A DNA stretch of 61,283 nucleotides, taken from positions 1-61,283 of the IMG/VR virus record IMGVR_UViG_3300033571_013614; one strand, given 5' to 3'. How positions within the stretch are numbered: the first letter of the stretch is position 1; every line of letters starts with the position of its first letter. The translations under genes and the position numbers were made by a program. The notes beneath the pieces were generated by a model that did no database searches, was not told where the DNA came from, and saw only the letters and a program-made list of their open reading frames with translations. The stretch comes from a virus. Of this stretch, positions 1-61,283 are shown one piece after another.

Positions 1-13
1 AACTGTCCATAAA

Positions 14-44
14 ATCTCGACGAGACGCGCACACGCGCTATCAT
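14..44 (+). promoter_or_regulatory. Possible early promoter with palindromic box
   Basis: A TCTCG-A-CGAGA palindrome (15-25) is followed by a TATCAT -10-like hexamer (39-44). The arm TCGACG (17-22) lies 16 nt upstream and could serve as a weak -35. The same palindrome recurs three times at 1998-2059. It lies just before the first gene (69). Confidence 0.35.
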
Positions 45-68
45 TCATTTGTTCACCACCAGAACATC

Positions 69-284
69 ATGAAGTATCAAATCACTTCAATTCAATTCGA
101 TTGCTCTCTTGATGATGAAGAGGGTTGGGATGAATCAGACCAGATTATGACTGAAGAACGCCTCAATGAGGTTTATGTTGGTCAAATCTGGGATGCTGAT
201 GATGAAGATGACCTTGTAGAGGAAATCTCTACTGCATCAGGTTGGTGCATTAAGTCCATCGATTACCGTCACGTTCTTCAATGA
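69..284 (+). CDS. Small acidic hypothetical protein
   Basis: A 71-residue acidic protein rich in Asp and Glu, ending in YRHVLQ. I recognise no domain. Its stop overlaps the ATG of the next gene (ATGA), so the two are translationally coupled. Such short acidic proteins are typical of the early region of T4-like cyanophages. Function is unknown. Confidence 0.7.
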   Translation: MKYQITSIQFDCSLDDEEGWDESDQIMTEERLNEVYVGQIWDADDEDDLVEEISTASGWCIKSIDYRHVLQ

Positions 285-460
285 AATACAAAGAACTGCT
301 CGAACAGTTGCAACAACTTAGTGAAGATCAACTGAATCAGGATGTTGCTATCTGCTCTGAAGATGAACCCGATGAGTATTATCAAGCAAGTGTAGAGTTA
401 GTGTTTTCAACTGAGGAATGTGATGTCCTCGATCTTGACCACCCTATCATTCGTTTTTGA
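281..460 (+). CDS. Small acidic hypothetical protein
   Basis: A 59-residue protein (starts MKYKELLEQLQQLSEDQL, ends DHPIIRF). The start overlaps the previous stop by 4 nt, and the next gene begins 2 nt after its stop, so it belongs to a tight three-gene unit. The N-terminus looks helical and the rest acidic. No known family recognised. Confidence 0.7.
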   Translation: MKYKELLEQLQQLSEDQLNQDVAICSEDEPDEYYQASVELVFSTEECDVLDLDHPIIRF

Positions 461-462
461 TC

Positions 463-636
463 ATGAACCGTTCTGAACTTCAAACTGCACTTATTCAGCA
501 GATGTTGGATGACATGGACCTTAAGACAATGACCCAACTTTGTTATGATTATCTTGAGGAGGGTTATGATAAGTATTCTGAAGAAGAATTGATCACTGAA
601 TGTGAAGAATACTATCCTGAACTTCTGGAAGGATAA
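463..636 (+). CDS. Small acidic hypothetical protein
   Basis: A 57-residue, mostly helical acidic protein (starts MNRSELQTALIQQMLDDM, ends YYPELLEG). Third gene of the unit starting at 69. Similar short proteins are common in cyanophage early regions; the role is unknown. Confidence 0.7.
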   Translation: MNRSELQTALIQQMLDDMDLKTMTQLCYDYLEEGYDKYSEEELITECEEYYPELLEG

Positions 637-645
637 GAAACACTA

Positions 646-684
646 ATGGGTCAGGGGGTTGACTTTGCTGCCGTTCTGACCCAT
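646..684. repeat. Inverted repeat around an early -35 box
   Basis: ATGGGTCAG (646-654) pairs with CTGACCCAT (676-684), nine bases, with the -35 TTGACT in the loop. A sister copy with a shorter loop is at 1347-1373. It could be an operator or a terminator-like hairpin for the upstream unit. Confidence 0.6.
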
Positions 685-687
685 ACT
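659..687 (+). promoter_or_regulatory. Early sigma70-like promoter
   Basis: TTGACT (659-664), 17-nt spacer, CATACT (682-687). Boxes and spacing are identical to the promoter at 1359-1387. It lies 24 nt before the ATG at 712, which argues against the longer reading of that gene from 646. Confidence 0.65.
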
Positions 688-711
688 GACATCAGTTCAC
701 GGGAACACCCC

Positions 712-843
712 ATGACTCTGGTTTGCGCCTCCGACCTCAAGACCCGCCAAATGGTATGGGTCAAGAACACCACCGCCACTGGTGTGCCAGCTGCTGCCCC
801 GTCCCATGTGTGGGCAGACCTCGGTCGCCGTGGTATGATTTGA
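712..843 (+). CDS. Small hypothetical protein
   Basis: A 43-residue protein (starts MTLVCASDLKTRQMVWVKN). An in-frame ATG at 646 would lengthen it, but that stretch is the promoter and inverted repeat, so I take the ATG at 712. It is preceded by a GGGAACACCCC leader rather than a clear Shine-Dalgarno site. Function unknown. Confidence 0.55.
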   Translation: MTLVCASDLKTRQMVWVKNTTATGVPAAAPSHVWADLGRRGMI

Positions 844-874
844 TTGCTCACCCACCGCAACTTTTTTCTTTATT

Positions 875-1333
875 ATGACTCTCACTCAAGAAGATCTGAA
901 CTTCTACGAGGACAACTACAACAGTGTCATGCAATTTGGCATGATTAACACTTTTGATGAGCGTGAAGAACGGATTCGATTCCGTGCAGTTTCTAAAGCA
1001 ATTCAAGAACAAATTGATTCTCTGACGATTGAGGATCAAAAGCGTGTTCCTTTTACAAAGGAAGAAATTGCACCTGTGTTTGAAGAGTATTTGTGTGCCT
1101 ATACTCTCAACGGTCAAGCAAAAGTTTTTGACCGCAAACTTGCTGCTACAGGTATTCAATCGTTCCGAAAGAATCCTGTTGCTTCGGCAATGGGTATTCA
1201 TGGACAAATTGCATACTACGATCAGTATAACGATGTCATCACGAAATCGTTCGATCGTGCTGGTCAAACCCTGAAAACCATGTTGCAACAGTATAACGAC
1301 ATGATGGGGGTTGAGCGATTCACCCTGGATTGA
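875..1333 (+). CDS. Hypothetical early protein, 152 aa
   Basis: A 152-residue protein of mixed charge, predicted mainly helical (for example DEREERIRFRAVSKAIQEQ). No family is recognised. No separate promoter is visible in the 31-nt gap after the 712 gene, so the two are probably cotranscribed. The next promoter and inverted repeat begin 13 nt after its stop, so it closes this small unit. A 231-codon minus-strand reading frame across it is a shadow. Confidence 0.75.
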   Translation: MTLTQEDLNFYEDNYNSVMQFGMINTFDEREERIRFRAVSKAIQEQIDSLTIEDQKRVPFTKEEIAPVFEEYLCAYTLNGQAKVFDRKLAATGIQSFRKNPVASAMGIHGQIAYYDQYNDVITKSFDRAGQTLKTMLQQYNDMMGVERFTLD

Positions 1334-1346
1334 TAACCAATCCTTA

Positions 1347-1373
1347 TGGGTCAGGGGGTTGACTTCTGACCCA
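1347..1373. repeat. Inverted repeat, second copy
   Basis: TGGGTCAG (1347-1354) and CTGACCCA (1366-1373), an 8-bp stem. The stem matches that of the copy at 646-684, again wrapping a TTGACT box. Confidence 0.6.
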
Positions 1374-1387
1374 ATCCATTCCATACT
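1359..1387 (+). promoter_or_regulatory. Early sigma70-like promoter
   Basis: TTGACT (1359-1364), 17-nt spacer, CATACT (1382-1387). Same hexamers and spacing as 659-687. It precedes the ATG at 1409 by 21 nt. Confidence 0.65.
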
Positions 1388-1408
1388 ACGTTTGTTCAAC
1401 ACAGATTC

Positions 1409-1549
1409 ATGACTGACATCACCTGGGTTAACGACATTCCAATGCCCACAATGTTGGAAGAAGATTATCAAGAAACAGAATACAAAGATTATGAAGATTC
1501 TGATTGGTATAATGACCCCAACTGTGTCATGTCTCGCCATCATTATTGA
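1409..1549 (+). CDS. Small acidic hypothetical protein
   Basis: A 46-residue protein very rich in Asp, Glu and Tyr (starts MTDITWVNDIPMPTMLEED, ends SRHHY). It follows an early promoter and is followed after 3 nt by the next small gene. No known family. Confidence 0.6.
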   Translation: MTDITWVNDIPMPTMLEEDYQETEYKDYEDSDWYNDPNCVMSRHHY

Positions 1550-1552
1550 ATC

Positions 1553-1696
1553 ATGATTGAATCTCTACTTGTTGCATACGTTGTCGGTCAAGTAATTACA
1601 GGACCGAGTGAAATCACAACAAATTATCTCAACGAAGATAAACAGATTGTGACAGTTATCGAAGTGGTCCAAGAGGTTGACACCGCACGGCGGTGA
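1553..1696 (+). CDS. Small hypothetical protein
   Basis: A 47-residue protein (starts MIESLLVAYVVGQVITGPS) with a short hydrophobic N-terminus that might contact membrane. Its last codons contain the -35 box of the next promoter (1677-1682). Function unknown. Confidence 0.55.
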   Translation: MIESLLVAYVVGQVITGPSEITTNYLNEDKQIVTVIEVVQEVDTARR

Positions 1697-1705
1697 TGCT
1701 AATCT
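1677..1705 (+). promoter_or_regulatory. Strong sigma70-like early promoter
   Basis: Perfect TTGACA (1677-1682), 17-nt spacer, TAATCT (1700-1705). It overlaps the 3' end of the upstream gene and drives the KTSC-like gene at 1776 with a leader of about 65 nt. Confidence 0.75.
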
Positions 1706-1775
1706 AGGTTCACAAGCGGGGGTGAAGCATCCCGCTCAAAACACTTCACTCAAACCTTTACTTTTTGAATTCATT

Positions 1776-1988
1776 ATGTTTAACTTCACTTCTTCCGCCA
1801 TCGAGTCCATCAGCGACGTGCAAGATGGTAAAGTGACCATCACCTTCAACGGTGGTCGTGAGTATACCTACGCTGTGCCCCAAGTTGATCAGTTTGTTAG
1901 CGAACTGACCAGCACCATCAATGCTCAGGGTAGCGTGGGTCGCTTTGTTAACGCTGCCATCAAGAGCGAGCAACTGGTCGCTGCCTGA
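1776..1988 (+). CDS. KTSC-domain-like small protein
   Basis: A 70-residue protein. The pattern SSAIESI..., TITFNGGREYTYAVP, then SVGRFVNAAIKS resembles the KTSC domain: a strand, a G-x-x-Y-x-Y-x-x-VP core and a final F-N-x-x-I. That domain is found in phage proteins and at the end of some lysyl-tRNA synthetases; its role is not established. The ATG at 1776 is chosen over an in-frame upstream ATG at 1677 because the latter lies inside the promoter. Confidence 0.65.
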   Translation: MFNFTSSAIESISDVQDGKVTITFNGGREYTYAVPQVDQFVSELTSTINAQGSVGRFVNAAIKSEQLVAA

Positions 1989-1997
1989 TAGCAACAG

Positions 1998-2071
1998 ATC
2001 TCGTCGAGATTATCACATTTAATCTCGACGAGTTTATCACACTTACAAATCTCGACTAGGTATCACGTATC
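1998..2071 (+). repeat. Three imperfect tandem repeats in an early intergenic gap
   Basis: Three units begin ATCTCGTCGAG (1998), ATCTCGACGAG (2022) and ATCTCGACTAG (2049). Each continues into a TTATCAC or GTATCAC tail, with a period of 24-27 nt. The first is a near-perfect palindrome. They fill the gap between two genes and overlap the weak promoter at 2034-2062, so they could be operators. Confidence 0.6.
2034..2062 (+). promoter_or_regulatory. Possible early promoter within the tandem repeats
   Basis: TTATCA (2034-2039), 17-nt spacer, TAGGTA (2057-2062), 9 nt before the ATG at 2072. The -10 resembles the TAGGAT boxes used further downstream. The -35 is weak. Confidence 0.35.
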
Positions 2072-2203
2072 ATGGAAAACGCTTCGATTCTGATTTCAAT
2101 GCTTCGTCAGGGTAACAATGGTGAAGAAATCCTCAAGATTCTTGACACCATCGCCGCTTCTGATGATACAATGCAAGCGACTCTAGAACCAATCGATTTC
2201 TGA
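2072..2203 (+). CDS. Small hypothetical protein
   Basis: A 43-residue protein (starts MENASILISMLRQGNNGEE), apparently helical. It is followed 4 nt later by the 2208 gene. The start falls just after the tandem repeats. No family recognised. Confidence 0.6.
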   Translation: MENASILISMLRQGNNGEEILKILDTIAASDDTMQATLEPIDF

Positions 2204-2207
2204 CACC

Positions 2208-2396
2208 ATGGACACCGCATTCGTCACGCCTGTATCTAAAAAAGCAAAAAACAGATTTGCTAATTTGATGGATGGAATTGATGAATGTATTGTAGAACAA
2301 CACAAAGGGGATAAAGTATTCCTCACCAGTCACAACGGTAGAAACCATTTCTGGGTTAATCTAAACAAAGATCCTGACTGGATTGTAGAGTTCTAA
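2208..2396 (+). CDS. Small hypothetical protein
   Basis: A 62-residue protein (starts MDTAFVTPVSKKAKNRF, ends KDPDWIVEF). The Lys-rich N-terminus and aromatic C-terminus suggest a small globular fold, but I cannot assign a family. Last gene before the terminator at 2407. Confidence 0.7.
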   Translation: MDTAFVTPVSKKAKNRFANLMDGIDECIVEQHKGDKVFLTSHNGRNHFWVNLNKDPDWIVEF

Positions 2397-2406
2397 TCTA
2401 ACACAA

Positions 2407-2432
2407 AACCCCGCCGATGGCGGGGTTTTTTT
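2407..2432 (+). terminator. Rho-independent terminator
   Basis: AACCCCGCC (2407-2415), loop GAT, GGCGGGGTT (2419-2427), then a T-run to 2432. It ends the unit finishing with the gene at 2208. Confidence 0.9.
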
Positions 2433-2471
2433 ATACCTGTATGCTTCCCACCCCTCCCGCCCTCTAGCGTA

Positions 2472-2484
2472 GGGGCGGTGCCCC
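2472..2484. repeat. Intergenic GC hairpin
   Basis: GGGGC-GGT-GCCCC, flanked by CTAG on both sides (2464-2467 and 2485-2488). One of a family of G/C-run hairpins between the early genes. No T-run follows it. Confidence 0.5.
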
Positions 2485-2553
2485 CTAGAAGTCAACCCCT
2501 GGCTCATAAGTATTTCTGATGTCGCCCATAAGAAACCCTGATGGTAAAACCCG

Positions 2554-2581
2554 TTGCAGGGTGCCCCCGATGCTGTAGGAT
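2554..2581 (+). promoter_or_regulatory. Early promoter (TAGGAT type)
   Basis: TTGCAG (2554-2559), 16-nt spacer, TAGGAT (2576-2581). The 12-nt stretch ATGCTGTAGGAT (2570-2581) recurs exactly at 3259-3270 before another early gene. Confidence 0.6.
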
Positions 2582-2604
2582 TCTGGCAACGCCAACCCAC
2601 CCCC

Positions 2605-3222
2605 ATGGCACACACCGATTCGATCATCGCAATGTATTTCCAGAGCAACACTCTGGACAGGCAAATGGGTGCCCAATGGTATCACAACGCCTATGGTGTT
2701 TGTGTTACTTTAGGTGAAAAGTATGGTTTCCATCCTAACACTGTGGCAGGTGTTATCGCTGCACTTTCTCCTAACAACAAATGGGATCAAAATGTAGAGG
2801 ATGCTGAAACAATGCTCCGCGCCTATTGTTATGAAATTCCGTTTGAGAATGTGAAAGTCTCAACCTATTCTATCAACAAAGACAAGGCGCAAACTATCAT
2901 CGAAATGATGCTAGATTCTGATGAACTTATCACGAAAGTTCTACGCGGAAACAAAACAATTGCCTTCTACAATTGTATTGCAAAGGATGGCAATTCTGAC
3001 ACTCCCTGCATTGATGGTCACGCCTACAACATTTGGAACGGCAGTGTTTCTAACCTGAAAGAAGTTCCTTCTATGTCAGACAAAACTTTCCTGCTGATTC
3101 AAGATGCTTACCGTGACGCTGCTAAGTTAATCTCAAGCGTCACCGAAAAGTATCATTCAGCGGCACAAGTTCAGGCGATCACATGGGTCGCGTATCGTAG
3201 GATACACAAAGGTCTAGTGTGA
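2605..3222 (+). CDS. Helix-hairpin-helix glycosylase-like hypothetical protein
   Basis: A 205-residue, largely helical protein. VAGVIAALSPNNKW near the N-terminus, CIDGHAYNIWNG in the middle and a C-terminal AAQVQAITWVAYRRIH give it a layout like helix-hairpin-helix DNA glycosylases, where a D-x-H segment follows the DNA-binding helices. The likeness is by eye; this phage family has no established function that I can name. The ATG at 2605 is chosen because the upstream in-frame ATG (2554) lies in the promoter. It is the largest gene of the early block. Confidence 0.7.
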   Translation: MAHTDSIIAMYFQSNTLDRQMGAQWYHNAYGVCVTLGEKYGFHPNTVAGVIAALSPNNKWDQNVEDAETMLRAYCYEIPFENVKVSTYSINKDKAQTIIEMMLDSDELITKVLRGNKTIAFYNCIAKDGNSDTPCIDGHAYNIWNGSVSNLKEVPSMSDKTFLLIQDAYRDAAKLISSVTEKYHSAAQVQAITWVAYRRIHKGLV

Positions 3223-3234
3223 ACCTTTGTTAAC

Positions 3235-3254
3235 GGGGGGCACCCGTGCCCCCC
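3235..3254. repeat. Intergenic GC hairpin
   Basis: GGGGGGCAC immediately mirrored by GTGCCCCCC around CC. It begins 12 nt after a stop codon in the context TTAACGGGGGG, with no T-run. Same family as those at 2472, 3495, 4310 and 4534. Confidence 0.6.
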
Positions 3255-3258
3255 TCCC

Positions 3259-3270
3259 ATGCTGTAGGAT
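3259..3270 (+). promoter_or_regulatory. Early promoter -10 element
   Basis: ATGCTGTAGGAT, an exact copy of 2570-2581, with TAGGAT (3265-3270) as the probable -10. No convincing -35 is visible. It lies 25 nt before the ATG at 3296. Confidence 0.5.
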
Positions 3271-3295
3271 AGCAAAGTCAACACGGGACACCCCC

Positions 3296-3481
3296 ATGCG
3301 GTTCTACATTCTCCCCGACCACACCGATTTCGTTCCTGCTGATCAGGAATGGTTCTACACTCAAGATCAGGCATACGATGCCGCGTTTGATTGGAGTGCT
3401 GAACTCGGTGGAGTTCCTGTTAAGATTGGCACCTTCAATCTTGGCGGTCCTAGTTACACTGTGGCAGTTGTAACTGCCTGA
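3296..3481 (+). CDS. Small hypothetical protein
   Basis: A 61-residue protein (starts MRFYILPDHTDFVPADQEW, ends GGPSYTVAVVTA). The ATG at 3296 is used because the longer in-frame reading covers the hairpin and promoter. A GC hairpin follows the stop at 3495. No family recognised. Confidence 0.65.
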   Translation: MRFYILPDHTDFVPADQEWFYTQDQAYDAAFDWSAELGGVPVKIGTFNLGGPSYTVAVVTA

Positions 3482-3494
3482 GGTTAACAACAAC

Positions 3495-3514
3495 GGGGGG
3501 TGAAATTCCCCCCC
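3495..3514. repeat. Intergenic GC hairpin
   Basis: GGGGGG (3495-3500), loop TGAAATT, CCCCCCC (3508-3514). It follows a stop codon in the context AACGGGGGG. No T-run. Confidence 0.55.
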
Positions 3515-3542
3515 AATTCTTCACCTTCAAACCCACAAGATC

Positions 3543-3704
3543 ATGGCACTCGGTATCACCATTCGCTACCAAACTCCCTACAATTCTTGTGAATGGCGGG
3601 AGCAAACTTTCCCCACAATTGATGAGGCAAAGCGTATGGTAGATTTCTATCGTTCCTGTGGTTCTCCTGCTGAGGTTGTTACTTTCAGTGAGGGTCAAAA
3701 ATGA
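3543..3704 (+). CDS. Small hypothetical protein
   Basis: A 53-residue protein (starts MALGITIRYQTPYNSCEWR, ends VTFSEGQK) with an alternating strand/helix look. Its stop overlaps the ATG of the next gene, starting a coupled run of three genes to 3972. Function unknown. Confidence 0.6.
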   Translation: MALGITIRYQTPYNSCEWREQTFPTIDEAKRMVDFYRSCGSPAEVVTFSEGQK

Positions 3705-3808
3705 GAACATTCTTTCTGATTTTTGCGGTTGCGTTTCTATTCTCATCACCAGTTAGAAACACCACCGCTGCAACATTGCACACCGTCGCTAACATCATTC
3801 AAGAATGA
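3701..3808 (+). CDS. Tiny membrane or secreted peptide
   Basis: A 35-residue peptide (starts MRTFFLIFAVAFLFSS) with a charged N-terminus and a hydrophobic stretch at residues 4-15. This looks like a signal peptide or single membrane helix. It overlaps both neighbours by 4 nt (ATGA junctions), which supports it as a real gene. Role unknown; membrane-acting early peptides are a reasonable guess only. Confidence 0.5.
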   Translation: MRTFFLIFAVAFLFSSPVRNTTAATLHTVANIIQE

Positions 3809-3972
3809 CACACTATCCCTCCCGCCTTCGGTTTAAACTTCCCGCCGAAAGAATCGCTGAACTTGTTGAAAAGAACTGCACCGTCTTAAGTGATGAGGAA
3901 TGGATGCAATTTTTTGAGGAAATTAACATTATTTCCGATTGTAACGATTCGCCCGTTCTGGTCACGCCCTGA
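3805..3972 (+). CDS. Small hypothetical protein
   Basis: A 55-residue protein (starts MTHYPSRLRFKLPAERIAE, ends SDCNDSPVLVTP), translationally coupled to the previous peptide. No family recognised. Confidence 0.55.
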   Translation: MTHYPSRLRFKLPAERIAELVEKNCTVLSDEEWMQFFEEINIISDCNDSPVLVTP

Positions 3973-3985
3973 CCCCGTGACCGTC

Positions 3986-4002
3986 TAGGATACATTCAAG
4001 CG
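3986..4002 (+). promoter_or_regulatory. Early promoter element (GATACATTCAAGCG type)
   Basis: TAGGAT (3986-3991) as a likely -10, running into GATACATTCAAGCG (3989-4002). This 14-mer is repeated exactly at 4342-4355. It lies 35 nt before the ATG at 4037. No clear -35. Confidence 0.5.
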
Positions 4003-4036
4003 AGGCAAACGGACCTCGCCCAACCCCAAACCGACC

Positions 4037-4297
4037 ATGTTCGCTTCCATCATCCGCGCCGCAATCCGTACCCGCCTGATCAACGACGGACCCCAGACCT
4101 GCAGCGACCTTGTGCGCTCTATGGGTCTTGACCCCCGTCGCCATAAGGGCACCATTCACGCCCTTATGGTTGACCTCGAAAAGGATGGCGTTCTAGGTGC
4201 CACCCGTTCCGATAACGGAAAGCGGGATCTGTGGTTTGTGAACTTTGAGCAAATCCGCAAGCGTGACCGCTTGATTGCTGCCCTCTCTGGAATCTAA
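4037..4297 (+). CDS. Small winged-helix-like putative DNA-binding protein
   Basis: An 86-residue basic protein. SDLVRSMGLDPRRHKGTIHA reads like the helix-turn-helix of a winged helix, followed by LMVDLEKDGVL and a wing-like TRSDNGKRDLWFV. This suggests a small transcription regulator acting on DNA, though it could equally mediate protein contacts. It has its own early promoter and is followed by a GC hairpin. G+C-rich, host-like codons set it apart from the late genes. Confidence 0.65.
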   Translation: MFASIIRAAIRTRLINDGPQTCSDLVRSMGLDPRRHKGTIHALMVDLEKDGVLGATRSDNGKRDLWFVNFEQIRKRDRLIAALSGI

Positions 4298-4309
4298 CGA
4301 AATGTGACA

Positions 4310-4332
4310 GGGGGTGCCCATAGGGTGCCCCC
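4310..4332. repeat. Intergenic GC hairpin
   Basis: GGGGG-TG-CCC-ATA-GGG-TG-CCCCC: two stacked stems with a TG/TG internal loop, shortly after a stop codon. Same family as the other early GC hairpins. Confidence 0.5.
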
Positions 4333-4338
4333 ACCCCT

Positions 4339-4355
4339 TAAGATACATTCAAGCG
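4339..4355 (+). promoter_or_regulatory. Early promoter element (GATACATTCAAGCG type)
   Basis: TAAGAT (4339-4344) then GATACATTCAAGCG (4342-4355), the exact 14-mer of 3989-4002. It is 30 nt before the ATG at 4386. Confidence 0.5.
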
Positions 4356-4385
4356 GGACACACCCGCACAACCCCACACCTGAAA

Positions 4386-4526
4386 ATGAACTTCGATTCT
4401 TTCGTTTGTGACCCTCAGATTGAGGATGTTTATATCCCCACTGAGGATGATTGGGCATCATTCTATGATGATGATCAGGAACTGGAAATGTACTCTCTAG
4501 AGTGTGCTTTCGGTCCTGAGGAGTAA
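4386..4526 (+). CDS. Small acidic hypothetical protein
   Basis: A 46-residue, very acidic protein (starts MNFDSFVCDPQIEDVYIP, ends LECAFGPEE). The ATG at 4386 is downstream of the promoter; the longer in-frame reading covers the hairpin. A perfect hairpin follows the stop at 4534. Function unknown. Confidence 0.6.
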   Translation: MNFDSFVCDPQIEDVYIPTEDDWASFYDDDQELEMYSLECAFGPEE

Positions 4527-4533
4527 ACTTAAC

Positions 4534-4551
4534 GGGGGCAGCAATGCCCCC
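4534..4551. repeat. Intergenic GC hairpin with GCAA loop
   Basis: GGGGGCA-GCAA-TGCCCCC, a perfect 7-bp stem closed by a GNRA-type tetraloop. It sits 8 nt after a stop codon in the context TTAACGGGGG. Confidence 0.65.
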
Positions 4552-4577
4552 CCTTCGTTAACACTATCATCACCACA

Positions 4578-4748
4578 ATGCGCTTCTCTACTCCTCAACA
4601 ATTCGCCGCCATCTTCTACTTTGGCGTTGATACAAAGGCATGGAAAGATGATGAGCAGTTCGGGTTATCAATCGGCAGACTTTACATGGGTTTGTATAAC
4701 AATGTTCTACACATTGGTATACTTGACTCCAAAGGTTGCCTGCCCTGA
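4578..4748 (+). CDS. Small hypothetical protein
   Basis: A 56-residue protein (starts MRFSTPQQFAAIFYFGVD, ends DSKGCLP), aromatic-rich and probably globular. Last gene before the terminator at 4760. No family recognised. Confidence 0.6.
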   Translation: MRFSTPQQFAAIFYFGVDTKAWKDDEQFGLSIGRLYMGLYNNVLHIGILDSKGCLP

Positions 4749-4759
4749 TTAACACTTTG

Positions 4760-4786
4760 CCCCCTCATTCGTGAGGGGGTTTTTTT
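4760..4786 (+). terminator. Rho-independent terminator
   Basis: CCCCCTCA (4760-4767), loop TTCG, TGAGGGGG (4772-4779), then seven T. It closes the early gene block. The 259 nt between it and the next gene hold AT-rich inverted repeats (4928-4939; around 4950-4970) and the promoter at 5001, but no gene that I can support. Confidence 0.9.
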
Positions 4787-5000
4787 ATATTCGTGCGGAC
4801 ACTTTCATTCATCAGTATTCGTTATGGCAGTTAAATCGATTCATAAGTTATACTAATGCGGCCCCCTGCGCCCCCCCGTATATAAAATCGATCACTACCC
4901 TAACCTACAGAGGTGACAATTCGAGTGAGTGATTTCACTTTCATATAAAAAATTTTTGGGAAAAAAATTTCCCTCAGAAGGTCGTATAAACCCTAAAGGG

Positions 5001-5011
5001 TATGCTATAAT
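5001..5011 (+). promoter_or_regulatory. Extended -10 promoter
   Basis: TGC followed by TATAAT (5006-5011), an extended -10. No good -35 is visible. ACCCT-AA-AGGGT (4990-5001) lies immediately upstream and could be an operator. It drives the gene at 5046. Confidence 0.6.
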
Positions 5012-5045
5012 ACCATTATACATAAAAATGTCAAGAGGATTTAAT

Positions 5046-5207
5046 ATGGACAAAGTTTATCACATCTATGACAAAGATAATCATTGTGTTGACGCAGTTC
5101 TCTCTGAAGACGAATTCAAAGAGAAGTGGGAAGAACTCAAAGACAAAGAGTTTGATTATGAGGAAGTCGAAGTAAATCGACAACTCATGGTAGAGTCTTC
5201 CTATTGA
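5046..5207 (+). CDS. Small acidic hypothetical protein
   Basis: A 53-residue acidic protein (starts MDKVYHIYDKDNHCVDAVL). The start is fixed by AGAGGA 7 nt upstream of the ATG at 5046 and by the promoter at 5001. A longer in-frame reading from 4929 would run across the promoter. No family recognised. Confidence 0.7.
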   Translation: MDKVYHIYDKDNHCVDAVLSEDEFKEKWEELKDKEFDYEEVEVNRQLMVESSY

Positions 5208-5232
5208 CAAACTAAAAACTAAACGTTAGAAT
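5204..5232 (+). promoter_or_regulatory. Strong sigma70-like promoter
   Basis: Perfect TTGACA (5204-5209), 17-nt spacer, TAGAAT (5227-5232), overlapping the end of the previous gene. It drives the glycosyltransferase gene at 5256. Confidence 0.75.
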
Positions 5233-5255
5233 TGACCTGAAGAAACTTAATTAAC

Positions 5256-6041
5256 ATGGCAAAAGGATTCACTGTAAAAGCCACAGCTCCGACTCAACCA
5301 CAAGAGCAGTGGGACTATGATGCAATTAGGGAGAGAATGAGGGGCAAGAGCATCGTCTTTTGTCTCCCAGGACGTGGTTGCTCCTATCAATTTCTGAAAT
5401 CATTTGTACAACTCTGTTTTGACCTTGTACAAAATGGTATGAGTATTCAGATCTCTCAAGATTATTCTTCCATGGTTAACTTTGCACGTTGCAAGTGTCT
5501 TGGTGCAAACGTTCTTCGTGGACCTAAGCAAATTCCTTGGGACGGTAAGCTACAATACGATTATCAACTTTGGATTGATAATGACATTGTGTTTAATACA
5601 GAAAAATTCTGGCAACTGTGCGATCTCGCAGTACCTGGACCAGACAAAGAAGGTATCCCACAGCAAGAAAAAGAAATCGTTGCTGGTTGGTATGCCACTG
5701 AGGATGGGGTAACTACTTCAGTTGCTCACTGGTTGGAAGAGGATGACTTCCGTAAGAACGGTGGTGTTATGAATCATGAAACCACTGAATCTATGGCAAA
5801 GAGACGCAAACCATTCACCGTGGATTACACAGGTTTTGGATGGGTTATGATTCGTCATGGTGTCTTTGAACGTCTTGAATATCCTTGGTTTGCTCCTAAG
5901 ATGCAAGTCTTTGAATCTGGTGCAGTTCAAGATATGTGTGGAGAGGACGTATCGTTCTGTCTAGATGCAAAAGAGGCAGGCATTGAAACGTGGTGTGACC
6001 CACGGATTCGCGTTGGACATGAGAAGACTCGCGTAATCTGA
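5256..6041 (+). CDS. GT-A type glycosyltransferase
   Basis: A 261-residue protein of GT2-like fold that should transfer a sugar from a nucleotide sugar to an unknown acceptor. Visible signs: a metal-binding D-x-D in LWIDNDIVF (Asp108 and Asp110), an acidic GED at 229-231 that fits the catalytic base position, and a downstream His (255) in VGHEKTR. It has its own strong early promoter, so it probably acts before virion assembly, perhaps on host surface glycans, phage DNA or a virion protein; this is inference. Cytoplasmic: no signal peptide or membrane segment. Confidence 0.8.
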   Translation: MAKGFTVKATAPTQPQEQWDYDAIRERMRGKSIVFCLPGRGCSYQFLKSFVQLCFDLVQNGMSIQISQDYSSMVNFARCKCLGANVLRGPKQIPWDGKLQYDYQLWIDNDIVFNTEKFWQLCDLAVPGPDKEGIPQQEKEIVAGWYATEDGVTTSVAHWLEEDDFRKNGGVMNHETTESMAKRRKPFTVDYTGFGWVMIRHGVFERLEYPWFAPKMQVFESGAVQDMCGEDVSFCLDAKEAGIETWCDPRIRVGHEKTRVI

Positions 6042-6042
6042 T

Positions 6043-6213
6043 ATGAGTACCTCTGAGAAACTTTATAACGTGTGTTATAATGGTAGAGCGTTATATCAGA
6101 GTATGACTCTTGAAGACTGTACTGAGATTCTTCAAGAGTTCTCTGAACGCTTTTTCTCGGGGGAAGATATCGACCCCAATTTGATTTCACTTGAACCATT
6201 ATTTGAAAATTAA
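6043..6213 (+). CDS. Small hypothetical protein
   Basis: A 56-residue acidic protein (starts MSTSEKLYNVCYNGRALYQ), one base after the glycosyltransferase stop, hence cotranscribed. No family recognised. Confidence 0.6.
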   Translation: MSTSEKLYNVCYNGRALYQSMTLEDCTEILQEFSERFFSGEDIDPNLISLEPLFEN

Positions 6214-6215
6214 CT

Positions 6216-6356
6216 ATGGCAAAAAGACCTTCACCGACTAGTAAAGTTGTTATTGAATCAAAACCCAAAAAAACTCGGCAAGGCATGGGTAAGCATACAA
6301 AGTACGCCGCAACGTCTCGTAACGGAGCACGTAAGAGGTATAGAGGACAAGGTTAA
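6216..6356 (+). CDS. Small basic conserved cyanophage protein
   Basis: A 46-residue strongly basic protein (starts MAKRPSPTSKVVIESKPKK, ends RKRYRGQG), 2 nt after the preceding stop. The Lys/Arg density suggests nucleic acid binding, possibly of ribosomal or packaged nucleic acid. Short basic proteins of this look recur in cyanophages, but I know of no assigned function. Confidence 0.65.
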   Translation: MAKRPSPTSKVVIESKPKKTRQGMGKHTKYAATSRNGARKRYRGQG

Positions 6357-6381
6357 ATACTATAAGAATTAACTATAATTC

Positions 6382-6981
6382 ATGTATTTTTTAGATTCAC
6401 AGGAAGAGTGGGAGAATATTCATACTTCTGATTTGTGGGTTTACAATAAATTATTTTTAAGTCGGGTTTTAGGATATACTTGTGGACCAATTGGGTCTTC
6501 AGTTCCTAAACCCGACTTTTATATTGTTCGCCCAATGATGAATATGCTTGGAATGGGTCGGTATGCTCGCAAAGAATGGATTTACAAGTACACCGACCAA
6601 TACCATCCAGGAGAGTTTTGGTGTGAAATATTCCATGGACCACACTTAAGTGTAGATTTTAGGGATAAGAAGTCTGAATTGGTGGTTTTAGGTACACGAG
6701 AACCATTCAGTCCCCTCTATAAATGGGAAAAATGGGAAAGAATGGACCAAGAGGTTACTTTTCCTGAAATTTTAAATGATTTGGTCGGTAGTTATGAGTA
6801 TATTAATTGTGAATTTATTGGAAATCGTCTAATAGAGGTTCATTTTAGACAAAACCCAGATTTTAGGTATGGTAACACTGTTGCAATACCAGTTTGGAAG
6901 GATGAAAATGCACCAATTGACAAAAATTATAACTATATTAAGGATGAAGATTACTTAAGAACTGGTTTTTATATTGATTGA
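6382..6981 (+). CDS. Conserved hypothetical protein, possible ATP-grasp remnant
   Basis: A 199-residue cytoplasmic protein. Near the C-terminus, EYINCEFIGNRLIEVHFRQ reads like the metal/ATP-binding end of an ATP-grasp ligase (N-x-E-x-I-G-x-x-L-I-E-V-H-x-R). The length is short for a full ATP-grasp enzyme, so it may be a divergent or partial one. The N-terminal half shows no motif I know. It lies just before the baseplate block. Confidence 0.6.
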   Translation: MYFLDSQEEWENIHTSDLWVYNKLFLSRVLGYTCGPIGSSVPKPDFYIVRPMMNMLGMGRYARKEWIYKYTDQYHPGEFWCEIFHGPHLSVDFRDKKSELVVLGTREPFSPLYKWEKWERMDQEVTFPEILNDLVGSYEYINCEFIGNRLIEVHFRQNPDFRYGNTVAIPVWKDENAPIDKNYNYIKDEDYLRTGFYID

Positions 6982-7028
6982 CGGGATAGCAACCCCGTAA
7001 AAAGTTCTGATTTAACAAATCAGGAGAG
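6981..7028 (+). other. Leader with two small hairpins
   Basis: ACGGG (6981-6985) can pair with CCCGT (6994-6998), and CTGATTT (7007-7013) with AAATCAG (7017-7023). The second stem runs directly into the GGAGAG ribosome binding site of the gene at 7033. It could tune translation. It does not match a riboswitch I know. Confidence 0.35.
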
Positions 7029-7032
7029 CAAA

Positions 7033-7284
7033 ATGGGTAAACCAGCAGATCGTGATGTAAACTACATGTATAATATGTGGGGAACAACTAGTTTAATCTC
7101 AGATTACAATTCAACAGAAGTAATTAAAGAAAAAAAGATGTTGCGAGAGATCGCAAATGATGATAAAACCCCAAAAAAGCATGATTTTGAAGTTCAAAAT
7201 GAACTTCATGAAAAAATTCGTAATGATGAAGATTATGATGATTGGTCCTACGGCACTGAACCAAGTTGGGGACATAAGTGGTAA
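7033..7284 (+). CDS. Small hypothetical protein upstream of the baseplate block
   Basis: An 83-residue, highly charged protein (starts MGKPADRDVNYMYNMWG, ends EPSWGHKW) with a good GGAGAG site 4 nt before the ATG. Its position directly upstream of gp25 suggests a virion or assembly role, but no T4 counterpart is evident. It was likely transcribed with the 6382 gene. Confidence 0.65.
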   Translation: MGKPADRDVNYMYNMWGTTSLISDYNSTEVIKEKKMLREIANDDKTPKKHDFEVQNELHEKIRNDEDYDDWSYGTEPSWGHKW

Positions 7285-7291
7285 AAACCAC

Positions 7292-7299
7292 TATAAATA
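7292..7299 (+). promoter_or_regulatory. T4-type late promoter for the baseplate genes
   Basis: Perfect late box TATAAATA, 22 nt before the gp25 ATG. In T4 such boxes are read by RNA polymerase carrying gp55, a homologue of which is encoded at 56862. Confidence 0.8.
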
Positions 7300-7321
7300 A
7301 ATCATAATAATACTCAAAATA

Positions 7322-7723
7322 ATGCCGCTAGAGCGTATTAGTGTTGGATTTAAGGATATTAGTCTCTCGTTAAGGGCAAATCCTCTGACGAGAGACTTAT
7401 CTATTTTAAAGAATGAATCTGCCATAGCACGTTCGGTCCAGAATTTGGTATTGACCTCTAGAGGGGAGAAATTTTTTGAACCTACTATTGGAACTCTCAC
7501 AAATGCATTATTATTTGAAAATATTGATTTTTCTACCGCAGAATTATTAAAAAGCGAAATAGAAAGTGTTATAAGGAATAATGAACCTAGGGTTGAATTA
7601 GTTGAAGTTACTGTAACTCCAAATTATGATGAAGGAGCAATGGATGTTAAAGTGATATATTTAATAGTTGGAATAGATGCCCTACCACAACAACTAGAAT
7701 TTGTATTACTGCCAACCAGATAA
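7322..7723 (+). CDS. gp25: Baseplate wedge protein gp25
   Basis: A 133-residue protein of the gp25/lysozyme-like wedge family, part of the baseplate inner ring with gp6 and gp53. The core includes LSILKNESAIARSVQNLVLT and RGEKFFEPTIGT, the conserved family segment, and length matches T4 gp25 (132). It abuts gp6 with no gap. The protein is structural; no enzymatic activity is implied. Confidence 0.93.
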   Translation: MPLERISVGFKDISLSLRANPLTRDLSILKNESAIARSVQNLVLTSRGEKFFEPTIGTLTNALLFENIDFSTAELLKSEIESVIRNNEPRVELVEVTVTPNYDEGAMDVKVIYLIVGIDALPQQLEFVLLPTR

Positions 7724-9628
7724 ATGTCATTAGTTAACGTATCATCACTAGATTTTAATGATATAAGGGAATCTATCAAAAGTTTCTTGAGAGCTGATGG
7801 TAGATTTACAGATTATGATTTTGAAGGATCAAATTTTAGTATTTTAATCGATACCCTAGCATATAATACTTACATTAGTTCATATAATGCAAATATGTTA
7901 ACTAATGAGGTATTCTTAGATGGAGCAACTCTAAGAGAAAATGTAGTTTCTCTTGCTAGAAATTTAGGGTATCTACCAAGATCAGTAAGATCTTCTAGAG
8001 CAAAGGTATCATTCTTTGTAAATCTTTCTGGATTTGCCACAAATCCAATTTCAATTACTTTACGTAAAGGAATAGTTGCAACATCTAATGCATCGTTCTC
8101 AAATTTAAATTATATCTATTCAATTCCTGACGATGTAACAGTTCCTGTATCAAATGGAATCGCTACTTTTGATAATATTGTAATTTATGAAGGTTCTTAT
8201 ATTGAAGACAACTTTACCGTAAATAGTTTAAATAAAAATCAAAGATTTATTTTAAACAATGAGAATATTGATACCAGTTTGATAAGAGTTACTGTTAGAG
8301 AAAGTAAAAATAGTAATATTTCTAGAGTTTATAAATTTGCCGATAATTTAACTGCAGTCAAATCAACAGATGATGTATTTTTCTTAAATGAAATTGAAGA
8401 CCAGAGATATGAATTAATTTTTGGAGATAATACATTTGGCAGCAAATTAGAAAACGATAACTTTATTTTGGTAAGTTACGTTACAACTAATGGAACAATT
8501 GCAAACGGTATAAATGCTTTTAGTTTTGCTGGAAGACTAGTAGATAACAACGGCAGTCCAGTTACCGTCGATGAACCCCTATTAACAACCGTAGAAGCGG
8601 CAGGATATGGGTCAGATATCGAATCCATCGCATCGATTAAAAAATTAGCTCCAAGAGTGTACTCTTCACAAAATAGAGCAGTTACTGCATCAGATTATGA
8701 ATCACTAATACCATTAATTTATCCAGAAACAGAATCTGTATCTGTTTATGGTGGAGAAGAATTAGACCCCCCAAAATTTGGCAAAGTATATATTACAGTT
8801 AAACCAAAAAACGGTTCATATTTGCCAAATGCTATTAAAGATAACTTAAAAACAACTCTTAGAAAGTATGCAGTTGCGGGAATAATTCCAGAATTTATAG
8901 ATTTAAAGTATTTGTATATTGAATATCAAACAAAAGTTTACTACAATAGTAATCAAGGTAATGCAGATTTTTTAAAAACTCAAGTCCAACAAACATTAGA
9001 AAAATTCGCTAAATCTGATGAGTTAAATAGATATGGATCTAGATTCAAGTATAGCAAATTCCTAAAATTAATTGATGATTCTTCTATAGCAATTACATCA
9101 AATATTACCACCTTACAAATAAGGAGAGACTTGAAAATTATATTAGGTCAATTTACCGAATATGAAATCTGCTTTGGTAATGAATTCCATATCAAAAATC
9201 CAAGTGGGTATAATTTTAAAACAAGTGGATTTTCTGTTGATGGAATTACTGGTACAGTTTATCTTTCAGACATTCCACATGCTGAAGGATTTGGAGCAGT
9301 ATTTTTATTTAAATTGGATGCTTCAAATCAACCAGTTATTGTTAGAAGAAAAGTTGGAACCATAGATTATAAAAAAGGTGAGATTAAAATAAATGCTTTG
9401 AATATTATAGCAACTAGTAAAAAATCTTTTGGTGATAATATAGTTGAATTTTCTGCTATACCAAAATCTAATGATGTTATCGGTAAACAAGATTTATACT
9501 TACAATTAGACAATTCTAAATCTATGGTAAATATGATTAATGATGTAATCTCTTCTGGAATTGATATATCAGGATCACAATACATAGTATCATCTAGCTA
9601 CTTAAACGGCGAGTTCATAAGACTGTAA
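7724..9628 (+). CDS. gp6: Baseplate wedge protein gp6
   Basis: A 634-residue wedge protein (T4 gp6 is 660) that forms the ring joining the baseplate wedges. Typical segments: an N-terminal FNDIRESIKSFLRADGRFTD, then a baseplate J-like region around residues 290-400 including RVYSSQNRAVTASDYESLI. Start directly follows the gp25 stop. Acts in tail assembly in the host cytoplasm and in contraction signalling. Confidence 0.93.
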   Translation: MSLVNVSSLDFNDIRESIKSFLRADGRFTDYDFEGSNFSILIDTLAYNTYISSYNANMLTNEVFLDGATLRENVVSLARNLGYLPRSVRSSRAKVSFFVNLSGFATNPISITLRKGIVATSNASFSNLNYIYSIPDDVTVPVSNGIATFDNIVIYEGSYIEDNFTVNSLNKNQRFILNNENIDTSLIRVTVRESKNSNISRVYKFADNLTAVKSTDDVFFLNEIEDQRYELIFGDNTFGSKLENDNFILVSYVTTNGTIANGINAFSFAGRLVDNNGSPVTVDEPLLTTVEAAGYGSDIESIASIKKLAPRVYSSQNRAVTASDYESLIPLIYPETESVSVYGGEELDPPKFGKVYITVKPKNGSYLPNAIKDNLKTTLRKYAVAGIIPEFIDLKYLYIEYQTKVYYNSNQGNADFLKTQVQQTLEKFAKSDELNRYGSRFKYSKFLKLIDDSSIAITSNITTLQIRRDLKIILGQFTEYEICFGNEFHIKNPSGYNFKTSGFSVDGITGTVYLSDIPHAEGFGAVFLFKLDASNQPVIVRRKVGTIDYKKGEIKINALNIIATSKKSFGDNIVEFSAIPKSNDVIGKQDLYLQLDNSKSMVNMINDVISSGIDISGSQYIVSSSYLNGEFIRL

Positions 9629-9632
9629 GAAC

Positions 9633-12600
9633 ATGAAGAACAGAGTTAATATTAAAAATTTAGTTTCTGACCAACTTCCCAGTTTTGTTAGGGATGGGTA
9701 TCCAGAATTTGTAGAGTTTTTAAAAGATTACTATGATTCTTTAGAGTTTCCTGGTGGTCCTGTAGATATTTTAAATAATATTGATGAATATACTAAATTA
9801 GATAATATAACAGAATTAACTTATTATACTGAATTAACCGCAAATGTTGATTACGGTGCGGTTGATATTAGTGTGAGTAGCACTGATGGATTCCCATTAT
9901 ATAATGGTCTTTTACAAATTGATAATGAAATAATTTTATATGAATCCAAAAACCAAACCACTTTTTTAAATTGTAAAAGAGGGTTTAGTGGAATTACCAC
10001 CTATACAAGTCCAGAAAGTGAAACTCTGACTTTTAGTACAAGTATTATAGACGCACATACAAGTAATACAATTGTATATAATTTACATTCCTTATTTTTA
10101 GCAGAACTTTATAAAAAATTTAAATATCAATACGCTCCAGGATTTGAAGATATTGAATTTTATAAAGAACTAAATGAAAAAATATTAGTATCAAACTTAA
10201 AAGATTTTTACGCTTCAAAAGGAGCAAATAGTTCTTTTGATATTTTATTTAAATCCATTTGGGGTTCACCCGTACAAATCATTAAACCTAGAGATTTCTT
10301 AATTCAACCATCTGATGCTGATTATAGAATTACTAGAGATCTTGTTATTAAAAGATTATCTGGAAATCCTCAAGAGTTAGTTAATAAAACATTATATCAA
10401 GATGAGACTCAAACCATTCCAAAAGCAGCTGGATCTATTACTAATGTAGAGCAACTTTTTAAAGATGGTGAAGAGTACTTTAGATTAAGTTTGGACTATA
10501 ATCCAGAGTTAGAAACATTTAATTTTACAGTACACCCAAAAACAAAAATTACCAATCCAGTAGGTCTTGGACAGACTTATCTTGATGTTGATTCAACACT
10601 GAGCTTTACAAACTCAGGAACACTTGTAGTATTTGATAATAATGTAGAATATAAATTTACATATAGTGGTAAAAGTTGCACACAATTTTTTGGATTGTCT
10701 TCTCCTATTGCAATAAATTTAAATCAGGATATAACAACTCCAGATTATGCGTATGCAATTTCAGAATCTGGAGACCAAATTAGAGTTAAGATTACAGGTG
10801 TTCTTGGAGATTTGGAATTAGATAGAGAATCTTCATATTATTATGAATTAGAAGACCAGGTTGAAATTGTTTCTTTAGGTGCAGATAGTGAGGAGCAAAT
10901 AAGAAGCAGTTGGATTAATAATGTATCACCAGAGTATGAAATTGAACAAATTACTCAGGTTGCATTAAAATTAAATGGAGCAGCACAATATAGAATAAAA
11001 ACATATGACCCCAATATCTTCACTTTGGGTGATATTGGAACCATAAAAGGTAGTGATGGTAATCAATATGATATTTTTGTAATCGCGGTATCAAATAAGT
11101 ACGAATTTGACGTAAACTTAACTACTAGAATTAATACATCTGATGTAAGATATTCTATTAGAAAGGGTATATCAAAAACTAAGAGCAATAATCAACCAGA
11201 AATTAATATTATATCAGCAGATATTCAAAATGTATATACAGACGATGATGACACTTACGTTGTAAGTTCTTCTCTACCAAATTATTATAATACTCCAATA
11301 ATTGTTGAAGATTTGTCTGTAACTTTTACTGGACAGTATGATGGATTTGATATTAATATTGGTTCTAACTCTTTTATTAGTGGCGAGGCAGTATATTATT
11401 CTAGAAATAATAATGTTGGGTTAAATATTGCAGAGGGACCTTATTTTGTTTATAAAGTAAACTCCAGCACAATAAGATTAGCTACCAGTAGAGCTAATAT
11501 TAGAAGTGGTCAGTTCGTTTACGTTTTTGGTACTGTACTTAATAATAAAATATCATTATTGAAGTATTATAATAGGAGATTACAGTCTCAAGACATAATT
11601 AGAAAATTCTCTCCTAGTGTTGATGATGATATCATTGAAAATAGAATTACAAAACCAGGAACTGTTGGATTGTTTTTAAATGGTGTTGAAGCATTAAATT
11701 ATAAATCTTCTGATACCATTTATTCTGGACCAATTGAAGAAATAGTAGTTTCTTCCGTGGGAGATGCCAATTACGATGTTATTAACCCTCCTGTGATGGT
11801 TATATCGGATAATGTTGGTGTTGGAAATACTATTTTTGGATCTGGTGCTGAGGGAATTTGTAATGTTGTAGGAACTTTATCTAGAATTAATATTTTAGAT
11901 AAAGGATTTGATTATACAGACGAACCAAAAATTACAATTTCTGGCGGAAACGGTACTGGTGCCGAAGCAAAGGCAAACTTATCTAAAATAATTCATTCGG
12001 TATCATTTAATGCTGGAAGTTTATATGACCAGGTAAATTTATCTGAAAATAGTATAGGTTTCACTACTTATCATAAATTTAGAGATTTTGAAAGAGTAAT
12101 TTATAATTCACAGAATCAACCTAAGATTAGTAATTTAGTTGATGATGCAATTTATTTTGTTAAAATAATTACACCAACTAAAATTAAATTACATAATACC
12201 TTAGATGATGCCATTACTGGAATAAATACTGTTATTCTTGGTTCATATGGCGAAGGATTACAGAAATTAACTTCTTCGGATAAAAAGAAAGTAATTTCAT
12301 CAATAGAAGTAATTACCCCTGGTAGAAATTATACAAATAAGACTTTATTTTTTGATAAAGATTCTATCAGTACTTTTAATAATACAATTAAAATAATAAA
12401 TCACGGATATACTGACAAAGAAATTATTCTTTTTAACTCTGATGGTGTATTACCTGTTGGATTAAATACAAATTCTGAATATTATGTAAAAGTAGTTGAT
12501 AAAGATACTTTCAGAGTTGCTAGTGTTGAACCTGTTGGTGTTGGTAGTACTATATCTAGTGACTATAATTATGTTAATAGAAGATTTATTGATTTTAATA

Positions 12601-15600
12601 ATGGTGGATTGGGGCAACATAATATAAAGTATCAATCAATTACTTTAAAAATTGAATCCCCAATTGGAGTCACAACTTTTGCTGGTCAAGACTTCAATGC
12701 TAAGGTTAGACCAATATTTACTGGTTCAATACAATCAGTATCATTAAAAAATAAAGGTGATAATTATGGAGATCCAAACGTTGTAAATTACAATAGACAA
12801 CCTGACATAAGTTTATTAAATGGAGAAAATGCACAAATAAGTGTTATTGTATCTTCTCAAGGTAAAATTATTGGTGCTATTGTAAATAATCCTGGTTCAA
12901 ATTACAATTCACCACCATTACTAGAAGTTTTAGGTTCTGGTTCTGGTGCAATATTGGTTCCAATAATTGTTAATGGAGCAATTGTAGACGTAAAAATTAT
13001 TGAAAGTGGATTTAATTATTCTCAAGTAGATACTACTGTAAAAGTAGTTCCAACAGGAAGCAATGCTAGATTTGAAGCTAAAATTAAATCTTGGAATATT
13101 AATGTTGTTGAAAGAATTTTCCAATCAGATCAAGTAAATTCAGATGATGGAATAATTACTACACCCCTTGCATCAGAAAGAGGTTTACAGTTCACTCACG
13201 CATATGCTGCTAGAGAACTGCGTAAAAAATTACTAGCAACTTCTTTAGATCTTGTCGGTAATACTGTTTATCGGGAGGATATTGAGAATGATAACAATCC
13301 AGTTAAATATCATTCACCTATCATAGGGTGGGCATATGATGGAAATCCAATTTATGGACCATACGGATATGCGGATAAAGAGGGAGGTGCTGTTGTAAGA
13401 TTAAATAGTGGGTATGAATTAAACTTACAAGCATATAGACCATCAACATCCTCTTTCCCACCAGGATATTTTATACAAGATTATGAATTCACTAACAATG
13501 GAGATTTGGATATACACAATGGAAGATATTGTAAAACTCCAGAATTTCCAAATGGTGTTTATGCATATTTTGCTACTGTAAATTCTATAAAAAATGCTTC
13601 TGGACCATTTAATGGATTTTTAAAACCTGTTTTCCCATACATTATTGGGGACACTTTTAAATCAAAAATAATTGATTATAATTTTGATCAATATTCAAAC
13701 TTGTCTTTTGTAGATTTAAATAATACTGGATGGATTAGATATACAACACCATTAGGGTTACTATTAAATAAAACAAGATATCAGGGATTTATTCAACCAG
13801 ATACTTTTAGTAGGGGATTCACTGAGGTTAGTAGTGTCAGTTCTGGAGAATTAACAGAGTTACAAATTATTTCCCCTGGTGATAATTATTCAATACAGGA
13901 TAATATATTCTTCAATAGTCAAGGCACAGGTGGTTCTGGTGCTTATGCTAGAATATCAGAAATTAAAGGTAGGGATGTAAGTTCGATATCATATTCTTTC
14001 CGTAAATTAGTTGATGTTGAGTTTACTCCATTTGGATCTCTTGGTAAATTTGTTGGATTTGCAAGTACATCTCACTCTTTAATCAATGGAGATATTGTGT
14101 CTGTACAGAATTTAAATATTCTTTCAACAAATTTTGCATCTTCTTATGTAGTAGGTATCTCAACAAATACACTAACACTATCAAATAATACTCCAAATGC
14201 TTCACAAACTGGAATTGTAACTTATTTAAATGTTTCTGGTAATTTAAATTTTCCCGTAGCATCAGTAAATGATGTTTACAAAATTGGACCAGAGAGAGTT
14301 AAGATTATTAATGTATACCCTCAAGATTCTAGAATAAAAGTATATAGATCTTTTGGTGGAAGTACTTCTATTGCACACACTGCAGGTGATAGTTTAATTG
14401 AATTAAGTAGAAAAATTACTTTCAATAGTGGATTCAGCACTTCTACAGAATATAAACTTAACTCAGAATATTATTTTGATCCTAGAGAAAGCGCAATAAT
14501 CCCTTCAGAAAATTTAATCCTGTATTCAAACCCAATACCTCCGTCACTTGTTCCAACAGCTTGGGATTATTATTCTGTGGGAGTAGGAACTGGATCTGTA
14601 GAATATTTTAGTGATAATTCGCCAGATGGTTCAAATAATGCTGCAAAAGTGGCATTTGCTTCTACTACAGGTTCAAGTGATGCATTTGGAATAAAATATG
14701 AATCAGTATCTTTGTCCTCTGGCAATAATACATTTTCAGTATTTTTAAGAGGTCATACTGGTGGAGAACAAGTCTATTTTATTTTGGACGATGGTGGTTC
14801 ATATTATTCTCAATTAGTAACTTTAACAACAAATTGGAGAAGATATAGTCTTACTGCATTGACTGGTGCTGGACTCCATAGAATAAGAATAGGAACATAT
14901 GGTCCTCAAGGTCTTACTCTAAATTCATCTCCTACGTTTTATGTTTGGGGTGCTCAAGTTGAACTTGGGTCTTTAACTAGTTCATATTATTCAACTTCGG
15001 GTAGTCCATTATCAAGAGCATCTCAAAAATCTGGATTATTGTTTTTTAGTAACCCAGGAGTTACCCAGAAAAAAGGAATTAAAACAATTCCAAATACATT
15101 TTATTTACCAAATCATGGATTTAAAACTGGAGATAAAGTAAAATATAACGTTGGACATGGATATACAGGAGTTAGTGTATCTTATGGAACAACAACAACA
15201 CCACTTTTAAATTCACAAACTTTGTATATTGCCTCATATGATTCTGACTTTATCGGGGTATCAACTCAGAGAATCGGAATTGGAAGCACTGGTGGATTTG
15301 TTGGAATAGGTTCAGATGTTTTAGAGATTTTTAAAATTGCTAATTATGGAACAGGTGAAGTACACAGTATTAAAACAGATCTACCTTTAACTATTCGTGG
15401 AGATGTTTATAAAAAGACTGCAACAGTTATAACTGAAAGAGAGCATGGACTAACAAATGGTGATATTGTTGATTTGAAAGTAATTTCTGGAGTTTCTACT
15501 AATTTTTATGTGACATATGATGACATTAACAGAAGACTGTTAATTAACCCAAGATCATTTATAGACACTGATATCAATTTATCCAGAAATACTATAACAA

Positions 15601-18600
15601 TACCAAATCATGGTTTAATAAATGGACAAAAGGTAATTTATAATTCAGCAACTCCATCTGCAGGATTGGTTAATTCTAAATTGTACTATATTGTTGTTTC
15701 TGATGATAATACTATTTTATTATCAAATTATTACTATGATATTATTTCATCTAATGATGCTATTGAAATTGTCGAAATAGGAACTCAAGCAGCAGGAACT
15801 ATAGCACCAGTCAATCCAGAATTATTTGGTGTAAAAAATTCAACACTAGTATTTGATTTATCAGATCCAACTTTAGCATCAAATTCAGTCCCAGCATTTG
15901 AATTCAATTTTTATTTTGATGCTTTATTCCAAAAAGAATTCTATACTACAGATAACAATAAAGGTGCATTTAATATTAGAAAAAGTGGAGTAATTGGTGA
16001 ACCAGGTGCTAAATTAGAATTAGTCATAGATGATTTTGTCCCATCATCACTATATTACAATTTAACTCCTATTGATTATTCTGGAGCAACTGCATCAAAA
16101 TTAGAGATTATTAGTGATAAATTTAATATTAAAAATGGAAATAAGTTATCACTAATTAATAGTAAATTTAACGAGATTACTCCAGTATCTGGTATTACAA
16201 CAAATTCATTCACATATGCATTAGAACAAACGCCAGAAAGAATTAATTACAATAAAACAGAAGCAAAAATTAACTATACTACAAAATCTTCCAGTGCCAT
16301 AGGACCAGTAGCAAAAATAAATATTGATTCTGGTGGTAGAAATTACATCCGTTTACCAAACGTGGCTCAAGTTGTTAGTGGTTTAGGTACAGCGGCTTTA
16401 TTCTTACCTAGAAGTAAAACAATTGGAAAAGTTAATAGCGTAGTTCTCACTGACATTGGATTTGATTATCCATCAGATAAAACTTTAAGACCTTTAGCTA
16501 ATTTTCCATACACATACAAAATTGAACCCCTATCAAAATTTAAACGTATACAAATAGTTAATCCTGGTATAAATTATTTTGTTGCCCCACAACTTGCAGT
16601 TGTTGATGGATTTACTGGGAGAGTAAATACAGAAGTTTCTCTTGAATATGATATTGGGGATACTGAAGTTAGAGTTGTACGTAATACTACTGGTTTATAT
16701 AATGTTACACCAAAAATTATTCCAATTAATAACCCAAATGGTGTAAGAATTGATAATATTGTATTTGATCCTGGAACTTTAAACGTAACAGTATCATTTG
16801 CAGTTACATTCGCATCATCTCAAGATTATCCATTCATCGTTGGTGAAAAAATTATTGTTGAAAACACAAACGTTGACATTAATTTTGGTGGTAGGGGATA
16901 TAACTCTGCAGCGTATGATTATAGGTTATTTAGAATTACAGCAGCAAATCCAGATATTGGTGGAGATAATCCAACTTTAACATTTAATTTAACTGGATTT
17001 TTATCACCAGGAGAAGATCCTGGACTTTTCGATGGATTTGAATCTTTTGGTACAGCAACTCCAGAATCATATTTTCCAATTTTTGATATTGATCTAGAAA
17101 AAGATAGTTTTAGGGATGGTGAAATAATAGTAGCACAGGATGGAAATTTTGGTGTAGTTCAATCTTACGATAGGAGAAATGAATATCTAAAAATTAGATC
17201 TAAAAAAATATTTAAAGTTGATGACCTTATAATTGGTTCTTCTTCACAAAACAAAGGATTAATATCTTCTGTAGATGGAATTAGAGCAAAATATTTGATA
17301 GATTCAAATAGTATAACTAAAAAAGGTTGGTTAAGAGAAACAGGAAAACTAAATCAATCATTCCAGAGATTACATGATAATGATTATTATCAATATTTTT
17401 CATATTCTGTTAGATCTCCAATAGAATATCAAGTTTGGAATCCTTTGGTAAGTAATTTAACTCATACTGCAGGGTTTAAAAAGTTTAGTGAATTGATTAT
17501 TGACTCATACGATCCAACAGTAGGTGGAATTTCAACTGCTCAAAATTTAAATGCTTTAGTGGCAATTTCAGACTTAACTGAAATTGTTGATTTAAATTCC
17601 ATTAAAGACTTTGATATTGCTAGAGAAAAGAGTATCCAAGTAAACGATACTTTAGTATCAAATGAAATTTTATTCAATCTTCCATTTTTGGCACAATACC
17701 AAGAATTTATAGGAAATCGAGTTCTGACTGTAGATGATTTTAGTGACCAGTTTAATGGAGTTCAAAGAGGATTTGAATTAAAGTCTGGAAACTACCCAAT
17801 TTTTGAAGTTATTTTAAATGGTAGCGATCCTAATTTGATTTCCTTTACAGACGGCACACTGAATTTGACAAATCATTATTTTGTTAGTGGAGAAGAGATT
17901 GAATACATTCCACCAGATAATGATTTTACAAAAGCTATCAAAATTACACCAACTAATTTTGGACCTGGAATTGGAACTACAAGTTTTCTTCCTTCAAAAT
18001 TTATTGTAATTAAACAAGATAATCAAAAAATAAGAGTTGCTGTTTCGGCAACGGATGCACTACTCTTTAACCCAATTGGAGTTGGAATTACTGGTGTTGG
18101 AATAGGAAGTACTCATACTTTTAGATCAATATCACCAAATAATAGGATGTTGGTTACTATCAATGGAACAATTCAATCCCCACTTGTAGGAACAGCATAC
18201 ACAATAGCAACTACTTCTAGTGTTGGAATTGGAACAACTAATATTAATGTTGTTGGTGTAACCTCTATCTTTAGTGGAGATTTAATTCAGATTGATAATG
18301 AAATCATGTTAGTTTCTGCTGTCAATTCAGTTACTAATGTGTTAAATGTTAAGAGAGCATGGATGGGGACCACAGCAACCACCCATACAACCAACACAGT
18401 AGTCACAAAATTTGTTGGTAATTATAATGTAGCACAGAATAAACTTCATTTTTCTGAATCTATGTGGGGAAATATCCCTGTTGGGTTTGGTACAACTGCA
18501 ACTTCAGCAAATGAAGTTGATTATACTGGTCTAACAACTAGTTCTAGATTTAGTGGCAGAGTATTTTTAAGATCAGCACTAACTCAAGCGTTTACAACTA

Positions 18601-21600
18601 GTTTTATAAAAGCATATGATAATAATTATGTTTTTGATGATATTTCAAGTCAATTCAATGGAATTACAACAACATTTACTTTAAAATATCAAGGTAATAA
18701 TATTGGTAATATCATATCAGATAATACAATTATTTTAATAAATGATATTTTCCAAGGACCACAAAGACTAGGTAATGTTTTAACAAATATTCCTGGTGAT
18801 TATAAACTAATCAGTGGTGGTGGACAATTGCAAGTAGGTTTTGGTGGACCAATTGCAAATCCATCCATAACTAATGATATTAACGTAAATAATACTCCTA
18901 GAGGAGGAATTATAGTTAGTGTTGGATCTACAGAAGGATTTGGTTATCAACCATTAGTTGCTGCTGGAGGGACAGCATTAGTTTCATCAGCAGGAACAAT
19001 AACCCAAATTTCCATAGGTAATTCTGGTTCTGGATATAGATCTGGTTTACAAACAGTAAAGGTTGGTATTCAAACCGCTAGCTATGGTTCTGCAAACATA
19101 ACTTATATTGGCATTGCATCAGTTTTAAATGGACACGTTGTTGGCGTTGCAATAACTAATTCAAAAGTGTTTTATGTTCCAAGACAGGTTACTAATATTG
19201 GTTACAGTTCTATCACTGGAGTTACCACAGTAACAACCTCAACTCCACATGGATTGCAATTGGGTGAAGAAGTATCTATAGTTGGAGCAGCATTTACCTG
19301 TGATTATTATCCACCAATTGGAGTAAGTACCGCAGTATATAATAATATAACTGGAATAATGACAGTCACTACTGTTGGTGTAACAACTTTAAATGTTGTT
19401 AGCTTTACATATGACAATACAACTGGATTATCTACCGTTGTTACATCACAACCTCATAAGTTAATAACTCAAACTGCAATTGGTAGGAGTTTTAGTCTTG
19501 CTGGACTGGCATTAACCTGTGTTGGTTATGGTCAAACTTTTGCAGTTTATAATTTCATTTATGATAATACGACTGGTTTATCTACAGTATTTACTGTTGG
19601 TAATCATGGATTAAATGCAGGTGATAATTTTAAAATGAGAGAATTGGAGTTCTTCTGCACAGGACCTTCAGGAGTAACTACAACAATATTCCCAGATGGA
19701 ACTCAAGGTTATTTCTTCACAGTCAATACAGTAGGAACAACAACTTCATTTACTGTTAATGTTGGAGCATCTACCATACCACATACTTATGTTTCTGGTG
19801 GTGTAGTTCAAGTTGGTATTAACACTGATATCTTCCCTGGAGACCTAACAGTATCTCCATTGGGTAATACCTTTAAAGTTCTTTCAGCACCAGATTATTA
19901 TACATTTACTTTTAATTCTGGAATATCTACAATTCCACATTCATATGTGAGTGGTGGAACTTTAACTCTCGGTCACAAGTTAAAGGTTGGAACTGATGTA
20001 ATTTTAACAGGACTAGGATTTACAGGTTCTCTCGGAATAGTTACACATCCAAATATAAACACTACAGACTATTGTGGAACTCAGGTAACAAGAATTAATA
20101 ATATAAGTCAATTTGAACTTAATGTTGGAGTTGGTTCTACTCCACTAACATATGTTTCTGGAGGAACAGTTGAAGAGATTATTATTGCTCCTAGACAAAT
20201 TAATAATTCACCAACTGGTCAAGATCCTGCAGCAAATGGAACAGGTGTAGTTAAAATTGTTGATGATTATACATTTATTATTAATTCAGGAACATCACCA
20301 TACACTCATTTTTATAAGAAGTGTGGAAGTGTTACAAAACCTTTGGATGTAATATTTGACAATCCTTTAAACTATTACAATGTGCCATTAATTTATAAAC
20401 AAGGTGTTGTTGGATTTGGAACAGGAGCAACAGTTGATTTAGTTCCAAGTCAAGATAGTACAATTTTAAATTTTGAGATCAATAACTTTGGATATGGGTA
20501 TGGTTCTGGAGAAATATTAACAGTTGCTATTGGAGGAACAATTGGAATTCCAACTACAGGAATTTCAACATTTAAAAACTTTGAACTTACAATTGATAGG
20601 ACATATCAAAGTAAATTCTCTGGATGGAATGTTGGTGAGTTTATTGTTCTTGATGATATTTCAGTTTATTTTAATGGAAGAAGAAGATTATTCCCATTAA
20701 CTATAAATGGTGAAAGTATATCTTTCTTCGCTAAAGCAAATTCTGGAATTAATTTACAATCCAATTTACTTGTTTTTATAAACGATACTTTACAAACACC
20801 AGGGGAAGGATACCAATTTAATGGGGGAAGTACTTTAAGATTTACTGAAGCACCTAAGGGTGCAGTCGCTGGGTTTAGTACTATTGGCGATAAAGCTAAA
20901 GTTTTAATGTACACAGGAACTCAATCAATTGACGTTAAAACAGTTGATGTATTGCCAAGTGTTAAAGTTGGTGATGATGTCCAATTGTACAGTGATACTG
21001 ATGATACCTTTACGGAGGAACAAAGATTGGTAATGGATGTAGTATCAGCAGATAAAATTATTACCAATAACTATGGTGGTCAAGGTGTAACTCTTAATGA
21101 ATTATTCTCTAGACCAATCAGTTGGTTTAAACAAACTGTTGATAAGATTATTGATAATGAATTTGTTGGTAAAGACCGCATTTATTATGAACCAATAATT
21201 AATCCAAGTACTAATATAATTGAATCTGTTGGAATTGGATCAACATATGTCTTTGTCTATAATATTAGACCACTATTTGATGATTCTTTTGAGGGTATTC
21301 CTCTTCAAGAAAGATCAATTATAGAAATAATTAATCAAGAAAATCTTGATACTGCAACTGCAACTGCAACAATCGGTGCTGGTGGTTCAATTAGTAATAT
21401 TACAATAACAAATCCTGGATATGGATATACTATTGCTCCAGAGATAACAGTACAGAGACCATATGGGTTTGGAACCCAGGCAACTGCATCTGCAACTATT
21501 GGTGCTGGAGGGTCAATAACTTCAATAACTGTAGGAACAGGGGGAACGAATTATTATTATGGTCCTTTAGGATCATTGTCAATATCACAACAAGGTAGTG

Positions 21601-22496
21601 GATTTCCACCATTACAAGTTGGACAAAACACTTTTTACAAAGCAAAACTAAAGTCTCAAAGTGGTATTGGTAGAGGAGCAACTGCAGATATCCAGATTAG
21701 CATATTAAACTTTAATATTGCTTCAATATCAATTACTGGTGGTGGTGCAAATTATGCTGTGGGAGATATTTTATATGTTGATACATTTGATAATGTTGGA
21801 TTGGCAACCACTTCTAGAAAGTGGGCATTAAGATCACCAATGAAATTTAGCGTATCTTCGATTTTACCACCTCCAGTTTTAATTGCACCACCAAAAAGAT
21901 CAGTTGAAGAAGTGATTAGAGTTGATTATGAGGGTGATTATGGAATTATTGTTGGAGTTGGAACAACATCATGCTCTGGGGTTACTACATGCTTAGGATT
22001 AGAACTTGATTTATTCATTCCTCTAGATTCTAGAATTAGAAAGAGTTTAAATATATCAAAGACTGGAATTACTACTGGATATCTATTCAATGTCGTTGAT
22101 TCTGGTTTTGGAACAGCACCACAAACATCTTTAAGAAGTAATGGGTCTGTTTTAGGAATTTCCACCCAGTTTGTTAATATGACTTTTGAGTGTACACATT
22201 GGTACACAAAACAAGCAGTTATACCACCTGGTATTAGTGGTTTAGCTTCAACTGTTGGAATTGCGACTACTGTAACAACTGTTGTTGTTAAACTATTAAA
22301 TAATCCTCCAAGCAATATAGTTGGATTTGGAACAACAGCATTTTATGGTAAATATACTTGGGGTAAAATAAATATGCCAGTAAGAGTAAGTCCTACTGAA
22401 TTCTTAGCTCAGAACGGTACAAAGCAATCTGGTATAGGAACTAATCCAGTTATACGAAGAAAAAATTCTTTAAAATATTTGGGTTACCTTGGTTAA
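9633..22496 (+). CDS. gp7: Giant baseplate wedge protein gp7
   Basis: A 4287-residue protein in the gp7 slot between gp6 and gp8; T4 gp7 has 1032 residues. The N-terminus (SDQLPSFVRDGYPEFVEFLK) is the cyanophage gp7 type. Later parts look like added modules: an IDNEI beta module (about 67-127 and 2856-2930), many glycine-rich SGxGYxxPP units, a YHYH-like domain (about 1225-1320), a carbohydrate-binding-like jelly roll (about 1625-1800, closing with WGAQVELGS), three D-x-S-x-x-FNG modules and four YVSGG units. It is a single frame with no sign of breaks. The extra modules probably form peripheral fibres or glycan-binding arms; this is inference. Confidence 0.85.
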   Translation: MKNRVNIKNLVSDQLPSFVRDGYPEFVEFLKDYYDSLEFPGGPVDILNNIDEYTKLDNITELTYYTELTANVDYGAVDISVSSTDGFPLYNGLLQIDNEIILYESKNQTTFLNCKRGFSGITTYTSPESETLTFSTSIIDAHTSNTIVYNLHSLFLAELYKKFKYQYAPGFEDIEFYKELNEKILVSNLKDFYASKGANSSFDILFKSIWGSPVQIIKPRDFLIQPSDADYRITRDLVIKRLSGNPQELVNKTLYQDETQTIPKAAGSITNVEQLFKDGEEYFRLSLDYNPELETFNFTVHPKTKITNPVGLGQTYLDVDSTLSFTNSGTLVVFDNNVEYKFTYSGKSCTQFFGLSSPIAINLNQDITTPDYAYAISESGDQIRVKITGVLGDLELDRESSYYYELEDQVEIVSLGADSEEQIRSSWINNVSPEYEIEQITQVALKLNGAAQYRIKTYDPNIFTLGDIGTIKGSDGNQYDIFVIAVSNKYEFDVNLTTRINTSDVRYSIRKGISKTKSNNQPEINIISADIQNVYTDDDDTYVVSSSLPNYYNTPIIVEDLSVTFTGQYDGFDINIGSNSFISGEAVYYSRNNNVGLNIAEGPYFVYKVNSSTIRLATSRANIRSGQFVYVFGTVLNNKISLLKYYNRRLQSQDIIRKFSPSVDDDIIENRITKPGTVGLFLNGVEALNYKSSDTIYSGPIEEIVVSSVGDANYDVINPPVMVISDNVGVGNTIFGSGAEGICNVVGTLSRINILDKGFDYTDEPKITISGGNGTGAEAKANLSKIIHSVSFNAGSLYDQVNLSENSIGFTTYHKFRDFERVIYNSQNQPKISNLVDDAIYFVKIITPTKIKLHNTLDDAITGINTVILGSYGEGLQKLTSSDKKKVISSIEVITPGRNYTNKTLFFDKDSISTFNNTIKIINHGYTDKEIILFNSDGVLPVGLNTNSEYYVKVVDKDTFRVASVEPVGVGSTISSDYNYVNRRFIDFNNGGLGQHNIKYQSITLKIESPIGVTTFAGQDFNAKVRPIFTGSIQSVSLKNKGDNYGDPNVVNYNRQPDISLLNGENAQISVIVSSQGKIIGAIVNNPGSNYNSPPLLEVLGSGSGAILVPIIVNGAIVDVKIIESGFNYSQVDTTVKVVPTGSNARFEAKIKSWNINVVERIFQSDQVNSDDGIITTPLASERGLQFTHAYAARELRKKLLATSLDLVGNTVYREDIENDNNPVKYHSPIIGWAYDGNPIYGPYGYADKEGGAVVRLNSGYELNLQAYRPSTSSFPPGYFIQDYEFTNNGDLDIHNGRYCKTPEFPNGVYAYFATVNSIKNASGPFNGFLKPVFPYIIGDTFKSKIIDYNFDQYSNLSFVDLNNTGWIRYTTPLGLLLNKTRYQGFIQPDTFSRGFTEVSSVSSGELTELQIISPGDNYSIQDNIFFNSQGTGGSGAYARISEIKGRDVSSISYSFRKLVDVEFTPFGSLGKFVGFASTSHSLINGDIVSVQNLNILSTNFASSYVVGISTNTLTLSNNTPNASQTGIVTYLNVSGNLNFPVASVNDVYKIGPERVKIINVYPQDSRIKVYRSFGGSTSIAHTAGDSLIELSRKITFNSGFSTSTEYKLNSEYYFDPRESAIIPSENLILYSNPIPPSLVPTAWDYYSVGVGTGSVEYFSDNSPDGSNNAAKVAFASTTGSSDAFGIKYESVSLSSGNNTFSVFLRGHTGGEQVYFILDDGGSYYSQLVTLTTNWRRYSLTALTGAGLHRIRIGTYGPQGLTLNSSPTFYVWGAQVELGSLTSSYYSTSGSPLSRASQKSGLLFFSNPGVTQKKGIKTIPNTFYLPNHGFKTGDKVKYNVGHGYTGVSVSYGTTTTPLLNSQTLYIASYDSDFIGVSTQRIGIGSTGGFVGIGSDVLEIFKIANYGTGEVHSIKTDLPLTIRGDVYKKTATVITEREHGLTNGDIVDLKVISGVSTNFYVTYDDINRRLLINPRSFIDTDINLSRNTITIPNHGLINGQKVIYNSATPSAGLVNSKLYYIVVSDDNTILLSNYYYDIISSNDAIEIVEIGTQAAGTIAPVNPELFGVKNSTLVFDLSDPTLASNSVPAFEFNFYFDALFQKEFYTTDNNKGAFNIRKSGVIGEPGAKLELVIDDFVPSSLYYNLTPIDYSGATASKLEIISDKFNIKNGNKLSLINSKFNEITPVSGITTNSFTYALEQTPERINYNKTEAKINYTTKSSSAIGPVAKINIDSGGRNYIRLPNVAQVVSGLGTAALFLPRSKTIGKVNSVVLTDIGFDYPSDKTLRPLANFPYTYKIEPLSKFKRIQIVNPGINYFVAPQLAVVDGFTGRVNTEVSLEYDIGDTEVRVVRNTTGLYNVTPKIIPINNPNGVRIDNIVFDPGTLNVTVSFAVTFASSQDYPFIVGEKIIVENTNVDINFGGRGYNSAAYDYRLFRITAANPDIGGDNPTLTFNLTGFLSPGEDPGLFDGFESFGTATPESYFPIFDIDLEKDSFRDGEIIVAQDGNFGVVQSYDRRNEYLKIRSKKIFKVDDLIIGSSSQNKGLISSVDGIRAKYLIDSNSITKKGWLRETGKLNQSFQRLHDNDYYQYFSYSVRSPIEYQVWNPLVSNLTHTAGFKKFSELIIDSYDPTVGGISTAQNLNALVAISDLTEIVDLNSIKDFDIAREKSIQVNDTLVSNEILFNLPFLAQYQEFIGNRVLTVDDFSDQFNGVQRGFELKSGNYPIFEVILNGSDPNLISFTDGTLNLTNHYFVSGEEIEYIPPDNDFTKAIKITPTNFGPGIGTTSFLPSKFIVIKQDNQKIRVAVSATDALLFNPIGVGITGVGIGSTHTFRSISPNNRMLVTINGTIQSPLVGTAYTIATTSSVGIGTTNINVVGVTSIFSGDLIQIDNEIMLVSAVNSVTNVLNVKRAWMGTTATTHTTNTVVTKFVGNYNVAQNKLHFSESMWGNIPVGFGTTATSANEVDYTGLTTSSRFSGRVFLRSALTQAFTTSFIKAYDNNYVFDDISSQFNGITTTFTLKYQGNNIGNIISDNTIILINDIFQGPQRLGNVLTNIPGDYKLISGGGQLQVGFGGPIANPSITNDINVNNTPRGGIIVSVGSTEGFGYQPLVAAGGTALVSSAGTITQISIGNSGSGYRSGLQTVKVGIQTASYGSANITYIGIASVLNGHVVGVAITNSKVFYVPRQVTNIGYSSITGVTTVTTSTPHGLQLGEEVSIVGAAFTCDYYPPIGVSTAVYNNITGIMTVTTVGVTTLNVVSFTYDNTTGLSTVVTSQPHKLITQTAIGRSFSLAGLALTCVGYGQTFAVYNFIYDNTTGLSTVFTVGNHGLNAGDNFKMRELEFFCTGPSGVTTTIFPDGTQGYFFTVNTVGTTTSFTVNVGASTIPHTYVSGGVVQVGINTDIFPGDLTVSPLGNTFKVLSAPDYYTFTFNSGISTIPHSYVSGGTLTLGHKLKVGTDVILTGLGFTGSLGIVTHPNINTTDYCGTQVTRINNISQFELNVGVGSTPLTYVSGGTVEEIIIAPRQINNSPTGQDPAANGTGVVKIVDDYTFIINSGTSPYTHFYKKCGSVTKPLDVIFDNPLNYYNVPLIYKQGVVGFGTGATVDLVPSQDSTILNFEINNFGYGYGSGEILTVAIGGTIGIPTTGISTFKNFELTIDRTYQSKFSGWNVGEFIVLDDISVYFNGRRRLFPLTINGESISFFAKANSGINLQSNLLVFINDTLQTPGEGYQFNGGSTLRFTEAPKGAVAGFSTIGDKAKVLMYTGTQSIDVKTVDVLPSVKVGDDVQLYSDTDDTFTEEQRLVMDVVSADKIITNNYGGQGVTLNELFSRPISWFKQTVDKIIDNEFVGKDRIYYEPIINPSTNIIESVGIGSTYVFVYNIRPLFDDSFEGIPLQERSIIEIINQENLDTATATATIGAGGSISNITITNPGYGYTIAPEITVQRPYGFGTQATASATIGAGGSITSITVGTGGTNYYYGPLGSLSISQQGSGFPPLQVGQNTFYKAKLKSQSGIGRGATADIQISILNFNIASISITGGGANYAVGDILYVDTFDNVGLATTSRKWALRSPMKFSVSSILPPPVLIAPPKRSVEEVIRVDYEGDYGIIVGVGTTSCSGVTTCLGLELDLFIPLDSRIRKSLNISKTGITTGYLFNVVDSGFGTAPQTSLRSNGSVLGISTQFVNMTFECTHWYTKQAVIPPGISGLASTVGIATTVTTVVVKLLNNPPSNIVGFGTTAFYGKYTWGKINMPVRVSPTEFLAQNGTKQSGIGTNPVIRRKNSLKYLGYLG
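13308..13596 (+). other. YHYH-like domain in gp7
   Basis: Residues about 1225-1320 contain YHSPIIGWAYDGNPIYGPYG, then an FPPGYFIQDYEF stretch, the pattern of YHYH domains seen in marine bacterial surface proteins and cyanophage tail proteins. The function of the domain is not established. Confidence 0.7.
14505..15030 (+). other. Carbohydrate-binding-like jelly roll in gp7
   Basis: Residues about 1625-1800 follow the layout of the lectin-like module found in many phage tail proteins: NLILYSNPI start, NTFSVFLRG middle, TTNWRRYSLT, and the hallmark FYVWGAQVELGSLTSSY close followed by SRAS. It probably binds a host glycan; inferred from the pattern only. Confidence 0.65.
17721..20870 (+). repeat. 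Three FNG modules within gp7
   Basis: Related modules begin near 17721 (VDDFSDQFNG), 18631 (FDDISSQFNG) and 20647 (LDDISVYFNG). The second and third continue to an ILIND/VFIND-x-x-Q-x-P turn and a glycine-rich strand. They are protein-level repeats and have diverged in DNA. Confidence 0.6.
19750..20330 (+). repeat. Four YVSGG-type repeats within gp7
   Basis: Units FTVNVGASTIPHTYVSGG (about 19750), FTFNSGISTIPHSYVSGG (about 19908), FELNVGVGSTPLTYVSGG (about 20113) and a decayed FIINSGTSPYTHFYKKCG (about 20274). Spacing is uneven (about 160-200 nt), so each sits in a larger, variable module. Confidence 0.65.
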
Positions 22497-22502
22497 TAAA
22501 TA
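22495..22502 (+). promoter_or_regulatory. Late promoter for gp8
   Basis: AATAAATA overlapping the end of gp7, 28 nt before the gp8 ATG. One mismatch to the T4 late box. Confidence 0.55.
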
Positions 22503-22530
22503 TAAGATATAGAAGGTTTAAATTACTAAA

Positions 22531-24114
22531 ATGGCAGCAATTATAACTGATTTATTGAGAGTTAAGAACGCTAGAAGTTTTATTGATAAAATTAGAGACC
22601 CTAGCAATTCCTATTATACTTTTATTGGATTACCCAACGCAACTGAAGTACAAGATAATTGGAATACTACTCCACCATCTCCAAGAGATTGTTTTGATGA
22701 TACCAATTTTTATTGGGATACTATGATTGCTTTGAAAAAAATTGCTGCCGATGACATTAGACCAGTTGTTAGAAAGATACAATGGGCTTCAGCAACAATT
22801 TATGATATGTACAGACATGATGTTAATAGAAACAATTTATCTAAACCATCAAATAAAACAAGTTTATATTCTTCAAATTATTTTGTAGTAAATAGTGAAT
22901 TTAGAGTTTATATTTGCTTAAATAATGGAATTGACCCAGAGAATCCCAACGGAAAACCATCTCTCGATGAACCAAAATTTACAGATTTAGAACCAAGAGC
23001 TGCTGGAACCAGTGGTGATGGATATGTTTGGAAGTATCTTTATACAATCAGTCCAAGTGATGTTATTAAGTTTGATTCCTTGAATTTTATTCCACTACCA
23101 GTTGATTGGGAAACTAATTCTGATTATGTGACGATTAGAAATAATGCAGAAACAAGTGGACAATTAAAGACCGTTACTATAAAGAATAGAGGATACTTGG
23201 TTGGTCCTCCGAATACAACATACACAAGAGTTCCAATTAAAGGTGATGGTAATGGTGCAGAGTGTACAATTGTAGTTAACAATGATGCAAAAGTAGAATC
23301 AGTAACAATTTCCAATGGAGGAAGTGGATATACCTACGCAAGTATTGATTTAATTGGAGGCAACGTTCCTACTGGGTCACTTACACCAGTATTTGATGTA
23401 ATTATTCCGCCTCCTGGTGGGCATGGATATGATGTATATAAAGAGTTGGGTGCAACAAATGTCTTGATTTATTCAAGAATTGAAAATGATGAGCAAAATC
23501 CAGACTTTGTGACAGGAACTTCTATTGCGAGGATTGGTATTGTTGAAAATCCACAAGCTTTTGAGTCTTCTACAGTAATTACTGAGGATAGGGTCAGTTC
23601 TTTATATGCAATAAAATTAAAGGGTCTTGCGCCAAATGTTGATGATTATAAGTTGACTACTTTTATACAAAATTCATATATTACTCAAACTGTCGGAACA
23701 GGTGCCACAGCTATTGGTAGAGTGGTATCTTATGATGCTCAAACTGGAGTATTGAAGTATTGGCAAGATAGATCATTGGTTGGATTTAACACAGATGGAA
23801 CTCAAAAATTAAATCCAACTTATGGTTATAAACTTAATGGTTTTACGCCAACTATTACTGCTGGAGGTTCCTTAAGAATTGTTGGAGGTTCTAAAGATCT
23901 TTATATTGATGATGGATTTGGAACTGATAGTAATCCTGGTATCAGTACTGTGATAAATAATAAGACCTACTACTTGGGTCAAACTTTTATCAAAGGTATA
24001 GCATCACCAGAAGTTCAAAAATATTCTGGAACCATTTTATATGTTGATAATAGACCATCCATTACCAGGTCTGTGAGTCAAAGAGAAGATATCAAAGTTA
24101 TTTTGCAATTTTAA
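22531..24114 (+). CDS. gp8: Baseplate wedge protein gp8
   Basis: A 527-residue wedge protein (T4 gp8 is 334). GDGYVWKYLYTISP, PLPVDWET and the C-terminal YVDNRPSITRSVSQRED match the T4 gp8 pattern (GDGYVWEYLF ... ENRPPI). The extra length includes a glycine-rich module at about residues 211-290 (SNGGSGYTYASIDLIGG). It joins gp7 and the peripheral baseplate proteins. Confidence 0.9.
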   Translation: MAAIITDLLRVKNARSFIDKIRDPSNSYYTFIGLPNATEVQDNWNTTPPSPRDCFDDTNFYWDTMIALKKIAADDIRPVVRKIQWASATIYDMYRHDVNRNNLSKPSNKTSLYSSNYFVVNSEFRVYICLNNGIDPENPNGKPSLDEPKFTDLEPRAAGTSGDGYVWKYLYTISPSDVIKFDSLNFIPLPVDWETNSDYVTIRNNAETSGQLKTVTIKNRGYLVGPPNTTYTRVPIKGDGNGAECTIVVNNDAKVESVTISNGGSGYTYASIDLIGGNVPTGSLTPVFDVIIPPPGGHGYDVYKELGATNVLIYSRIENDEQNPDFVTGTSIARIGIVENPQAFESSTVITEDRVSSLYAIKLKGLAPNVDDYKLTTFIQNSYITQTVGTGATAIGRVVSYDAQTGVLKYWQDRSLVGFNTDGTQKLNPTYGYKLNGFTPTITAGGSLRIVGGSKDLYIDDGFGTDSNPGISTVINNKTYYLGQTFIKGIASPEVQKYSGTILYVDNRPSITRSVSQREDIKVILQF

Positions 24115-24123
24115 TAGAGAATC

Positions 24124-27100
24124 ATGCCACAAGAAACTAATTTAAATGTATCTCCATATTTTGATGACTTTGATCCAAACAAAGGATATTATAAAGTACT
24201 TTTTAAACCAGGATTGCCAGTTCAATCTAGGGAATTAACTTCTTTACAATCAATTCTCCAAAATCAAATTGAGCAAGTCGGAACTCATTTGTTTAAGGAA
24301 GGATCTGTAGTAATTCCAGGTCAAATCAATTATAACAATACACTTTTTGCTGTAGAAATTGAGAAGGAATACCTTGGAATACCAATTTCTAGTTATGCAA
24401 TTAACCTTGTTAATGTCTACATTAGAGGTCAATCTTCTAATGTAAAAGCAAAAATTGTTTCCACTGTTGGTCCAGAATATTCTACTAGAGGTTACTACAC
24501 TTTATTTGTTAGTTATGTATCTACTGGTATAGATGGGAAAGAAGTTTTTGATGATAATGAAGTTTTATCTTTGGAATCAAATCTTTCAACTTCGATTATA
24601 AATTTTCAGGCAGGACAAGGATTTGGAATTACTGCAGCAGTTGATTCAACTTCAATAGGTTCTGCAGTATTTTTATCTGAGGGTGTATACTATCTTAGAG
24701 GAACATTTGTAAAAGTATTTCCACAAACATTAATTCTTGATGCACATGGTCAATTTCCAACTTACAGAGTTGGTTTAGAAATATTTGAAGAAATTGTAAC
24801 ATCTGGATTAGATTCAAGTCTTACAGATAATGCTAAAGGATTTAATAATTTCGCAGCTCCTGGCGCAGATAGATTAAAAATAACTGCAGTTTTAACAAAA
24901 AAACCATTAGAATCTGAAAAAAATGAGAATTTTGTTGAACTCTTAGTATTAAGACAAGGTAATATACAACATATTGAAGATAAATCTCAGTATAATGAGT
25001 TAGCACAAGAGTTAGCAAGAAGAACTTACAATGAATCTGGTAATTTTTATGTAAAACCATTTTCTATTACTGCTAGAGAGTCTTTAAATAATAGAAAGGG
25101 CAATAACGGCATATTTTTAAAAGGTCAGTTAACGTACAATAATAATATTCCAGCAGAAGAGTTAGGAACATATAAAATATCTCCAGGAAAAGCTTTTATT
25201 CGGGGATTTGAAGTAGATTCAAGAACTATACATTATTTGGATTTTGAGAAAACAAGAACAACTAAAACTTTAGAAGATCAGGCAGTTAATTATTACACTG
25301 GACCCACATTATCTTTAAATAGGGTTATTGGTGCTCCTAGAATTGGATTTAGTACATCATCAGTAATTAGTTTAAGGAATTCTAGAATAGGCATTACTTC
25401 AACAACTGCTTCGGGAAAAGAAATAGGAGTTGCCAGAGTTTATGATTATGCTTTAGAGTCTGGTTCATATTCGTCTGTTGTCGGTGACCTAAATGAGTGG
25501 GACATCTCATTATATGATATCCAAACATATACTGATTTAACTTTAAATGAACCAATAACATTGAACGTTCCAACTTTTATAGTTGGAAAGTCAAGTGGAG
25601 CAACGGGTCATTTAAAATTTAATACAACTACAGGAATTATTACTGCATACTGCACAAATGGATCTTTTATTAATGGTGAAAAACTAATATTTAATGGTAT
25701 TGATAGTAATAGAATAGTTACCTCTCCTGTAGAGTATAAAATATCTGATGTTAAATCTCTTTATAGTTCTGTTGGGACTGGACAAACATTTAATGGAGAT
25801 ACAAAATTATCTGATATTTTTTCAATTGGTGGAGTTAGCATTTCTGCAAAATCTGGAACTGCTCCAGGAGTATCCACTGTAACTAGTTCTGATATTGATT
25901 TTAGAACCATTGCTAAAGTGGGAGATTTGGTATCATTTAGCAATCCGCTTTTAGGAAGCACAAATGTAAAAACATATGCCAGAATTTCTAGTATTAATAA
26001 CAGTAATTCTATTGTTATTGCTGGGGTAACTACAGTTGCAAATATCAATGATGGTGGTCTTCCAACTTCTTCAATATCGGTCAATAATTTTAGTTTAATT
26101 GGAGCAAATTTAAGATCATCCATAGACAATTCATTATATACACCATTACCTAAAAAATTCATTGCTAATGTCGATCTAACAAAATCCACATTATCAATTA
26201 GAAAGGAATTTAATGTTATTATTACTGCAAATGCAACTAATACAATTCAAGCAGGGTCAAATGAAACCTTTTTACCATTTGATGAAGAAAGATATGTTTT
26301 AATAAATTCTACTGGCGGATTTGAAGAACTAACTGAAGATAAATTTAGATTTAGTAATGGTGGAAAAGAATTAAGAATATTTGGTTTGAATGTTTCTGGT
26401 TCTGCAAGATTAATCGCAACACTTAGTAAAATAAATGTAACCAATAAGGTAAAATCTTTAAACAGAACTGGATCAGTTATTGTTAATAAGTCTATACTTT
26501 CTGCATCTGGAATTGGTTCAACTACTTTAGATGATGGATTAGCATATGGTAGTTTTGGGTACGGATTACGAGTTCAAGACAAAGAAATTTGTTTACTTGA
26601 ACCAGATGTAACTAAAGTGTATGCTGTTTATGAAGCAAATGATACAAATAATCCAACTTTACCTTCTATAAGTTTATTCAATCTTGATGGTCCAACTGGA
26701 AAGGTTGATGATTTTATTGTTGGTGAAGAATTAATAGGAACTACAAGTGGTGCTGTAGCACTTTATGTTGAAAAAGTTGGAACTTCTACTATAGGATTAG
26801 TATATCTAAATGATCTTAGATTTGAAATTGGTGAGGTAATTAGGTCTGAGACTAGTGGAATTTCTGGTTCTATAAATGATTTTGATCCTGGGGATGAAAA
26901 TATTATTGATAGGTTTACTTTGGATTCTGGTCAAAGAGAAACTATTTGTGATTATTCTAGGTTGGTAAGAAAACCAAATACTAAAGAACCAAGAAGAAAG
27001 TTAAGAGTTATATATGAGTCTGCAACTTATAGTGATTCTACAGAAGGAGATATTACAACAGTTTCTTCTTATAACCAATTTAATTATTGTGATTTACCAT

Positions 27101-30100
27101 TAATTAAAAATAATGAAAGATTAACTGATGTACTTGATATACGTCCAAGAGTTCGTAAATTTAATTCAAGTTCAACTAATTATTCTCCATTTGAATTTTC
27201 CTCTAGAGCATTTGAAGATGCAACTAATTCATCTAAAAATATTTTAGCTTCGGATGAATCAATCATCCTTACATATTCACACTATTTGCCAAGAATTGAT
27301 AAACTGTTCTTGAAGATTGATGGTGGATTTCAATTGATTAAAGGAGTTCCTTCCGAAACTCCTTTACCTCCAATTGCTTTAGAAGACTCTCTTGAAGTTG
27401 CTACAATAAATCTGCCGCCTTATATTTGTAGCACAGAAAATGTGCAAGTATCATTAAATGCCCATAAGAGATATAGAATGCAAGATATCTCTTTACTTGA
27501 AGATAGAATTAAAAATTTAGAATATTATACAGCGTTATCAATTTTAGAATCCAAAACAGAATCTTTATTCATTCCTGATGAAAGTGGTCTGACGAGATTT
27601 AAATCTGGAATTTATGTAGATAATTTTAGTGGAACTAAATCTCAACTTAAAATTGGTAAAGTTACCAATAGTATCGATCCTATAAATCTTGAATTGAGAC
27701 CATCTCACTTTACAACATCTATAGATCTTTTAGTTGGTTCAAAATCTCTTCTTGGTATAGGAACAACAGCAAGTCCAACAGCAGATCCTGCTTTTGTAAC
27801 TGATATTATTGGTTCAAATATCAGGAGAACAGGTCAACTTATTACCCTAGATTATGGTGAATTTTTACAATTTGCACAACCTTTTGCAACAAGAGTTGAA
27901 AATGTTACTCCATACCTGGTTGTAACATATACTGGAAATATTCAATTATTCCCATCTTCTGATATTTGGGTAGACCAGGTTAGATTACAATCACTTAGGA
28001 TAGATGTTGATGATTATACACAAACCAGATTACAATTAGAGTATGCTGGATATGATCAACAAACTGGTTTAGGTCCTATTAGATGGGGAGCATGGCAATC
28101 TACTTGGACAGGATCTAGTACATCGACAACTAGCAATACTGTTGTAACTGGTTCTAGTACACAAAATACTGGTAGTGCTTTAGTGACTACAAATCAATTA
28201 CAAACTACAACAGTTGTTACTACAACAAGAACGGGCACAGAAAATAGATCTGGAAGTCAACTTAGAGTTTCTGAGCAAGTACAAACTACAAATGAAGGGG
28301 ATAGAGTTGTAAGTACCTCAACAATTCCATTTATGAGGTCTAGAAATATTGAATTCACTGGTAGGAAATTTAGACCATATACAAGACTCTATGGATTTTT
28401 TGATGGTGAAGATGTAAACAATTTTATTATTCCAAAACTAATTGAAATTAGAATGCTTAGTGGTTCATTTACTGTAGGTGAATTAGTTACTGGAACCATG
28501 ACAACTGGTTCTACAACAGCAACAACAGGTTCTACACCATCTATAAGATTTAGAGTTGCAAACTCTAATCATAAATATGGTCCAATATCAAATCCTACTG
28601 ATATTTTTGTTGCAAGTCCATATGATGAAAGTTATACTATTCCTGCAAATTATTCGAGTTCTAGTATTTTGTTAAATGTCGATACAAGAACTTTGGCAGA
28701 AAATAATCAATCATTATATAGTGGATTTATTCGCACTGGAATGAGGTTGAGAAGTGCTTCAGCTGAAGCAGAAGTTATTTCTGTTAGATTGTTTAGTGAT
28801 AATGTAGGAACTGTTCTTGGTTCATTCTTTATACCAGACCCCAATTTACCTTCAAATCCATCTTTTGAAGTTGGAACAAAAATCTTTAGATTAACATCAC
28901 AGTCTTCAAATAGTTCTTTAGGTGGTTTAACATCAACTTCTGGACAAGAGGCATATTTTGCTTCTGGAACAATTAATAATATGCAAGAAACGATAAGATC
29001 TACAAGAAAACCAAGATTTGATGTCGTTGCTTCAAGCGAAAGTAGACCTGCTACTGATGTTCAATCAACAACTACAGTTAGTAACGCTACTACCCAAAGT
29101 ATTACGCCACTTCCACCACCCCCACCACCTCCACCACCATCTCCATCACCACCACCACCAACACCTCAAGTTAGTTTCCCAGGAACTCCAGTTACACCTA
29201 GACCACCCACGCCGCCACCACCACCGCCACCACCACCGCCACCACCACCGCCAAGAAATCCACCCGATCCCCCAAGACCAAGGGGTGGAAAAGATCCTCT
29301 TGCACAATCATTTACAGTTAATGATGAGGCTGGAGCATTCATTACGGGAGTAGATCTTTATTTCAGAACTAAAGACCCATTACTGCCAGTAACTGTTCAG
29401 TTGCGTCCTATGGTTAATGGAGTTCCTTCTGACCAAATATATCCTTTTGGAGAAGCAGTTGTAGAATCTGATGATGTTATTGAAACATTTGACGCTACTA
29501 GACCAACTAGGGTTAATTTCCCATCACCAGTATATCTGCATACAAATACAGATCATGCTGTCGTATTGCTGTCAAATTCAAACGAATACACAGTTTGGAT
29601 TTCAAGAATGGGAGAGACTGATGTTTCTACATTACTTCAACCAGAATCTAGACAAGTTATTGTTTCTGCTCAACCATATTTGGGGTCATTATTTAAATCT
29701 CAAAATGGATCATCATGGACACCAAGCCAATATGAAGATTTAAAGTTTAATCTTTATTCAGCATCGTTTATAGAAGAATCAGGAACAGTATCATTCTATA
29801 ATCCAGAATTAAATACTGGTAATAAGCAAATTGCAACCTTAGTTAAGGACGCTTTGGAATTTGATGCTAAAAAACTTATTATTAGCACAAATAATATTAT
29901 CAACACATCTCCATTAGTTCTTGGAAATACTATTATTCAACAAAATACTACTGCTAGAGGTGATTATGTTGGTGTAGGAGGATCTGCAACTGGTTCATTA
30001 GTTATTATTAATGCTGGTATTGGTTATACTCCATCGAATGGTACATCATTCACATTTAATAACGTACCGCTAAGTTCTTTTAGTGGAAATGGTAAAAATG

Positions 30101-31779
30101 CTACTGCAGATATTACCATTGGACAGGCAAGTGGTGTAAATGGAGTTGCTCTTGCAGCAACAATACGAGACGGTGGATATGGGTATCAAATTGGAGACGT
30201 GTTGACAGTTCCTTCAATTGGAAATGATTCTTTAGGTAGAAATCTTCAATTGTCTTTATCAAATGTTGTTGGAGCAAATCAATTAATACTCGATAATGTT
30301 CAGGGAGAATTTGAAATTAATGCTTCTAAACCATTACAATATATAAGTCCTACCACAGGAATAACTACAATATTAAATGCTACTGGGTCAAACTCTGTTA
30401 TAAACGATTTTGAATTAGCATCTCTTTCTGAAGATGGTTTACATATTAAAATAAATCATAAGAATCATGCTATGCACTCTACAACAAACGTTGTTAGAAT
30501 TAGTGGCGTTAAAGGAGATTCTAAACCAACAGTATTAACTGCTGATTATAATAATTCTGACTCTGGTCCGATTAGTATTGCAAATACTACTGGATTTGAA
30601 GTATTTGAAAATGTATCAATTGGTGCCACAAATCCAGGATATGCACTTTTGGATAATGAAATTATTTCATATACTGGTGTTGCAAATGGTCAACTAATTG
30701 GTATTACAAGATCTGTTGAGGGAACTGGAGCATTCAGTTATCCAAACAGAACTAGTATTCAAAAATATGAAAACAATGGCATTTCATTAAGAAGAATCAA
30801 TAAACTCCATTATTTACAAGACGCTTTAGTTGAAAGACCAGTAGACCTTGATAGTTATTATATTAGAATTAACACAAGTGAAAATGGAATAGATAGAAGT
30901 TCTGGGTCTTCCTTCCCTAAACTTTATATTAATTCATCAAAGTCTAGTGGTGGAGATGCTATTCAAGCAACACAAAATATACAATATGAAACTGTAAATC
31001 CAATAGTTCAAACTATGGTTTTACCTGGAACATCAGTTAAGGCAACTTTAAAAGGAATTACTGGTACAAGTGTTGATGGTAATGAAATCTCATTTGTGGA
31101 AACAGAGGCAACTCCAATTAATTTAAGTGAGGATACATATTTACCAGAACCAAGAATAATTGCATCTAGAGTCAATGAATTAACTCAAACAACTAATTTC
31201 CCAGGAAATAAGTCAATGGAGTTAACATTTACATTATCAACTTCAAATCCAAAAATCTCTCCTGTCATTGACCTTGATAGAATTGGTATGGTTCTTATAT
31301 CAAATAGAATTGATAGCCAAATAACAGATTATATAAATGACCCTAGAGTTTCCTCTATTACAGAAGATCCATCAGCATTCATATATGCAAATAAACCAGT
31401 TGAATTGGAAAATGCAGCTACTTCAATAAAAGTTATATTTGCTGCATATGTTAACACATACAATGATGTAAGAGTACTCTATTCAATTAGTAATGATCCA
31501 TCTGTTGAACCAATTTATTATCCATTCCCTGGATATGATAATTTAGATACTAATGGAAATATTATTAATGTGGGTCAAAATAGTGGTAAACCAGATAAAA
31601 ATGTACCAAAAACCGACATTTTATCTGCAGATTCTGCAAACTTGGTATTTAGAGATTATGAATTTAGTATTGATGGATTACCAGAATTTAGATACTTTAG
31701 TATTAAAATAATTGGTTCTTCAACAAATCAAGCATATCCTCCAAGAATTAAAGATTTAAGAGTAATTGCACTTGCATAA
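24124..31779 (+). CDS. Large DUF4815-type baseplate/tail fibre protein
   Basis: A 2551-residue virion protein. The N-terminus (NLNVSPYFDDFDPNKGYYKV, FKPGLPVQSRELTSLQSIL) is the DUF4815 type found in cyanophage baseplates. A proline run at about 1662-1722 links it to a C-terminal part starting GGKDPLAQSFTV, which repeats in other cyanophage tail proteins. Near residues 2145-2210 there is an LDNEI beta module like those in gp7 and gp15. It takes the slot of T4 gp9-gp12 and may combine connector and fibre roles; that is inferred from position. Confidence 0.75.
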   Translation: MPQETNLNVSPYFDDFDPNKGYYKVLFKPGLPVQSRELTSLQSILQNQIEQVGTHLFKEGSVVIPGQINYNNTLFAVEIEKEYLGIPISSYAINLVNVYIRGQSSNVKAKIVSTVGPEYSTRGYYTLFVSYVSTGIDGKEVFDDNEVLSLESNLSTSIINFQAGQGFGITAAVDSTSIGSAVFLSEGVYYLRGTFVKVFPQTLILDAHGQFPTYRVGLEIFEEIVTSGLDSSLTDNAKGFNNFAAPGADRLKITAVLTKKPLESEKNENFVELLVLRQGNIQHIEDKSQYNELAQELARRTYNESGNFYVKPFSITARESLNNRKGNNGIFLKGQLTYNNNIPAEELGTYKISPGKAFIRGFEVDSRTIHYLDFEKTRTTKTLEDQAVNYYTGPTLSLNRVIGAPRIGFSTSSVISLRNSRIGITSTTASGKEIGVARVYDYALESGSYSSVVGDLNEWDISLYDIQTYTDLTLNEPITLNVPTFIVGKSSGATGHLKFNTTTGIITAYCTNGSFINGEKLIFNGIDSNRIVTSPVEYKISDVKSLYSSVGTGQTFNGDTKLSDIFSIGGVSISAKSGTAPGVSTVTSSDIDFRTIAKVGDLVSFSNPLLGSTNVKTYARISSINNSNSIVIAGVTTVANINDGGLPTSSISVNNFSLIGANLRSSIDNSLYTPLPKKFIANVDLTKSTLSIRKEFNVIITANATNTIQAGSNETFLPFDEERYVLINSTGGFEELTEDKFRFSNGGKELRIFGLNVSGSARLIATLSKINVTNKVKSLNRTGSVIVNKSILSASGIGSTTLDDGLAYGSFGYGLRVQDKEICLLEPDVTKVYAVYEANDTNNPTLPSISLFNLDGPTGKVDDFIVGEELIGTTSGAVALYVEKVGTSTIGLVYLNDLRFEIGEVIRSETSGISGSINDFDPGDENIIDRFTLDSGQRETICDYSRLVRKPNTKEPRRKLRVIYESATYSDSTEGDITTVSSYNQFNYCDLPLIKNNERLTDVLDIRPRVRKFNSSSTNYSPFEFSSRAFEDATNSSKNILASDESIILTYSHYLPRIDKLFLKIDGGFQLIKGVPSETPLPPIALEDSLEVATINLPPYICSTENVQVSLNAHKRYRMQDISLLEDRIKNLEYYTALSILESKTESLFIPDESGLTRFKSGIYVDNFSGTKSQLKIGKVTNSIDPINLELRPSHFTTSIDLLVGSKSLLGIGTTASPTADPAFVTDIIGSNIRRTGQLITLDYGEFLQFAQPFATRVENVTPYLVVTYTGNIQLFPSSDIWVDQVRLQSLRIDVDDYTQTRLQLEYAGYDQQTGLGPIRWGAWQSTWTGSSTSTTSNTVVTGSSTQNTGSALVTTNQLQTTTVVTTTRTGTENRSGSQLRVSEQVQTTNEGDRVVSTSTIPFMRSRNIEFTGRKFRPYTRLYGFFDGEDVNNFIIPKLIEIRMLSGSFTVGELVTGTMTTGSTTATTGSTPSIRFRVANSNHKYGPISNPTDIFVASPYDESYTIPANYSSSSILLNVDTRTLAENNQSLYSGFIRTGMRLRSASAEAEVISVRLFSDNVGTVLGSFFIPDPNLPSNPSFEVGTKIFRLTSQSSNSSLGGLTSTSGQEAYFASGTINNMQETIRSTRKPRFDVVASSESRPATDVQSTTTVSNATTQSITPLPPPPPPPPPSPSPPPPTPQVSFPGTPVTPRPPTPPPPPPPPPPPPPPRNPPDPPRPRGGKDPLAQSFTVNDEAGAFITGVDLYFRTKDPLLPVTVQLRPMVNGVPSDQIYPFGEAVVESDDVIETFDATRPTRVNFPSPVYLHTNTDHAVVLLSNSNEYTVWISRMGETDVSTLLQPESRQVIVSAQPYLGSLFKSQNGSSWTPSQYEDLKFNLYSASFIEESGTVSFYNPELNTGNKQIATLVKDALEFDAKKLIISTNNIINTSPLVLGNTIIQQNTTARGDYVGVGGSATGSLVIINAGIGYTPSNGTSFTFNNVPLSSFSGNGKNATADITIGQASGVNGVALAATIRDGGYGYQIGDVLTVPSIGNDSLGRNLQLSLSNVVGANQLILDNVQGEFEINASKPLQYISPTTGITTILNATGSNSVINDFELASLSEDGLHIKINHKNHAMHSTTNVVRISGVKGDSKPTVLTADYNNSDSGPISIANTTGFEVFENVSIGATNPGYALLDNEIISYTGVANGQLIGITRSVEGTGAFSYPNRTSIQKYENNGISLRRINKLHYLQDALVERPVDLDSYYIRINTSENGIDRSSGSSFPKLYINSSKSSGGDAIQATQNIQYETVNPIVQTMVLPGTSVKATLKGITGTSVDGNEISFVETEATPINLSEDTYLPEPRIIASRVNELTQTTNFPGNKSMELTFTLSTSNPKISPVIDLDRIGMVLISNRIDSQITDYINDPRVSSITEDPSAFIYANKPVELENAATSIKVIFAAYVNTYNDVRVLYSISNDPSVEPIYYPFPGYDNLDTNGNIINVGQNSGKPDKNVPKTDILSADSANLVFRDYEFSIDGLPEFRYFSIKIIGSSTNQAYPPRIKDLRVIALA
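29107..29290 (+). repeat. Poly-proline codon run
   Basis: Near-continuous CCA/CCG/CCC/CCT codons encode two proline runs (longest 14) separated by a short TPQVSFPGTPVTPRP linker. A stiff extended hinge between the two halves of the DUF4815-type protein is expected. The codon mix differs between the two runs: CCA-led first, CCA/CCG mixed second. Confidence 0.85.
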
Positions 31780-31780
31780 C

Positions 31781-32008
31781 ATGAACGACAACTATCACGT
31801 AAAGGTAGAAAATCACAGCAATCTCGTAAGAGATATTCGTAGCAATGCAATTATTAATACTGATAAAAAGGGATATGACCATTATAAATCTTTGAAAAAA
31901 ACAAAGTCTTTGGAAAAAATGAGGATGGATCAAATTGAGTCTGATTTGTCCTCTTTAAAAAATGACATTAATGAAATTAAAGATTTATTGAAATCATTAT
32001 TAAAATAA
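31781..32008 (+). CDS. Small coiled-coil protein upstream of gp13
   Basis: A 75-residue protein. Its C-terminal half (MDQIESDLSSLKNDINEIKD) has the heptad pattern of a coiled coil. The ATG at 31781 comes one base after the previous stop; an earlier in-frame ATG (31766) overlaps that gene. Position between baseplate and neck genes suggests a virion or assembly role. No T4 counterpart is assigned. Confidence 0.7.
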   Translation: MNDNYHVKVENHSNLVRDIRSNAIINTDKKGYDHYKSLKKTKSLEKMRMDQIESDLSSLKNDINEIKDLLKSLLK

Positions 32009-32030
32009 TAATCAATAAAGGTACTAAAAC

Positions 32031-32870
32031 ATGGCTCAACCAACATCTAGACAAGAACTTATAGATTACTGCAAGAGAAAACTTGGATATCCAGTCCTTG
32101 AAATAAATGTTGCTGATGAGCAGATTGAAGACTTAGTTGATGATGCCTTGCAATTTTTTTATGAGCGTCATTTTGATGGAGTAACCCAAACTTATTTAAA
32201 GTATCAAGTAACTCAAGAAGATATTGATAGGGGACGAGCTAAATTTGGTGGTCCTGGAATAGCAGTAACTTCAACAACAACTAATATTGTTGGTGTTGCA
32301 AAAACTTTTAATTACTTTGAAACAAGTAATTATATTCAAATACCACCTCATGTAATTGGTGTTAATAAGGTTCTTAGTTTTGAAGGATCCAATTCATTAT
32401 CAAGTGGAATGTTTAGCATTAAATATCAATTATTTTTGAATGATATTTACTATTGGGGGTCAGTTGAATTATTGACATATTCAATGGTTAAAAGATATTT
32501 GGAAGATATTGATTTCTTATTGACGACGCAAAAACAAATTAGATTTAATCAAAGACAAGATAGGTTATATCTTGATGTAGACTGGTCTGCTATTACTCCA
32601 GGACAGTATCTAATTATAGATTGTTATAGAATCTTAGACCCTACAGAATCTCCAAGAATTTGGAATGATTCCTTTTTAAAGCCATACTTAACTGCATTAA
32701 TTAAAAAGCAATGGGGACAAAACCTCATAAAATTCCAAGGAGTTAAATTACCAGGTGGTGTAGAATTAAATGGAAGACAGATTTATGATGATGGTGAAAA
32801 GGAATTGAGTGAAATTATGTCGAAGATGTCATCAACTTATGAATTACCCCCATTAGATATGATAGGTTAA
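32031..32870 (+). CDS. gp13: Neck protein gp13
   Basis: A 279-residue head-to-tail connector of the gp13 family (T4 gp13 is 309). It opens SRQELIDYCKRKLGYPVLEI and contains DDALQFFYERHFDGV, both characteristic. Together with gp14 it completes the neck after packaging. Next gene starts 4 nt downstream. Confidence 0.92.
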   Translation: MAQPTSRQELIDYCKRKLGYPVLEINVADEQIEDLVDDALQFFYERHFDGVTQTYLKYQVTQEDIDRGRAKFGGPGIAVTSTTTNIVGVAKTFNYFETSNYIQIPPHVIGVNKVLSFEGSNSLSSGMFSIKYQLFLNDIYYWGSVELLTYSMVKRYLEDIDFLLTTQKQIRFNQRQDRLYLDVDWSAITPGQYLIIDCYRILDPTESPRIWNDSFLKPYLTALIKKQWGQNLIKFQGVKLPGGVELNGRQIYDDGEKELSEIMSKMSSTYELPPLDMIG

Positions 32871-32874
32871 TTAT

Positions 32875-34275
32875 ATGGCATTAAATCCATTTTTTTTACA
32901 TGGTTCTTCTGGAGAACAGAATTTAATCCAAGATTTAGTAAATGAACATTTAAAAATGTTTGGGGTTGAAATATATTACATCCCCAGAATCTTTGTAAAT
33001 GAAAAAACTATTATGGAAGAAGTATCTAGATCAGAATTTAGAGATGCTATTCCTATAGAAGCGTATGTAGATACTTATGATGGATATAGTGGTGCTGGAA
33101 CTTTACTATCCAAATTTGGAGTTCAAGAAGTTGATGATTTAAATTTAATAATATCACAAGAACGTTACGAGATTGCTGTTAGACCATTTATAGAAATAAG
33201 AGATAAATCAAAATTAACAAGTAGACCTAAAGAAGGAGATTTGATATATTTTCCTTTAGGTGATCGTTTATTTGAAATTAAGTATGTTGAGCATGAAAAA
33301 CCATTTTATCAGTTGCAAAAAAATTATGTTTATGAATTGAGATGTGAACTATATGCATATAATGATGAAGAAATTGATACTGGAATTCTTGAGATTGATG
33401 ATAATATTAGTGATGAAGGTTATATTCAAACTTTCAACATGGTTGGTTTGGGTTCGACCGCTACTGCAATCACAAGTCTACGAAATGGTTCCGTAAGGAG
33501 AATTGCTGTATCTAGAAGAGGATCTGGATATAGTTCTATTCCTAGGGTTGCAATTACTTCTGCACCTTCTGGTGGATTAACTGCTGTTGGCATTGCCTCA
33601 ATGATTAAAGGAATTGTTGATTTTTGTGATACAAGTCCAGACACTTCAAGAGTTCAAGCAGTCAACATTATTAATTCAGGATATGGTTATACAACTCCAC
33701 CAAGAGTTACTTTTGTTGGTGGAGGTGGTAAGGGCGCATACGCTACTGCATCAATATCTGATGGAGCAGTTGGAATTATTACAATAACTAGTGGTGGTAG
33801 TGGATATATTGGTATTCCTACAGTCACATTTGTAAAACCTGGTATTGGAAGTACTACAATTAATGCTGTCGGTAAAGCAATTGTGTCAACTGCAGGAACT
33901 GTAACTGGAATTATTCTTGAAGATGCTGGTGGTTTTTATGAAGGGATTCCAACAATTATTATTGCAGGTCCACAACAAACAGTTGGGTATGGAACGTACT
34001 TATACAATGAAAATGTAATCGGTGCTGCAAGTAGTTCTAGAGCAAAAGTCAAATCTTGGGATGGCGTTAATAAAATACTAAAACTTGGTAATATTTTAGG
34101 TGATTTTATTGAAGGTGAAGCAATAATTGGACAAGTTAGTGGAGCAGCATATGCAGTTACAATTCTAAATAAGAATAATATCCCTGAAAATAAATTTGCT
34201 CAAAATCAAGATATTGAAATCGAAGCAGATCAAATTATAGATTTTAGTGAAACAAATCCATTTGGGATTCCATAA
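32875..34275 (+). CDS. gp14: Neck protein gp14 with inserted beta modules
   Basis: A 466-residue neck protein; T4 gp14 has 256. The N-terminal part (FFLHGSSGEQNLIQDLVNEH, VEIYYIPRIF) and the C-terminal INDFSETNPFG-like end (IIDFSETNPFGIP) match the family. The extra length at about residues 200-430 is glycine-rich repeats such as SRRGSGYSSIPRV, NSGYGYTTPPRVTFVGGG and SGGSGYIGIPTV, also seen in gp7, gp8 and gp18. These probably decorate the neck. Confidence 0.9.
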   Translation: MALNPFFLHGSSGEQNLIQDLVNEHLKMFGVEIYYIPRIFVNEKTIMEEVSRSEFRDAIPIEAYVDTYDGYSGAGTLLSKFGVQEVDDLNLIISQERYEIAVRPFIEIRDKSKLTSRPKEGDLIYFPLGDRLFEIKYVEHEKPFYQLQKNYVYELRCELYAYNDEEIDTGILEIDDNISDEGYIQTFNMVGLGSTATAITSLRNGSVRRIAVSRRGSGYSSIPRVAITSAPSGGLTAVGIASMIKGIVDFCDTSPDTSRVQAVNIINSGYGYTTPPRVTFVGGGGKGAYATASISDGAVGIITITSGGSGYIGIPTVTFVKPGIGSTTINAVGKAIVSTAGTVTGIILEDAGGFYEGIPTIIIAGPQQTVGYGTYLYNENVIGAASSSRAKVKSWDGVNKILKLGNILGDFIEGEAIIGQVSGAAYAVTILNKNNIPENKFAQNQDIEIEADQIIDFSETNPFGIP

Positions 34276-34291
34276 AGGAGAGATATAAACA

Positions 34292-35281
34292 ATGTTTGAT
34301 CATTTTTATCACCAAGTCTTTAGAAAAACTGTTATTGCATTTGGAACACTTTTTAATGGTATTACAATAAAAAGAGATGGTTCTGGTAATGATCCTTCTG
34401 AAATAATACAAGTTCCTTTAGCTTATGGTCCAACACAAAAATTTCTGGCTAGAATTGAACAAGAACCAGATTTGAATAAACCTGTTCAAATTAGTTTGCC
34501 AAGAATGTCATTTGAGTTTACTGGCATTTCTTATGACAATACCAGAAAGTTGGCAGCAACACAAGCTTTTACTACTAGTTTAAAGAATGACGGTAAAGAA
34601 ATACGTAGAATGTATTTCCCAGTTCCATACAATATGGAATTTGAGTTATCCATAATGACTCTTTTGAATGATGATGCTCTTCAAATTATTGAACAAATAC
34701 TTCCATATTTTCAACCAAATTTTACTCTTACAATTGATCTTGTAGAATCTATAGGTGAAAAAAGAGATATTCCAATATCTTTAGAAAATGTATCATTCCA
34801 AGATAACTATGATGGTGATTACAATTCAAGAAGAGTTTTACTTTATACCTTAAAATTTGTTGCTAAAACATATTTGTTTGGACCAGTTCCAGATTCTTCA
34901 AAAGATATTATCAAAAAGGTTTCTATTGGTATTGCTGGTGGAGAATACAGCACTGCAGCATCAAGAGGATTAATCTACAAAGAACCAGTTGCTACAAAGA
35001 GTTATGCAGGTAACTTGGTAACAAATTTAGCAATTGATATTACAGATACATTATCGACACTTGAAGTAACTAATGCATCAAATATTCCAGAGCAATCTTA
35101 CATTACAATCGATGATGAAACAATTTATGTAAGATCAAAAAATGGCAATACTCTAACTGTAACTAGAGGTGCTTATAAAACAGATAATGTTGAGCACGTT
35201 GGTGGAAGTGGTGTTTATTTAATTTCTTCAGCAGATAATAGTTTAATTATTGCTGGAGACGATTTTGGATTTAATGGATAA
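34292..35281 (+). CDS. gp15: Tail sheath terminator gp15
   Basis: A 329-residue protein capping the tail (T4 gp15 is 272). MFDHFYHQVFRKTVIAFGTL and MYFPVPYNMEFELSIMT match the family. About 70 extra C-terminal residues hold a beta module (YITIDDETIYVRSKNGNTLT) that resembles the IDNEI modules of gp7 and the DUF4815-type protein. A GGAGAGA site precedes the start. Its stop overlaps the start of gp16. Confidence 0.9.
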   Translation: MFDHFYHQVFRKTVIAFGTLFNGITIKRDGSGNDPSEIIQVPLAYGPTQKFLARIEQEPDLNKPVQISLPRMSFEFTGISYDNTRKLAATQAFTTSLKNDGKEIRRMYFPVPYNMEFELSIMTLLNDDALQIIEQILPYFQPNFTLTIDLVESIGEKRDIPISLENVSFQDNYDGDYNSRRVLLYTLKFVAKTYLFGPVPDSSKDIIKKVSIGIAGGEYSTAASRGLIYKEPVATKSYAGNLVTNLAIDITDTLSTLEVTNASNIPEQSYITIDDETIYVRSKNGNTLTVTRGAYKTDNVEHVGGSGVYLISSADNSLIIAGDDFGFNG

Positions 35282-35717
35282 TGTTATGAAAGATAAATTT
35301 GAAAATTTAAGTAGTGCTTTTGATGTTGAGTCATCAATAGTAAAAAAAGAAACTGCCGAGGTATCTAAAGATATTAAAAGTGATGACTTTGATGTAACTA
35401 AAGATTATGAATATACTAGAGGTAATTTGTATTCAATTATAGAGAAGGGACAAGAAGCACTAAACAGTGCTTTAGAATTAGCGATTGATGGTGGTCAACC
35501 TAGAGCATATGAAGTTGTTGGGCAGTTAATTAAAAATGTTGCAGATGCAACTGATAAGTTATTAGACCTTCAAAAGAAATTAAAAGATCTTGATGATAAT
35601 AATTCTAAAAGAGGGAGCACAACTAATGTTACCAATAATTCAGTATTTTTTGGTTCTACTGATGAGTTATCTAAATTTCTGAAGAAACAAAAGGGAAATG
35701 ATCTTCCAGATAAATAG
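35274..35717 (+). CDS. gp16: Small terminase subunit gp16
   Basis: A 147-residue protein of the gp16 family (T4 is 164), which recognises DNA and stimulates the large subunit. DYEYTRGNLYSIIEKGQEAL followed by GGQPRAYEVVGQLIKNV is the conserved central coiled-coil region. The ATG at 35274 overlaps the gp15 stop; 35286 (MKDKFENL) is an alternative start. Confidence 0.88.
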   Translation: MDNVMKDKFENLSSAFDVESSIVKKETAEVSKDIKSDDFDVTKDYEYTRGNLYSIIEKGQEALNSALELAIDGGQPRAYEVVGQLIKNVADATDKLLDLQKKLKDLDDNNSKRGSTTNVTNNSVFFGSTDELSKFLKKQKGNDLPDK

Positions 35718-35738
35718 AAAAAAGGTTTGTCCAAAAAG

Positions 35739-37628
35739 ATGACGAGTTTTAATATTAATAAAGCAACCCATAAAGATGCACAAAAACAAGAAAAAATTAG
35801 GAGTATGACAAAATCTCCTAATGAAAATGAAGCAAAGGTTGCTGCAAAAAAATTAAGACCTTCAGCAGCGGTGTCTTTACCATTAAAAAATGAATATCAA
35901 CCATCTTTAGCAGAGTTAGTTCTTGGTGAAGAGATGTGTGGTAAGGGTCACTATTGGTGCAATACCGATAAACAATGTAAAAAAATTCCATCAGGATTTA
36001 AGATTGATGGACAACCAACTGGAACTAAAAGAACTGAAGTAGGAATTGGTAAACCAGTCGCAGAAGAGAAAGAATGCAATCATTCTAAAAAAGGAAAAAA
36101 TTGTCCAATTCATGGGAATGATGATTGTACAGTAAAGGAAGAAAGAGATCCTAAAGGACCAGTTAAAAAATATAAATCTCCAAAAGAAATTGCTGCAAAG
36201 CATAATGTATCAGTTGAAGAAATTAAAAAGCAACTTGAGATGGGTATTAAGGTAGAAGGAGAACATACTTCAAATAAAACTGCAGCAAGGATTACTGCAC
36301 TTCAGCATTTAGATGAAGTTCCAGATTATTATACAAAATTAAAAAAAGTTGAATCAAAATCTACAACTTCAGAAAGTGTGACAATAGAAGATATGTTTGG
36401 CAATAAATTTGTAGAATTTATTGATCTAATTACACCACAAGATGTAATAGATGAGAAAAAAGGATTGTGGGATAACATTCATGATCGTAGAGAAAAAGGA
36501 CTACCTCGCAAAAAACCAGGACAAAAAGGTTATCCAAAAACATTGAATGTTGAAAACCATGTCGATATTGCTATGGGTAAAGAACTGGATGACGAAGGTT
36601 CAATGATTCTAAATCAATTAGAACAAATTGAAATGCATTGTAAGCGTTTGAGGGAAGAGATTAAAAATCCAAAAATGCAAGTACCTGCTTGGGTACAATC
36701 AAAAATTACTCTTGCTACAGACTACATGGATTCTGCAGCAAATTATATGGCAGGTAAAAATGAAGAATATGAAATTGACGAAGCAAAAATTCCAGTGACT
36801 CGTCAAGCAGGTGAATTTAGATATTCAGGAAAGACTGGTGAAGAGAAAGCAGAAAGAAGAGCAAAAGTCCTAAGTAATTCACCAGATCCCAAAAAGCGCA
36901 GACAAGCAAATACGATTCGTAGCAAAATTAAAACAGTTGCGGATCGTGATACCGCCCGAGCAAGTTCTGATGCAAGACAAAAACTTTATCGTGGACAACA
37001 AAGAAGAGCAAATGATCTTGCTCGACAATTAATGAATAAGGAAGAACATGAAATTGGAGAAGCAGTAAGACTTCCTGCAGAATTTGGCAATTTAATTGCA
37101 GCAATTGTAATGTGGAGAGGAAGAACACAACAACTTACAATGTTCTTCCCTCAGGCAAAAATGCCATCTAAAAAAGATGTTCAAAGGGAAGTTGAAAAGA
37201 TTTATCCTGGTGGAAAAGTAATTACCTTTGGTATTACTGATATTGCAAGCAACTATTCTGCAATTGATGCTCCAATCGTTAGAGTTGGTTATCATGGAGG
37301 AAATCTTGGTAAACCAGGACCAAATAAAAATTATGTAAAGCCAATGGGCGAAGAAGTCGAGGTTGATGAAGATTGGCAAAAAGTTAATCGTCAAGATAAA
37401 ACCGATGGATTGAGTAAAAAAGCAGTAAATGCATATCGTCGTGAAAATCCAGGTTCAAAGTTACAAACTGCAGTAACTGAAAAAAATCCAGAAGGAAAAA
37501 GAGCAAAACGTCGTTCAAATTTTTGTAGTCGCATGAAAGGCATGAAGTCAAAATTGACTTCTGCAGAAACTTCTAGAGATCCAGATTCTAGAATCAACAA
37601 AGCACTTCGTCGTTGGAATTGTAACTAA
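35739..37628 (+). CDS. Multidomain hypothetical protein between the terminase genes
   Basis: A 629-residue basic protein with no T4 counterpart at this place. From the N-terminus: a Cys/His-rich part (CGKGHYWCNTDKQCKKIP; then CNHSKKGKNCPIHGNDDC) that could bind zinc; a segment HTSNKTAARITALQHLDEVP then DYYTKL (about 175-203), as in DUF5661-type proteins; a middle domain with PSKKDVQREVEKIYPGGKV; and a C-terminal KKAVNAYRRENPGSKLQTAV ... RRWNC block seen in many phage proteins. An in-frame TTG at 35727 is a less likely start, since its ribosome site would be too close. Role unknown; a packaged or structural protein is possible. Confidence 0.75.
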   Translation: MTSFNINKATHKDAQKQEKIRSMTKSPNENEAKVAAKKLRPSAAVSLPLKNEYQPSLAELVLGEEMCGKGHYWCNTDKQCKKIPSGFKIDGQPTGTKRTEVGIGKPVAEEKECNHSKKGKNCPIHGNDDCTVKEERDPKGPVKKYKSPKEIAAKHNVSVEEIKKQLEMGIKVEGEHTSNKTAARITALQHLDEVPDYYTKLKKVESKSTTSESVTIEDMFGNKFVEFIDLITPQDVIDEKKGLWDNIHDRREKGLPRKKPGQKGYPKTLNVENHVDIAMGKELDDEGSMILNQLEQIEMHCKRLREEIKNPKMQVPAWVQSKITLATDYMDSAANYMAGKNEEYEIDEAKIPVTRQAGEFRYSGKTGEEKAERRAKVLSNSPDPKKRRQANTIRSKIKTVADRDTARASSDARQKLYRGQQRRANDLARQLMNKEEHEIGEAVRLPAEFGNLIAAIVMWRGRTQQLTMFFPQAKMPSKKDVQREVEKIYPGGKVITFGITDIASNYSAIDAPIVRVGYHGGNLGKPGPNKNYVKPMGEEVEVDEDWQKVNRQDKTDGLSKKAVNAYRRENPGSKLQTAVTEKNPEGKRAKRRSNFCSRMKGMKSKLTSAETSRDPDSRINKALRRWNCN

Positions 37629-37648
37629 AAAATTAAAAGGTTTATATT

Positions 37649-39295
37649 ATGGCAGTTGATCATTATCTTGGTAATCCACTATTAAAAAAAGCAAATACTT
37701 CTCAGGGATTTACTGAAGAGCAGGTTATTGAATTTGCTAAGTGTATTGATGACCCAGTTTATTTTGCAAGAAATTATATCAATATTGTTACTTTGGACCA
37801 TGGATTACAAACATTTAATCCGTATCCATTCCAAGAAACAATGTTAGACCGATTTCACAATAATCGATTTAATATTTGTAAACTTCCTAGACAGTCTGGT
37901 AAATCAACAATTGTTGTTTCTTATCTTTTACATTATGCTATTTTTAATGATAATGTAAATATTGCAATTCTTGCTAACAAAGCATCTACTGCAAAAGACT
38001 TGCTAGATAGATTACAGACTGCATATGAAAATTTACCACGTTGGTTACAACAAGGTGTTTTGACATGGAACAAAGCATCTCTTGAACTAGAAAACGGATC
38101 TAAAATTATTGCAGCATCAACATCCGCATCTGCAGTTCGAGGTGGATCTTATAATATTATTTTCCTTGACGAATTTGCGTTCGTTGCAAATCATATTGCT
38201 GATCAGTTTTTTAGTTCAGTTTATCCTACAATTTCATCTGGTAAAAATACAAAGGTTATAATTGTTTCTACCCCACACGGTATGAATCATTTTTATAAAC
38301 TTTGGCATGATGCAGAAAGGGGCAAAAATGAATATATTCCGACTGAGGTTCATTGGAGTGATGTTCCTGGGAGAGATGAAGTATGGAAGAAGCAAACTAT
38401 TGCAAATACATCAGAGCAGCAATTCAGGGTTGAGTTTGAATGTGAATTCTTAGGATCTGTTGATACATTGATTAGTCCAAGCAAATTAAGAAATTTGGTT
38501 TACGAATCTCCAGCAATTAGCAACCAGGGACTTGATGTTTTTGAAGATTCTAAGGAAGAGCACAATTATGTCATAACCGTTGACGTTGCTAGAGGAGTTG
38601 GTAGTGATTATTCGGCGTTTACTGTTATTGATATAACACAATTCCCACATACTTTAGTAGCAAAATATAGGGATAATGAAATAAAACCAATGATATTTCC
38701 CAGCATTATTCATGAGGTTGCTAAAAATTACAATGATGCTTACATATTATGTGAAGTAAATGATGTTGGAGATCAGGTTGCTAGTATTTTACAATATGAT
38801 TTAGAGTACAACAACCTGCTTATGTGTTCAATGAGGGGTAGAGCAGGTCAAATTGTTGGGCAAGGTTTTTCTGGCAAAAAGACCCAACTTGGTGTCAAGA
38901 TGTCAAAAACTGTTAAAAAAGTTGGATGTCTTAACCTTAAAACTTTAGTTGAAGAAAGTAAACTCTTATTTAAAGATTACGATATTATTAGTGAACTAAC
39001 TACATTCATTCAAAAATCAAATTCTTTTGAAGCGGAAGATGGGTGTAACGATGATTTAGCAATGTGCCTAGTAATATATGCTTGGTTAGTTGTTCAGGAT
39101 TATTTTAAAGAACTTACAGATCAAGATGTTAGGAAAAGATTGTATGAAGAGCAAAAAAATCAAATAGAACAAGATATGGCACCATTTGGATTTATTGTTG
39201 ATGGTCTAGATTCAAATAGTTTTGTTGATGGTGATGGTGATAGATGGTTTACTGATGAATATGGGGATATGTCTTACATGTGGGAGTACAAATAA
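37649..39295 (+). CDS. gp17: Large terminase subunit gp17
   Basis: A 548-residue packaging motor (T4 is 610). ATPase: Walker A RQSGKST (81-87), Walker B IIFLDEF (170-176), coupling motif STPHG (207-211). Nuclease: Asp312 in ITVDVARGVGSD, an acidic EVND near 373 and a C-terminal DGCNDDLAM, the RNase H-like metal site. It docks on the portal gp20 and cuts DNA at headful length. The stop overlaps the next start by one base (TAATG). Confidence 0.95.
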   Translation: MAVDHYLGNPLLKKANTSQGFTEEQVIEFAKCIDDPVYFARNYINIVTLDHGLQTFNPYPFQETMLDRFHNNRFNICKLPRQSGKSTIVVSYLLHYAIFNDNVNIAILANKASTAKDLLDRLQTAYENLPRWLQQGVLTWNKASLELENGSKIIAASTSASAVRGGSYNIIFLDEFAFVANHIADQFFSSVYPTISSGKNTKVIIVSTPHGMNHFYKLWHDAERGKNEYIPTEVHWSDVPGRDEVWKKQTIANTSEQQFRVEFECEFLGSVDTLISPSKLRNLVYESPAISNQGLDVFEDSKEEHNYVITVDVARGVGSDYSAFTVIDITQFPHTLVAKYRDNEIKPMIFPSIIHEVAKNYNDAYILCEVNDVGDQVASILQYDLEYNNLLMCSMRGRAGQIVGQGFSGKKTQLGVKMSKTVKKVGCLNLKTLVEESKLLFKDYDIISELTTFIQKSNSFEAEDGCNDDLAMCLVIYAWLVVQDYFKELTDQDVRKRLYEEQKNQIEQDMAPFGFIVDGLDSNSFVDGDGDRWFTDEYGDMSYMWEYK

Positions 39296-39525
39296 TGGAG
39301 TTAGACAAGCAGATAAAACTAAGTCACTTATTGCTTGTAGATAGAAAATGCAGAGTATGTGGAGAAAATAAAAATTTAATTGATGGATTTTACAGAACTC
39401 GTAAAAAAAGGGGAACAGTTGCATCATCATATTCTTATGAATGTAAAGATTGTACGGTAAAAAGAATTGTAAATTCTAGAAAAAAACTAGTCAAAGTTGC
39501 TGAATGGGAATATCCTGACTGGTAA
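39295..39525 (+). CDS. Zinc-ribbon protein, endonuclease VII-like fragment
   Basis: A 76-residue protein with two CxxC pairs (KCRVCGENKN and YECKDCT) about 30 residues apart, plus GFYRTRK. This matches the zinc-binding part of endonuclease VII-type HNH proteins, but the catalytic histidine segment is not obvious. Translationally coupled to gp17, so it may help DNA packaging or trimming; inference. In-frame upstream ATG (39280) lies inside gp17. Confidence 0.7.
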   Translation: MELDKQIKLSHLLLVDRKCRVCGENKNLIDGFYRTRKKRGTVASSYSYECKDCTVKRIVNSRKKLVKVAEWEYPDW

Positions 39526-39568
39526 TTGATGTTCACCCACAATTTCCCCCATGTAATTACCCATTTTC

Positions 39569-39575
39569 CTAAATA
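39569..39575 (+). promoter_or_regulatory. Late promoter for gp18
   Basis: CTAAATA, 37 nt before the gp18 ATG, in an 87-nt gap. A GGAG ribosome site follows. Confidence 0.65.
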
Positions 39576-39612
39576 TTTTCAGATAAACTGAGAATTTTAC
39601 GGAGAATTATCC

Positions 39613-42408
39613 ATGGCGACTCCTCAATTATCTCCTGGTGTACTGACTAGAGAGGTTGATTTAACCGTAGGAAGAGCTGACAACGTATTAGATAATATTG
39701 GAGGTATTGCAGGACCTTTTGAAATTGGTCCTGTAAACGAACCAATTACTGTTGCTACGGAACAGGAACTAATCAACAACTTTGGTAAGCCACAAACAGC
39801 AGATAACCAGTACGAATATTGGATGAGTGGTTCATCTTACCTCTCATATGGTGGTGTTCTAAAGGTTGTTAGAACTGATGGTGCCAATCTTTCAAACGCT
39901 AACGTTGGTGTTGGTACAACTAGCGTAACTGGTGTTAAAATCAAAAACTTTGATGATTTTAACGCAAACTTTACAAATACTGCAGCAAGTTTTTACTATG
40001 CTGCAAAAAACCCAGGAACATGGGCAAATGGTTTAAAGGTTTGCTACATTGATGATTTAGGAGATCAAATTCTTGGTATTGCAACAACTTCTTTAAGCAG
40101 TATTGGTGTTCAGGTTGGATACGCAGTAACTGTAGATATTAGCGGTCAAGTTATTCCTGGAACTGGAACAACTGCTGTCTTCCAAGGATATCTAAAAGGA
40201 GTTATTACTCAAGCAATTAATTCTCCAGAAACTGGTGTTAGTGCTGTAGTCGTTAAAATTCATTCTAGAGTTTCTACTGGTGGAACTGAACCTGGAAGAC
40301 ATTTTAGAACATATTATACACAAAATAGTGCTTTTGCATCTTTCTTAAAAGATCAAAGAATTACTGTCATTGATAATAATGGGGAAGTTGCTTCACCAAC
40401 AGATTCTATTTCTGCAGTAGGAGTTACATCATCTACCGCAATAAATGGTCAACAAGGACAATCATATACTGGAGTTGGTGGAACAACTGCAGGAACTGGA
40501 TCTGGAGCAACATTCACCATCACTAGAAATAATACTGATGGTAATGTTTTGAGCGCAACTATTGTAAATGCGGGATTAGGTTACACTGTCGGTGACACAG
40601 TATCTATTGCTGGAACTGCAGTCGGTGGTTACAATTTATCCCAAGGTGTTATTAACAATATTGGACTTACAACTGCTCCTGTAGTTGTAGCAGCATCTAA
40701 TGGAGTATATCTTGCTGTTGCTGGAGTAAGCACAGTTGGAACTGGTGTGTCGTTTAATGTTTATAGAAATAGTTCTGGTGGAATTGGAACTGTTACAATG
40801 GTCAATCCTGGACTAGGATACGGTTCAAATACAGTTGTTACTATTCCTGGAGCATCAATTGGTGGCGTAACTCCTGGAGATAATGCAACTTTAACCGTTA
40901 CATCTTTAAGGAATGATAGGGTTGTTCTTACAGTAACAAATAGCAATTCAAGAGTTGTGATTGCAGGCGTTGATGACTGGTATGATTCTCAAACTTTAGG
41001 ATTAAGCAATTCGACCATCTATTGGAGAACAGTTGCACCAAAACCAGGAACATCAAATTATGTTTCTGAAAGAGGTGGAGAAAATGATGAGATGCACGTT
41101 ATAGTTGTTGATGACGATGGTACATTAACTGGCGTAAAGGGAAATATTCTTGAGAAGCATCTCTTTATGTCCAAAGCAAAGGACACTGTATCTGAAGTTA
41201 ATTCTCCACAAAAAATGTGGTACAAGAATTATCTTGCAAATTATTCAAACTATCTGTACGCTGGTGCCAACCAATCAACTCAAAATGATATAGTTTGGAA
41301 TACATTCCCAACATCAACAATATTTAATTTAGCAGCAACTCAAACAATTTATAATTTATCAGATCCAGCAACTACGTTTAGTGTTCCATCATTAGCAAGT
41401 ACGGTTTGGGATAGAAACTCTAAGGATTCGGTATTCTCTTCCATTGGTAGAGTTGTTTATGACTTAGGCAAGGGTAAAAATTACACAACTCAAGGTAATT
41501 TAAAATCTACCCTAGGAGATATTATTGAATCATATGAGTTATTCAATAATAAAGAAGATGTTGCTGTAGACTACCTGCTTATGGGACCAGGATTGGATTC
41601 TCTTAGTGATTCCCAAGCAAAGGCAAATAAACTAATTTCTATCGCTGACGGTAGAAAAGATTGTATTGCGGTAGTATCTCCACACAGAGCATCTGTTGTT
41701 GATCTAACAAACCCAATTGTTCAAACTAATAATATTATTGAATTCTTTGGTCCACTTCAATCTTCATCATATGCAATTTTTGATAGTGGTTATAAGTACA
41801 CTTATGATAGATTTAATAACTTATTCCGCTATATTCCTTGCAACCCAGACGTTGCTGGTCTAATGGCAAGAACAAACTTAATTGCTTATCCATGGTTCTC
41901 ACCTGCTGGTCAGCAAAGAGGTGTTCTGAAGAATGCTATCAAGTTGGCATTCAATCCAAATAAAACTCAAAGAGATGCTTTATACTCAGCGAGAATTAAT
42001 TCTATCGTAAATCAAAGTGGTGCAGGTATTCTTCTATTCGGAGACAAAACTGCATTATCATATGCATCTGCATTTGATAGAATTAACGTTCGTAGATTAT
42101 TCTTAACTGTTGAACAAGCACTCGAAAGAGCAGCAGAAGCTCAACTCTTTGAATTTAATGATCAAATTACGAGATCTAATTTTGTAAATATCGTCGAACC
42201 ATACTTACGTGATATCCAAGCTAAGCGTGGAATCTATGACTTCCTTGTAATTTGCGACGAAACCAACAACACTCCAGATATTATTGATAACAATGAATTT
42301 AGAGCTGATATATTCTTGAAACCAGCTAAATCAATTAACTATATCACCCTAACATTTGTTGCGACAAGAACTGGAGTCAGTTTTGAAGAAGTCGCTGGTA
42401 GAGTTTAA
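39613..42408 (+). CDS. gp18: Tail sheath protein gp18
   Basis: A 931-residue contractile sheath subunit (T4 is 659). N-terminal SPGVLTREVDLTVGRADNV and C-terminal FLVICDETNNTPDIIDNNEF plus INYITLTFVATRTGVSF match the family. The extra length lies mainly at residues about 290-440, with glycine-rich units (VNAGLGYTVGDTVSIAG, VNPGLGYGSNTVV) that would sit on the outside of the sheath. Preceded by a late promoter. High expression is expected. Confidence 0.93.
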   Translation: MATPQLSPGVLTREVDLTVGRADNVLDNIGGIAGPFEIGPVNEPITVATEQELINNFGKPQTADNQYEYWMSGSSYLSYGGVLKVVRTDGANLSNANVGVGTTSVTGVKIKNFDDFNANFTNTAASFYYAAKNPGTWANGLKVCYIDDLGDQILGIATTSLSSIGVQVGYAVTVDISGQVIPGTGTTAVFQGYLKGVITQAINSPETGVSAVVVKIHSRVSTGGTEPGRHFRTYYTQNSAFASFLKDQRITVIDNNGEVASPTDSISAVGVTSSTAINGQQGQSYTGVGGTTAGTGSGATFTITRNNTDGNVLSATIVNAGLGYTVGDTVSIAGTAVGGYNLSQGVINNIGLTTAPVVVAASNGVYLAVAGVSTVGTGVSFNVYRNSSGGIGTVTMVNPGLGYGSNTVVTIPGASIGGVTPGDNATLTVTSLRNDRVVLTVTNSNSRVVIAGVDDWYDSQTLGLSNSTIYWRTVAPKPGTSNYVSERGGENDEMHVIVVDDDGTLTGVKGNILEKHLFMSKAKDTVSEVNSPQKMWYKNYLANYSNYLYAGANQSTQNDIVWNTFPTSTIFNLAATQTIYNLSDPATTFSVPSLASTVWDRNSKDSVFSSIGRVVYDLGKGKNYTTQGNLKSTLGDIIESYELFNNKEDVAVDYLLMGPGLDSLSDSQAKANKLISIADGRKDCIAVVSPHRASVVDLTNPIVQTNNIIEFFGPLQSSSYAIFDSGYKYTYDRFNNLFRYIPCNPDVAGLMARTNLIAYPWFSPAGQQRGVLKNAIKLAFNPNKTQRDALYSARINSIVNQSGAGILLFGDKTALSYASAFDRINVRRLFLTVEQALERAAEAQLFEFNDQITRSNFVNIVEPYLRDIQAKRGIYDFLVICDETNNTPDIIDNNEFRADIFLKPAKSINYITLTFVATRTGVSFEEVAGRV

Positions 42409-42446
42409 CCTACTTAATGATTAAATAAAAAGGAGGAACCCTAACA

Positions 42447-43046
42447 ATGGCAAGAACAATTAGAACTATCACCGACTTTAAAGCAAGACTTCAAGGCGGT
42501 GCAGCAAGACCAAATTTATTTGAGGTTAGTATTCCACGTTTTCCAGCTTCTGTAGCTGGTTGGGATGATGAGACCTTTAACTTTCTTTGTAAAGCAGCTG
42601 CTTTACCTGCATCAAACGTTGCATCAATTGATGTTCCATTTAGAGGAAGAATTTTAAAAGTTGCTGGAGATCGCACATTCGATGTTTGGACTGTTACAGT
42701 TATCAATGATGAAGACTTTAAATTAAGAACTTCATTTGAACAGTGGATGAATCAGATTAGTAAATTGAACAATTCTACTGGTGCAACTAGTCCTGCATCT
42801 TACATGGTTGATGCATATGTACATCAACTTGGTAGAGGCGAGGCAAGATTCTCCACCAGAAATACTTCAAACACCACAAATACTCCATTAAGAACATACA
42901 GACTTTACGATATATTCCCAACTAATGTATCTCAAATTGATCTTTCATATGATACATCAGATACTATTGAAGAATACACTGTAGATTTCCAAGTTCAATG
43001 GTGGCAAGCTGAGGGTAACGACCAAACTAACACTGCTATTGTATAA
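42447..43046 (+). CDS. gp19: Tail tube protein gp19
   Basis: A 199-residue tube subunit (T4 is 163). TDFKARLQGGAARPNLFEV, FLCKAAALPASNVASIDVPF and the C-terminal EEYTVDFQVQWW are typical. A strong AAGGAGGA site lies 9 nt before the ATG, fitting a very abundant protein. Only the gap with an AT-rich TTAAATAA stretch separates it from gp18. Confidence 0.93.
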   Translation: MARTIRTITDFKARLQGGAARPNLFEVSIPRFPASVAGWDDETFNFLCKAAALPASNVASIDVPFRGRILKVAGDRTFDVWTVTVINDEDFKLRTSFEQWMNQISKLNNSTGATSPASYMVDAYVHQLGRGEARFSTRNTSNTTNTPLRTYRLYDIFPTNVSQIDLSYDTSDTIEEYTVDFQVQWWQAEGNDQTNTAIV

Positions 43047-43052
43047 TAAATA
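43045..43052 (+). promoter_or_regulatory. Late promoter for gp20
   Basis: AATAAATA overlapping the gp19 stop, 28 nt before the gp20 ATG; one mismatch to the T4 late box. Confidence 0.5.
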
Positions 43053-43080
43053 GTAGAACAGTTTAAATAACTCACTTATA

Positions 43081-44727
43081 ATGGCAAAACTATTTGGATT
43101 CTCTATAGAGGATAGTAATAAAAAATCACCAGGAGTGGTCTCCCCCGTACCTCAAAATAATGAGGACGGGGTTGACTATTATCTTACTAGTGGATTTTTT
43201 GGGTCTTATGTAGATATTGAAGGGGTATATAGAAGTGAATATGATTTAATCAAAAGATATCGAGAGATGGCATTGCATCCAGAAGTTGATGGTGCTATTG
43301 AAGATATTGTAAATGAGGCAATTGTAAGTGATACCAATGATAGTCCAGTTCAAATTGATCTTGACAATCTAAATGCTAGTGATGGTCTTAAGAAAAAAAT
43401 AAGAGAAGAGTTTAAGCATATTTTAGAATTAATGGACTTTGATAAAAAAGCCCATGAGATCTATAGAAATTGGTATGTTGACGGTAGACTTTATTATCAT
43501 AAAGTTATTGACTTAAAAAATCCACAAGATGGCATTCAGGAACTAAGATATATTGACGCATTGAAAATGCGATATGTTAGGCAGTCTTCTAAGGGTAAGA
43601 AAGATGATGGAAGACTTGGACCTAATGGTGAAAAGGATCCAATGGATTCTGCATTTCCAGATATTCAGGAATACTTTATTTACAATGCCTCAGCAACTCA
43701 AATAGGAACAATCAATAATAGTTCAAATCAAGTAAATCAAGGAACAAAATTTTCAAAAGATTCTATTACATTTTGTACTTCTGGTCTAGTCGATAGAAAT
43801 AAAAATTTAACTCTATCATATTTGCATAAAGCAATTAAATCACTCAATCAACTTCGCATGATTGAAGATTCTTTGGTTATCTACAGATTATCAAGAGCAC
43901 CAGAACGTAGAATTTTTTATATTGATGTTGGCAATTTGCCTAAAATGAAGGCAGAACAATATCTTCGTGATGTTATGATGAGATATCGTAACAAACTGGT
44001 ATATGATGCAAATACTGGTGAGATTCGTGATGATAAAAAATATATGAGTATGCTTGAGGATTTTTGGCTCCCTAGGAGGGAAGGTGGTAGAGGAACAGAA
44101 ATTTCTACTCTTCCTGGTGGTCAAAATTTAGGTGAATTGAGCGATATCAAATACTTCCAAGAAAAGTTATACCGTTCATTAAACGTACCATCTTCAAGAA
44201 TTGGTGGTCAAGAAGGATTTAACTTAGGAAGGTCTTCAGAAATTTTAAGAGATGAATTAAAGTTTACTAAATTTGTTGGAAGATTAAGAAAGAGATTCTC
44301 AAACATGTTTAGTGACATGTTAAGAACTCAACTACTTCTTAAAAACATAGTTACTCCAGAAGATTGGGAGTTAATGGAAGAGCATATTCAATATGACTTC
44401 TTATATGATAATCATTTTGCAGAGTTAAAAGATGCTGAATTAATGACTGAAAGGTTAAATATTGCAGCAACAGCAGAACCATATATTGGCAAGTATTATT
44501 CTCAAGATTATGTAAGACGTAAAATTTTACGTCAAACAGATGAAGAAATCATTGAGCAAGATAAACTTATCAAAAAGGAAATTGCTGCTGGCATTATTCC
44601 AGACCCAAATGCTCCTATTGATCCTGCAACTGGTCAACCAGTTGCCGCAGATCAGAATCTTGGAGCACCGATTAACGAACCAAACTTAGATAGTCAAAGT
44701 AAATCTGTAGAACCGCCACAAATTTAA
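43081..44727 (+). CDS. gp20: Portal protein gp20
   Basis: A 548-residue dodecameric portal at the head vertex (T4 is 524). DLIKRYREMALHPEVDGAIE, ALKMRYVRQ, SGLVDRNKNLTLSYLHKAIK and RLSRAPERRIFYIDVGNLPK match the well-known g20 sequence used as a cyanophage marker. The next gene begins 3 nt after its stop. Confidence 0.96.
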   Translation: MAKLFGFSIEDSNKKSPGVVSPVPQNNEDGVDYYLTSGFFGSYVDIEGVYRSEYDLIKRYREMALHPEVDGAIEDIVNEAIVSDTNDSPVQIDLDNLNASDGLKKKIREEFKHILELMDFDKKAHEIYRNWYVDGRLYYHKVIDLKNPQDGIQELRYIDALKMRYVRQSSKGKKDDGRLGPNGEKDPMDSAFPDIQEYFIYNASATQIGTINNSSNQVNQGTKFSKDSITFCTSGLVDRNKNLTLSYLHKAIKSLNQLRMIEDSLVIYRLSRAPERRIFYIDVGNLPKMKAEQYLRDVMMRYRNKLVYDANTGEIRDDKKYMSMLEDFWLPRREGGRGTEISTLPGGQNLGELSDIKYFQEKLYRSLNVPSSRIGGQEGFNLGRSSEILRDELKFTKFVGRLRKRFSNMFSDMLRTQLLLKNIVTPEDWELMEEHIQYDFLYDNHFAELKDAELMTERLNIAATAEPYIGKYYSQDYVRRKILRQTDEEIIEQDKLIKKEIAAGIIPDPNAPIDPATGQPVAADQNLGAPINEPNLDSQSKSVEPPQI

Positions 44728-44730
44728 ATT

Positions 44731-45393
44731 ATGAATCGTTATCATAGATTTTTGGATATTAGGGACTATATCCCTAATATTGATACATCAAAGTATCAAA
44801 CTGAAGGTATGAGATGGCCAGAGTTTCATAAACAACTTCAATTTGAAGACCTGGGTAATGATAAAATTTTACCCTGGTTGAATAGTTTAGGATTTACATC
44901 ACACTGGATAGAATTTTTTTACACTCCACCACATGATGATGGCGTTATACATTCTGATAATGTTTATTATGCTGATTGGGCAAAACTAATATTTCAATTT
45001 GGTGCAAAAGGAAGCACCATGAGATGGTGGACATCGGATATGGTTTTAAGAGTAAGTACCAGTGCTGAACAAGTTTATTCAACAGTTATACCAGAACGTA
45101 ATCAATATAGTGTTGGAGATAGAACTGATGATCATTATCATGGACAAGTTTTAGTCAGTAGAGAAGAATACTGTAAAAAAGAATATGAGGTAGAGATAGG
45201 CACATGTGGATTAGTGAATGTTGGTCCATTACATAGTTCACATAATCCAACAGATGATAAAAGATTTACAGTAACTATTGCTTTAATTGACAAGGATAAA
45301 GATTATGAACATCGTATTTTGTGGGATGAGGCATTGCAAGCATTCAAACCTTACATAATTGATTCTTCAATAGACCTTTGCGCCGCAAAATAA
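44731..45393 (+). CDS. Fe(II)/2-oxoglutarate-dependent oxygenase-like protein
   Basis: A 220-residue cupin-fold protein similar to aspartyl/asparaginyl or prolyl hydroxylase-type enzymes. The iron triad can be read as His74 and Asp76 (VIHSDN) with His168 or His171 (GPLHSSH), and Arg178 (RFTVTIAL) fits the 2-oxoglutarate carboxylate. It would hydroxylate a peptide, lipid or sugar; the substrate is unknown. It directly follows gp20, so it shares the late transcript. Its last 50 nt overlap the 3' end of the convergent radical SAM gene. It is not a T4 core gene, so it is an accessory insertion. Confidence 0.75.
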   Translation: MNRYHRFLDIRDYIPNIDTSKYQTEGMRWPEFHKQLQFEDLGNDKILPWLNSLGFTSHWIEFFYTPPHDDGVIHSDNVYYADWAKLIFQFGAKGSTMRWWTSDMVLRVSTSAEQVYSTVIPERNQYSVGDRTDDHYHGQVLVSREEYCKKEYEVEIGTCGLVNVGPLHSSHNPTDDKRFTVTIALIDKDKDYEHRILWDEALQAFKPYIIDSSIDLCAAK

Positions 45394-47110
45394 ACACAGT
45401 ATGAGGATCATTCTTATCAAATGATTTGAATTCAGTATCAACTTTATATTTACTATCAGAGCATTCAAGATAGAACGGATAATTTGTGTTCTCATCAAAA
45501 ATGAATGCTCTTTGTAGTTTTAATATGTCAGATTCTATTGGGAAAAATATTTTACTAACATCTTCTGTCATTTTAAAAATAGACTCTTTATTATTGAACA
45601 TAAAAGCAAAACTTCCTGCATGTAGTGTATGTCCATGCTTTCCTGTATCTAATATTTTTCCAGTTTTCATGTAATGACTTACTGATTTTTCAATTTCTCT
45701 GTAGTGTTCACCAATAACTCCAGAGTCATTTTTAACATAATCAAATAGAGAATCATAAAATTTTCTATAAGTAATGTTTAGATTATTAAAAAAGTGCTTT
45801 GCAATTAGTTGAGTATACCCAGCAATATGAAACTGCACTATTAACCAACCATACATGTATGCTTCAATAAGTTCAGCATTACTCATTGTATTTGTTTCCG
45901 ATATTAATTCAATAACTTCTTTGATATCATACTCATCATTACTGAATGACATATAATCTTCCGCTTTAATAGTTTTAATACCAAAGACTTCTCTAGAAGT
46001 TGTGCTATTCAATTCAGTATCACCAAACATTTGACAGAACCAAACATCAATAGATTCGTGTTGTCCACACTCAAGAATTTTTGAGAATCCTTCTTTCCAA
46101 CTATCTAAAGTTTCATCTGGAAGACCAAGAATAAGTTCAGTATATGTTTTTACTCCATATTTTTTACTTTTCTCAATTTGTTCTGAGATTTTATTGATGC
46201 TCATATTTTTACGCTTAATTGACTTAAGGGTTGGTTCATTCATAGTTTGAACACTTAAAGTTACGCCTCTACTAATATCTCCAAGTATTTGAGCAATCTC
46301 AAAAATAACTTCGGTAGAATTTTTTGAATATTGAACGTTGATTGCTTCTAGTTTACCTTCGTCTGCTGCCTTTCTAAACAACTTTGCAATCTCAACATCA
46401 CGTTCTTTGAACATGCCAAAGTTTGCATCAGCATTAAAAATAAATCCAACGTTATTTTTTGCTGCCCATTCAATATCTTCTTTAACTCTTGTAATATCAA
46501 AATGCTTTACTTTTTGATATGTCATTCCACCCCAATCACAATAAGTACATCTATGAGGACAACCGCGATTTGTTTCAATGGTCATTGACCATAAAATATT
46601 TGGATTTTGTTTAATAATTTTGTCAAAGATTCCCATTTGATATGGACTTGGAAAATCTAAATTTTCAATTCTCTGTTTTACATATAATCTCTCAAATGAT
46701 TCTTTATTTGCAATTTTTCTGAGAAGATCTAAAAATGCTTCTTCACCTTCAGATACTATAATACAATCTATAAAATCATATTCTAATAATTTACGGGTTG
46801 CCTGAGGACCACCAAATTCAATAATACAATCTGGATATTTTTGTTTGATTAGTTTAGCAACATGTAAATTGTATTGTTCGTTCCAAATATAACAACTAAA
46901 TGCACATATTGCTGGATTATCTAATCTATCCAGTAGTTCTTTTGGATTTTCTCGCTTATAAATTAAATCTTTTAATTTATATTCTTTATCAATATCTTCA
47001 AATTGAGTACAATATGCCCATAAACAACCTACGCTATATGGTAACCAATAAGTGTCTTCATTTCTAACTTCAACCGCATATTGTGGTTGAAACATATAAA
47101 GGTTTTTCAT
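45344..47110 (-). CDS. Radical SAM protein with B12-binding-like N-terminus, copy 2
   Basis: A 588-residue protein. N-terminal part (about 1-135) has a cobalamin-binding-like fold (FQPQYAVEVR, LPYSVGCLW, CIIEFGGPQAT), but no DxHxxG motif, as in base-off types. The radical SAM core has Cys184, Cys188, Cys191 (NRGCPHRCTYCDWGG) for the 4Fe-4S cluster and ELILGLPDET as a SAM-binding strand. A long C-terminal part (about 400-588) has no family known to me. It would do a difficult methylation or another radical reaction; the substrate is unknown. Start overlaps the upstream gene by 4 nt. It runs against the surrounding genes and overlaps the oxygenase gene tail by 50 nt. Confidence 0.8.
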   Translation of the reverse strand: MKNLYMFQPQYAVEVRNEDTYWLPYSVGCLWAYCTQFEDIDKEYKLKDLIYKRENPKELLDRLDNPAICAFSCYIWNEQYNLHVAKLIKQKYPDCIIEFGGPQATRKLLEYDFIDCIIVSEGEEAFLDLLRKIANKESFERLYVKQRIENLDFPSPYQMGIFDKIIKQNPNILWSMTIETNRGCPHRCTYCDWGGMTYQKVKHFDITRVKEDIEWAAKNNVGFIFNADANFGMFKERDVEIAKLFRKAADEGKLEAINVQYSKNSTEVIFEIAQILGDISRGVTLSVQTMNEPTLKSIKRKNMSINKISEQIEKSKKYGVKTYTELILGLPDETLDSWKEGFSKILECGQHESIDVWFCQMFGDTELNSTTSREVFGIKTIKAEDYMSFSNDEYDIKEVIELISETNTMSNAELIEAYMYGWLIVQFHIAGYTQLIAKHFFNNLNITYRKFYDSLFDYVKNDSGVIGEHYREIEKSVSHYMKTGKILDTGKHGHTLHAGSFAFMFNNKESIFKMTEDVSKIFFPIESDILKLQRAFIFDENTNYPFYLECSDSKYKVDTEFKSFDKNDPHTVFILRRKGLLKNQLCKV

Positions 47111-48906
47111 AATTTTATAATAGTATTTTTATCTAATCTTTTACGTTTTAGTAACCACATATTATACCTTTCACTTTCTTCTCTTGCGTTACAAATACTG
47201 TAATTAGTATCACAATCTTCCCAAGTATCCAAATCAAAAGATAGATTTAATTTAATTGGATATTCTTGATCTGGATTATATACAAATTCTTTTTGCATGG
47301 TAAAAATAGATTCTTCAACTTCCCAACATTTGTAAATTAAATTAAATGTATGTTCTTTATTTTCCCAAAATAGATTGTAATCTGTTGCCATAGACATTTC
47401 TAGCGCATGACCTGTACTGCCTATGACTTTTCCAGTAGTCATATAATTGTATATTTTATCATACAGATTTTTATAGTGTTGTCCAAATATTATAGGATCA
47501 TTTTTTATACTATCAAATAATTTATCATAAAATTGTCTATAAGAAATATTTTTTTTATTACGATAATATTTTGAGATTATTTGAGAGTAACCATTTATGT
47601 GAAATTGAACAATCATCCAACTATAGAGATATGCTTCGATCAAATCTTTAGTTGGCATAGTATTTGTTGCTTTAATAATTTCTACCGTCTCTTTTATCTC
47701 AACACAATCTTTTGTATTTGTAAAAGAGACATAATCTTCCGCATGTACAGTTTCAATACCATAAACTTCTCTAGATAAGGCACTATTTAATTCAGTATTA
47801 CCAAAAACTTGACAAAACCATATGTCAATAGATTCATGTTGTCCACACTCAAGTAGTGTGCAAAGTCCTTCTTTCCAAGATTCTAAAGTTTCATCAGGAA
47901 GACCAAGAATAAGTTCAGAATATGTACGAACTCCCCATTTCTTTGCAAGTTCCATATGACCTTTTAAATCTTTAATGTGAAGATTTTTTCTCTTAATTGC
48001 TTTAAGAGTTGGTTCATTCATACTCTGGACACTTACAGTAACCCCACGTCTTGCAAATTCTCCCATTTCTTTTGTAATCTCAAAAACAATTTCATTTGAA
48101 TTTTTAGAATACTGAAGAACAATATCTTCTATTTTACTATTTTTATGATCTCCTGCTTCTTTTAACATTTTAGCAATTTCTAAGTCACGCTCAGCAAATA
48201 TACCAAAATTTGCATCAGTCATCATTAAGAATGCAACGTTATTATCACGAGCCCAATTAATATCATCTTGAACTCTTTGCAAATTAAATTTGGTAATTTT
48301 ACTCATAGTTGTACCACCCCAATCACAATAGGTACATCTATGGGGACATCCTCTATTAGATTCAATAACAGTTGCCCATAATGTATCTGGATTCTCAGAA
48401 ACTATTTTGTCAAATAATCCTGATTGATATGGACTTGGGAAGTCTAAGTCAGATATTCTACCCCTTTCATACACACTGGTTATTTTTTCTCCCAATGTAA
48501 GAGACCTAAGTAATTCTAAAAAGTTAACTTCACCATCACCACCAAGCATAATACAATCAATAAAATCATTATCTTCCAACATTTTTTTTGTTGCTTGGGG
48601 TCCACCAAATTCAATAATACAATTTGGATATTTTTTCTTAATTAACTCTGCGATTGTTAGACAATACTTCTCATTCCAAATGTAACAACTAAATGCACAT
48701 AAAAAAGGATTATCTAAACGATTCAATAATTTATCGGGATCTTCTCTTCTAAAAATAATATCTTTTAATTCATAGTTATTATTAATATCATCAAATTGAC
48801 TACAATAACTCCATAAACAAGCAACACTATATGGTAACCAATAATTATCTTCTTTTCTTACTTCAACAGAATACTGAGGTTGAAACAGATATACATTATT
48901 TTTCAT
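47107..48906 (-). CDS. Radical SAM protein with B12-binding-like N-terminus, copy 1
   Basis: A 599-residue paralogue of the next gene in the same operon. Same order: FQPQYSVEVRKED, LPYSVACLWSYC, CIIEFGGPQAT, then Cys187, Cys191, Cys194 (NRGCPHRCTYCDWGG) and SELILGLPDETLESWKEG. No DxHxxG, so any cobalamin would be bound base-off. The C-terminal region (about 415-599) is partly alike (YSWMIVQFHINGYSQIISKY against YGWLIVQFHIAGYTQLIAKH). The two look like an old tandem duplication and may act on successive positions of one substrate or form a heterodimer; inference. It overlaps the GT25-like gene by 11 nt. Confidence 0.8.
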   Translation of the reverse strand: MKNNVYLFQPQYSVEVRKEDNYWLPYSVACLWSYCSQFDDINNNYELKDIIFRREDPDKLLNRLDNPFLCAFSCYIWNEKYCLTIAELIKKKYPNCIIEFGGPQATKKMLEDNDFIDCIMLGGDGEVNFLELLRSLTLGEKITSVYERGRISDLDFPSPYQSGLFDKIVSENPDTLWATVIESNRGCPHRCTYCDWGGTTMSKITKFNLQRVQDDINWARDNNVAFLMMTDANFGIFAERDLEIAKMLKEAGDHKNSKIEDIVLQYSKNSNEIVFEITKEMGEFARRGVTVSVQSMNEPTLKAIKRKNLHIKDLKGHMELAKKWGVRTYSELILGLPDETLESWKEGLCTLLECGQHESIDIWFCQVFGNTELNSALSREVYGIETVHAEDYVSFTNTKDCVEIKETVEIIKATNTMPTKDLIEAYLYSWMIVQFHINGYSQIISKYYRNKKNISYRQFYDKLFDSIKNDPIIFGQHYKNLYDKIYNYMTTGKVIGSTGHALEMSMATDYNLFWENKEHTFNLIYKCWEVEESIFTMQKEFVYNPDQEYPIKLNLSFDLDTWEDCDTNYSICNAREESERYNMWLLKRKRLDKNTIIKL

Positions 48907-49837
48907 ACTTTAGTCTTTCTGTCAAAGATTTATCGTAAAAATATTTATCGTCCCATCTACTAATATCTCTCTCCATTAATATATCATTATTTTTCCCAAA
49001 AGTAAAAAATTCATCTAAACTAAATTTATCCTTATCATTCTTCCACCATTCGTGATATGCCTCATGGCATTTTACAAAACTCATTTTGGGTTGCCAATTT
49101 AATTCACCAAATGGACCTTGATGACTTATTCCAGCAAAATATGGATTAATTGGAATTAAAGGTAGTGAGTAACATTTTCCAGATTGATTAATAAAATAAT
49201 CTGGACCCCCAGATGTGTCGGAATAGTCCTTATTGTCATGTATTCCAGAATCTCTATTAAGGTAAATTGAGTTGGCAATTTTATAATCAAATTTATATTT
49301 TCCATTCAAGATATGTAAATCTAAAAGTTTTTCAACATACTCTCTTTTCATAAGACATGCTCCTAAAGAGTATTCTTTTTGAGTTGGATGTAAATAAAAT
49401 CGAACTTTATAAGGACATTCATATCCCAATTGAATACAATCCCAATCATATGGAAGACGTTCCATAAATTGATCCCAAGTAAAATGCCATGATTTAATCA
49501 ATGATAAATCATAATCATCTTCCATAAAAACAAAATAAGGATCTTTTGTAGAATTAATCCACTCTTGTAAAAAATCTAAAATTAAGGATGAGTACCAGTT
49601 TATCCATTGAGACGTTGAGGGTTTATAATTACCGATTAAATTATTTAAAAATTGTTTTGGGGGACCATCTTTGGGACAAGATAACATTTCAATCCTGGAA
49701 TAATTTAATCCAAATAAATTAAATTGGTCCTCCATGTATTTTTTTCTATCTTTTTTTCTATCAACATTTGTATAATATATGTGTGGAAAATTTTTTAATT
49801 TATCACAACCCATAATCAAATATATTTTACCCGTCAT
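48896..49837 (-). CDS. GT25-like glycosyltransferase
   Basis: A 313-residue protein. IYYTNVDRKKDRKKYMEDQF and VFMEDDYDLS (EDD at 106-108) are the two hallmarks of GT25 (LPS or collagen-type galactosyltransferase) enzymes, with LGACLMKREYVEKLL between them and the C-terminal part. It leads the minus-strand operon that continues with two radical SAM genes. ATG at 49837 is the longest start, but a late box at 49839-49846 on the same strand would start transcription inside it; the ATG at 49813 is then likelier (305 residues). A role in surface glycan or hydroxylated-residue glycosylation fits its neighbours. Confidence 0.75.
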   Translation of the reverse strand: MTGKIYLIMGCDKLKNFPHIYYTNVDRKKDRKKYMEDQFNLFGLNYSRIEMLSCPKDGPPKQFLNNLIGNYKPSTSQWINWYSSLILDFLQEWINSTKDPYFVFMEDDYDLSLIKSWHFTWDQFMERLPYDWDCIQLGYECPYKVRFYLHPTQKEYSLGACLMKREYVEKLLDLHILNGKYKFDYKIANSIYLNRDSGIHDNKDYSDTSGGPDYFINQSGKCYSLPLIPINPYFAGISHQGPFGELNWQPKMSFVKCHEAYHEWWKNDKDKFSLDEFFTFGKNNDILMERDISRWDDKYFYDKSLTERLKYEK

Positions 49838-49838
49838 A

Positions 49839-49846
49839 TATTTATT
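49839..49846 (-). promoter_or_regulatory. Possible late promoter for the minus-strand operon
   Basis: On the minus strand this reads AATAAATA, a near-T4 late box. It touches the + strand CTAAATA at 49847-49853, so the two promoters are back-to-back. Confidence 0.5.
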
Positions 49847-49853
49847 CTAAATA
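49847..49853 (+). promoter_or_regulatory. Late promoter for the head assembly block
   Basis: CTAAATA with continuation CTAG, just 12 nt before the ATG at 49866. The leader would be very short. Confidence 0.6.
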
Positions 49854-49865
49854 CTAGAGTAATTC

Positions 49866-50039
49866 ATGAGAATATCAATGGAAGAACTTCTAGATATGAT
49901 TGTTGGTGATGAAGCACCATCTACAATTTCTGATAAGATTAAAGATTTGCTCTACACTCGCTCAGCAGAAAAAATCGAAGTGTTGAGACCATCTGTTTCA
50001 AATTCAATGTTTGATTCTATTGCTCCAGATGCAGAATAA
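49866..50039 (+). CDS. Small prohead-core candidate in the gp67 position
   Basis: A 57-residue protein (starts MRISMEELLDMIVGDEAPS). It stands where T4 has gp67, between the portal and gp21, and like gp67 is short and helical, but without its long acidic tail. EKIEVLRPSVSNSMFDSI may be a processing region. An internal ATG (49878) is an alternative start given the promoter. The role is inferred from position. Confidence 0.55.
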   Translation: MRISMEELLDMIVGDEAPSTISDKIKDLLYTRSAEKIEVLRPSVSNSMFDSIAPDAE

Positions 50040-50047
50040 TAAACATC

Positions 50048-50063
50048 AATAAATAACTAAATA
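50048..50063 (+). promoter_or_regulatory. Tandem late boxes
   Basis: AATAAATA (50048-50055) and CTAAATA (50057-50063) in tandem, 14 nt before the ATG at 50078. Confidence 0.6.
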
Positions 50064-50077
50064 GTCTGTTTATAATA

Positions 50078-50353
50078 ATGTCAACACGAATTAAAGTTCT
50101 TGGGCAGGAATCTGCTCTTCCAACTACAACGGGAGCGGCGACTAGCTTTAGTGAGGCAACGGTTGTTCGTTTAGTTAATAGTTCAACCTCCGCAGATTAT
50201 GCAGTCACAGTTGTTGAAACTCAAAGTGGGTCTGTTATTGGATCATTTACTTTGATGAGAACAACTTCAGAGTTGTTGGAAAAGTTACCAACACATTGCG
50301 TTTATGCAACAAACGCATCTGTTTTAGGCGCAAAAGTAGGATTTACAAATTAA
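50078..50353 (+). CDS. Small conserved virion-region protein
   Basis: A 91-residue protein rich in Ser and Thr, beta-type (starts MSTRIKVLGQESALPTTTGA; ends LGAKVGFTN). It takes the gp68 slot but does not look like a helical core protein; a decoration or structural protein is more likely. Two late boxes precede it, indicating strong late expression. Function unassigned. Confidence 0.7.
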   Translation: MSTRIKVLGQESALPTTTGAATSFSEATVVRLVNSSTSADYAVTVVETQSGSVIGSFTLMRTTSELLEKLPTHCVYATNASVLGAKVGFTN

Positions 50354-50357
50354 ACCA

Positions 50358-51011
50358 ATGAAACTCATCAGAGAAGAAATCGAAAAGGTTGAAGTTATCA
50401 CCGAGAGTGTTGGTGGTAAAAAACAAATGTATATCTCAGGAGTATTCCTCCAAAGCGAAATGGTAAATCGCAATGGTAGAATGTATCCTTTCTCTATCAT
50501 GGAAAGAGAAGTAAAGAGATATACTAATGATTATGTTAATAAAGGTAGAGCACTTGGGGAGTTAGGACACCCAGATGGTCCCACCGTAAATCTCGATAGA
50601 GTTTCTCATAAGATTACTGAACTTAAGCAAGACGGTAATAATTTTATTGGTAAAGCACAAATCCTACATACCCCAATGGGTAAGATTGCTGAAGCACTTC
50701 TTAAAGACGGAGTAACTCTCGGCGTTTCTTCTCGTGGTATTGGTTCTTTAAGAGAAAATATTAAAGGTGGTTATAAAGAAGTTGGTGAAGACTTCATGCT
50801 TGCAACTGCAGCAGATATTGTTGCCGATCCTTCTGCCCCTGATGCTTTTGTTCAGGGAATTATGGAAGGTAAGGAGTGGATTTGGGATGGTGGAATTCTT
50901 CGTGAAAAGATTGCAAACCAAACCAGACAAAGAATTGAAAATCTTTCTAGAAGAAGAGAATTAGAAGAACATAAGTTAAACTTATTCAATGACTTTTTGA
51001 ATTCCCTTTGA
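50358..51011 (+). CDS. gp21: Prohead core protease gp21
   Basis: A 217-residue serine protease (T4 is 212) that processes the scaffold and capsid during maturation. His71 in LGELGHPDGPTV and Ser124 or Ser125 in LGVSSRGIGS are the catalytic segments, and an Asp lies in ADIVADPSAPDA. The C-terminal basic helix (RQRIENLSRRRELEE) is likely a self-cleaved or targeting piece. Start 4 nt after the preceding stop. Confidence 0.94.
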   Translation: MKLIREEIEKVEVITESVGGKKQMYISGVFLQSEMVNRNGRMYPFSIMEREVKRYTNDYVNKGRALGELGHPDGPTVNLDRVSHKITELKQDGNNFIGKAQILHTPMGKIAEALLKDGVTLGVSSRGIGSLRENIKGGYKEVGEDFMLATAADIVADPSAPDAFVQGIMEGKEWIWDGGILREKIANQTRQRIENLSRRRELEEHKLNLFNDFLNSL

Positions 51012-51037
51012 GCATATATAGGTAAAAATTCTAATTT

Positions 51038-51049
51038 AATAAATAAATA
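51038..51049 (+). promoter_or_regulatory. Late promoter for gp22/gp23
   Basis: Overlapping AATAAATA boxes (51038-51045 and 51042-51049), 36 nt before the gp22 ATG; a GGAGAG ribosome site follows. Confidence 0.6.
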
Positions 51050-51085
51050 TAGATTAAATTCATTAAGGTTAATCGGAGAGTCCAA

Positions 51086-52348
51086 ATGTCTAGTGGCAAC
51101 AATTTACACGAAATGGAAGCAGGCACAAAGCAATCCTCGACCGCTGTCAATGCAGGTGCAAAGGCAGGCGATCCAATGCAAAAGCTCGCTCCTGGCGCAG
51201 TAGCAGGTCAAACAGGTTCTTGGGAAGACCTTGGTGGTCCTACTCCAGAAAATTATCGTTCAGATGATAATTCTGCAGAACTCAAAACTCCAGGCAAAAC
51301 CCTTCAACAAGTAAGAAATGTTGTTAACAAGGGCGCTAAGGCAGCAGACCCAATGAAAGGTCTTAAGAAGAGCGATGCTGTTAAGGAAGAGGAAGAAGTA
51401 GATTCTGAAGATCTCCTTGATGAAGAAGAGATTCTTGAAGATGAAGAGATTGTAGCAGAAGCTGCAGAAGAAGATGAAGAGGATGAAGAGGATGAAGAAG
51501 GTGAAGATGAAGATGAGAAGGGTGAGGACAAAAAGAAGAAGAAGATGAAGGAAGAGGTTGAAGAAGACGAAGACGAAGACGAAGACGAAGACGAAGAGGA
51601 AGAAGAAGAGTTTGACATTGAAGAAGATGTTAATGCTCTTCTAGATGGTGAAGACCTCTCTGAGGAATTCCAAGAGAAGGCACGTACCATCTTTGAAGCT
51701 GCTCTAAGATCAAAAGTTACTGAGATCAAAGAAGCACTCATTACTCAGTATGATGAAGCATACGAAGCAAGACTTGTAGAAGAAGTACAAGAAATTAAAT
51801 CAGCTCTTGAAGAAAGAGTTGATTCATATCTTGAGTACGTTGCTGAGGAATGGATGACCGAAAATCAACTTGTAGTTGAGAACGGTCTGAAGTCAGAAAT
51901 GACTGAATCATTCCTCTCAGGTATGAAGGAACTTTTTGAAGCACATTATGTATCAATCCCTGAAGATAAATATGATGTTCTTGAGAGCATGGTAGAAAAA
52001 CTTGATGAAATGGAGACAAAACTCAACGAGCAGATTGAAAAGAATATTACTTTAAACAAGCGCCTCTCAGAGTCGGTTGCTGAAGGAATCTTTGATGATG
52101 TAGCAGAGGGTCTAGCACTCTCTCAGAAAGAGAAGCTCGCTTCACTTGCCGAAAGTGTTGAGTTTGAAAGTGGAGAAAAATATCGTGAAAAACTGGAGAT
52201 GTTGAGAGAATCATACTTCTCATCACAGAAAACTCCAAAGGCAAAAACCGAAAGTTTAATTGAAGAGGTTGAACTAAATTCTGCTGGTTATACCTCAGAA
52301 TATATGAATTCATATCTCAGAACACTTTCAGCAGTTGCTAAAAAGTGA
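51086..52348 (+). CDS. gp22: Prohead scaffold protein gp22
   Basis: A 420-residue internal scaffold (T4 is 269), degraded by gp21 after capsid assembly. An N-terminal run (AGAKAGDPMQKLAPG; GAKAADPMKGL) has small-residue repeats. Then comes a very acidic stretch at about residues 100-180, nearly all Glu, Asp and some Lys, encoded by GAAGAC/GAAGAT repeats. The remainder is helical coiled coil, as usual for gp22. A ribosome site GGAGAG precedes the start. It is followed by gp23 after 49 nt. Confidence 0.9.
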   Translation: MSSGNNLHEMEAGTKQSSTAVNAGAKAGDPMQKLAPGAVAGQTGSWEDLGGPTPENYRSDDNSAELKTPGKTLQQVRNVVNKGAKAADPMKGLKKSDAVKEEEEVDSEDLLDEEEILEDEEIVAEAAEEDEEDEEDEEGEDEDEKGEDKKKKKMKEEVEEDEDEDEDEDEEEEEEFDIEEDVNALLDGEDLSEEFQEKARTIFEAALRSKVTEIKEALITQYDEAYEARLVEEVQEIKSALEERVDSYLEYVAEEWMTENQLVVENGLKSEMTESFLSGMKELFEAHYVSIPEDKYDVLESMVEKLDEMETKLNEQIEKNITLNKRLSESVAEGIFDDVAEGLALSQKEKLASLAESVEFESGEKYREKLEMLRESYFSSQKTPKAKTESLIEEVELNSAGYTSEYMNSYLRTLSAVAKK

Positions 52349-52397
52349 ATTTAATATAATTCAAACAAAACCAAACACGTTACAAAGGTAAAAGCAA

Positions 52398-53807
52398 ATG
52401 TTCCAATCCGAGCATCTGCAGGAAAAGTGGGCACCACTTCTCGACTATGATGGTCTTGATCCAATCAAAGATTCACACAGAAGAGCAGTAACCGCTGTCC
52501 TGTTAGAAAACCAAGAAAAATTCCTGAGAGAGCAATCAGCTTTCTCAAATGGAATGCTGATGGAATCCCCAACCAATAGCGGAAACGCTGCTGGTGCTTC
52601 AGGTGGTTTCTCAGGTTCCGCTACTGCTGCAGGTCCTGTAGCAGGTTTTGATCCAGTTCTGATTTCACTCATCAGACGTGCAATGCCTAACCTGGTCGCA
52701 TATGACCTCGCAGGCGTTCAACCAATGAGTGGTCCTACTGGACTCATCTTCGCAATGCGTTCACGCTACACCAACCAGAGCGGCACTGAAGCTCTGTTTA
52801 ACGAAGCAGATACCGCATTCTCTGGTCAGAACTCTGGTATTGGTCTCACCGCTGCAACTAACGTTGCTGCTGGTATGGGTACTACTACTCAGTATGGTTC
52901 AAACCCAGGTCTCCTGAACCCAGTTGGTACTGGTGCTTCAACTGGTTCTGCTGGTTACAACGTTGGTCAGGGTATGTTCACTGGAGATTCTGAGAATCTC
53001 GGTAACGGTGCAAGCAACCAGTTCAACGAAATGGCATTCTCAATCGAGAAAGTCCTTGTTGAAGCAAAGTCAAGAGCACTGAAGGCAGAATACAGCCTTG
53101 AGCTTGCACAAGACCTGAAGGCAATTCACGGTCTGAATGCAGAAGCAGAACTTGCTAACATTCTCTCTACTGAGATCCTCGCAGAAATCAACAGAGAAGT
53201 CATCAGAACCATCTACAAGGTTGCTGAGCAAGGTGCTGCTGCTAACACTGCTACCGCTGGTGTATTCGACCTCGACATCGACTCCAATGGTCGTTGGTCA
53301 GTTGAGAAGTTCAAGGGTCTCCTGTTCCAAATCGAGCGTGATGCTAACGCAATCGCACAAAGAACTCGTAGAGGAAAGGGTAACGTTGTTATGTGTTCCG
53401 CAGACGTAGCTTCTGCACTGAGCATGGCTGGTGTACTTGATTACACCCCTGCTCTGAACGCAAACCTCAACGTTGATGACACTGGTAACACCTTTGCGGG
53501 TGTTCTGCTTGGTAAGTATCGCGTATATATCGATCCTTATTCAGCAAACGTATCTGCTAACCAGTACTACGTTGTTGGTTATAAGGGTTCTTCCCCTTAT
53601 GACGCAGGTCTGTTCTATTGCCCTTATGTTCCTCTCCAAATGGTTCGTGCCGTTGGTGAGAACACCTTCCAGCCTAAGATTGGCTTTAAGACCAGATACG
53701 GTCTTGTTGCTAACCCATTCGCTGAAGGCACCACTCAGGGTCTCGGCAGACTTCAAGTTAACGCAAACCGTTACTACAGAAGAGTTCAAATCAAGAACCT
53801 CATGTGA
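52398..53807 (+). CDS. gp23: Major capsid protein gp23
   Basis: A 469-residue HK97-fold capsid subunit (T4 is 521). Typical segments: LIRRAMPNLVAYDLAGVQPM, GLIFAMRSRY, EMAFSIEKVLVEAKSRALKA, YSLELAQDLKAIHGLNAEAE and the C-terminal KTRYGLVANPF. The N-terminal piece ending near residue 50-65 is probably cut by gp21. Codons are more GC-rich and uniform than in neighbours, as expected for the most abundant phage protein. A terminator follows. Confidence 0.97.
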   Translation: MFQSEHLQEKWAPLLDYDGLDPIKDSHRRAVTAVLLENQEKFLREQSAFSNGMLMESPTNSGNAAGASGGFSGSATAAGPVAGFDPVLISLIRRAMPNLVAYDLAGVQPMSGPTGLIFAMRSRYTNQSGTEALFNEADTAFSGQNSGIGLTAATNVAAGMGTTTQYGSNPGLLNPVGTGASTGSAGYNVGQGMFTGDSENLGNGASNQFNEMAFSIEKVLVEAKSRALKAEYSLELAQDLKAIHGLNAEAELANILSTEILAEINREVIRTIYKVAEQGAAANTATAGVFDLDIDSNGRWSVEKFKGLLFQIERDANAIAQRTRRGKGNVVMCSADVASALSMAGVLDYTPALNANLNVDDTGNTFAGVLLGKYRVYIDPYSANVSANQYYVVGYKGSSPYDAGLFYCPYVPLQMVRAVGENTFQPKIGFKTRYGLVANPFAEGTTQGLGRLQVNANRYYRRVQIKNLM

Positions 53808-53827
53808 GTCTGGTCACAATTTAATCA

Positions 53828-53853
53828 AGAGACCCGAAAGGGTCTCTTTTTTT
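53828..53853 (+). terminator. Rho-independent terminator after gp23
   Basis: AGAGACCC (53828-53835), GAAA tetraloop, GGGTCTCT (53840-53847), then T-run to 53853. A late promoter box begins 3 nt later. Confidence 0.92.
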
Positions 53854-53855
53854 AT

Positions 53856-53862
53856 CTAAATA
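53856..53862 (+). promoter_or_regulatory. Late promoter for gp3
   Basis: CTAAATA immediately after the gp23 terminator and 11 nt before the ATG at 53874, giving a very short leader. Confidence 0.6.
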
Positions 53863-53873
53863 GTTAGAAAACA

Positions 53874-54437
53874 ATGACTACAGGTAATCTTTATAGTAAT
53901 CAAATCCAAAATAGAAATTTTCTATCTTCTATTGCATTCAAATTTACTTTGAATAGAGCACGTAAAGTATCATTCTTTTCTAACTCTGCAAATATACCAG
54001 GAATGACTTTAGGTGTTGCAGAGCAACCAACTTATCTAAAAAATATTGATATTCCAGGAGATAAAATAGTATTTCAAGATTTTACTCTAAGATTTATTGT
54101 AGATGAGAATTTAGAAAATTATATGGAGATTCAAAGATGGATGCGTGGTCTTGGATTTCCAGAGTCATTAGAAGAAATTTATAACTTACAAAAACAAGAT
54201 AATACTCAGTTAGGATTTGATAGCAAATCCATGAACATTTATTCTGATGGAACTTTGCAAATTTTGAATAGCAATCAAAGACCACAGTTTGATGTTATAT
54301 TTAAAGATATGTTTCCATATGATTTGTCAGAATTAACATTTGATGCTACCAATCCAGATGTAGAATACTTTACTGCAGAGGTATCTTTCAAGTATACTAT
54401 TTACGATATATATGACCCAAAAGGAAATAAATTATGA
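53874..54437 (+). CDS. gp3: Tail completion/tube terminator protein (gp3 position)
   Basis: A 187-residue protein with a tail-tube-like fold (FFSNSANIPGMTLGVAEQP; VSFKYTIYDIYD at the end). In cyanophages the gene between 23 and uvsY is gp3, which closes the tail tube; T4 gp3 is 176 residues. Assignment rests on position, size and tube-like look. Overlaps uvsY by 4 nt. Confidence 0.7.
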   Translation: MTTGNLYSNQIQNRNFLSSIAFKFTLNRARKVSFFSNSANIPGMTLGVAEQPTYLKNIDIPGDKIVFQDFTLRFIVDENLENYMEIQRWMRGLGFPESLEEIYNLQKQDNTQLGFDSKSMNIYSDGTLQILNSNQRPQFDVIFKDMFPYDLSELTFDATNPDVEYFTAEVSFKYTIYDIYDPKGNKL

Positions 54438-54871
54438 TTCTTGACCTTGAACAAATCCAACAAATGTGGGAAAAGGATGCTCACATTGATATGGATAACT
54501 TACATACTGAATCAATTAATGTTCCGTTGTTACATGCTAAATACTTTGAGATTTACAACAATGTAATTCTTCTTAAAAAGAAAGCAGAACAACAAAGAAA
54601 AAATATTCGTCACGAGCGTTATGAATATTTTACTGGTAAAGCAGACCCAGAAGTTTACGTAGAATATCCCTTCCCTAAAAAAATTAGAGATAAAGATACT
54701 CTTCAAAAATACTTGGATGCCGATGAAAAGTTGTCTCAAATTAGTTTAAAAGTTGAGTATTACGAAACAATTTTAAACTACTTAGAAAGTATTCTAAAGG
54801 TAATTCAAAACAGAACATACCAAATAAAGAATGCTATTGAATTCTTAAAATTCCAAGCAGGATATGGTTGA
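54434..54871 (+). CDS. uvsY: Recombination mediator UvsY
   Basis: A 145-residue mediator (T4 is 137) that loads the UvsX recombinase on ssDNA. MILDLEQIQQMWEKDAHID, RHERYEYFTGKADPEVY and the C-terminal RTYQIKNAIEFLKFQAG align with T4 UvsY (YYSGRGD; RGFAIKHIQDMRAFEAG). It overlaps the genes on both sides (4 nt and 8 nt). Note that uvsX itself is not in this window. Confidence 0.9.
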   Translation: MILDLEQIQQMWEKDAHIDMDNLHTESINVPLLHAKYFEIYNNVILLKKKAEQQRKNIRHERYEYFTGKADPEVYVEYPFPKKIRDKDTLQKYLDADEKLSQISLKVEYYETILNYLESILKVIQNRTYQIKNAIEFLKFQAGYG

Positions 54872-56336
54872 TAACTTTGATCTTTTGATTTCAAAATCAA
54901 ACGAAGTATATTTAAAAATTACATGTGAACCACACATAGAATATGAATTAAGGGACTATTTTAAATTTGAAGTCCCTAATGCAAAATTTATGCCTCAATA
55001 TAGAGGTAGAAATTGGAATGGAGAAATACATTTATTTGATATTAGAACCAAACAACTCTACGTAGGTTTATTAGATAAATTAATTTCTTTTTGTGGTAAT
55101 TATAATTACAATTATAAATTTGAAGATAATAAATTCTATGGGATGCCATTTGAAGTTAATGATGGCATTTCATATGAAGGTGTCAAAGATTATATGAAAT
55201 CTATTTGTTCTCATGTTCCTAGAGATTATCAAATAGAGGGAGTATACGATGCTCTAAAACATAATAGAAAATTATTGATAAGTCCCACTGCATCTGGCAA
55301 ATCTTTGATGATTTACTCTCTCGTAAGATATTATGTGGAGAGAGGGCAAAAAATTCTTGTAGTTGTTCCAACGACATCTCTTGTAGAGCAGATGTACAAA
55401 GATTTTGAGGATTATAGTTGGGATGCTTCATCGTACTGTCACAAAATTTATTCTGGTAGGGAAAAAACTAATAACTCTCCAGTAACAATTACTACTTGGC
55501 AATCAATTTATAAACTTGAAAGAGGTTTCTTTGAAGACTTTGATGTTGTAATTGGTGATGAAGCTCATTTATTTAAATCTAAATCATTAATACAAATCAT
55601 GACAAAGCTACATCATGCAAAGTATAGATTTGGATTTACAGGAACTTTAGATGGAACCCAAACTCATAAATGGGTCCTTGAAGGATTATTTGGTCCATCT
55701 TATAAAATTATAAGAACTTCAGAGTTGATGGAGAAAGGGCACGTATCAAAATTAGATATTAGATGTTTAGTATTAAAGCATAAACCAAGAATATTTGCAA
55801 CATATGAAGATGAAGTCCAATTTATAATTTCTCATGATAAAAGGAATAATTTTATTAAAAATTTATCTCTAGATTTAAAAGGCAATACTCTTATTTTATT
55901 CTCAAGGGTTGAGACTCATGGAAAACCTTTGTATGAATTAATATATAATGCTAAAAAGGCAAATAGAAAAGTATTTTTTATTCATGGTGGTGTTGATACT
56001 GAAGAGAGAGAACTTGTTAGAGAAATAACGGAACGAGAAGAAGATGCAATCATTATTGCTTCATATGGTGTATTTTCTACAGGAATAAATATAAGAAACC
56101 TACACAATGTAATTTTTGCCTCTCCGAGTAAGTCTAGAATTCGTAATCTCCAATCTATCGGAAGAGTTCTTAGGAAGGGTAAAAATAAAACTAAAGCAAT
56201 GTTATATGACATATCTGATGATTGCACATATAATTCAAGAAAAAATTATACTTTGAATCATTTAATAGAAAGAATTAAAATTTATAATGAAGAAAAGTTT
56301 AATTATGAAATAATAACAATTAACTTAAAGGAATAA
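54864..56336 (+). CDS. uvsW: DNA/RNA helicase UvsW
   Basis: A 490-residue SF2 helicase (T4 is 503) that unwinds recombination intermediates and R-loops. Walker A PTASGKS (141-147), DEAH box (232-235), FTGTLDG motif III and QSIGRVLRKGKNK motif VI are all present. The N-terminal 100 residues are the small UvsW-specific domain (YRGRNWNGEIHLFD). In T4 UvsW is a late protein; here it is cotranscribed with uvsY. Confidence 0.94.
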   Translation: MVDNFDLLISKSNEVYLKITCEPHIEYELRDYFKFEVPNAKFMPQYRGRNWNGEIHLFDIRTKQLYVGLLDKLISFCGNYNYNYKFEDNKFYGMPFEVNDGISYEGVKDYMKSICSHVPRDYQIEGVYDALKHNRKLLISPTASGKSLMIYSLVRYYVERGQKILVVVPTTSLVEQMYKDFEDYSWDASSYCHKIYSGREKTNNSPVTITTWQSIYKLERGFFEDFDVVIGDEAHLFKSKSLIQIMTKLHHAKYRFGFTGTLDGTQTHKWVLEGLFGPSYKIIRTSELMEKGHVSKLDIRCLVLKHKPRIFATYEDEVQFIISHDKRNNFIKNLSLDLKGNTLILFSRVETHGKPLYELIYNAKKANRKVFFIHGGVDTEERELVREITEREEDAIIIASYGVFSTGINIRNLHNVIFASPSKSRIRNLQSIGRVLRKGKNKTKAMLYDISDDCTYNSRKNYTLNHLIERIKIYNEEKFNYEIITINLKE

Positions 56337-56338
56337 TT

Positions 56339-56746
56339 ATGGAAGACGATTTTTATGCAACAGTTAAGTTAAAAAGTGGAGAAGAGATATTTTCAAAAGT
56401 AATGCCTTGCTTTGAACAAGACAAAACCTTATTACTCATAACACATCCAATTACAGTATCTGAAATTACAACTAGAAAAGGAGTAACTGGATATAAATTA
56501 GAACCCTGGTTAAAAACAACTAAGGAAGATATGTTTATTCTTGATATGGATGATGTCCTTACACTAAGCGAATCAAAGGACGTTGAAATGATTATTATGT
56601 ATCAATCATGGATTAGAGAATCTACTGATTTTGATCCTAAAGATAATCCTCACGGTATTAGAAAAAAAATTAATAGAAAGATGGGATATATCTCTAATGT
56701 TAATGATGCTAAAGAGATATTAGAAAAACTCTATAAAAATAGTTAA
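56339..56746 (+). CDS. Small Sm-like conserved cyanophage protein
   Basis: A 135-residue protein. The N-terminal ATVKLKSGEEIFSKVMPC followed by TLLLITHPITVSE resembles an Sm/LSm strand pattern (x-V-x-L-K-S-G-E), as in Hfq-like RNA-binding proteins. The C-terminal KKINRKMGYISNVNDAKEIL is basic and helical. Found between uvsW and gp55, 2 nt after uvsW. Function inferred only from fold likeness. Confidence 0.7.
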   Translation: MEDDFYATVKLKSGEEIFSKVMPCFEQDKTLLLITHPITVSEITTRKGVTGYKLEPWLKTTKEDMFILDMDDVLTLSESKDVEMIIMYQSWIRESTDFDPKDNPHGIRKKINRKMGYISNVNDAKEILEKLYKNS

Positions 56747-56807
56747 TATATAAACTTGAAAGCGCAACAATGCTATTATACCCATTTTTGGATACCTCTG
56801 TCAAGCC

Positions 56808-56837
56808 TTGATTCTTCTCGTATAATAGTGTTATAAT
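56808..56837 (+). promoter_or_regulatory. Sigma70-like promoter for gp55-gp47-gp46
   Basis: TTGATT (56808-56813), 18-nt spacer, TATAAT (56832-56837). A second TATAAT (56821-56826) sits inside the spacer. It is 24 nt before the gp55 ATG, in the only sizeable gap of this block. Confidence 0.75.
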
Positions 56838-56861
56838 TTGAACAATTAATAAAGTTATTTT

Positions 56862-57356
56862 ATGGGTATCCAGGCAGTGCCTAAAAGAAAGAGATCAATT
56901 CACTACGTTAATAACAAGGAATTTCTTTTAGCTTTGATTGAGTATAGAAAGCAGTTGAGTGCAGCTCAAGAGCGTGGAGATCCTAAACCACAAATTACAA
57001 ATTATTTGGGAGAGTGCTTTTTAAAAATAGCAACTCACCTATCATTTAAACCTAATTTTGTCAATTACATCTTTAAAGATGATATGATTTCTGATGGCAT
57101 AGAAAATTGTGTGATGTACATTCATAATTTTGATCCAGAGAAATCTCAAAATCCCTTTGCTTATTTTACTCAGATTATACACTATGCTTTTTTGCGTAGA
57201 ATTCAAAAAGAGAAAAAGCAATTAGAAATTAAAAATAAAATTTTGGAAAGGACTGGATTTGATGAAGTCTTTTTTGATGATAACCTCATTGACGGTATGA
57301 ATTATTCTGACTATAATTCCATTAAGGATAATATTCATTCCAAATCTAGATATTGA
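56862..57356 (+). CDS. gp55: Late sigma factor gp55
   Basis: A 164-residue sigma-like factor (T4 is 185) that directs host RNA polymerase to late boxes. DMISDGIENCVMYIHNFDPE and NPFAYFTQIIHYAFLRRIQK are the region 2-like core, where the late box is read. It has a host-type promoter, so it can be expressed before late genes. The stop overlaps the start of gp47 (TGATG). Confidence 0.92.
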   Translation: MGIQAVPKRKRSIHYVNNKEFLLALIEYRKQLSAAQERGDPKPQITNYLGECFLKIATHLSFKPNFVNYIFKDDMISDGIENCVMYIHNFDPEKSQNPFAYFTQIIHYAFLRRIQKEKKQLEIKNKILERTGFDEVFFDDNLIDGMNYSDYNSIKDNIHSKSRY

Positions 57357-58399
57357 TGAAAGTAGCAATTATTACAGACCAACATTTTGGTGCTCGTAAA
57401 AACTCTAAACTTTTTCATGATTATTTTTTAAAATTTTATAATGATATCTTTTTCCCAACCCTAATCAAAAATGGTATTAAAACCGTTGTAGATATGGGAG
57501 ATACTTTTGATAGTAGAAAGGGAATTGATTTTGCTGCTCTTGCATGGGCAAAAGATAATTATTACGACAATTTAGAAAAAATTGGAGTTACTGTTCATAC
57601 AATAGTTGGTAATCATACAGCATATTACAAGAATACTAATGAGATTAATGCTGTAGATCTTCTTTTAAGAGAATATGAAAACGTAAAGGTATATTCCAAA
57701 CCAACAGAAGTACAACTTGATAAACTCAAAGTTCTTTTTATTCCTTGGATTAATGAAGGAAATTTTGAGGAAACATTTAAAACAGTAAAATCTACGAATT
57801 GTACATGTGCTATGGGGCATCTTGAACTTTCTGGATTTCCACCATACCGTGGTTTTACTATGCAAGAAGGTATGGATTCTAAGTTGTTTGATAAATTTGA
57901 ATTAGTTTTTTCTGGACATTACCACACTCGCTCTGATAATGGTAAGGTTTTTTACTTGGGTAATCCATACGAAATATACTCTAATGATATTGGAGATACT
58001 CGTGGATTTCATATTTTTGACACAGAAACTCGTTCTTTACAGTCAGTAAATAATCCTTATACGATGCATGAAACAATTTATTATGATGATAATAATTATC
58101 AAACATTTGATGTAAGAAATTATGAAAATAAAATTGTAAAATTGATAGTCAAGAAAAAGACAGATGAAAAAAAATTTGAAAAATTTATTGACAAACTTTA
58201 TCTAACAAATATTGCAGAATTAAAAATTGTAGAATCTTTCGCAGACTCGACAACTTTAAATGAAGAATATGATTTAGAATCGGAAGATACGGTATCTATT
58301 TTAAATAAGTATGTTGATGATTTTGAAGACTCAATAAATAAAGCATCTGTAAAAAGAATCATTCAACAAGTATATAAACAAGCTTGTGAGTTAATCTAA
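57356..58399 (+). CDS. gp47: Recombination nuclease subunit gp47
   Basis: A 347-residue Mre11/SbcD-family nuclease (T4 is 339), partner of gp46, which resects DNA ends. Phosphoesterase motifs in order: ITDQHFG, VDMGDTFDS, VGNHTAYY, MGHLELS and FSGHYHTRS, with all metal ligands in place. The ATG at 57356 overlaps the gp55 stop; a TTG one codon earlier is less likely. Confidence 0.94.
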   Translation: MKVAIITDQHFGARKNSKLFHDYFLKFYNDIFFPTLIKNGIKTVVDMGDTFDSRKGIDFAALAWAKDNYYDNLEKIGVTVHTIVGNHTAYYKNTNEINAVDLLLREYENVKVYSKPTEVQLDKLKVLFIPWINEGNFEETFKTVKSTNCTCAMGHLELSGFPPYRGFTMQEGMDSKLFDKFELVFSGHYHTRSDNGKVFYLGNPYEIYSNDIGDTRGFHIFDTETRSLQSVNNPYTMHETIYYDDNNYQTFDVRNYENKIVKLIVKKKTDEKKFEKFIDKLYLTNIAELKIVESFADSTTLNEEYDLESEDTVSILNKYVDDFEDSINKASVKRIIQQVYKQACELI

Positions 58400-58400
58400 C

Positions 58401-58670
58401 ATGTACATTCTTACTTTAGAAGGTAGAGAAGAGCAAGGTGCTTATTCTGTAACCAACCAAAAAGGTCAACAAATTCTTTACCTCTTTGAAGAAGAAGACG
58501 ATGCTGTAAGATTTGCAATGATGTTAGAAGAAGATGATTATCCATCACTAGTAGTGATTGAAATAGATGATGATTTAATTATAAAAACATGCGAAATTAA
58601 TCGCTATGAATATGCAATTATTACTGCAAATGACATTGTAATTCCTCCAGAACAAAATGATATTATTTGA
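58401..58670 (+). CDS. DUF3110-like protein
   Basis: An 89-residue protein matching DUF3110, a domain mostly of cyanobacteria and plastids: MYILTLEGREEQGAYSV, a phenylalanine-glutamate turn (YLFEEEDDAVRFAMMLEEDD) and YPSLVVIEIDDD. It starts one base after gp47 and overlaps gp46 by 14 nt, so the three are cotranslated. The biochemical role is not known; a regulator of the gp46/47 complex is a guess from context. Confidence 0.75.
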   Translation: MYILTLEGREEQGAYSVTNQKGQQILYLFEEEDDAVRFAMMLEEDDYPSLVVIEIDDDLIIKTCEINRYEYAIITANDIVIPPEQNDII

Positions 58671-60369
58671 AAAAATTCGCTATAAAAACTTTTTAAGTAC
58701 TGGTAATCAATTTACTGAAATTGACCTAGCAAAGTCACCCACCACTTTAATTATTGGTAACAATGGATCTGGAAAAAGTACGATCCTTGATGCCTTGACT
58801 TTTTCTTTGTTTGGAAAATCTTTTAGGGGCGTTAACAAACCACAATTAATTAATTCTGTAAATGAAAAAGATTGTTTGGTTGAAATTGAATTTAAAATAG
58901 GAACTAATGCTTGGAAGATTGTTAGGGGTCTTAAACCTACGATTTTTGAAATTTATAAAAATGGCGAACTTTTAAATCAAGAAGCTGCTAGTAAAGACCA
59001 GCAAACTTGGTTGGAAAGTATTGTTCTAAAAATGAACTATAAGTCTTTTACTCAAATTGTTATTTTGGGTAGTAGCAATTTTGTTCCTTTTATGCAGTTG
59101 GCAGCAGCAACTAGAAGAGAGGTCATTGAAGACCTTTTGGATATTAAAATCTTTTCATCAATGAATTCTGTCTTAAAGGATAGAGTTAAAACGTGTAGAG
59201 ATGAAATTAAAAATTTGGAATATAAAAGAGAATCTATTCAAGATAAACTTAACATGCAAAAAAGTTTTATCGAACAGATTGAAAATATTGGAAAGAAAGA
59301 TATTGAAAATAAAAATAATGTAATTAAAAATATAAGAGAAGAAAATGAAAAATTGCTGACTGACTCTCTTACTTTAGAAGATTCTTTAGTTAAAAAACAA
59401 GAGCAATTAGTTGAATTTTCTGGTGCAAATGATAAGTTGCGTAAACTTGGCAATTTAAAGGGAAAGTTATCTCAAAAAATAACAACTGTAATAGAAGACC
59501 ACAAGTTCTTTACTAGTAATACGGTTTGCCCAACTTGTACTCAATCTATTGAAGAGGATTTTAGGATAAATAAAATTAGTGACGCCCAAAATAGAGCAAA
59601 AGAGTTGCAGTCTGGTTACAAAGAACTGGAGGAGGCAATTAAAGAGGAGGAAGATCGAGAGCGTCACTTTACTTCACTATCTAAAGAGGTAACTAACCTA
59701 ACGCATGAAATTTCTCAAATCAATACTAAGATCTCTGGATATCAAAGACAAATCGGAGACCTTGAACAAGAAATTCAAACTATTACCAATCAACTTAAAA
59801 ACCGAAATACTGAACACGAAAAATTAAAAGAGTTAGAAGATCAACACGAAGAATTGAGTAAAGAGACTGATTCTAAAAAAGATCTTTTAATTAACTATAA
59901 TTTTGTATCAGACTTATTAAAAGATGGTGGAGTAAAAACTCAAATCATTAAAAAGTATTTGCCAGTAATTAATACACAGGTAAACAAATACTTACAGATG
60001 ATGGAGTTTTTTATTAACTTTAAACTTGACGAAGAATTTAATGAATCTATTGAATCTCCAATTCATGATGATTTTTCCTACACTTCTTTTAGTGAAGGGG
60101 AAAGAATGAGAATTGATTTAGCTTTACTTTTTACTTGGAGAGAAATTGCAAAAATTAAAAATTCTTTGAATTGTAATTTAATTATATTTGATGAGACTTT
60201 TGACTCGTCTTTGGATACCTTTGGTACGGATGAATTTATGAAAATCATTCGTTATGTTATTAAAGATGCAAATACTTTTGTAATCTCTCACAAAGAAGGT
60301 ATGAGGGATAAATTTTCTGAAGTTTTAAAATTTGAAAAAATTAAAGGATTTAGTAAAGTATCATTATGA
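58657..60369 (+). CDS. gp46: Recombination ATPase gp46
   Basis: A 570-residue Rad50/SbcC-family ATPase (T4 is 560). Walker A GNNGSGKS (34-41), a long coiled coil with the zinc hook CPTC (Cys291 and Cys294), signature SFSEGERMRIDLAL, and Walker B LIIFDET (Asp512, Glu513). With gp47 it processes ends for recombination-dependent replication. Overlaps the epimerase gene by 4 nt. Confidence 0.94.
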   Translation: MILFEKIRYKNFLSTGNQFTEIDLAKSPTTLIIGNNGSGKSTILDALTFSLFGKSFRGVNKPQLINSVNEKDCLVEIEFKIGTNAWKIVRGLKPTIFEIYKNGELLNQEAASKDQQTWLESIVLKMNYKSFTQIVILGSSNFVPFMQLAAATRREVIEDLLDIKIFSSMNSVLKDRVKTCRDEIKNLEYKRESIQDKLNMQKSFIEQIENIGKKDIENKNNVIKNIREENEKLLTDSLTLEDSLVKKQEQLVEFSGANDKLRKLGNLKGKLSQKITTVIEDHKFFTSNTVCPTCTQSIEEDFRINKISDAQNRAKELQSGYKELEEAIKEEEDRERHFTSLSKEVTNLTHEISQINTKISGYQRQIGDLEQEIQTITNQLKNRNTEHEKLKELEDQHEELSKETDSKKDLLINYNFVSDLLKDGGVKTQIIKKYLPVINTQVNKYLQMMEFFINFKLDEEFNESIESPIHDDFSYTSFSEGERMRIDLALLFTWREIAKIKNSLNCNLIIFDETFDSSLDTFGTDEFMKIIRYVIKDANTFVISHKEGMRDKFSEVLKFEKIKGFSKVSL

Positions 60370-61109
60370 AAGTTTTAATTACTGGGCATAGGGGATTTAT
60401 AGGAAGGAATGTGTTTGCTGATTGGCAAACTACTCATAATCATTTAGTTGTGGGAATGGATTTTCCATATGATATTGAGAATTTTGTTGAAGATAATTAT
60501 GATTTAGTCATTCATCTTGCAGCGTTTGCAAATATCAGAGAGAGTCTAGAAAATCCACAAAAGTTTTATGAGAATAATGTAGTAAAATCTAAAAAACTTT
60601 TTGACTGGTGTAGAGAAACAAATACTAGACTTTTATATGCGTCTTCAAGTGCAGTAGAAGAAGATTATTGGGAGAATCCTTATGCGATGACAAAATGGAT
60701 TAATGAACAAATGGCACCTCCAAATTCAGTTGGGATGAGGTTTACTACAGTTTATGGTCCAGATAGTCGTTCTGATATGATGTATAGAATGCTTGAAGAT
60801 AAAACTGCAACCTATGTTACCAATCATAAACGAGATTGGATTCATGTTAAAGATGTTTGTCGAGCAATTCGTTATCTTGTCAGTAGTTCTATCTGTGGTC
60901 CAGTTCCTGTTGGGTCTGGTAAATCTGTTTATGTTAAAGACTTGGCAGAAAAAATGGGAATGGGTCACCTACCAGTTAGAGAACTGACCCCAGGGGAAAG
61001 ACAAGACAACGTGGCAGATACTACAATCCTAACTAGTATTGGATGGTTTCCAACCATTAACGTTCTGGATACAATCAATGAACACCCCAAATTGGCAACA
61101 TCACTCTAA
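60366..61109 (+). CDS. NAD-dependent sugar-nucleotide epimerase/dehydratase
   Basis: A 247-residue short-chain dehydrogenase of the extended (GalE/WcaG) type. NAD site GHRGFIG (7-13), LAAFANIRESLENP, catalytic YAMTK (Tyr106, Lys110) with Ser93-95 before it, and a RDWIHVKDVCRAI segment. It lacks some of the usual C-terminus (typical 310-340), so it may be a short phage form. It would supply an activated sugar for phage glycosylation, and two glycosyltransferases are encoded in the window. Last gene before the terminator at 61181. Confidence 0.85.
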   Translation: MKVLITGHRGFIGRNVFADWQTTHNHLVVGMDFPYDIENFVEDNYDLVIHLAAFANIRESLENPQKFYENNVVKSKKLFDWCRETNTRLLYASSSAVEEDYWENPYAMTKWINEQMAPPNSVGMRFTTVYGPDSRSDMMYRMLEDKTATYVTNHKRDWIHVKDVCRAIRYLVSSSICGPVPVGSGKSVYVKDLAEKMGMGHLPVRELTPGERQDNVADTTILTSIGWFPTINVLDTINEHPKLATSL

Positions 61110-61224
61110 AAAGGAACAAAAACGAAAACTTAAACCGCAAGCACTCCGACAAGCGAAGGCAAGACGCCAAGCACTTAAAAAGCGTCTCAATCGAGACGCT
61201 TCTTCTTTTTTTATAAATATTTAA
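61078..61224 (+). CDS. Possible small basic protein spanning a terminator
   Basis: A 48-residue reading frame (starts MNTPNWQHHSKKEQKRK, ends SSFFINI), very basic, overlapping the epimerase stop. The transcription terminator at 61181-61213 lies inside it, so only transcripts reading through would carry the stop. Either a real overlapping gene or chance. Confidence 0.3.
   Translation: MNTPNWQHHSKKEQKRKLKPQALRQAKARRQALKKRLNRDASSFFINI
61181..61213 (+). terminator. Rho-independent terminator
   Basis: AGCGTCTC (61181-61188), loop AATC, GAGACGCT (61193-61200), then TCTTC and a seven-T run. It closes the uvsY-to-epimerase block. Confidence 0.85.
61212..61219 (+). promoter_or_regulatory. Late promoter at the right end
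   Basis: Perfect TATAAATA directly after the terminator. It is followed by an ATG at 61238 that opens only a 13-codon frame (MSRKLNKAKKEPG) before a stop at the window edge, so the gene it serves may lie beyond the window. Confidence 0.6.
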
Positions 61225-61283
61225 AAAACTTGTTAAAATGTCTAGAAAGTTAAATAAAGCAAAAAAAGAACCTGGTTAGATCG

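What the first reader, a model, noticed from the sequence alone, without database searches (positions are those of the whole stretch)
44731..49837. Minus-strand radical SAM/GT25 cassette with convergent oxygenase inside the late virion module
Seen: between gp20 and the prohead block lie a Fe(II)/2OG oxygenase-like gene (+), then two paralogous radical SAM genes and a GT25-like gene on minus with 4-nt and 11-nt overlaps. Every other confident gene in the window is on +. Known: cobalamin-type radical SAM enzymes methylate unreactive carbons or build ring systems, GT25 enzymes glycosylate surface sugars or hydroxylysine, and 2OG oxygenases hydroxylate peptides. Inference: the four could form a late pathway that hydroxylates, radically modifies and glycosylates one phage or host target, perhaps a virion protein or a surface glycan. 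I know of no described phage system of this make-up.
Basis: partly seen in the sequence, partly recalled or inferred. Interest (0 to 1): 0.82.

Follow-up and report, generated by a model that had tools for sequence, protein, structure and literature searches.

The report
Swappable phage modification-enzyme gene cassette
Uncultured viruses related to those of marine cyanobacteria carry, beside their capsid genes, a conserved and apparently late-expressed set of enzymes (two predicted vitamin-B12 radical methylases, a sugar transferase and a probable hydroxylase), whose most variable members are exchanged between otherwise nearly identical viruses, as expected if they set the chemistry of an exposed viral or host surface.

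Summary
In detail: all four ORFs, strands and overlaps check. The genes form a conserved locus, not a chance neighbourhood: 31 of 31 testable oxygenase (OX) contigs have a convergent radical SAM (RS) gene, and 57 of 62 testable RSd contigs have gp20 beyond it. Both RS proteins are relatives of the B12-dependent methylase TokK (E 4e-71, 1e-73), with its cobalt-facing Trp76 and CxxxCxxC invariant in 14 of 14 aligned homologues. OX has an HxD...H/R signature and a 2OG-oxygenase-like but not decisive model; the GT model is nearest mimivirus R655 and COLGALT1. A cyanophage-type late element precedes the minus operon in 26 of 36 upstream regions (shuffles: mean 3.8, max 11). New here: the cassette is swapped. 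Two contig pairs, 98.7% identical over 38 kb and 97.4% over 46 kb outside it, differ mainly in RSd-RSu-GT (plus a 91-aa gene), or in RSu-GT alone. Best reading: a late, allele-exchanging surface-decoration cassette, virion more likely than host envelope. Substrate and timing are inferred. No close relative of OX or the RS proteins was found in 50,697 phage records.

The parts
44731..45393 (+). OX: 220-aa 2OG/Fe(II)-oxygenase-like protein
   Evidence: H74, D76, H168, N172, R178 invariant in 17 aligned sequences, including a 26% relative; AF2 mean pLDDT 82.3; the 50 VIA rows shown are 2OG-type oxygenases by title or recall, best Z only 8.0; no Pfam, PHROG or NCBIfam hit
45344..47110 (-). RSd: class-1 B12 radical SAM protein, the more constant paralogue
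   Evidence: TokK 4.4e-71, CysS 1e-38; C184/C188/C191 and W76 invariant in 14 of 14; short-branched group
47107..48906 (-). RSu: class-1 B12 radical SAM protein, the variable, exchanged paralogue
   Evidence: TokK 1.4e-73; several deep types in the same slot; swapped in near-identical phages
48896..49837 (-). GT: GT25-like glycosyltransferase; likely true start at 49813
   Evidence: phrog_2835 2.8e-33; EDDYD with E106, D107, D108, D110 invariant; AF2 mean pLDDT 81.6; nearest folds mimivirus R655 and COLGALT1, E 1e-7 to 8e-7, TM about 0.45
49839..49845 (-). late-promoter-like ATAAATA for the minus operon
   Evidence: NATAAATA is the late motif reported for S-PM2 (PMC2984593, passage read)
49847..49853 (+). 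CTAAATA element, back to back, upstream of the 57-aa gene
   Evidence: its reading as a promoter is inference
49866..50039 (+). 57-aa conserved mini-gene, a 98-99% island inside the swapped block of the window/G001 pair
   Evidence: relatives of 60-74 aa in other contigs
50078..50353 (+). 91-aa protein, phrog_19805, swapped together with the cassette in the window/G001 pair
   Evidence: homologues in 24 cyanophage or marine virus records

Best explanation
A late-expressed, allele-exchanging surface-decoration cassette. Shown by sequence: two TokK/CysS-like B12 radical SAM proteins, a GT25-like transferase and a 2OG-oxygenase-like protein in a conserved block between the portal (gp20) and prohead protease (gp21) genes; a late-promoter-like element of its own on the minus strand; replacement of RSu+GT (or RSd+RSu+GT) in otherwise nearly identical phages, with OX, gp20 and gp21 unchanged. 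Inferred: the RS enzymes use SAM and host-made (pseudo)cobalamin (recalled, not tested) to put methyl groups on unactivated carbons of a sugar or side chain; OX hydroxylates; GT adds the sugar; RSu and GT set the chemical type while OX and RSd do common steps. Most likely the product is carried on the outside of the virion (head), because the promoter type and position are those of virion genes and the same slot holds virion protein genes in related phages.
For: Conserved locus. TokK/CysS relationship with catalytic residues. Purifying selection in close pairs. Late element in 26 of 36 upstream regions. Slot: among 79 gp21 loci, 10 carry RS genes and others carry c1, c2, c7 or the 91-aa family; a c1 protein (L171) matches phrog_1645 'virion structural protein' (1.7e-147) and lies one small gene beyond RSd-RSu there; S-SCSM1 annotates two proteins in the slot as 'virion protein'. 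Exchange: window/G001 98.7% over 38,362 columns outside the block, tail genes included, against 50-88% in the divergent 200-bp bins inside; G009/G007 97.4% over 46,356 columns outside against 60% inside, the block being RSu+GT. Glycan context: G002 and G007 hold 6 and 5 tandem GT25-like genes with DegT-like and amidinotransferase-like genes; in G007 Pfam also confirms sulfotransferase, 2OG-oxygenase and UDP-sugar dehydrogenase neighbours; in L139 an RSd homologue lies beside DegT, amidinotransferase-like and epimerase genes, with a remote OX homologue (26%, 52 bits) about 5 kb away.
Against: No virion proteomics, transcripts or substrate at hand. No protein gene is an obligate partner: the 91-aa gene is absent beside the cassette in many contigs. 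OX is lacking in 14 of 64 and GT in 14 of 43 testable contigs. Sugar genes near cellular relatives are no commoner than near other radical SAM genes: 9 of 32 against 11 of 48. The glycan cluster of G002 and G007 is not adjacent to the cassette. TokK and CysS act on antibiotic precursors. GT25 enzymes are often LPS enzymes (recalled). A minus-strand operon could also act on the host.
Confidence: 0.42

Rival explanations
1. Host-envelope modification: the cassette changes the LPS or other surface glycan of the infected cell with C-methylated, hydroxylated sugars and so excludes competing phages. It works like seroconversion gtr clusters, with constant and type-specific genes.
For: GT25-like enzyme; tandem GT25-like arrays in G002 and G007, and GDP-sugar epimerase and GT11 genes in G007; constant/variable make-up like gtrA/gtrB against gtr(type) (start of the abstract of PMC3259042 in the listing); allele exchange while tail genes stay 98-99% identical. 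PMC7029224 proposes host-surface change for GTs of pelagimyophages (passages).
Against: Late-type element and virion-gene position; none of the four ORFs matches a flippase or membrane GT family.
Confidence: 0.3
2. Peptide maturation: the RS enzymes modify a small phage-encoded peptide (RiPP-like).
For: In five GT-less variants the first minus gene is a 51-115 aa ORF with a YPGPF...SDNDDxIAH motif and otherwise variable ends (L116, L118, L119, L122, L124); some B12 radical SAM families mature peptides (NCBIfam names).
Against: No such ORF found in the window or in GT-containing variants; the L118 ORF has no phage or Pfam match.
Confidence: 0.1
3. Small diffusible metabolite: an antibiotic- or signal-like compound made during infection, as for TokK and CysS.
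For: Closest characterised relatives are antibiotic enzymes.
Against: Carrier-protein domain PF00550 found in 0 of 6 records searched, G002 of 246 kb included (the other five are fragments); late head-gene position.
Confidence: 0.07
4. DNA base hypermodification (oxygenase, radical SAM and GT acting on bases) against restriction.
For: Such enzyme classes are known or predicted in phage base modification (recalled); restriction could drive allele exchange.
Against: Late-type promoter element; thymidylate synthase/hydroxymethylase family PF00303 found in 0 of 6 records (five are fragments).
Confidence: 0.05

Closest known systems
TokK and CysS, class-1 cobalamin-dependent radical SAM methylases
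   Same: CxxxCxxC, N-terminal B12-type region, Trp76 at the same residue number as TokK, colinear with TokK over about 450 residues
   Different: Phage-borne, paired paralogues with a GT and an oxygenase-like gene; no antibiotic pathway seen; substrate unknown
KedN5 family, NCBIfam NF033712
   Same: Best NCBIfam model for both proteins (190 and 157 bits)
   Different: Far below its cut-off of 700 bits: not a member
gtr seroconversion clusters of Shigella phages
   Same: Constant genes plus an exchangeable type gene; phage-borne; glycosyltransferase (start of abstract)
   Different: No match to flippase or membrane GT families; radical methylases and an oxygenase-like protein instead; T4-like phage
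g15-g18 hyperplastic region of cyanomyoviruses (PMC2984593, passage)
   Same: Insertion site inside the structural module
   Different: Different site (gp20-gp21) and cargo; whole alleles exchanged
S-SCSM2R glycan-type cluster (PQ898602)
   Same: GT25, radical SAM, 2OG oxygenases, DegT-like and amidinotransferase together
   Different: No head genes in the stretch shown; its radical SAM is annotated SkfB/NifB/PqqE-type, not TokK-type

Membership tests
Class-1 cobalamin-dependent radical SAM methylase (TokK/CysS) | CxxxCxxC cluster motif | tested here: met
   invariant in 14 of 14
Class-1 cobalamin-dependent radical SAM methylase (TokK/CysS) | N-terminal cobalamin-binding region with Trp under cobalt | tested here: met
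   W76 aligned with TokK Trp76 and invariant in 14 of 14; the Pfam B12 model alone is below its cut-off
Class-1 cobalamin-dependent radical SAM methylase (TokK/CysS) | methyl transfer to carbon | not testable with these tools
   needs enzymology
KedN5 subfamily NF033712 | curated score of 700 bits | tested here: not met
   190 and 157 bits
2OG/Fe(II) oxygenase | HxD...H triad and 2OG-binding Arg | tested here: met
   invariant in 17 of 17 aligned sequences; the roles are recalled
2OG/Fe(II) oxygenase | double-stranded beta-helix fold | tested here: inconclusive
   VIA rows shown are 2OG-type oxygenases but Z is at most 8.0; Foldseek mixes 2OG enzymes with other cupins and sugar epimerases, query TM 0.25-0.36 for the top oxygenase rows
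Glycosyltransferase family 25 | family profile | tested here: inconclusive
   phrog_2835 met; no Pfam hit at E up to 1; a relative in G007 hits PF01755 below cut-off
Glycosyltransferase family 25 | fold like COLGALT1 | tested here: met
   Foldseek E 4e-7, probability 1.00, though query TM only 0.45
gtr seroconversion cassette | gtrA flippase, gtrB, membrane gtr(type) | tested here: not met
   none of the four ORFs matches such families; works like, is not one
gtr seroconversion cassette | constant plus exchangeable type genes | tested here: met

The most novel reading that the evidence does not exclude
Cyanophages run a radical-chemistry 'chemotype' system on their own particles: B12 radical methylases plus a GT write a methyl-branched, hydroxylated decoration on the virion, and recombination swaps the writer genes (RSu+GT) as one module, so that phages with nearly the same tail genes present different coats. 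To my knowledge this would be the first virus-encoded B12-dependent radical modification of a virus.
Probability: 0.3. Interest if true: 0.92.

Novelty: new variant of a known kind. Interest (0 to 1): 0.74.

Why it matters
It makes a concrete, testable case for radical C-methylation in virus biology, an enzyme chemistry that I know from natural-product and cofactor pathways. The natural swap pairs single out the variable enzymes (RSu, GT) and the more constant ones (OX, RSd). If the decoration is on virions or host envelopes it would show a fast-changing chemical layer of the phage-host interaction that varies independently of the tail genes, and it would tie the fitness of these phages to host cobalamin.

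Tried and rejected
Cellular neighbours as a guide to substrate: sugar-gene neighbours of TokK-like cellular relatives looked suggestive one by one, but a crude count gave 9 of 32 against 11 of 48 for other radical SAM loci, so I do not use it as evidence.

Collagen/hydroxylysine target: no run of five or more G-X-Y in window ORFs. CobS-type phage B12 gene: PF12556 found in 0 of 6 records. The defence-candidate model PDC-M51A hits both RS proteins (6e-29, 2e-21), which I read as general radical SAM similarity. The 91-aa protein as obligate substrate: swapped with the cassette in one pair but absent from the slot in many contigs. ORFs of about 475 aa in place of gp23 in L103/L105 are probably antisense picks of my greedy gene caller (not followed up). 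Counts are per contig within one query call; the RSd counts are ascertained on RSd, which is why OX contigs were counted apart, where 4 of 35 were too short to test. The OX-gp20 count was 27 of 32; in the two of the five misses that I looked at (L056, L060) gp20 is there with a 4-nt overlap.

Limits: the promoter test used mononucleotide shuffles, its 36 regions are distinct but not independent, and 10 lack the element, several because another minus gene precedes. dN/dS between swapped alleles is higher (window/L089: RSu 0.27, GT 0.44, with dS near or above 1). The 23 near-identical pairs are not independent. RS structures were not predicted (both jobs went to OX and GT). The RS tree was a quick search with SH-aLRT only and long cellular branches; the RSd group including L171 has 92, not starred. 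The sulfotransferase, 2OG and UDP-sugar dehydrogenase genes of the G002 cluster were judged from likeness to G007, not tested with Pfam. Where the contigs were sampled was not looked up.
Full report
What is there. The window is a 61,283-base virus record of IMG/VR with T4-type virion genes; its portal protein is 76% identical to that of Synechococcus phage S-SM2. Of the related contigs, the 246-kb G002 carries two PF00124 (psbA/psbD family) genes, so at least one cassette carrier is a cyanophage; the other 13 of 14 records searched, mostly fragments and the window among them, had none.

Not chance. In IMG/VR, scans with RSu, GT, OX and RSd gave 11, 33, 35 and 71 loci. Of the 33 GT loci only 2 have an RS gene in the stretch fetched; the other 31 are more distant GT25-like genes (38% identity or less). 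All 11 RSu loci show other genes of this locus. OX contigs: 31 of 31 testable have a convergent RS gene (4 of 35 were too short). RSd contigs: RSu upstream in 50 of 58, GT upstream in 29 of 43, OX convergent in 50 of 64, gp20 in 57 of 62, gp21 in 31 of 36; the five contigs L126, L137, L139, L140 and L147 account for all gp20 and gp21 misses and lie in other genomic contexts. Among 50,697 phage records OX has no match, RSu one and RSd three, all distant (21-24%) and from faecal phage records. Six isolates looked at carry other, + strand genes in the gp20-gp21 gap.

What the proteins are. RSd and RSu match TokK (phmmer 4.4e-71 and 1.4e-73) and CysS in the PDB set; a profile of 14 phage homologues gives TokK 9.8e-110. 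Cysteines 184/188/191 and Trp76 are invariant in the 14. TokK places Trp76 under the cobalt (passage in PMC13331322). They fall far below the KedN5 subfamily cut-off. OX has no family hit, but H74, D76, H168 and R178 are invariant down to a 26% relative, and its model (pLDDT 82) resembles 2OG oxygenases, with Z at most 8.0, which the tool calls middling, and with other cupins mixed into the Foldseek list. GT: phrog_2835; model nearest mimivirus R655 and human COLGALT1. In the three close pairs (window/L081, L102/L128, L083/L097) dN/dS of the cassette genes runs from 0.04 to 0.12, the highest being the swapped GT of L102/L128; between the swapped alleles of window/L089 it is 0.11 (RSd), 0.27 (RSu) and 0.44 (GT).

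Timing. NATAAATA is the late motif reported for S-PM2 and found in cyanophage genomes (passage in PMC2984593). The window has ATAAATA at 49845-49839 on the minus strand, about 30 nt before the likely GT start, a spacing seen at other late genes of the window. In 36 distinct upstream regions 26 have it at -75 to -20 of the conserved start; 200 mononucleotide shuffles give mean 3.8, maximum 11. Late expression is therefore inferred, not measured.

Exchange of alleles. Window against G001 (43,340 bases): 98.7% over 38,362 columns outside 45400-50400, tail genes included; only five other 200-bp bins fall below 95%, none below 90%; inside, the divergent bins have 50-88%. The change begins at the OX 3' end; the 57-aa gene is a 98-99% island; the 91-aa gene is swapped too; identity is restored at gp21. 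G009 against G007: 97.4% over 46,356 columns outside, 60% inside a 2.6-kb block that is RSu+GT; three other bins fall below 85% besides one at the block's edge. Of 23 pairs with gp20 and gp21 at 93% or more, 17 have RSu in both; 2 of these have RSu under 60% and 4 more, all involving L102, have GT at 70% with RSu at 96%; the pairs are not independent. In three contigs (L093, L094, L129) RSu is absent, while a relative (L092) has it. The tree gives one phage clade with a short-branched RSd group and an RSu group of several deep types. So OX is constant in both pairs, RSd in one, and RSu and GT are the variable part.

What it may do. G002 and G007 hold tandem GT25-like genes with DegT-like and amidinotransferase-like genes; in G007 Pfam confirms DegT, sulfotransferase, 2OG-oxygenase and UDP-sugar dehydrogenase neighbours and, elsewhere, epimerase and GT11 genes. 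An RSd homologue in L139 lies beside DegT, amidinotransferase-like and epimerase genes. That favours a glycan-type product, though G002 and G007 carry these away from the cassette and the cellular neighbourhoods did not help. Virion against host surface: position and promoter type, and slot-mates that are virion proteins, favour the virion; GT25 habits and the gtr-like make-up favour the host envelope. I give 0.42 and 0.30. Peptide, metabolite and DNA readings are ranked lower for the reasons given under rivals.

Known or new. Searches for cyanophage or phage plus radical SAM plus GT or B12 listed six different papers; in the passages that I read of each none describes such a cassette. PMC7029224 and PMC7150976 mention radical SAM genes and GTs in marine phages without this make-up. 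The library is open-access only. I file it as a new variant of phage surface-modification cassettes: the chemistry and the modular swap are new to me, the purpose probably is not.

Noticed in passing
L116:6086-6241, L118:3261-3608, L119:3587-3787, L122:2098-2253, L124:6116-6271: Small ORF (51-115 aa) with a YPGPF...SDNDDxIAH motif as first gene of the minus operon in GT-less variants; possible peptide substrate.
   Followed up: partly
L083:3839-5428; L081:2-442: A third RS-type gene (or its end) upstream of the GT in some contigs: the operon can hold three.
   Followed up: partly
L319:9859-18822; L321:8664-17809: Second glycan-type cluster beside genes that look like T4-type replication genes: 5-6 tandem GT25-like genes with half-size DegT, amidinotransferase-like and UDP-sugar dehydrogenase-like genes (a sulfotransferase family hit in L319).
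   Followed up: partly
window 50078-50353: The 91-aa protein of the virion gene slot is only about 41% identical in the otherwise near-identical G001 phage.
   Followed up: partly
window 848-1543 (-): Second minus-strand gene candidate with partial homologues in four Synechococcus phage records.
   Followed up: partly
window whole: ATAAATA occurs 19 times against 38 expected from dinucleotide shuffles, as if kept out except at promoters.
   Followed up: no
L147:7974-9797 and 13016-14929: Two TokK-like RS genes in a contig of another genomic context; L137 and L126 carry one each.
   Followed up: partly
window 60366-61109: NAD-dependent epimerase/dehydratase-like gene at the window's end (PF01370 3e-24).
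   Followed up: no
window 9633-22496 and 24124-31779: Giant genes of 4287 and 2551 aa among the tail genes; the second matches phrog_358 of unknown function.
   Followed up: no
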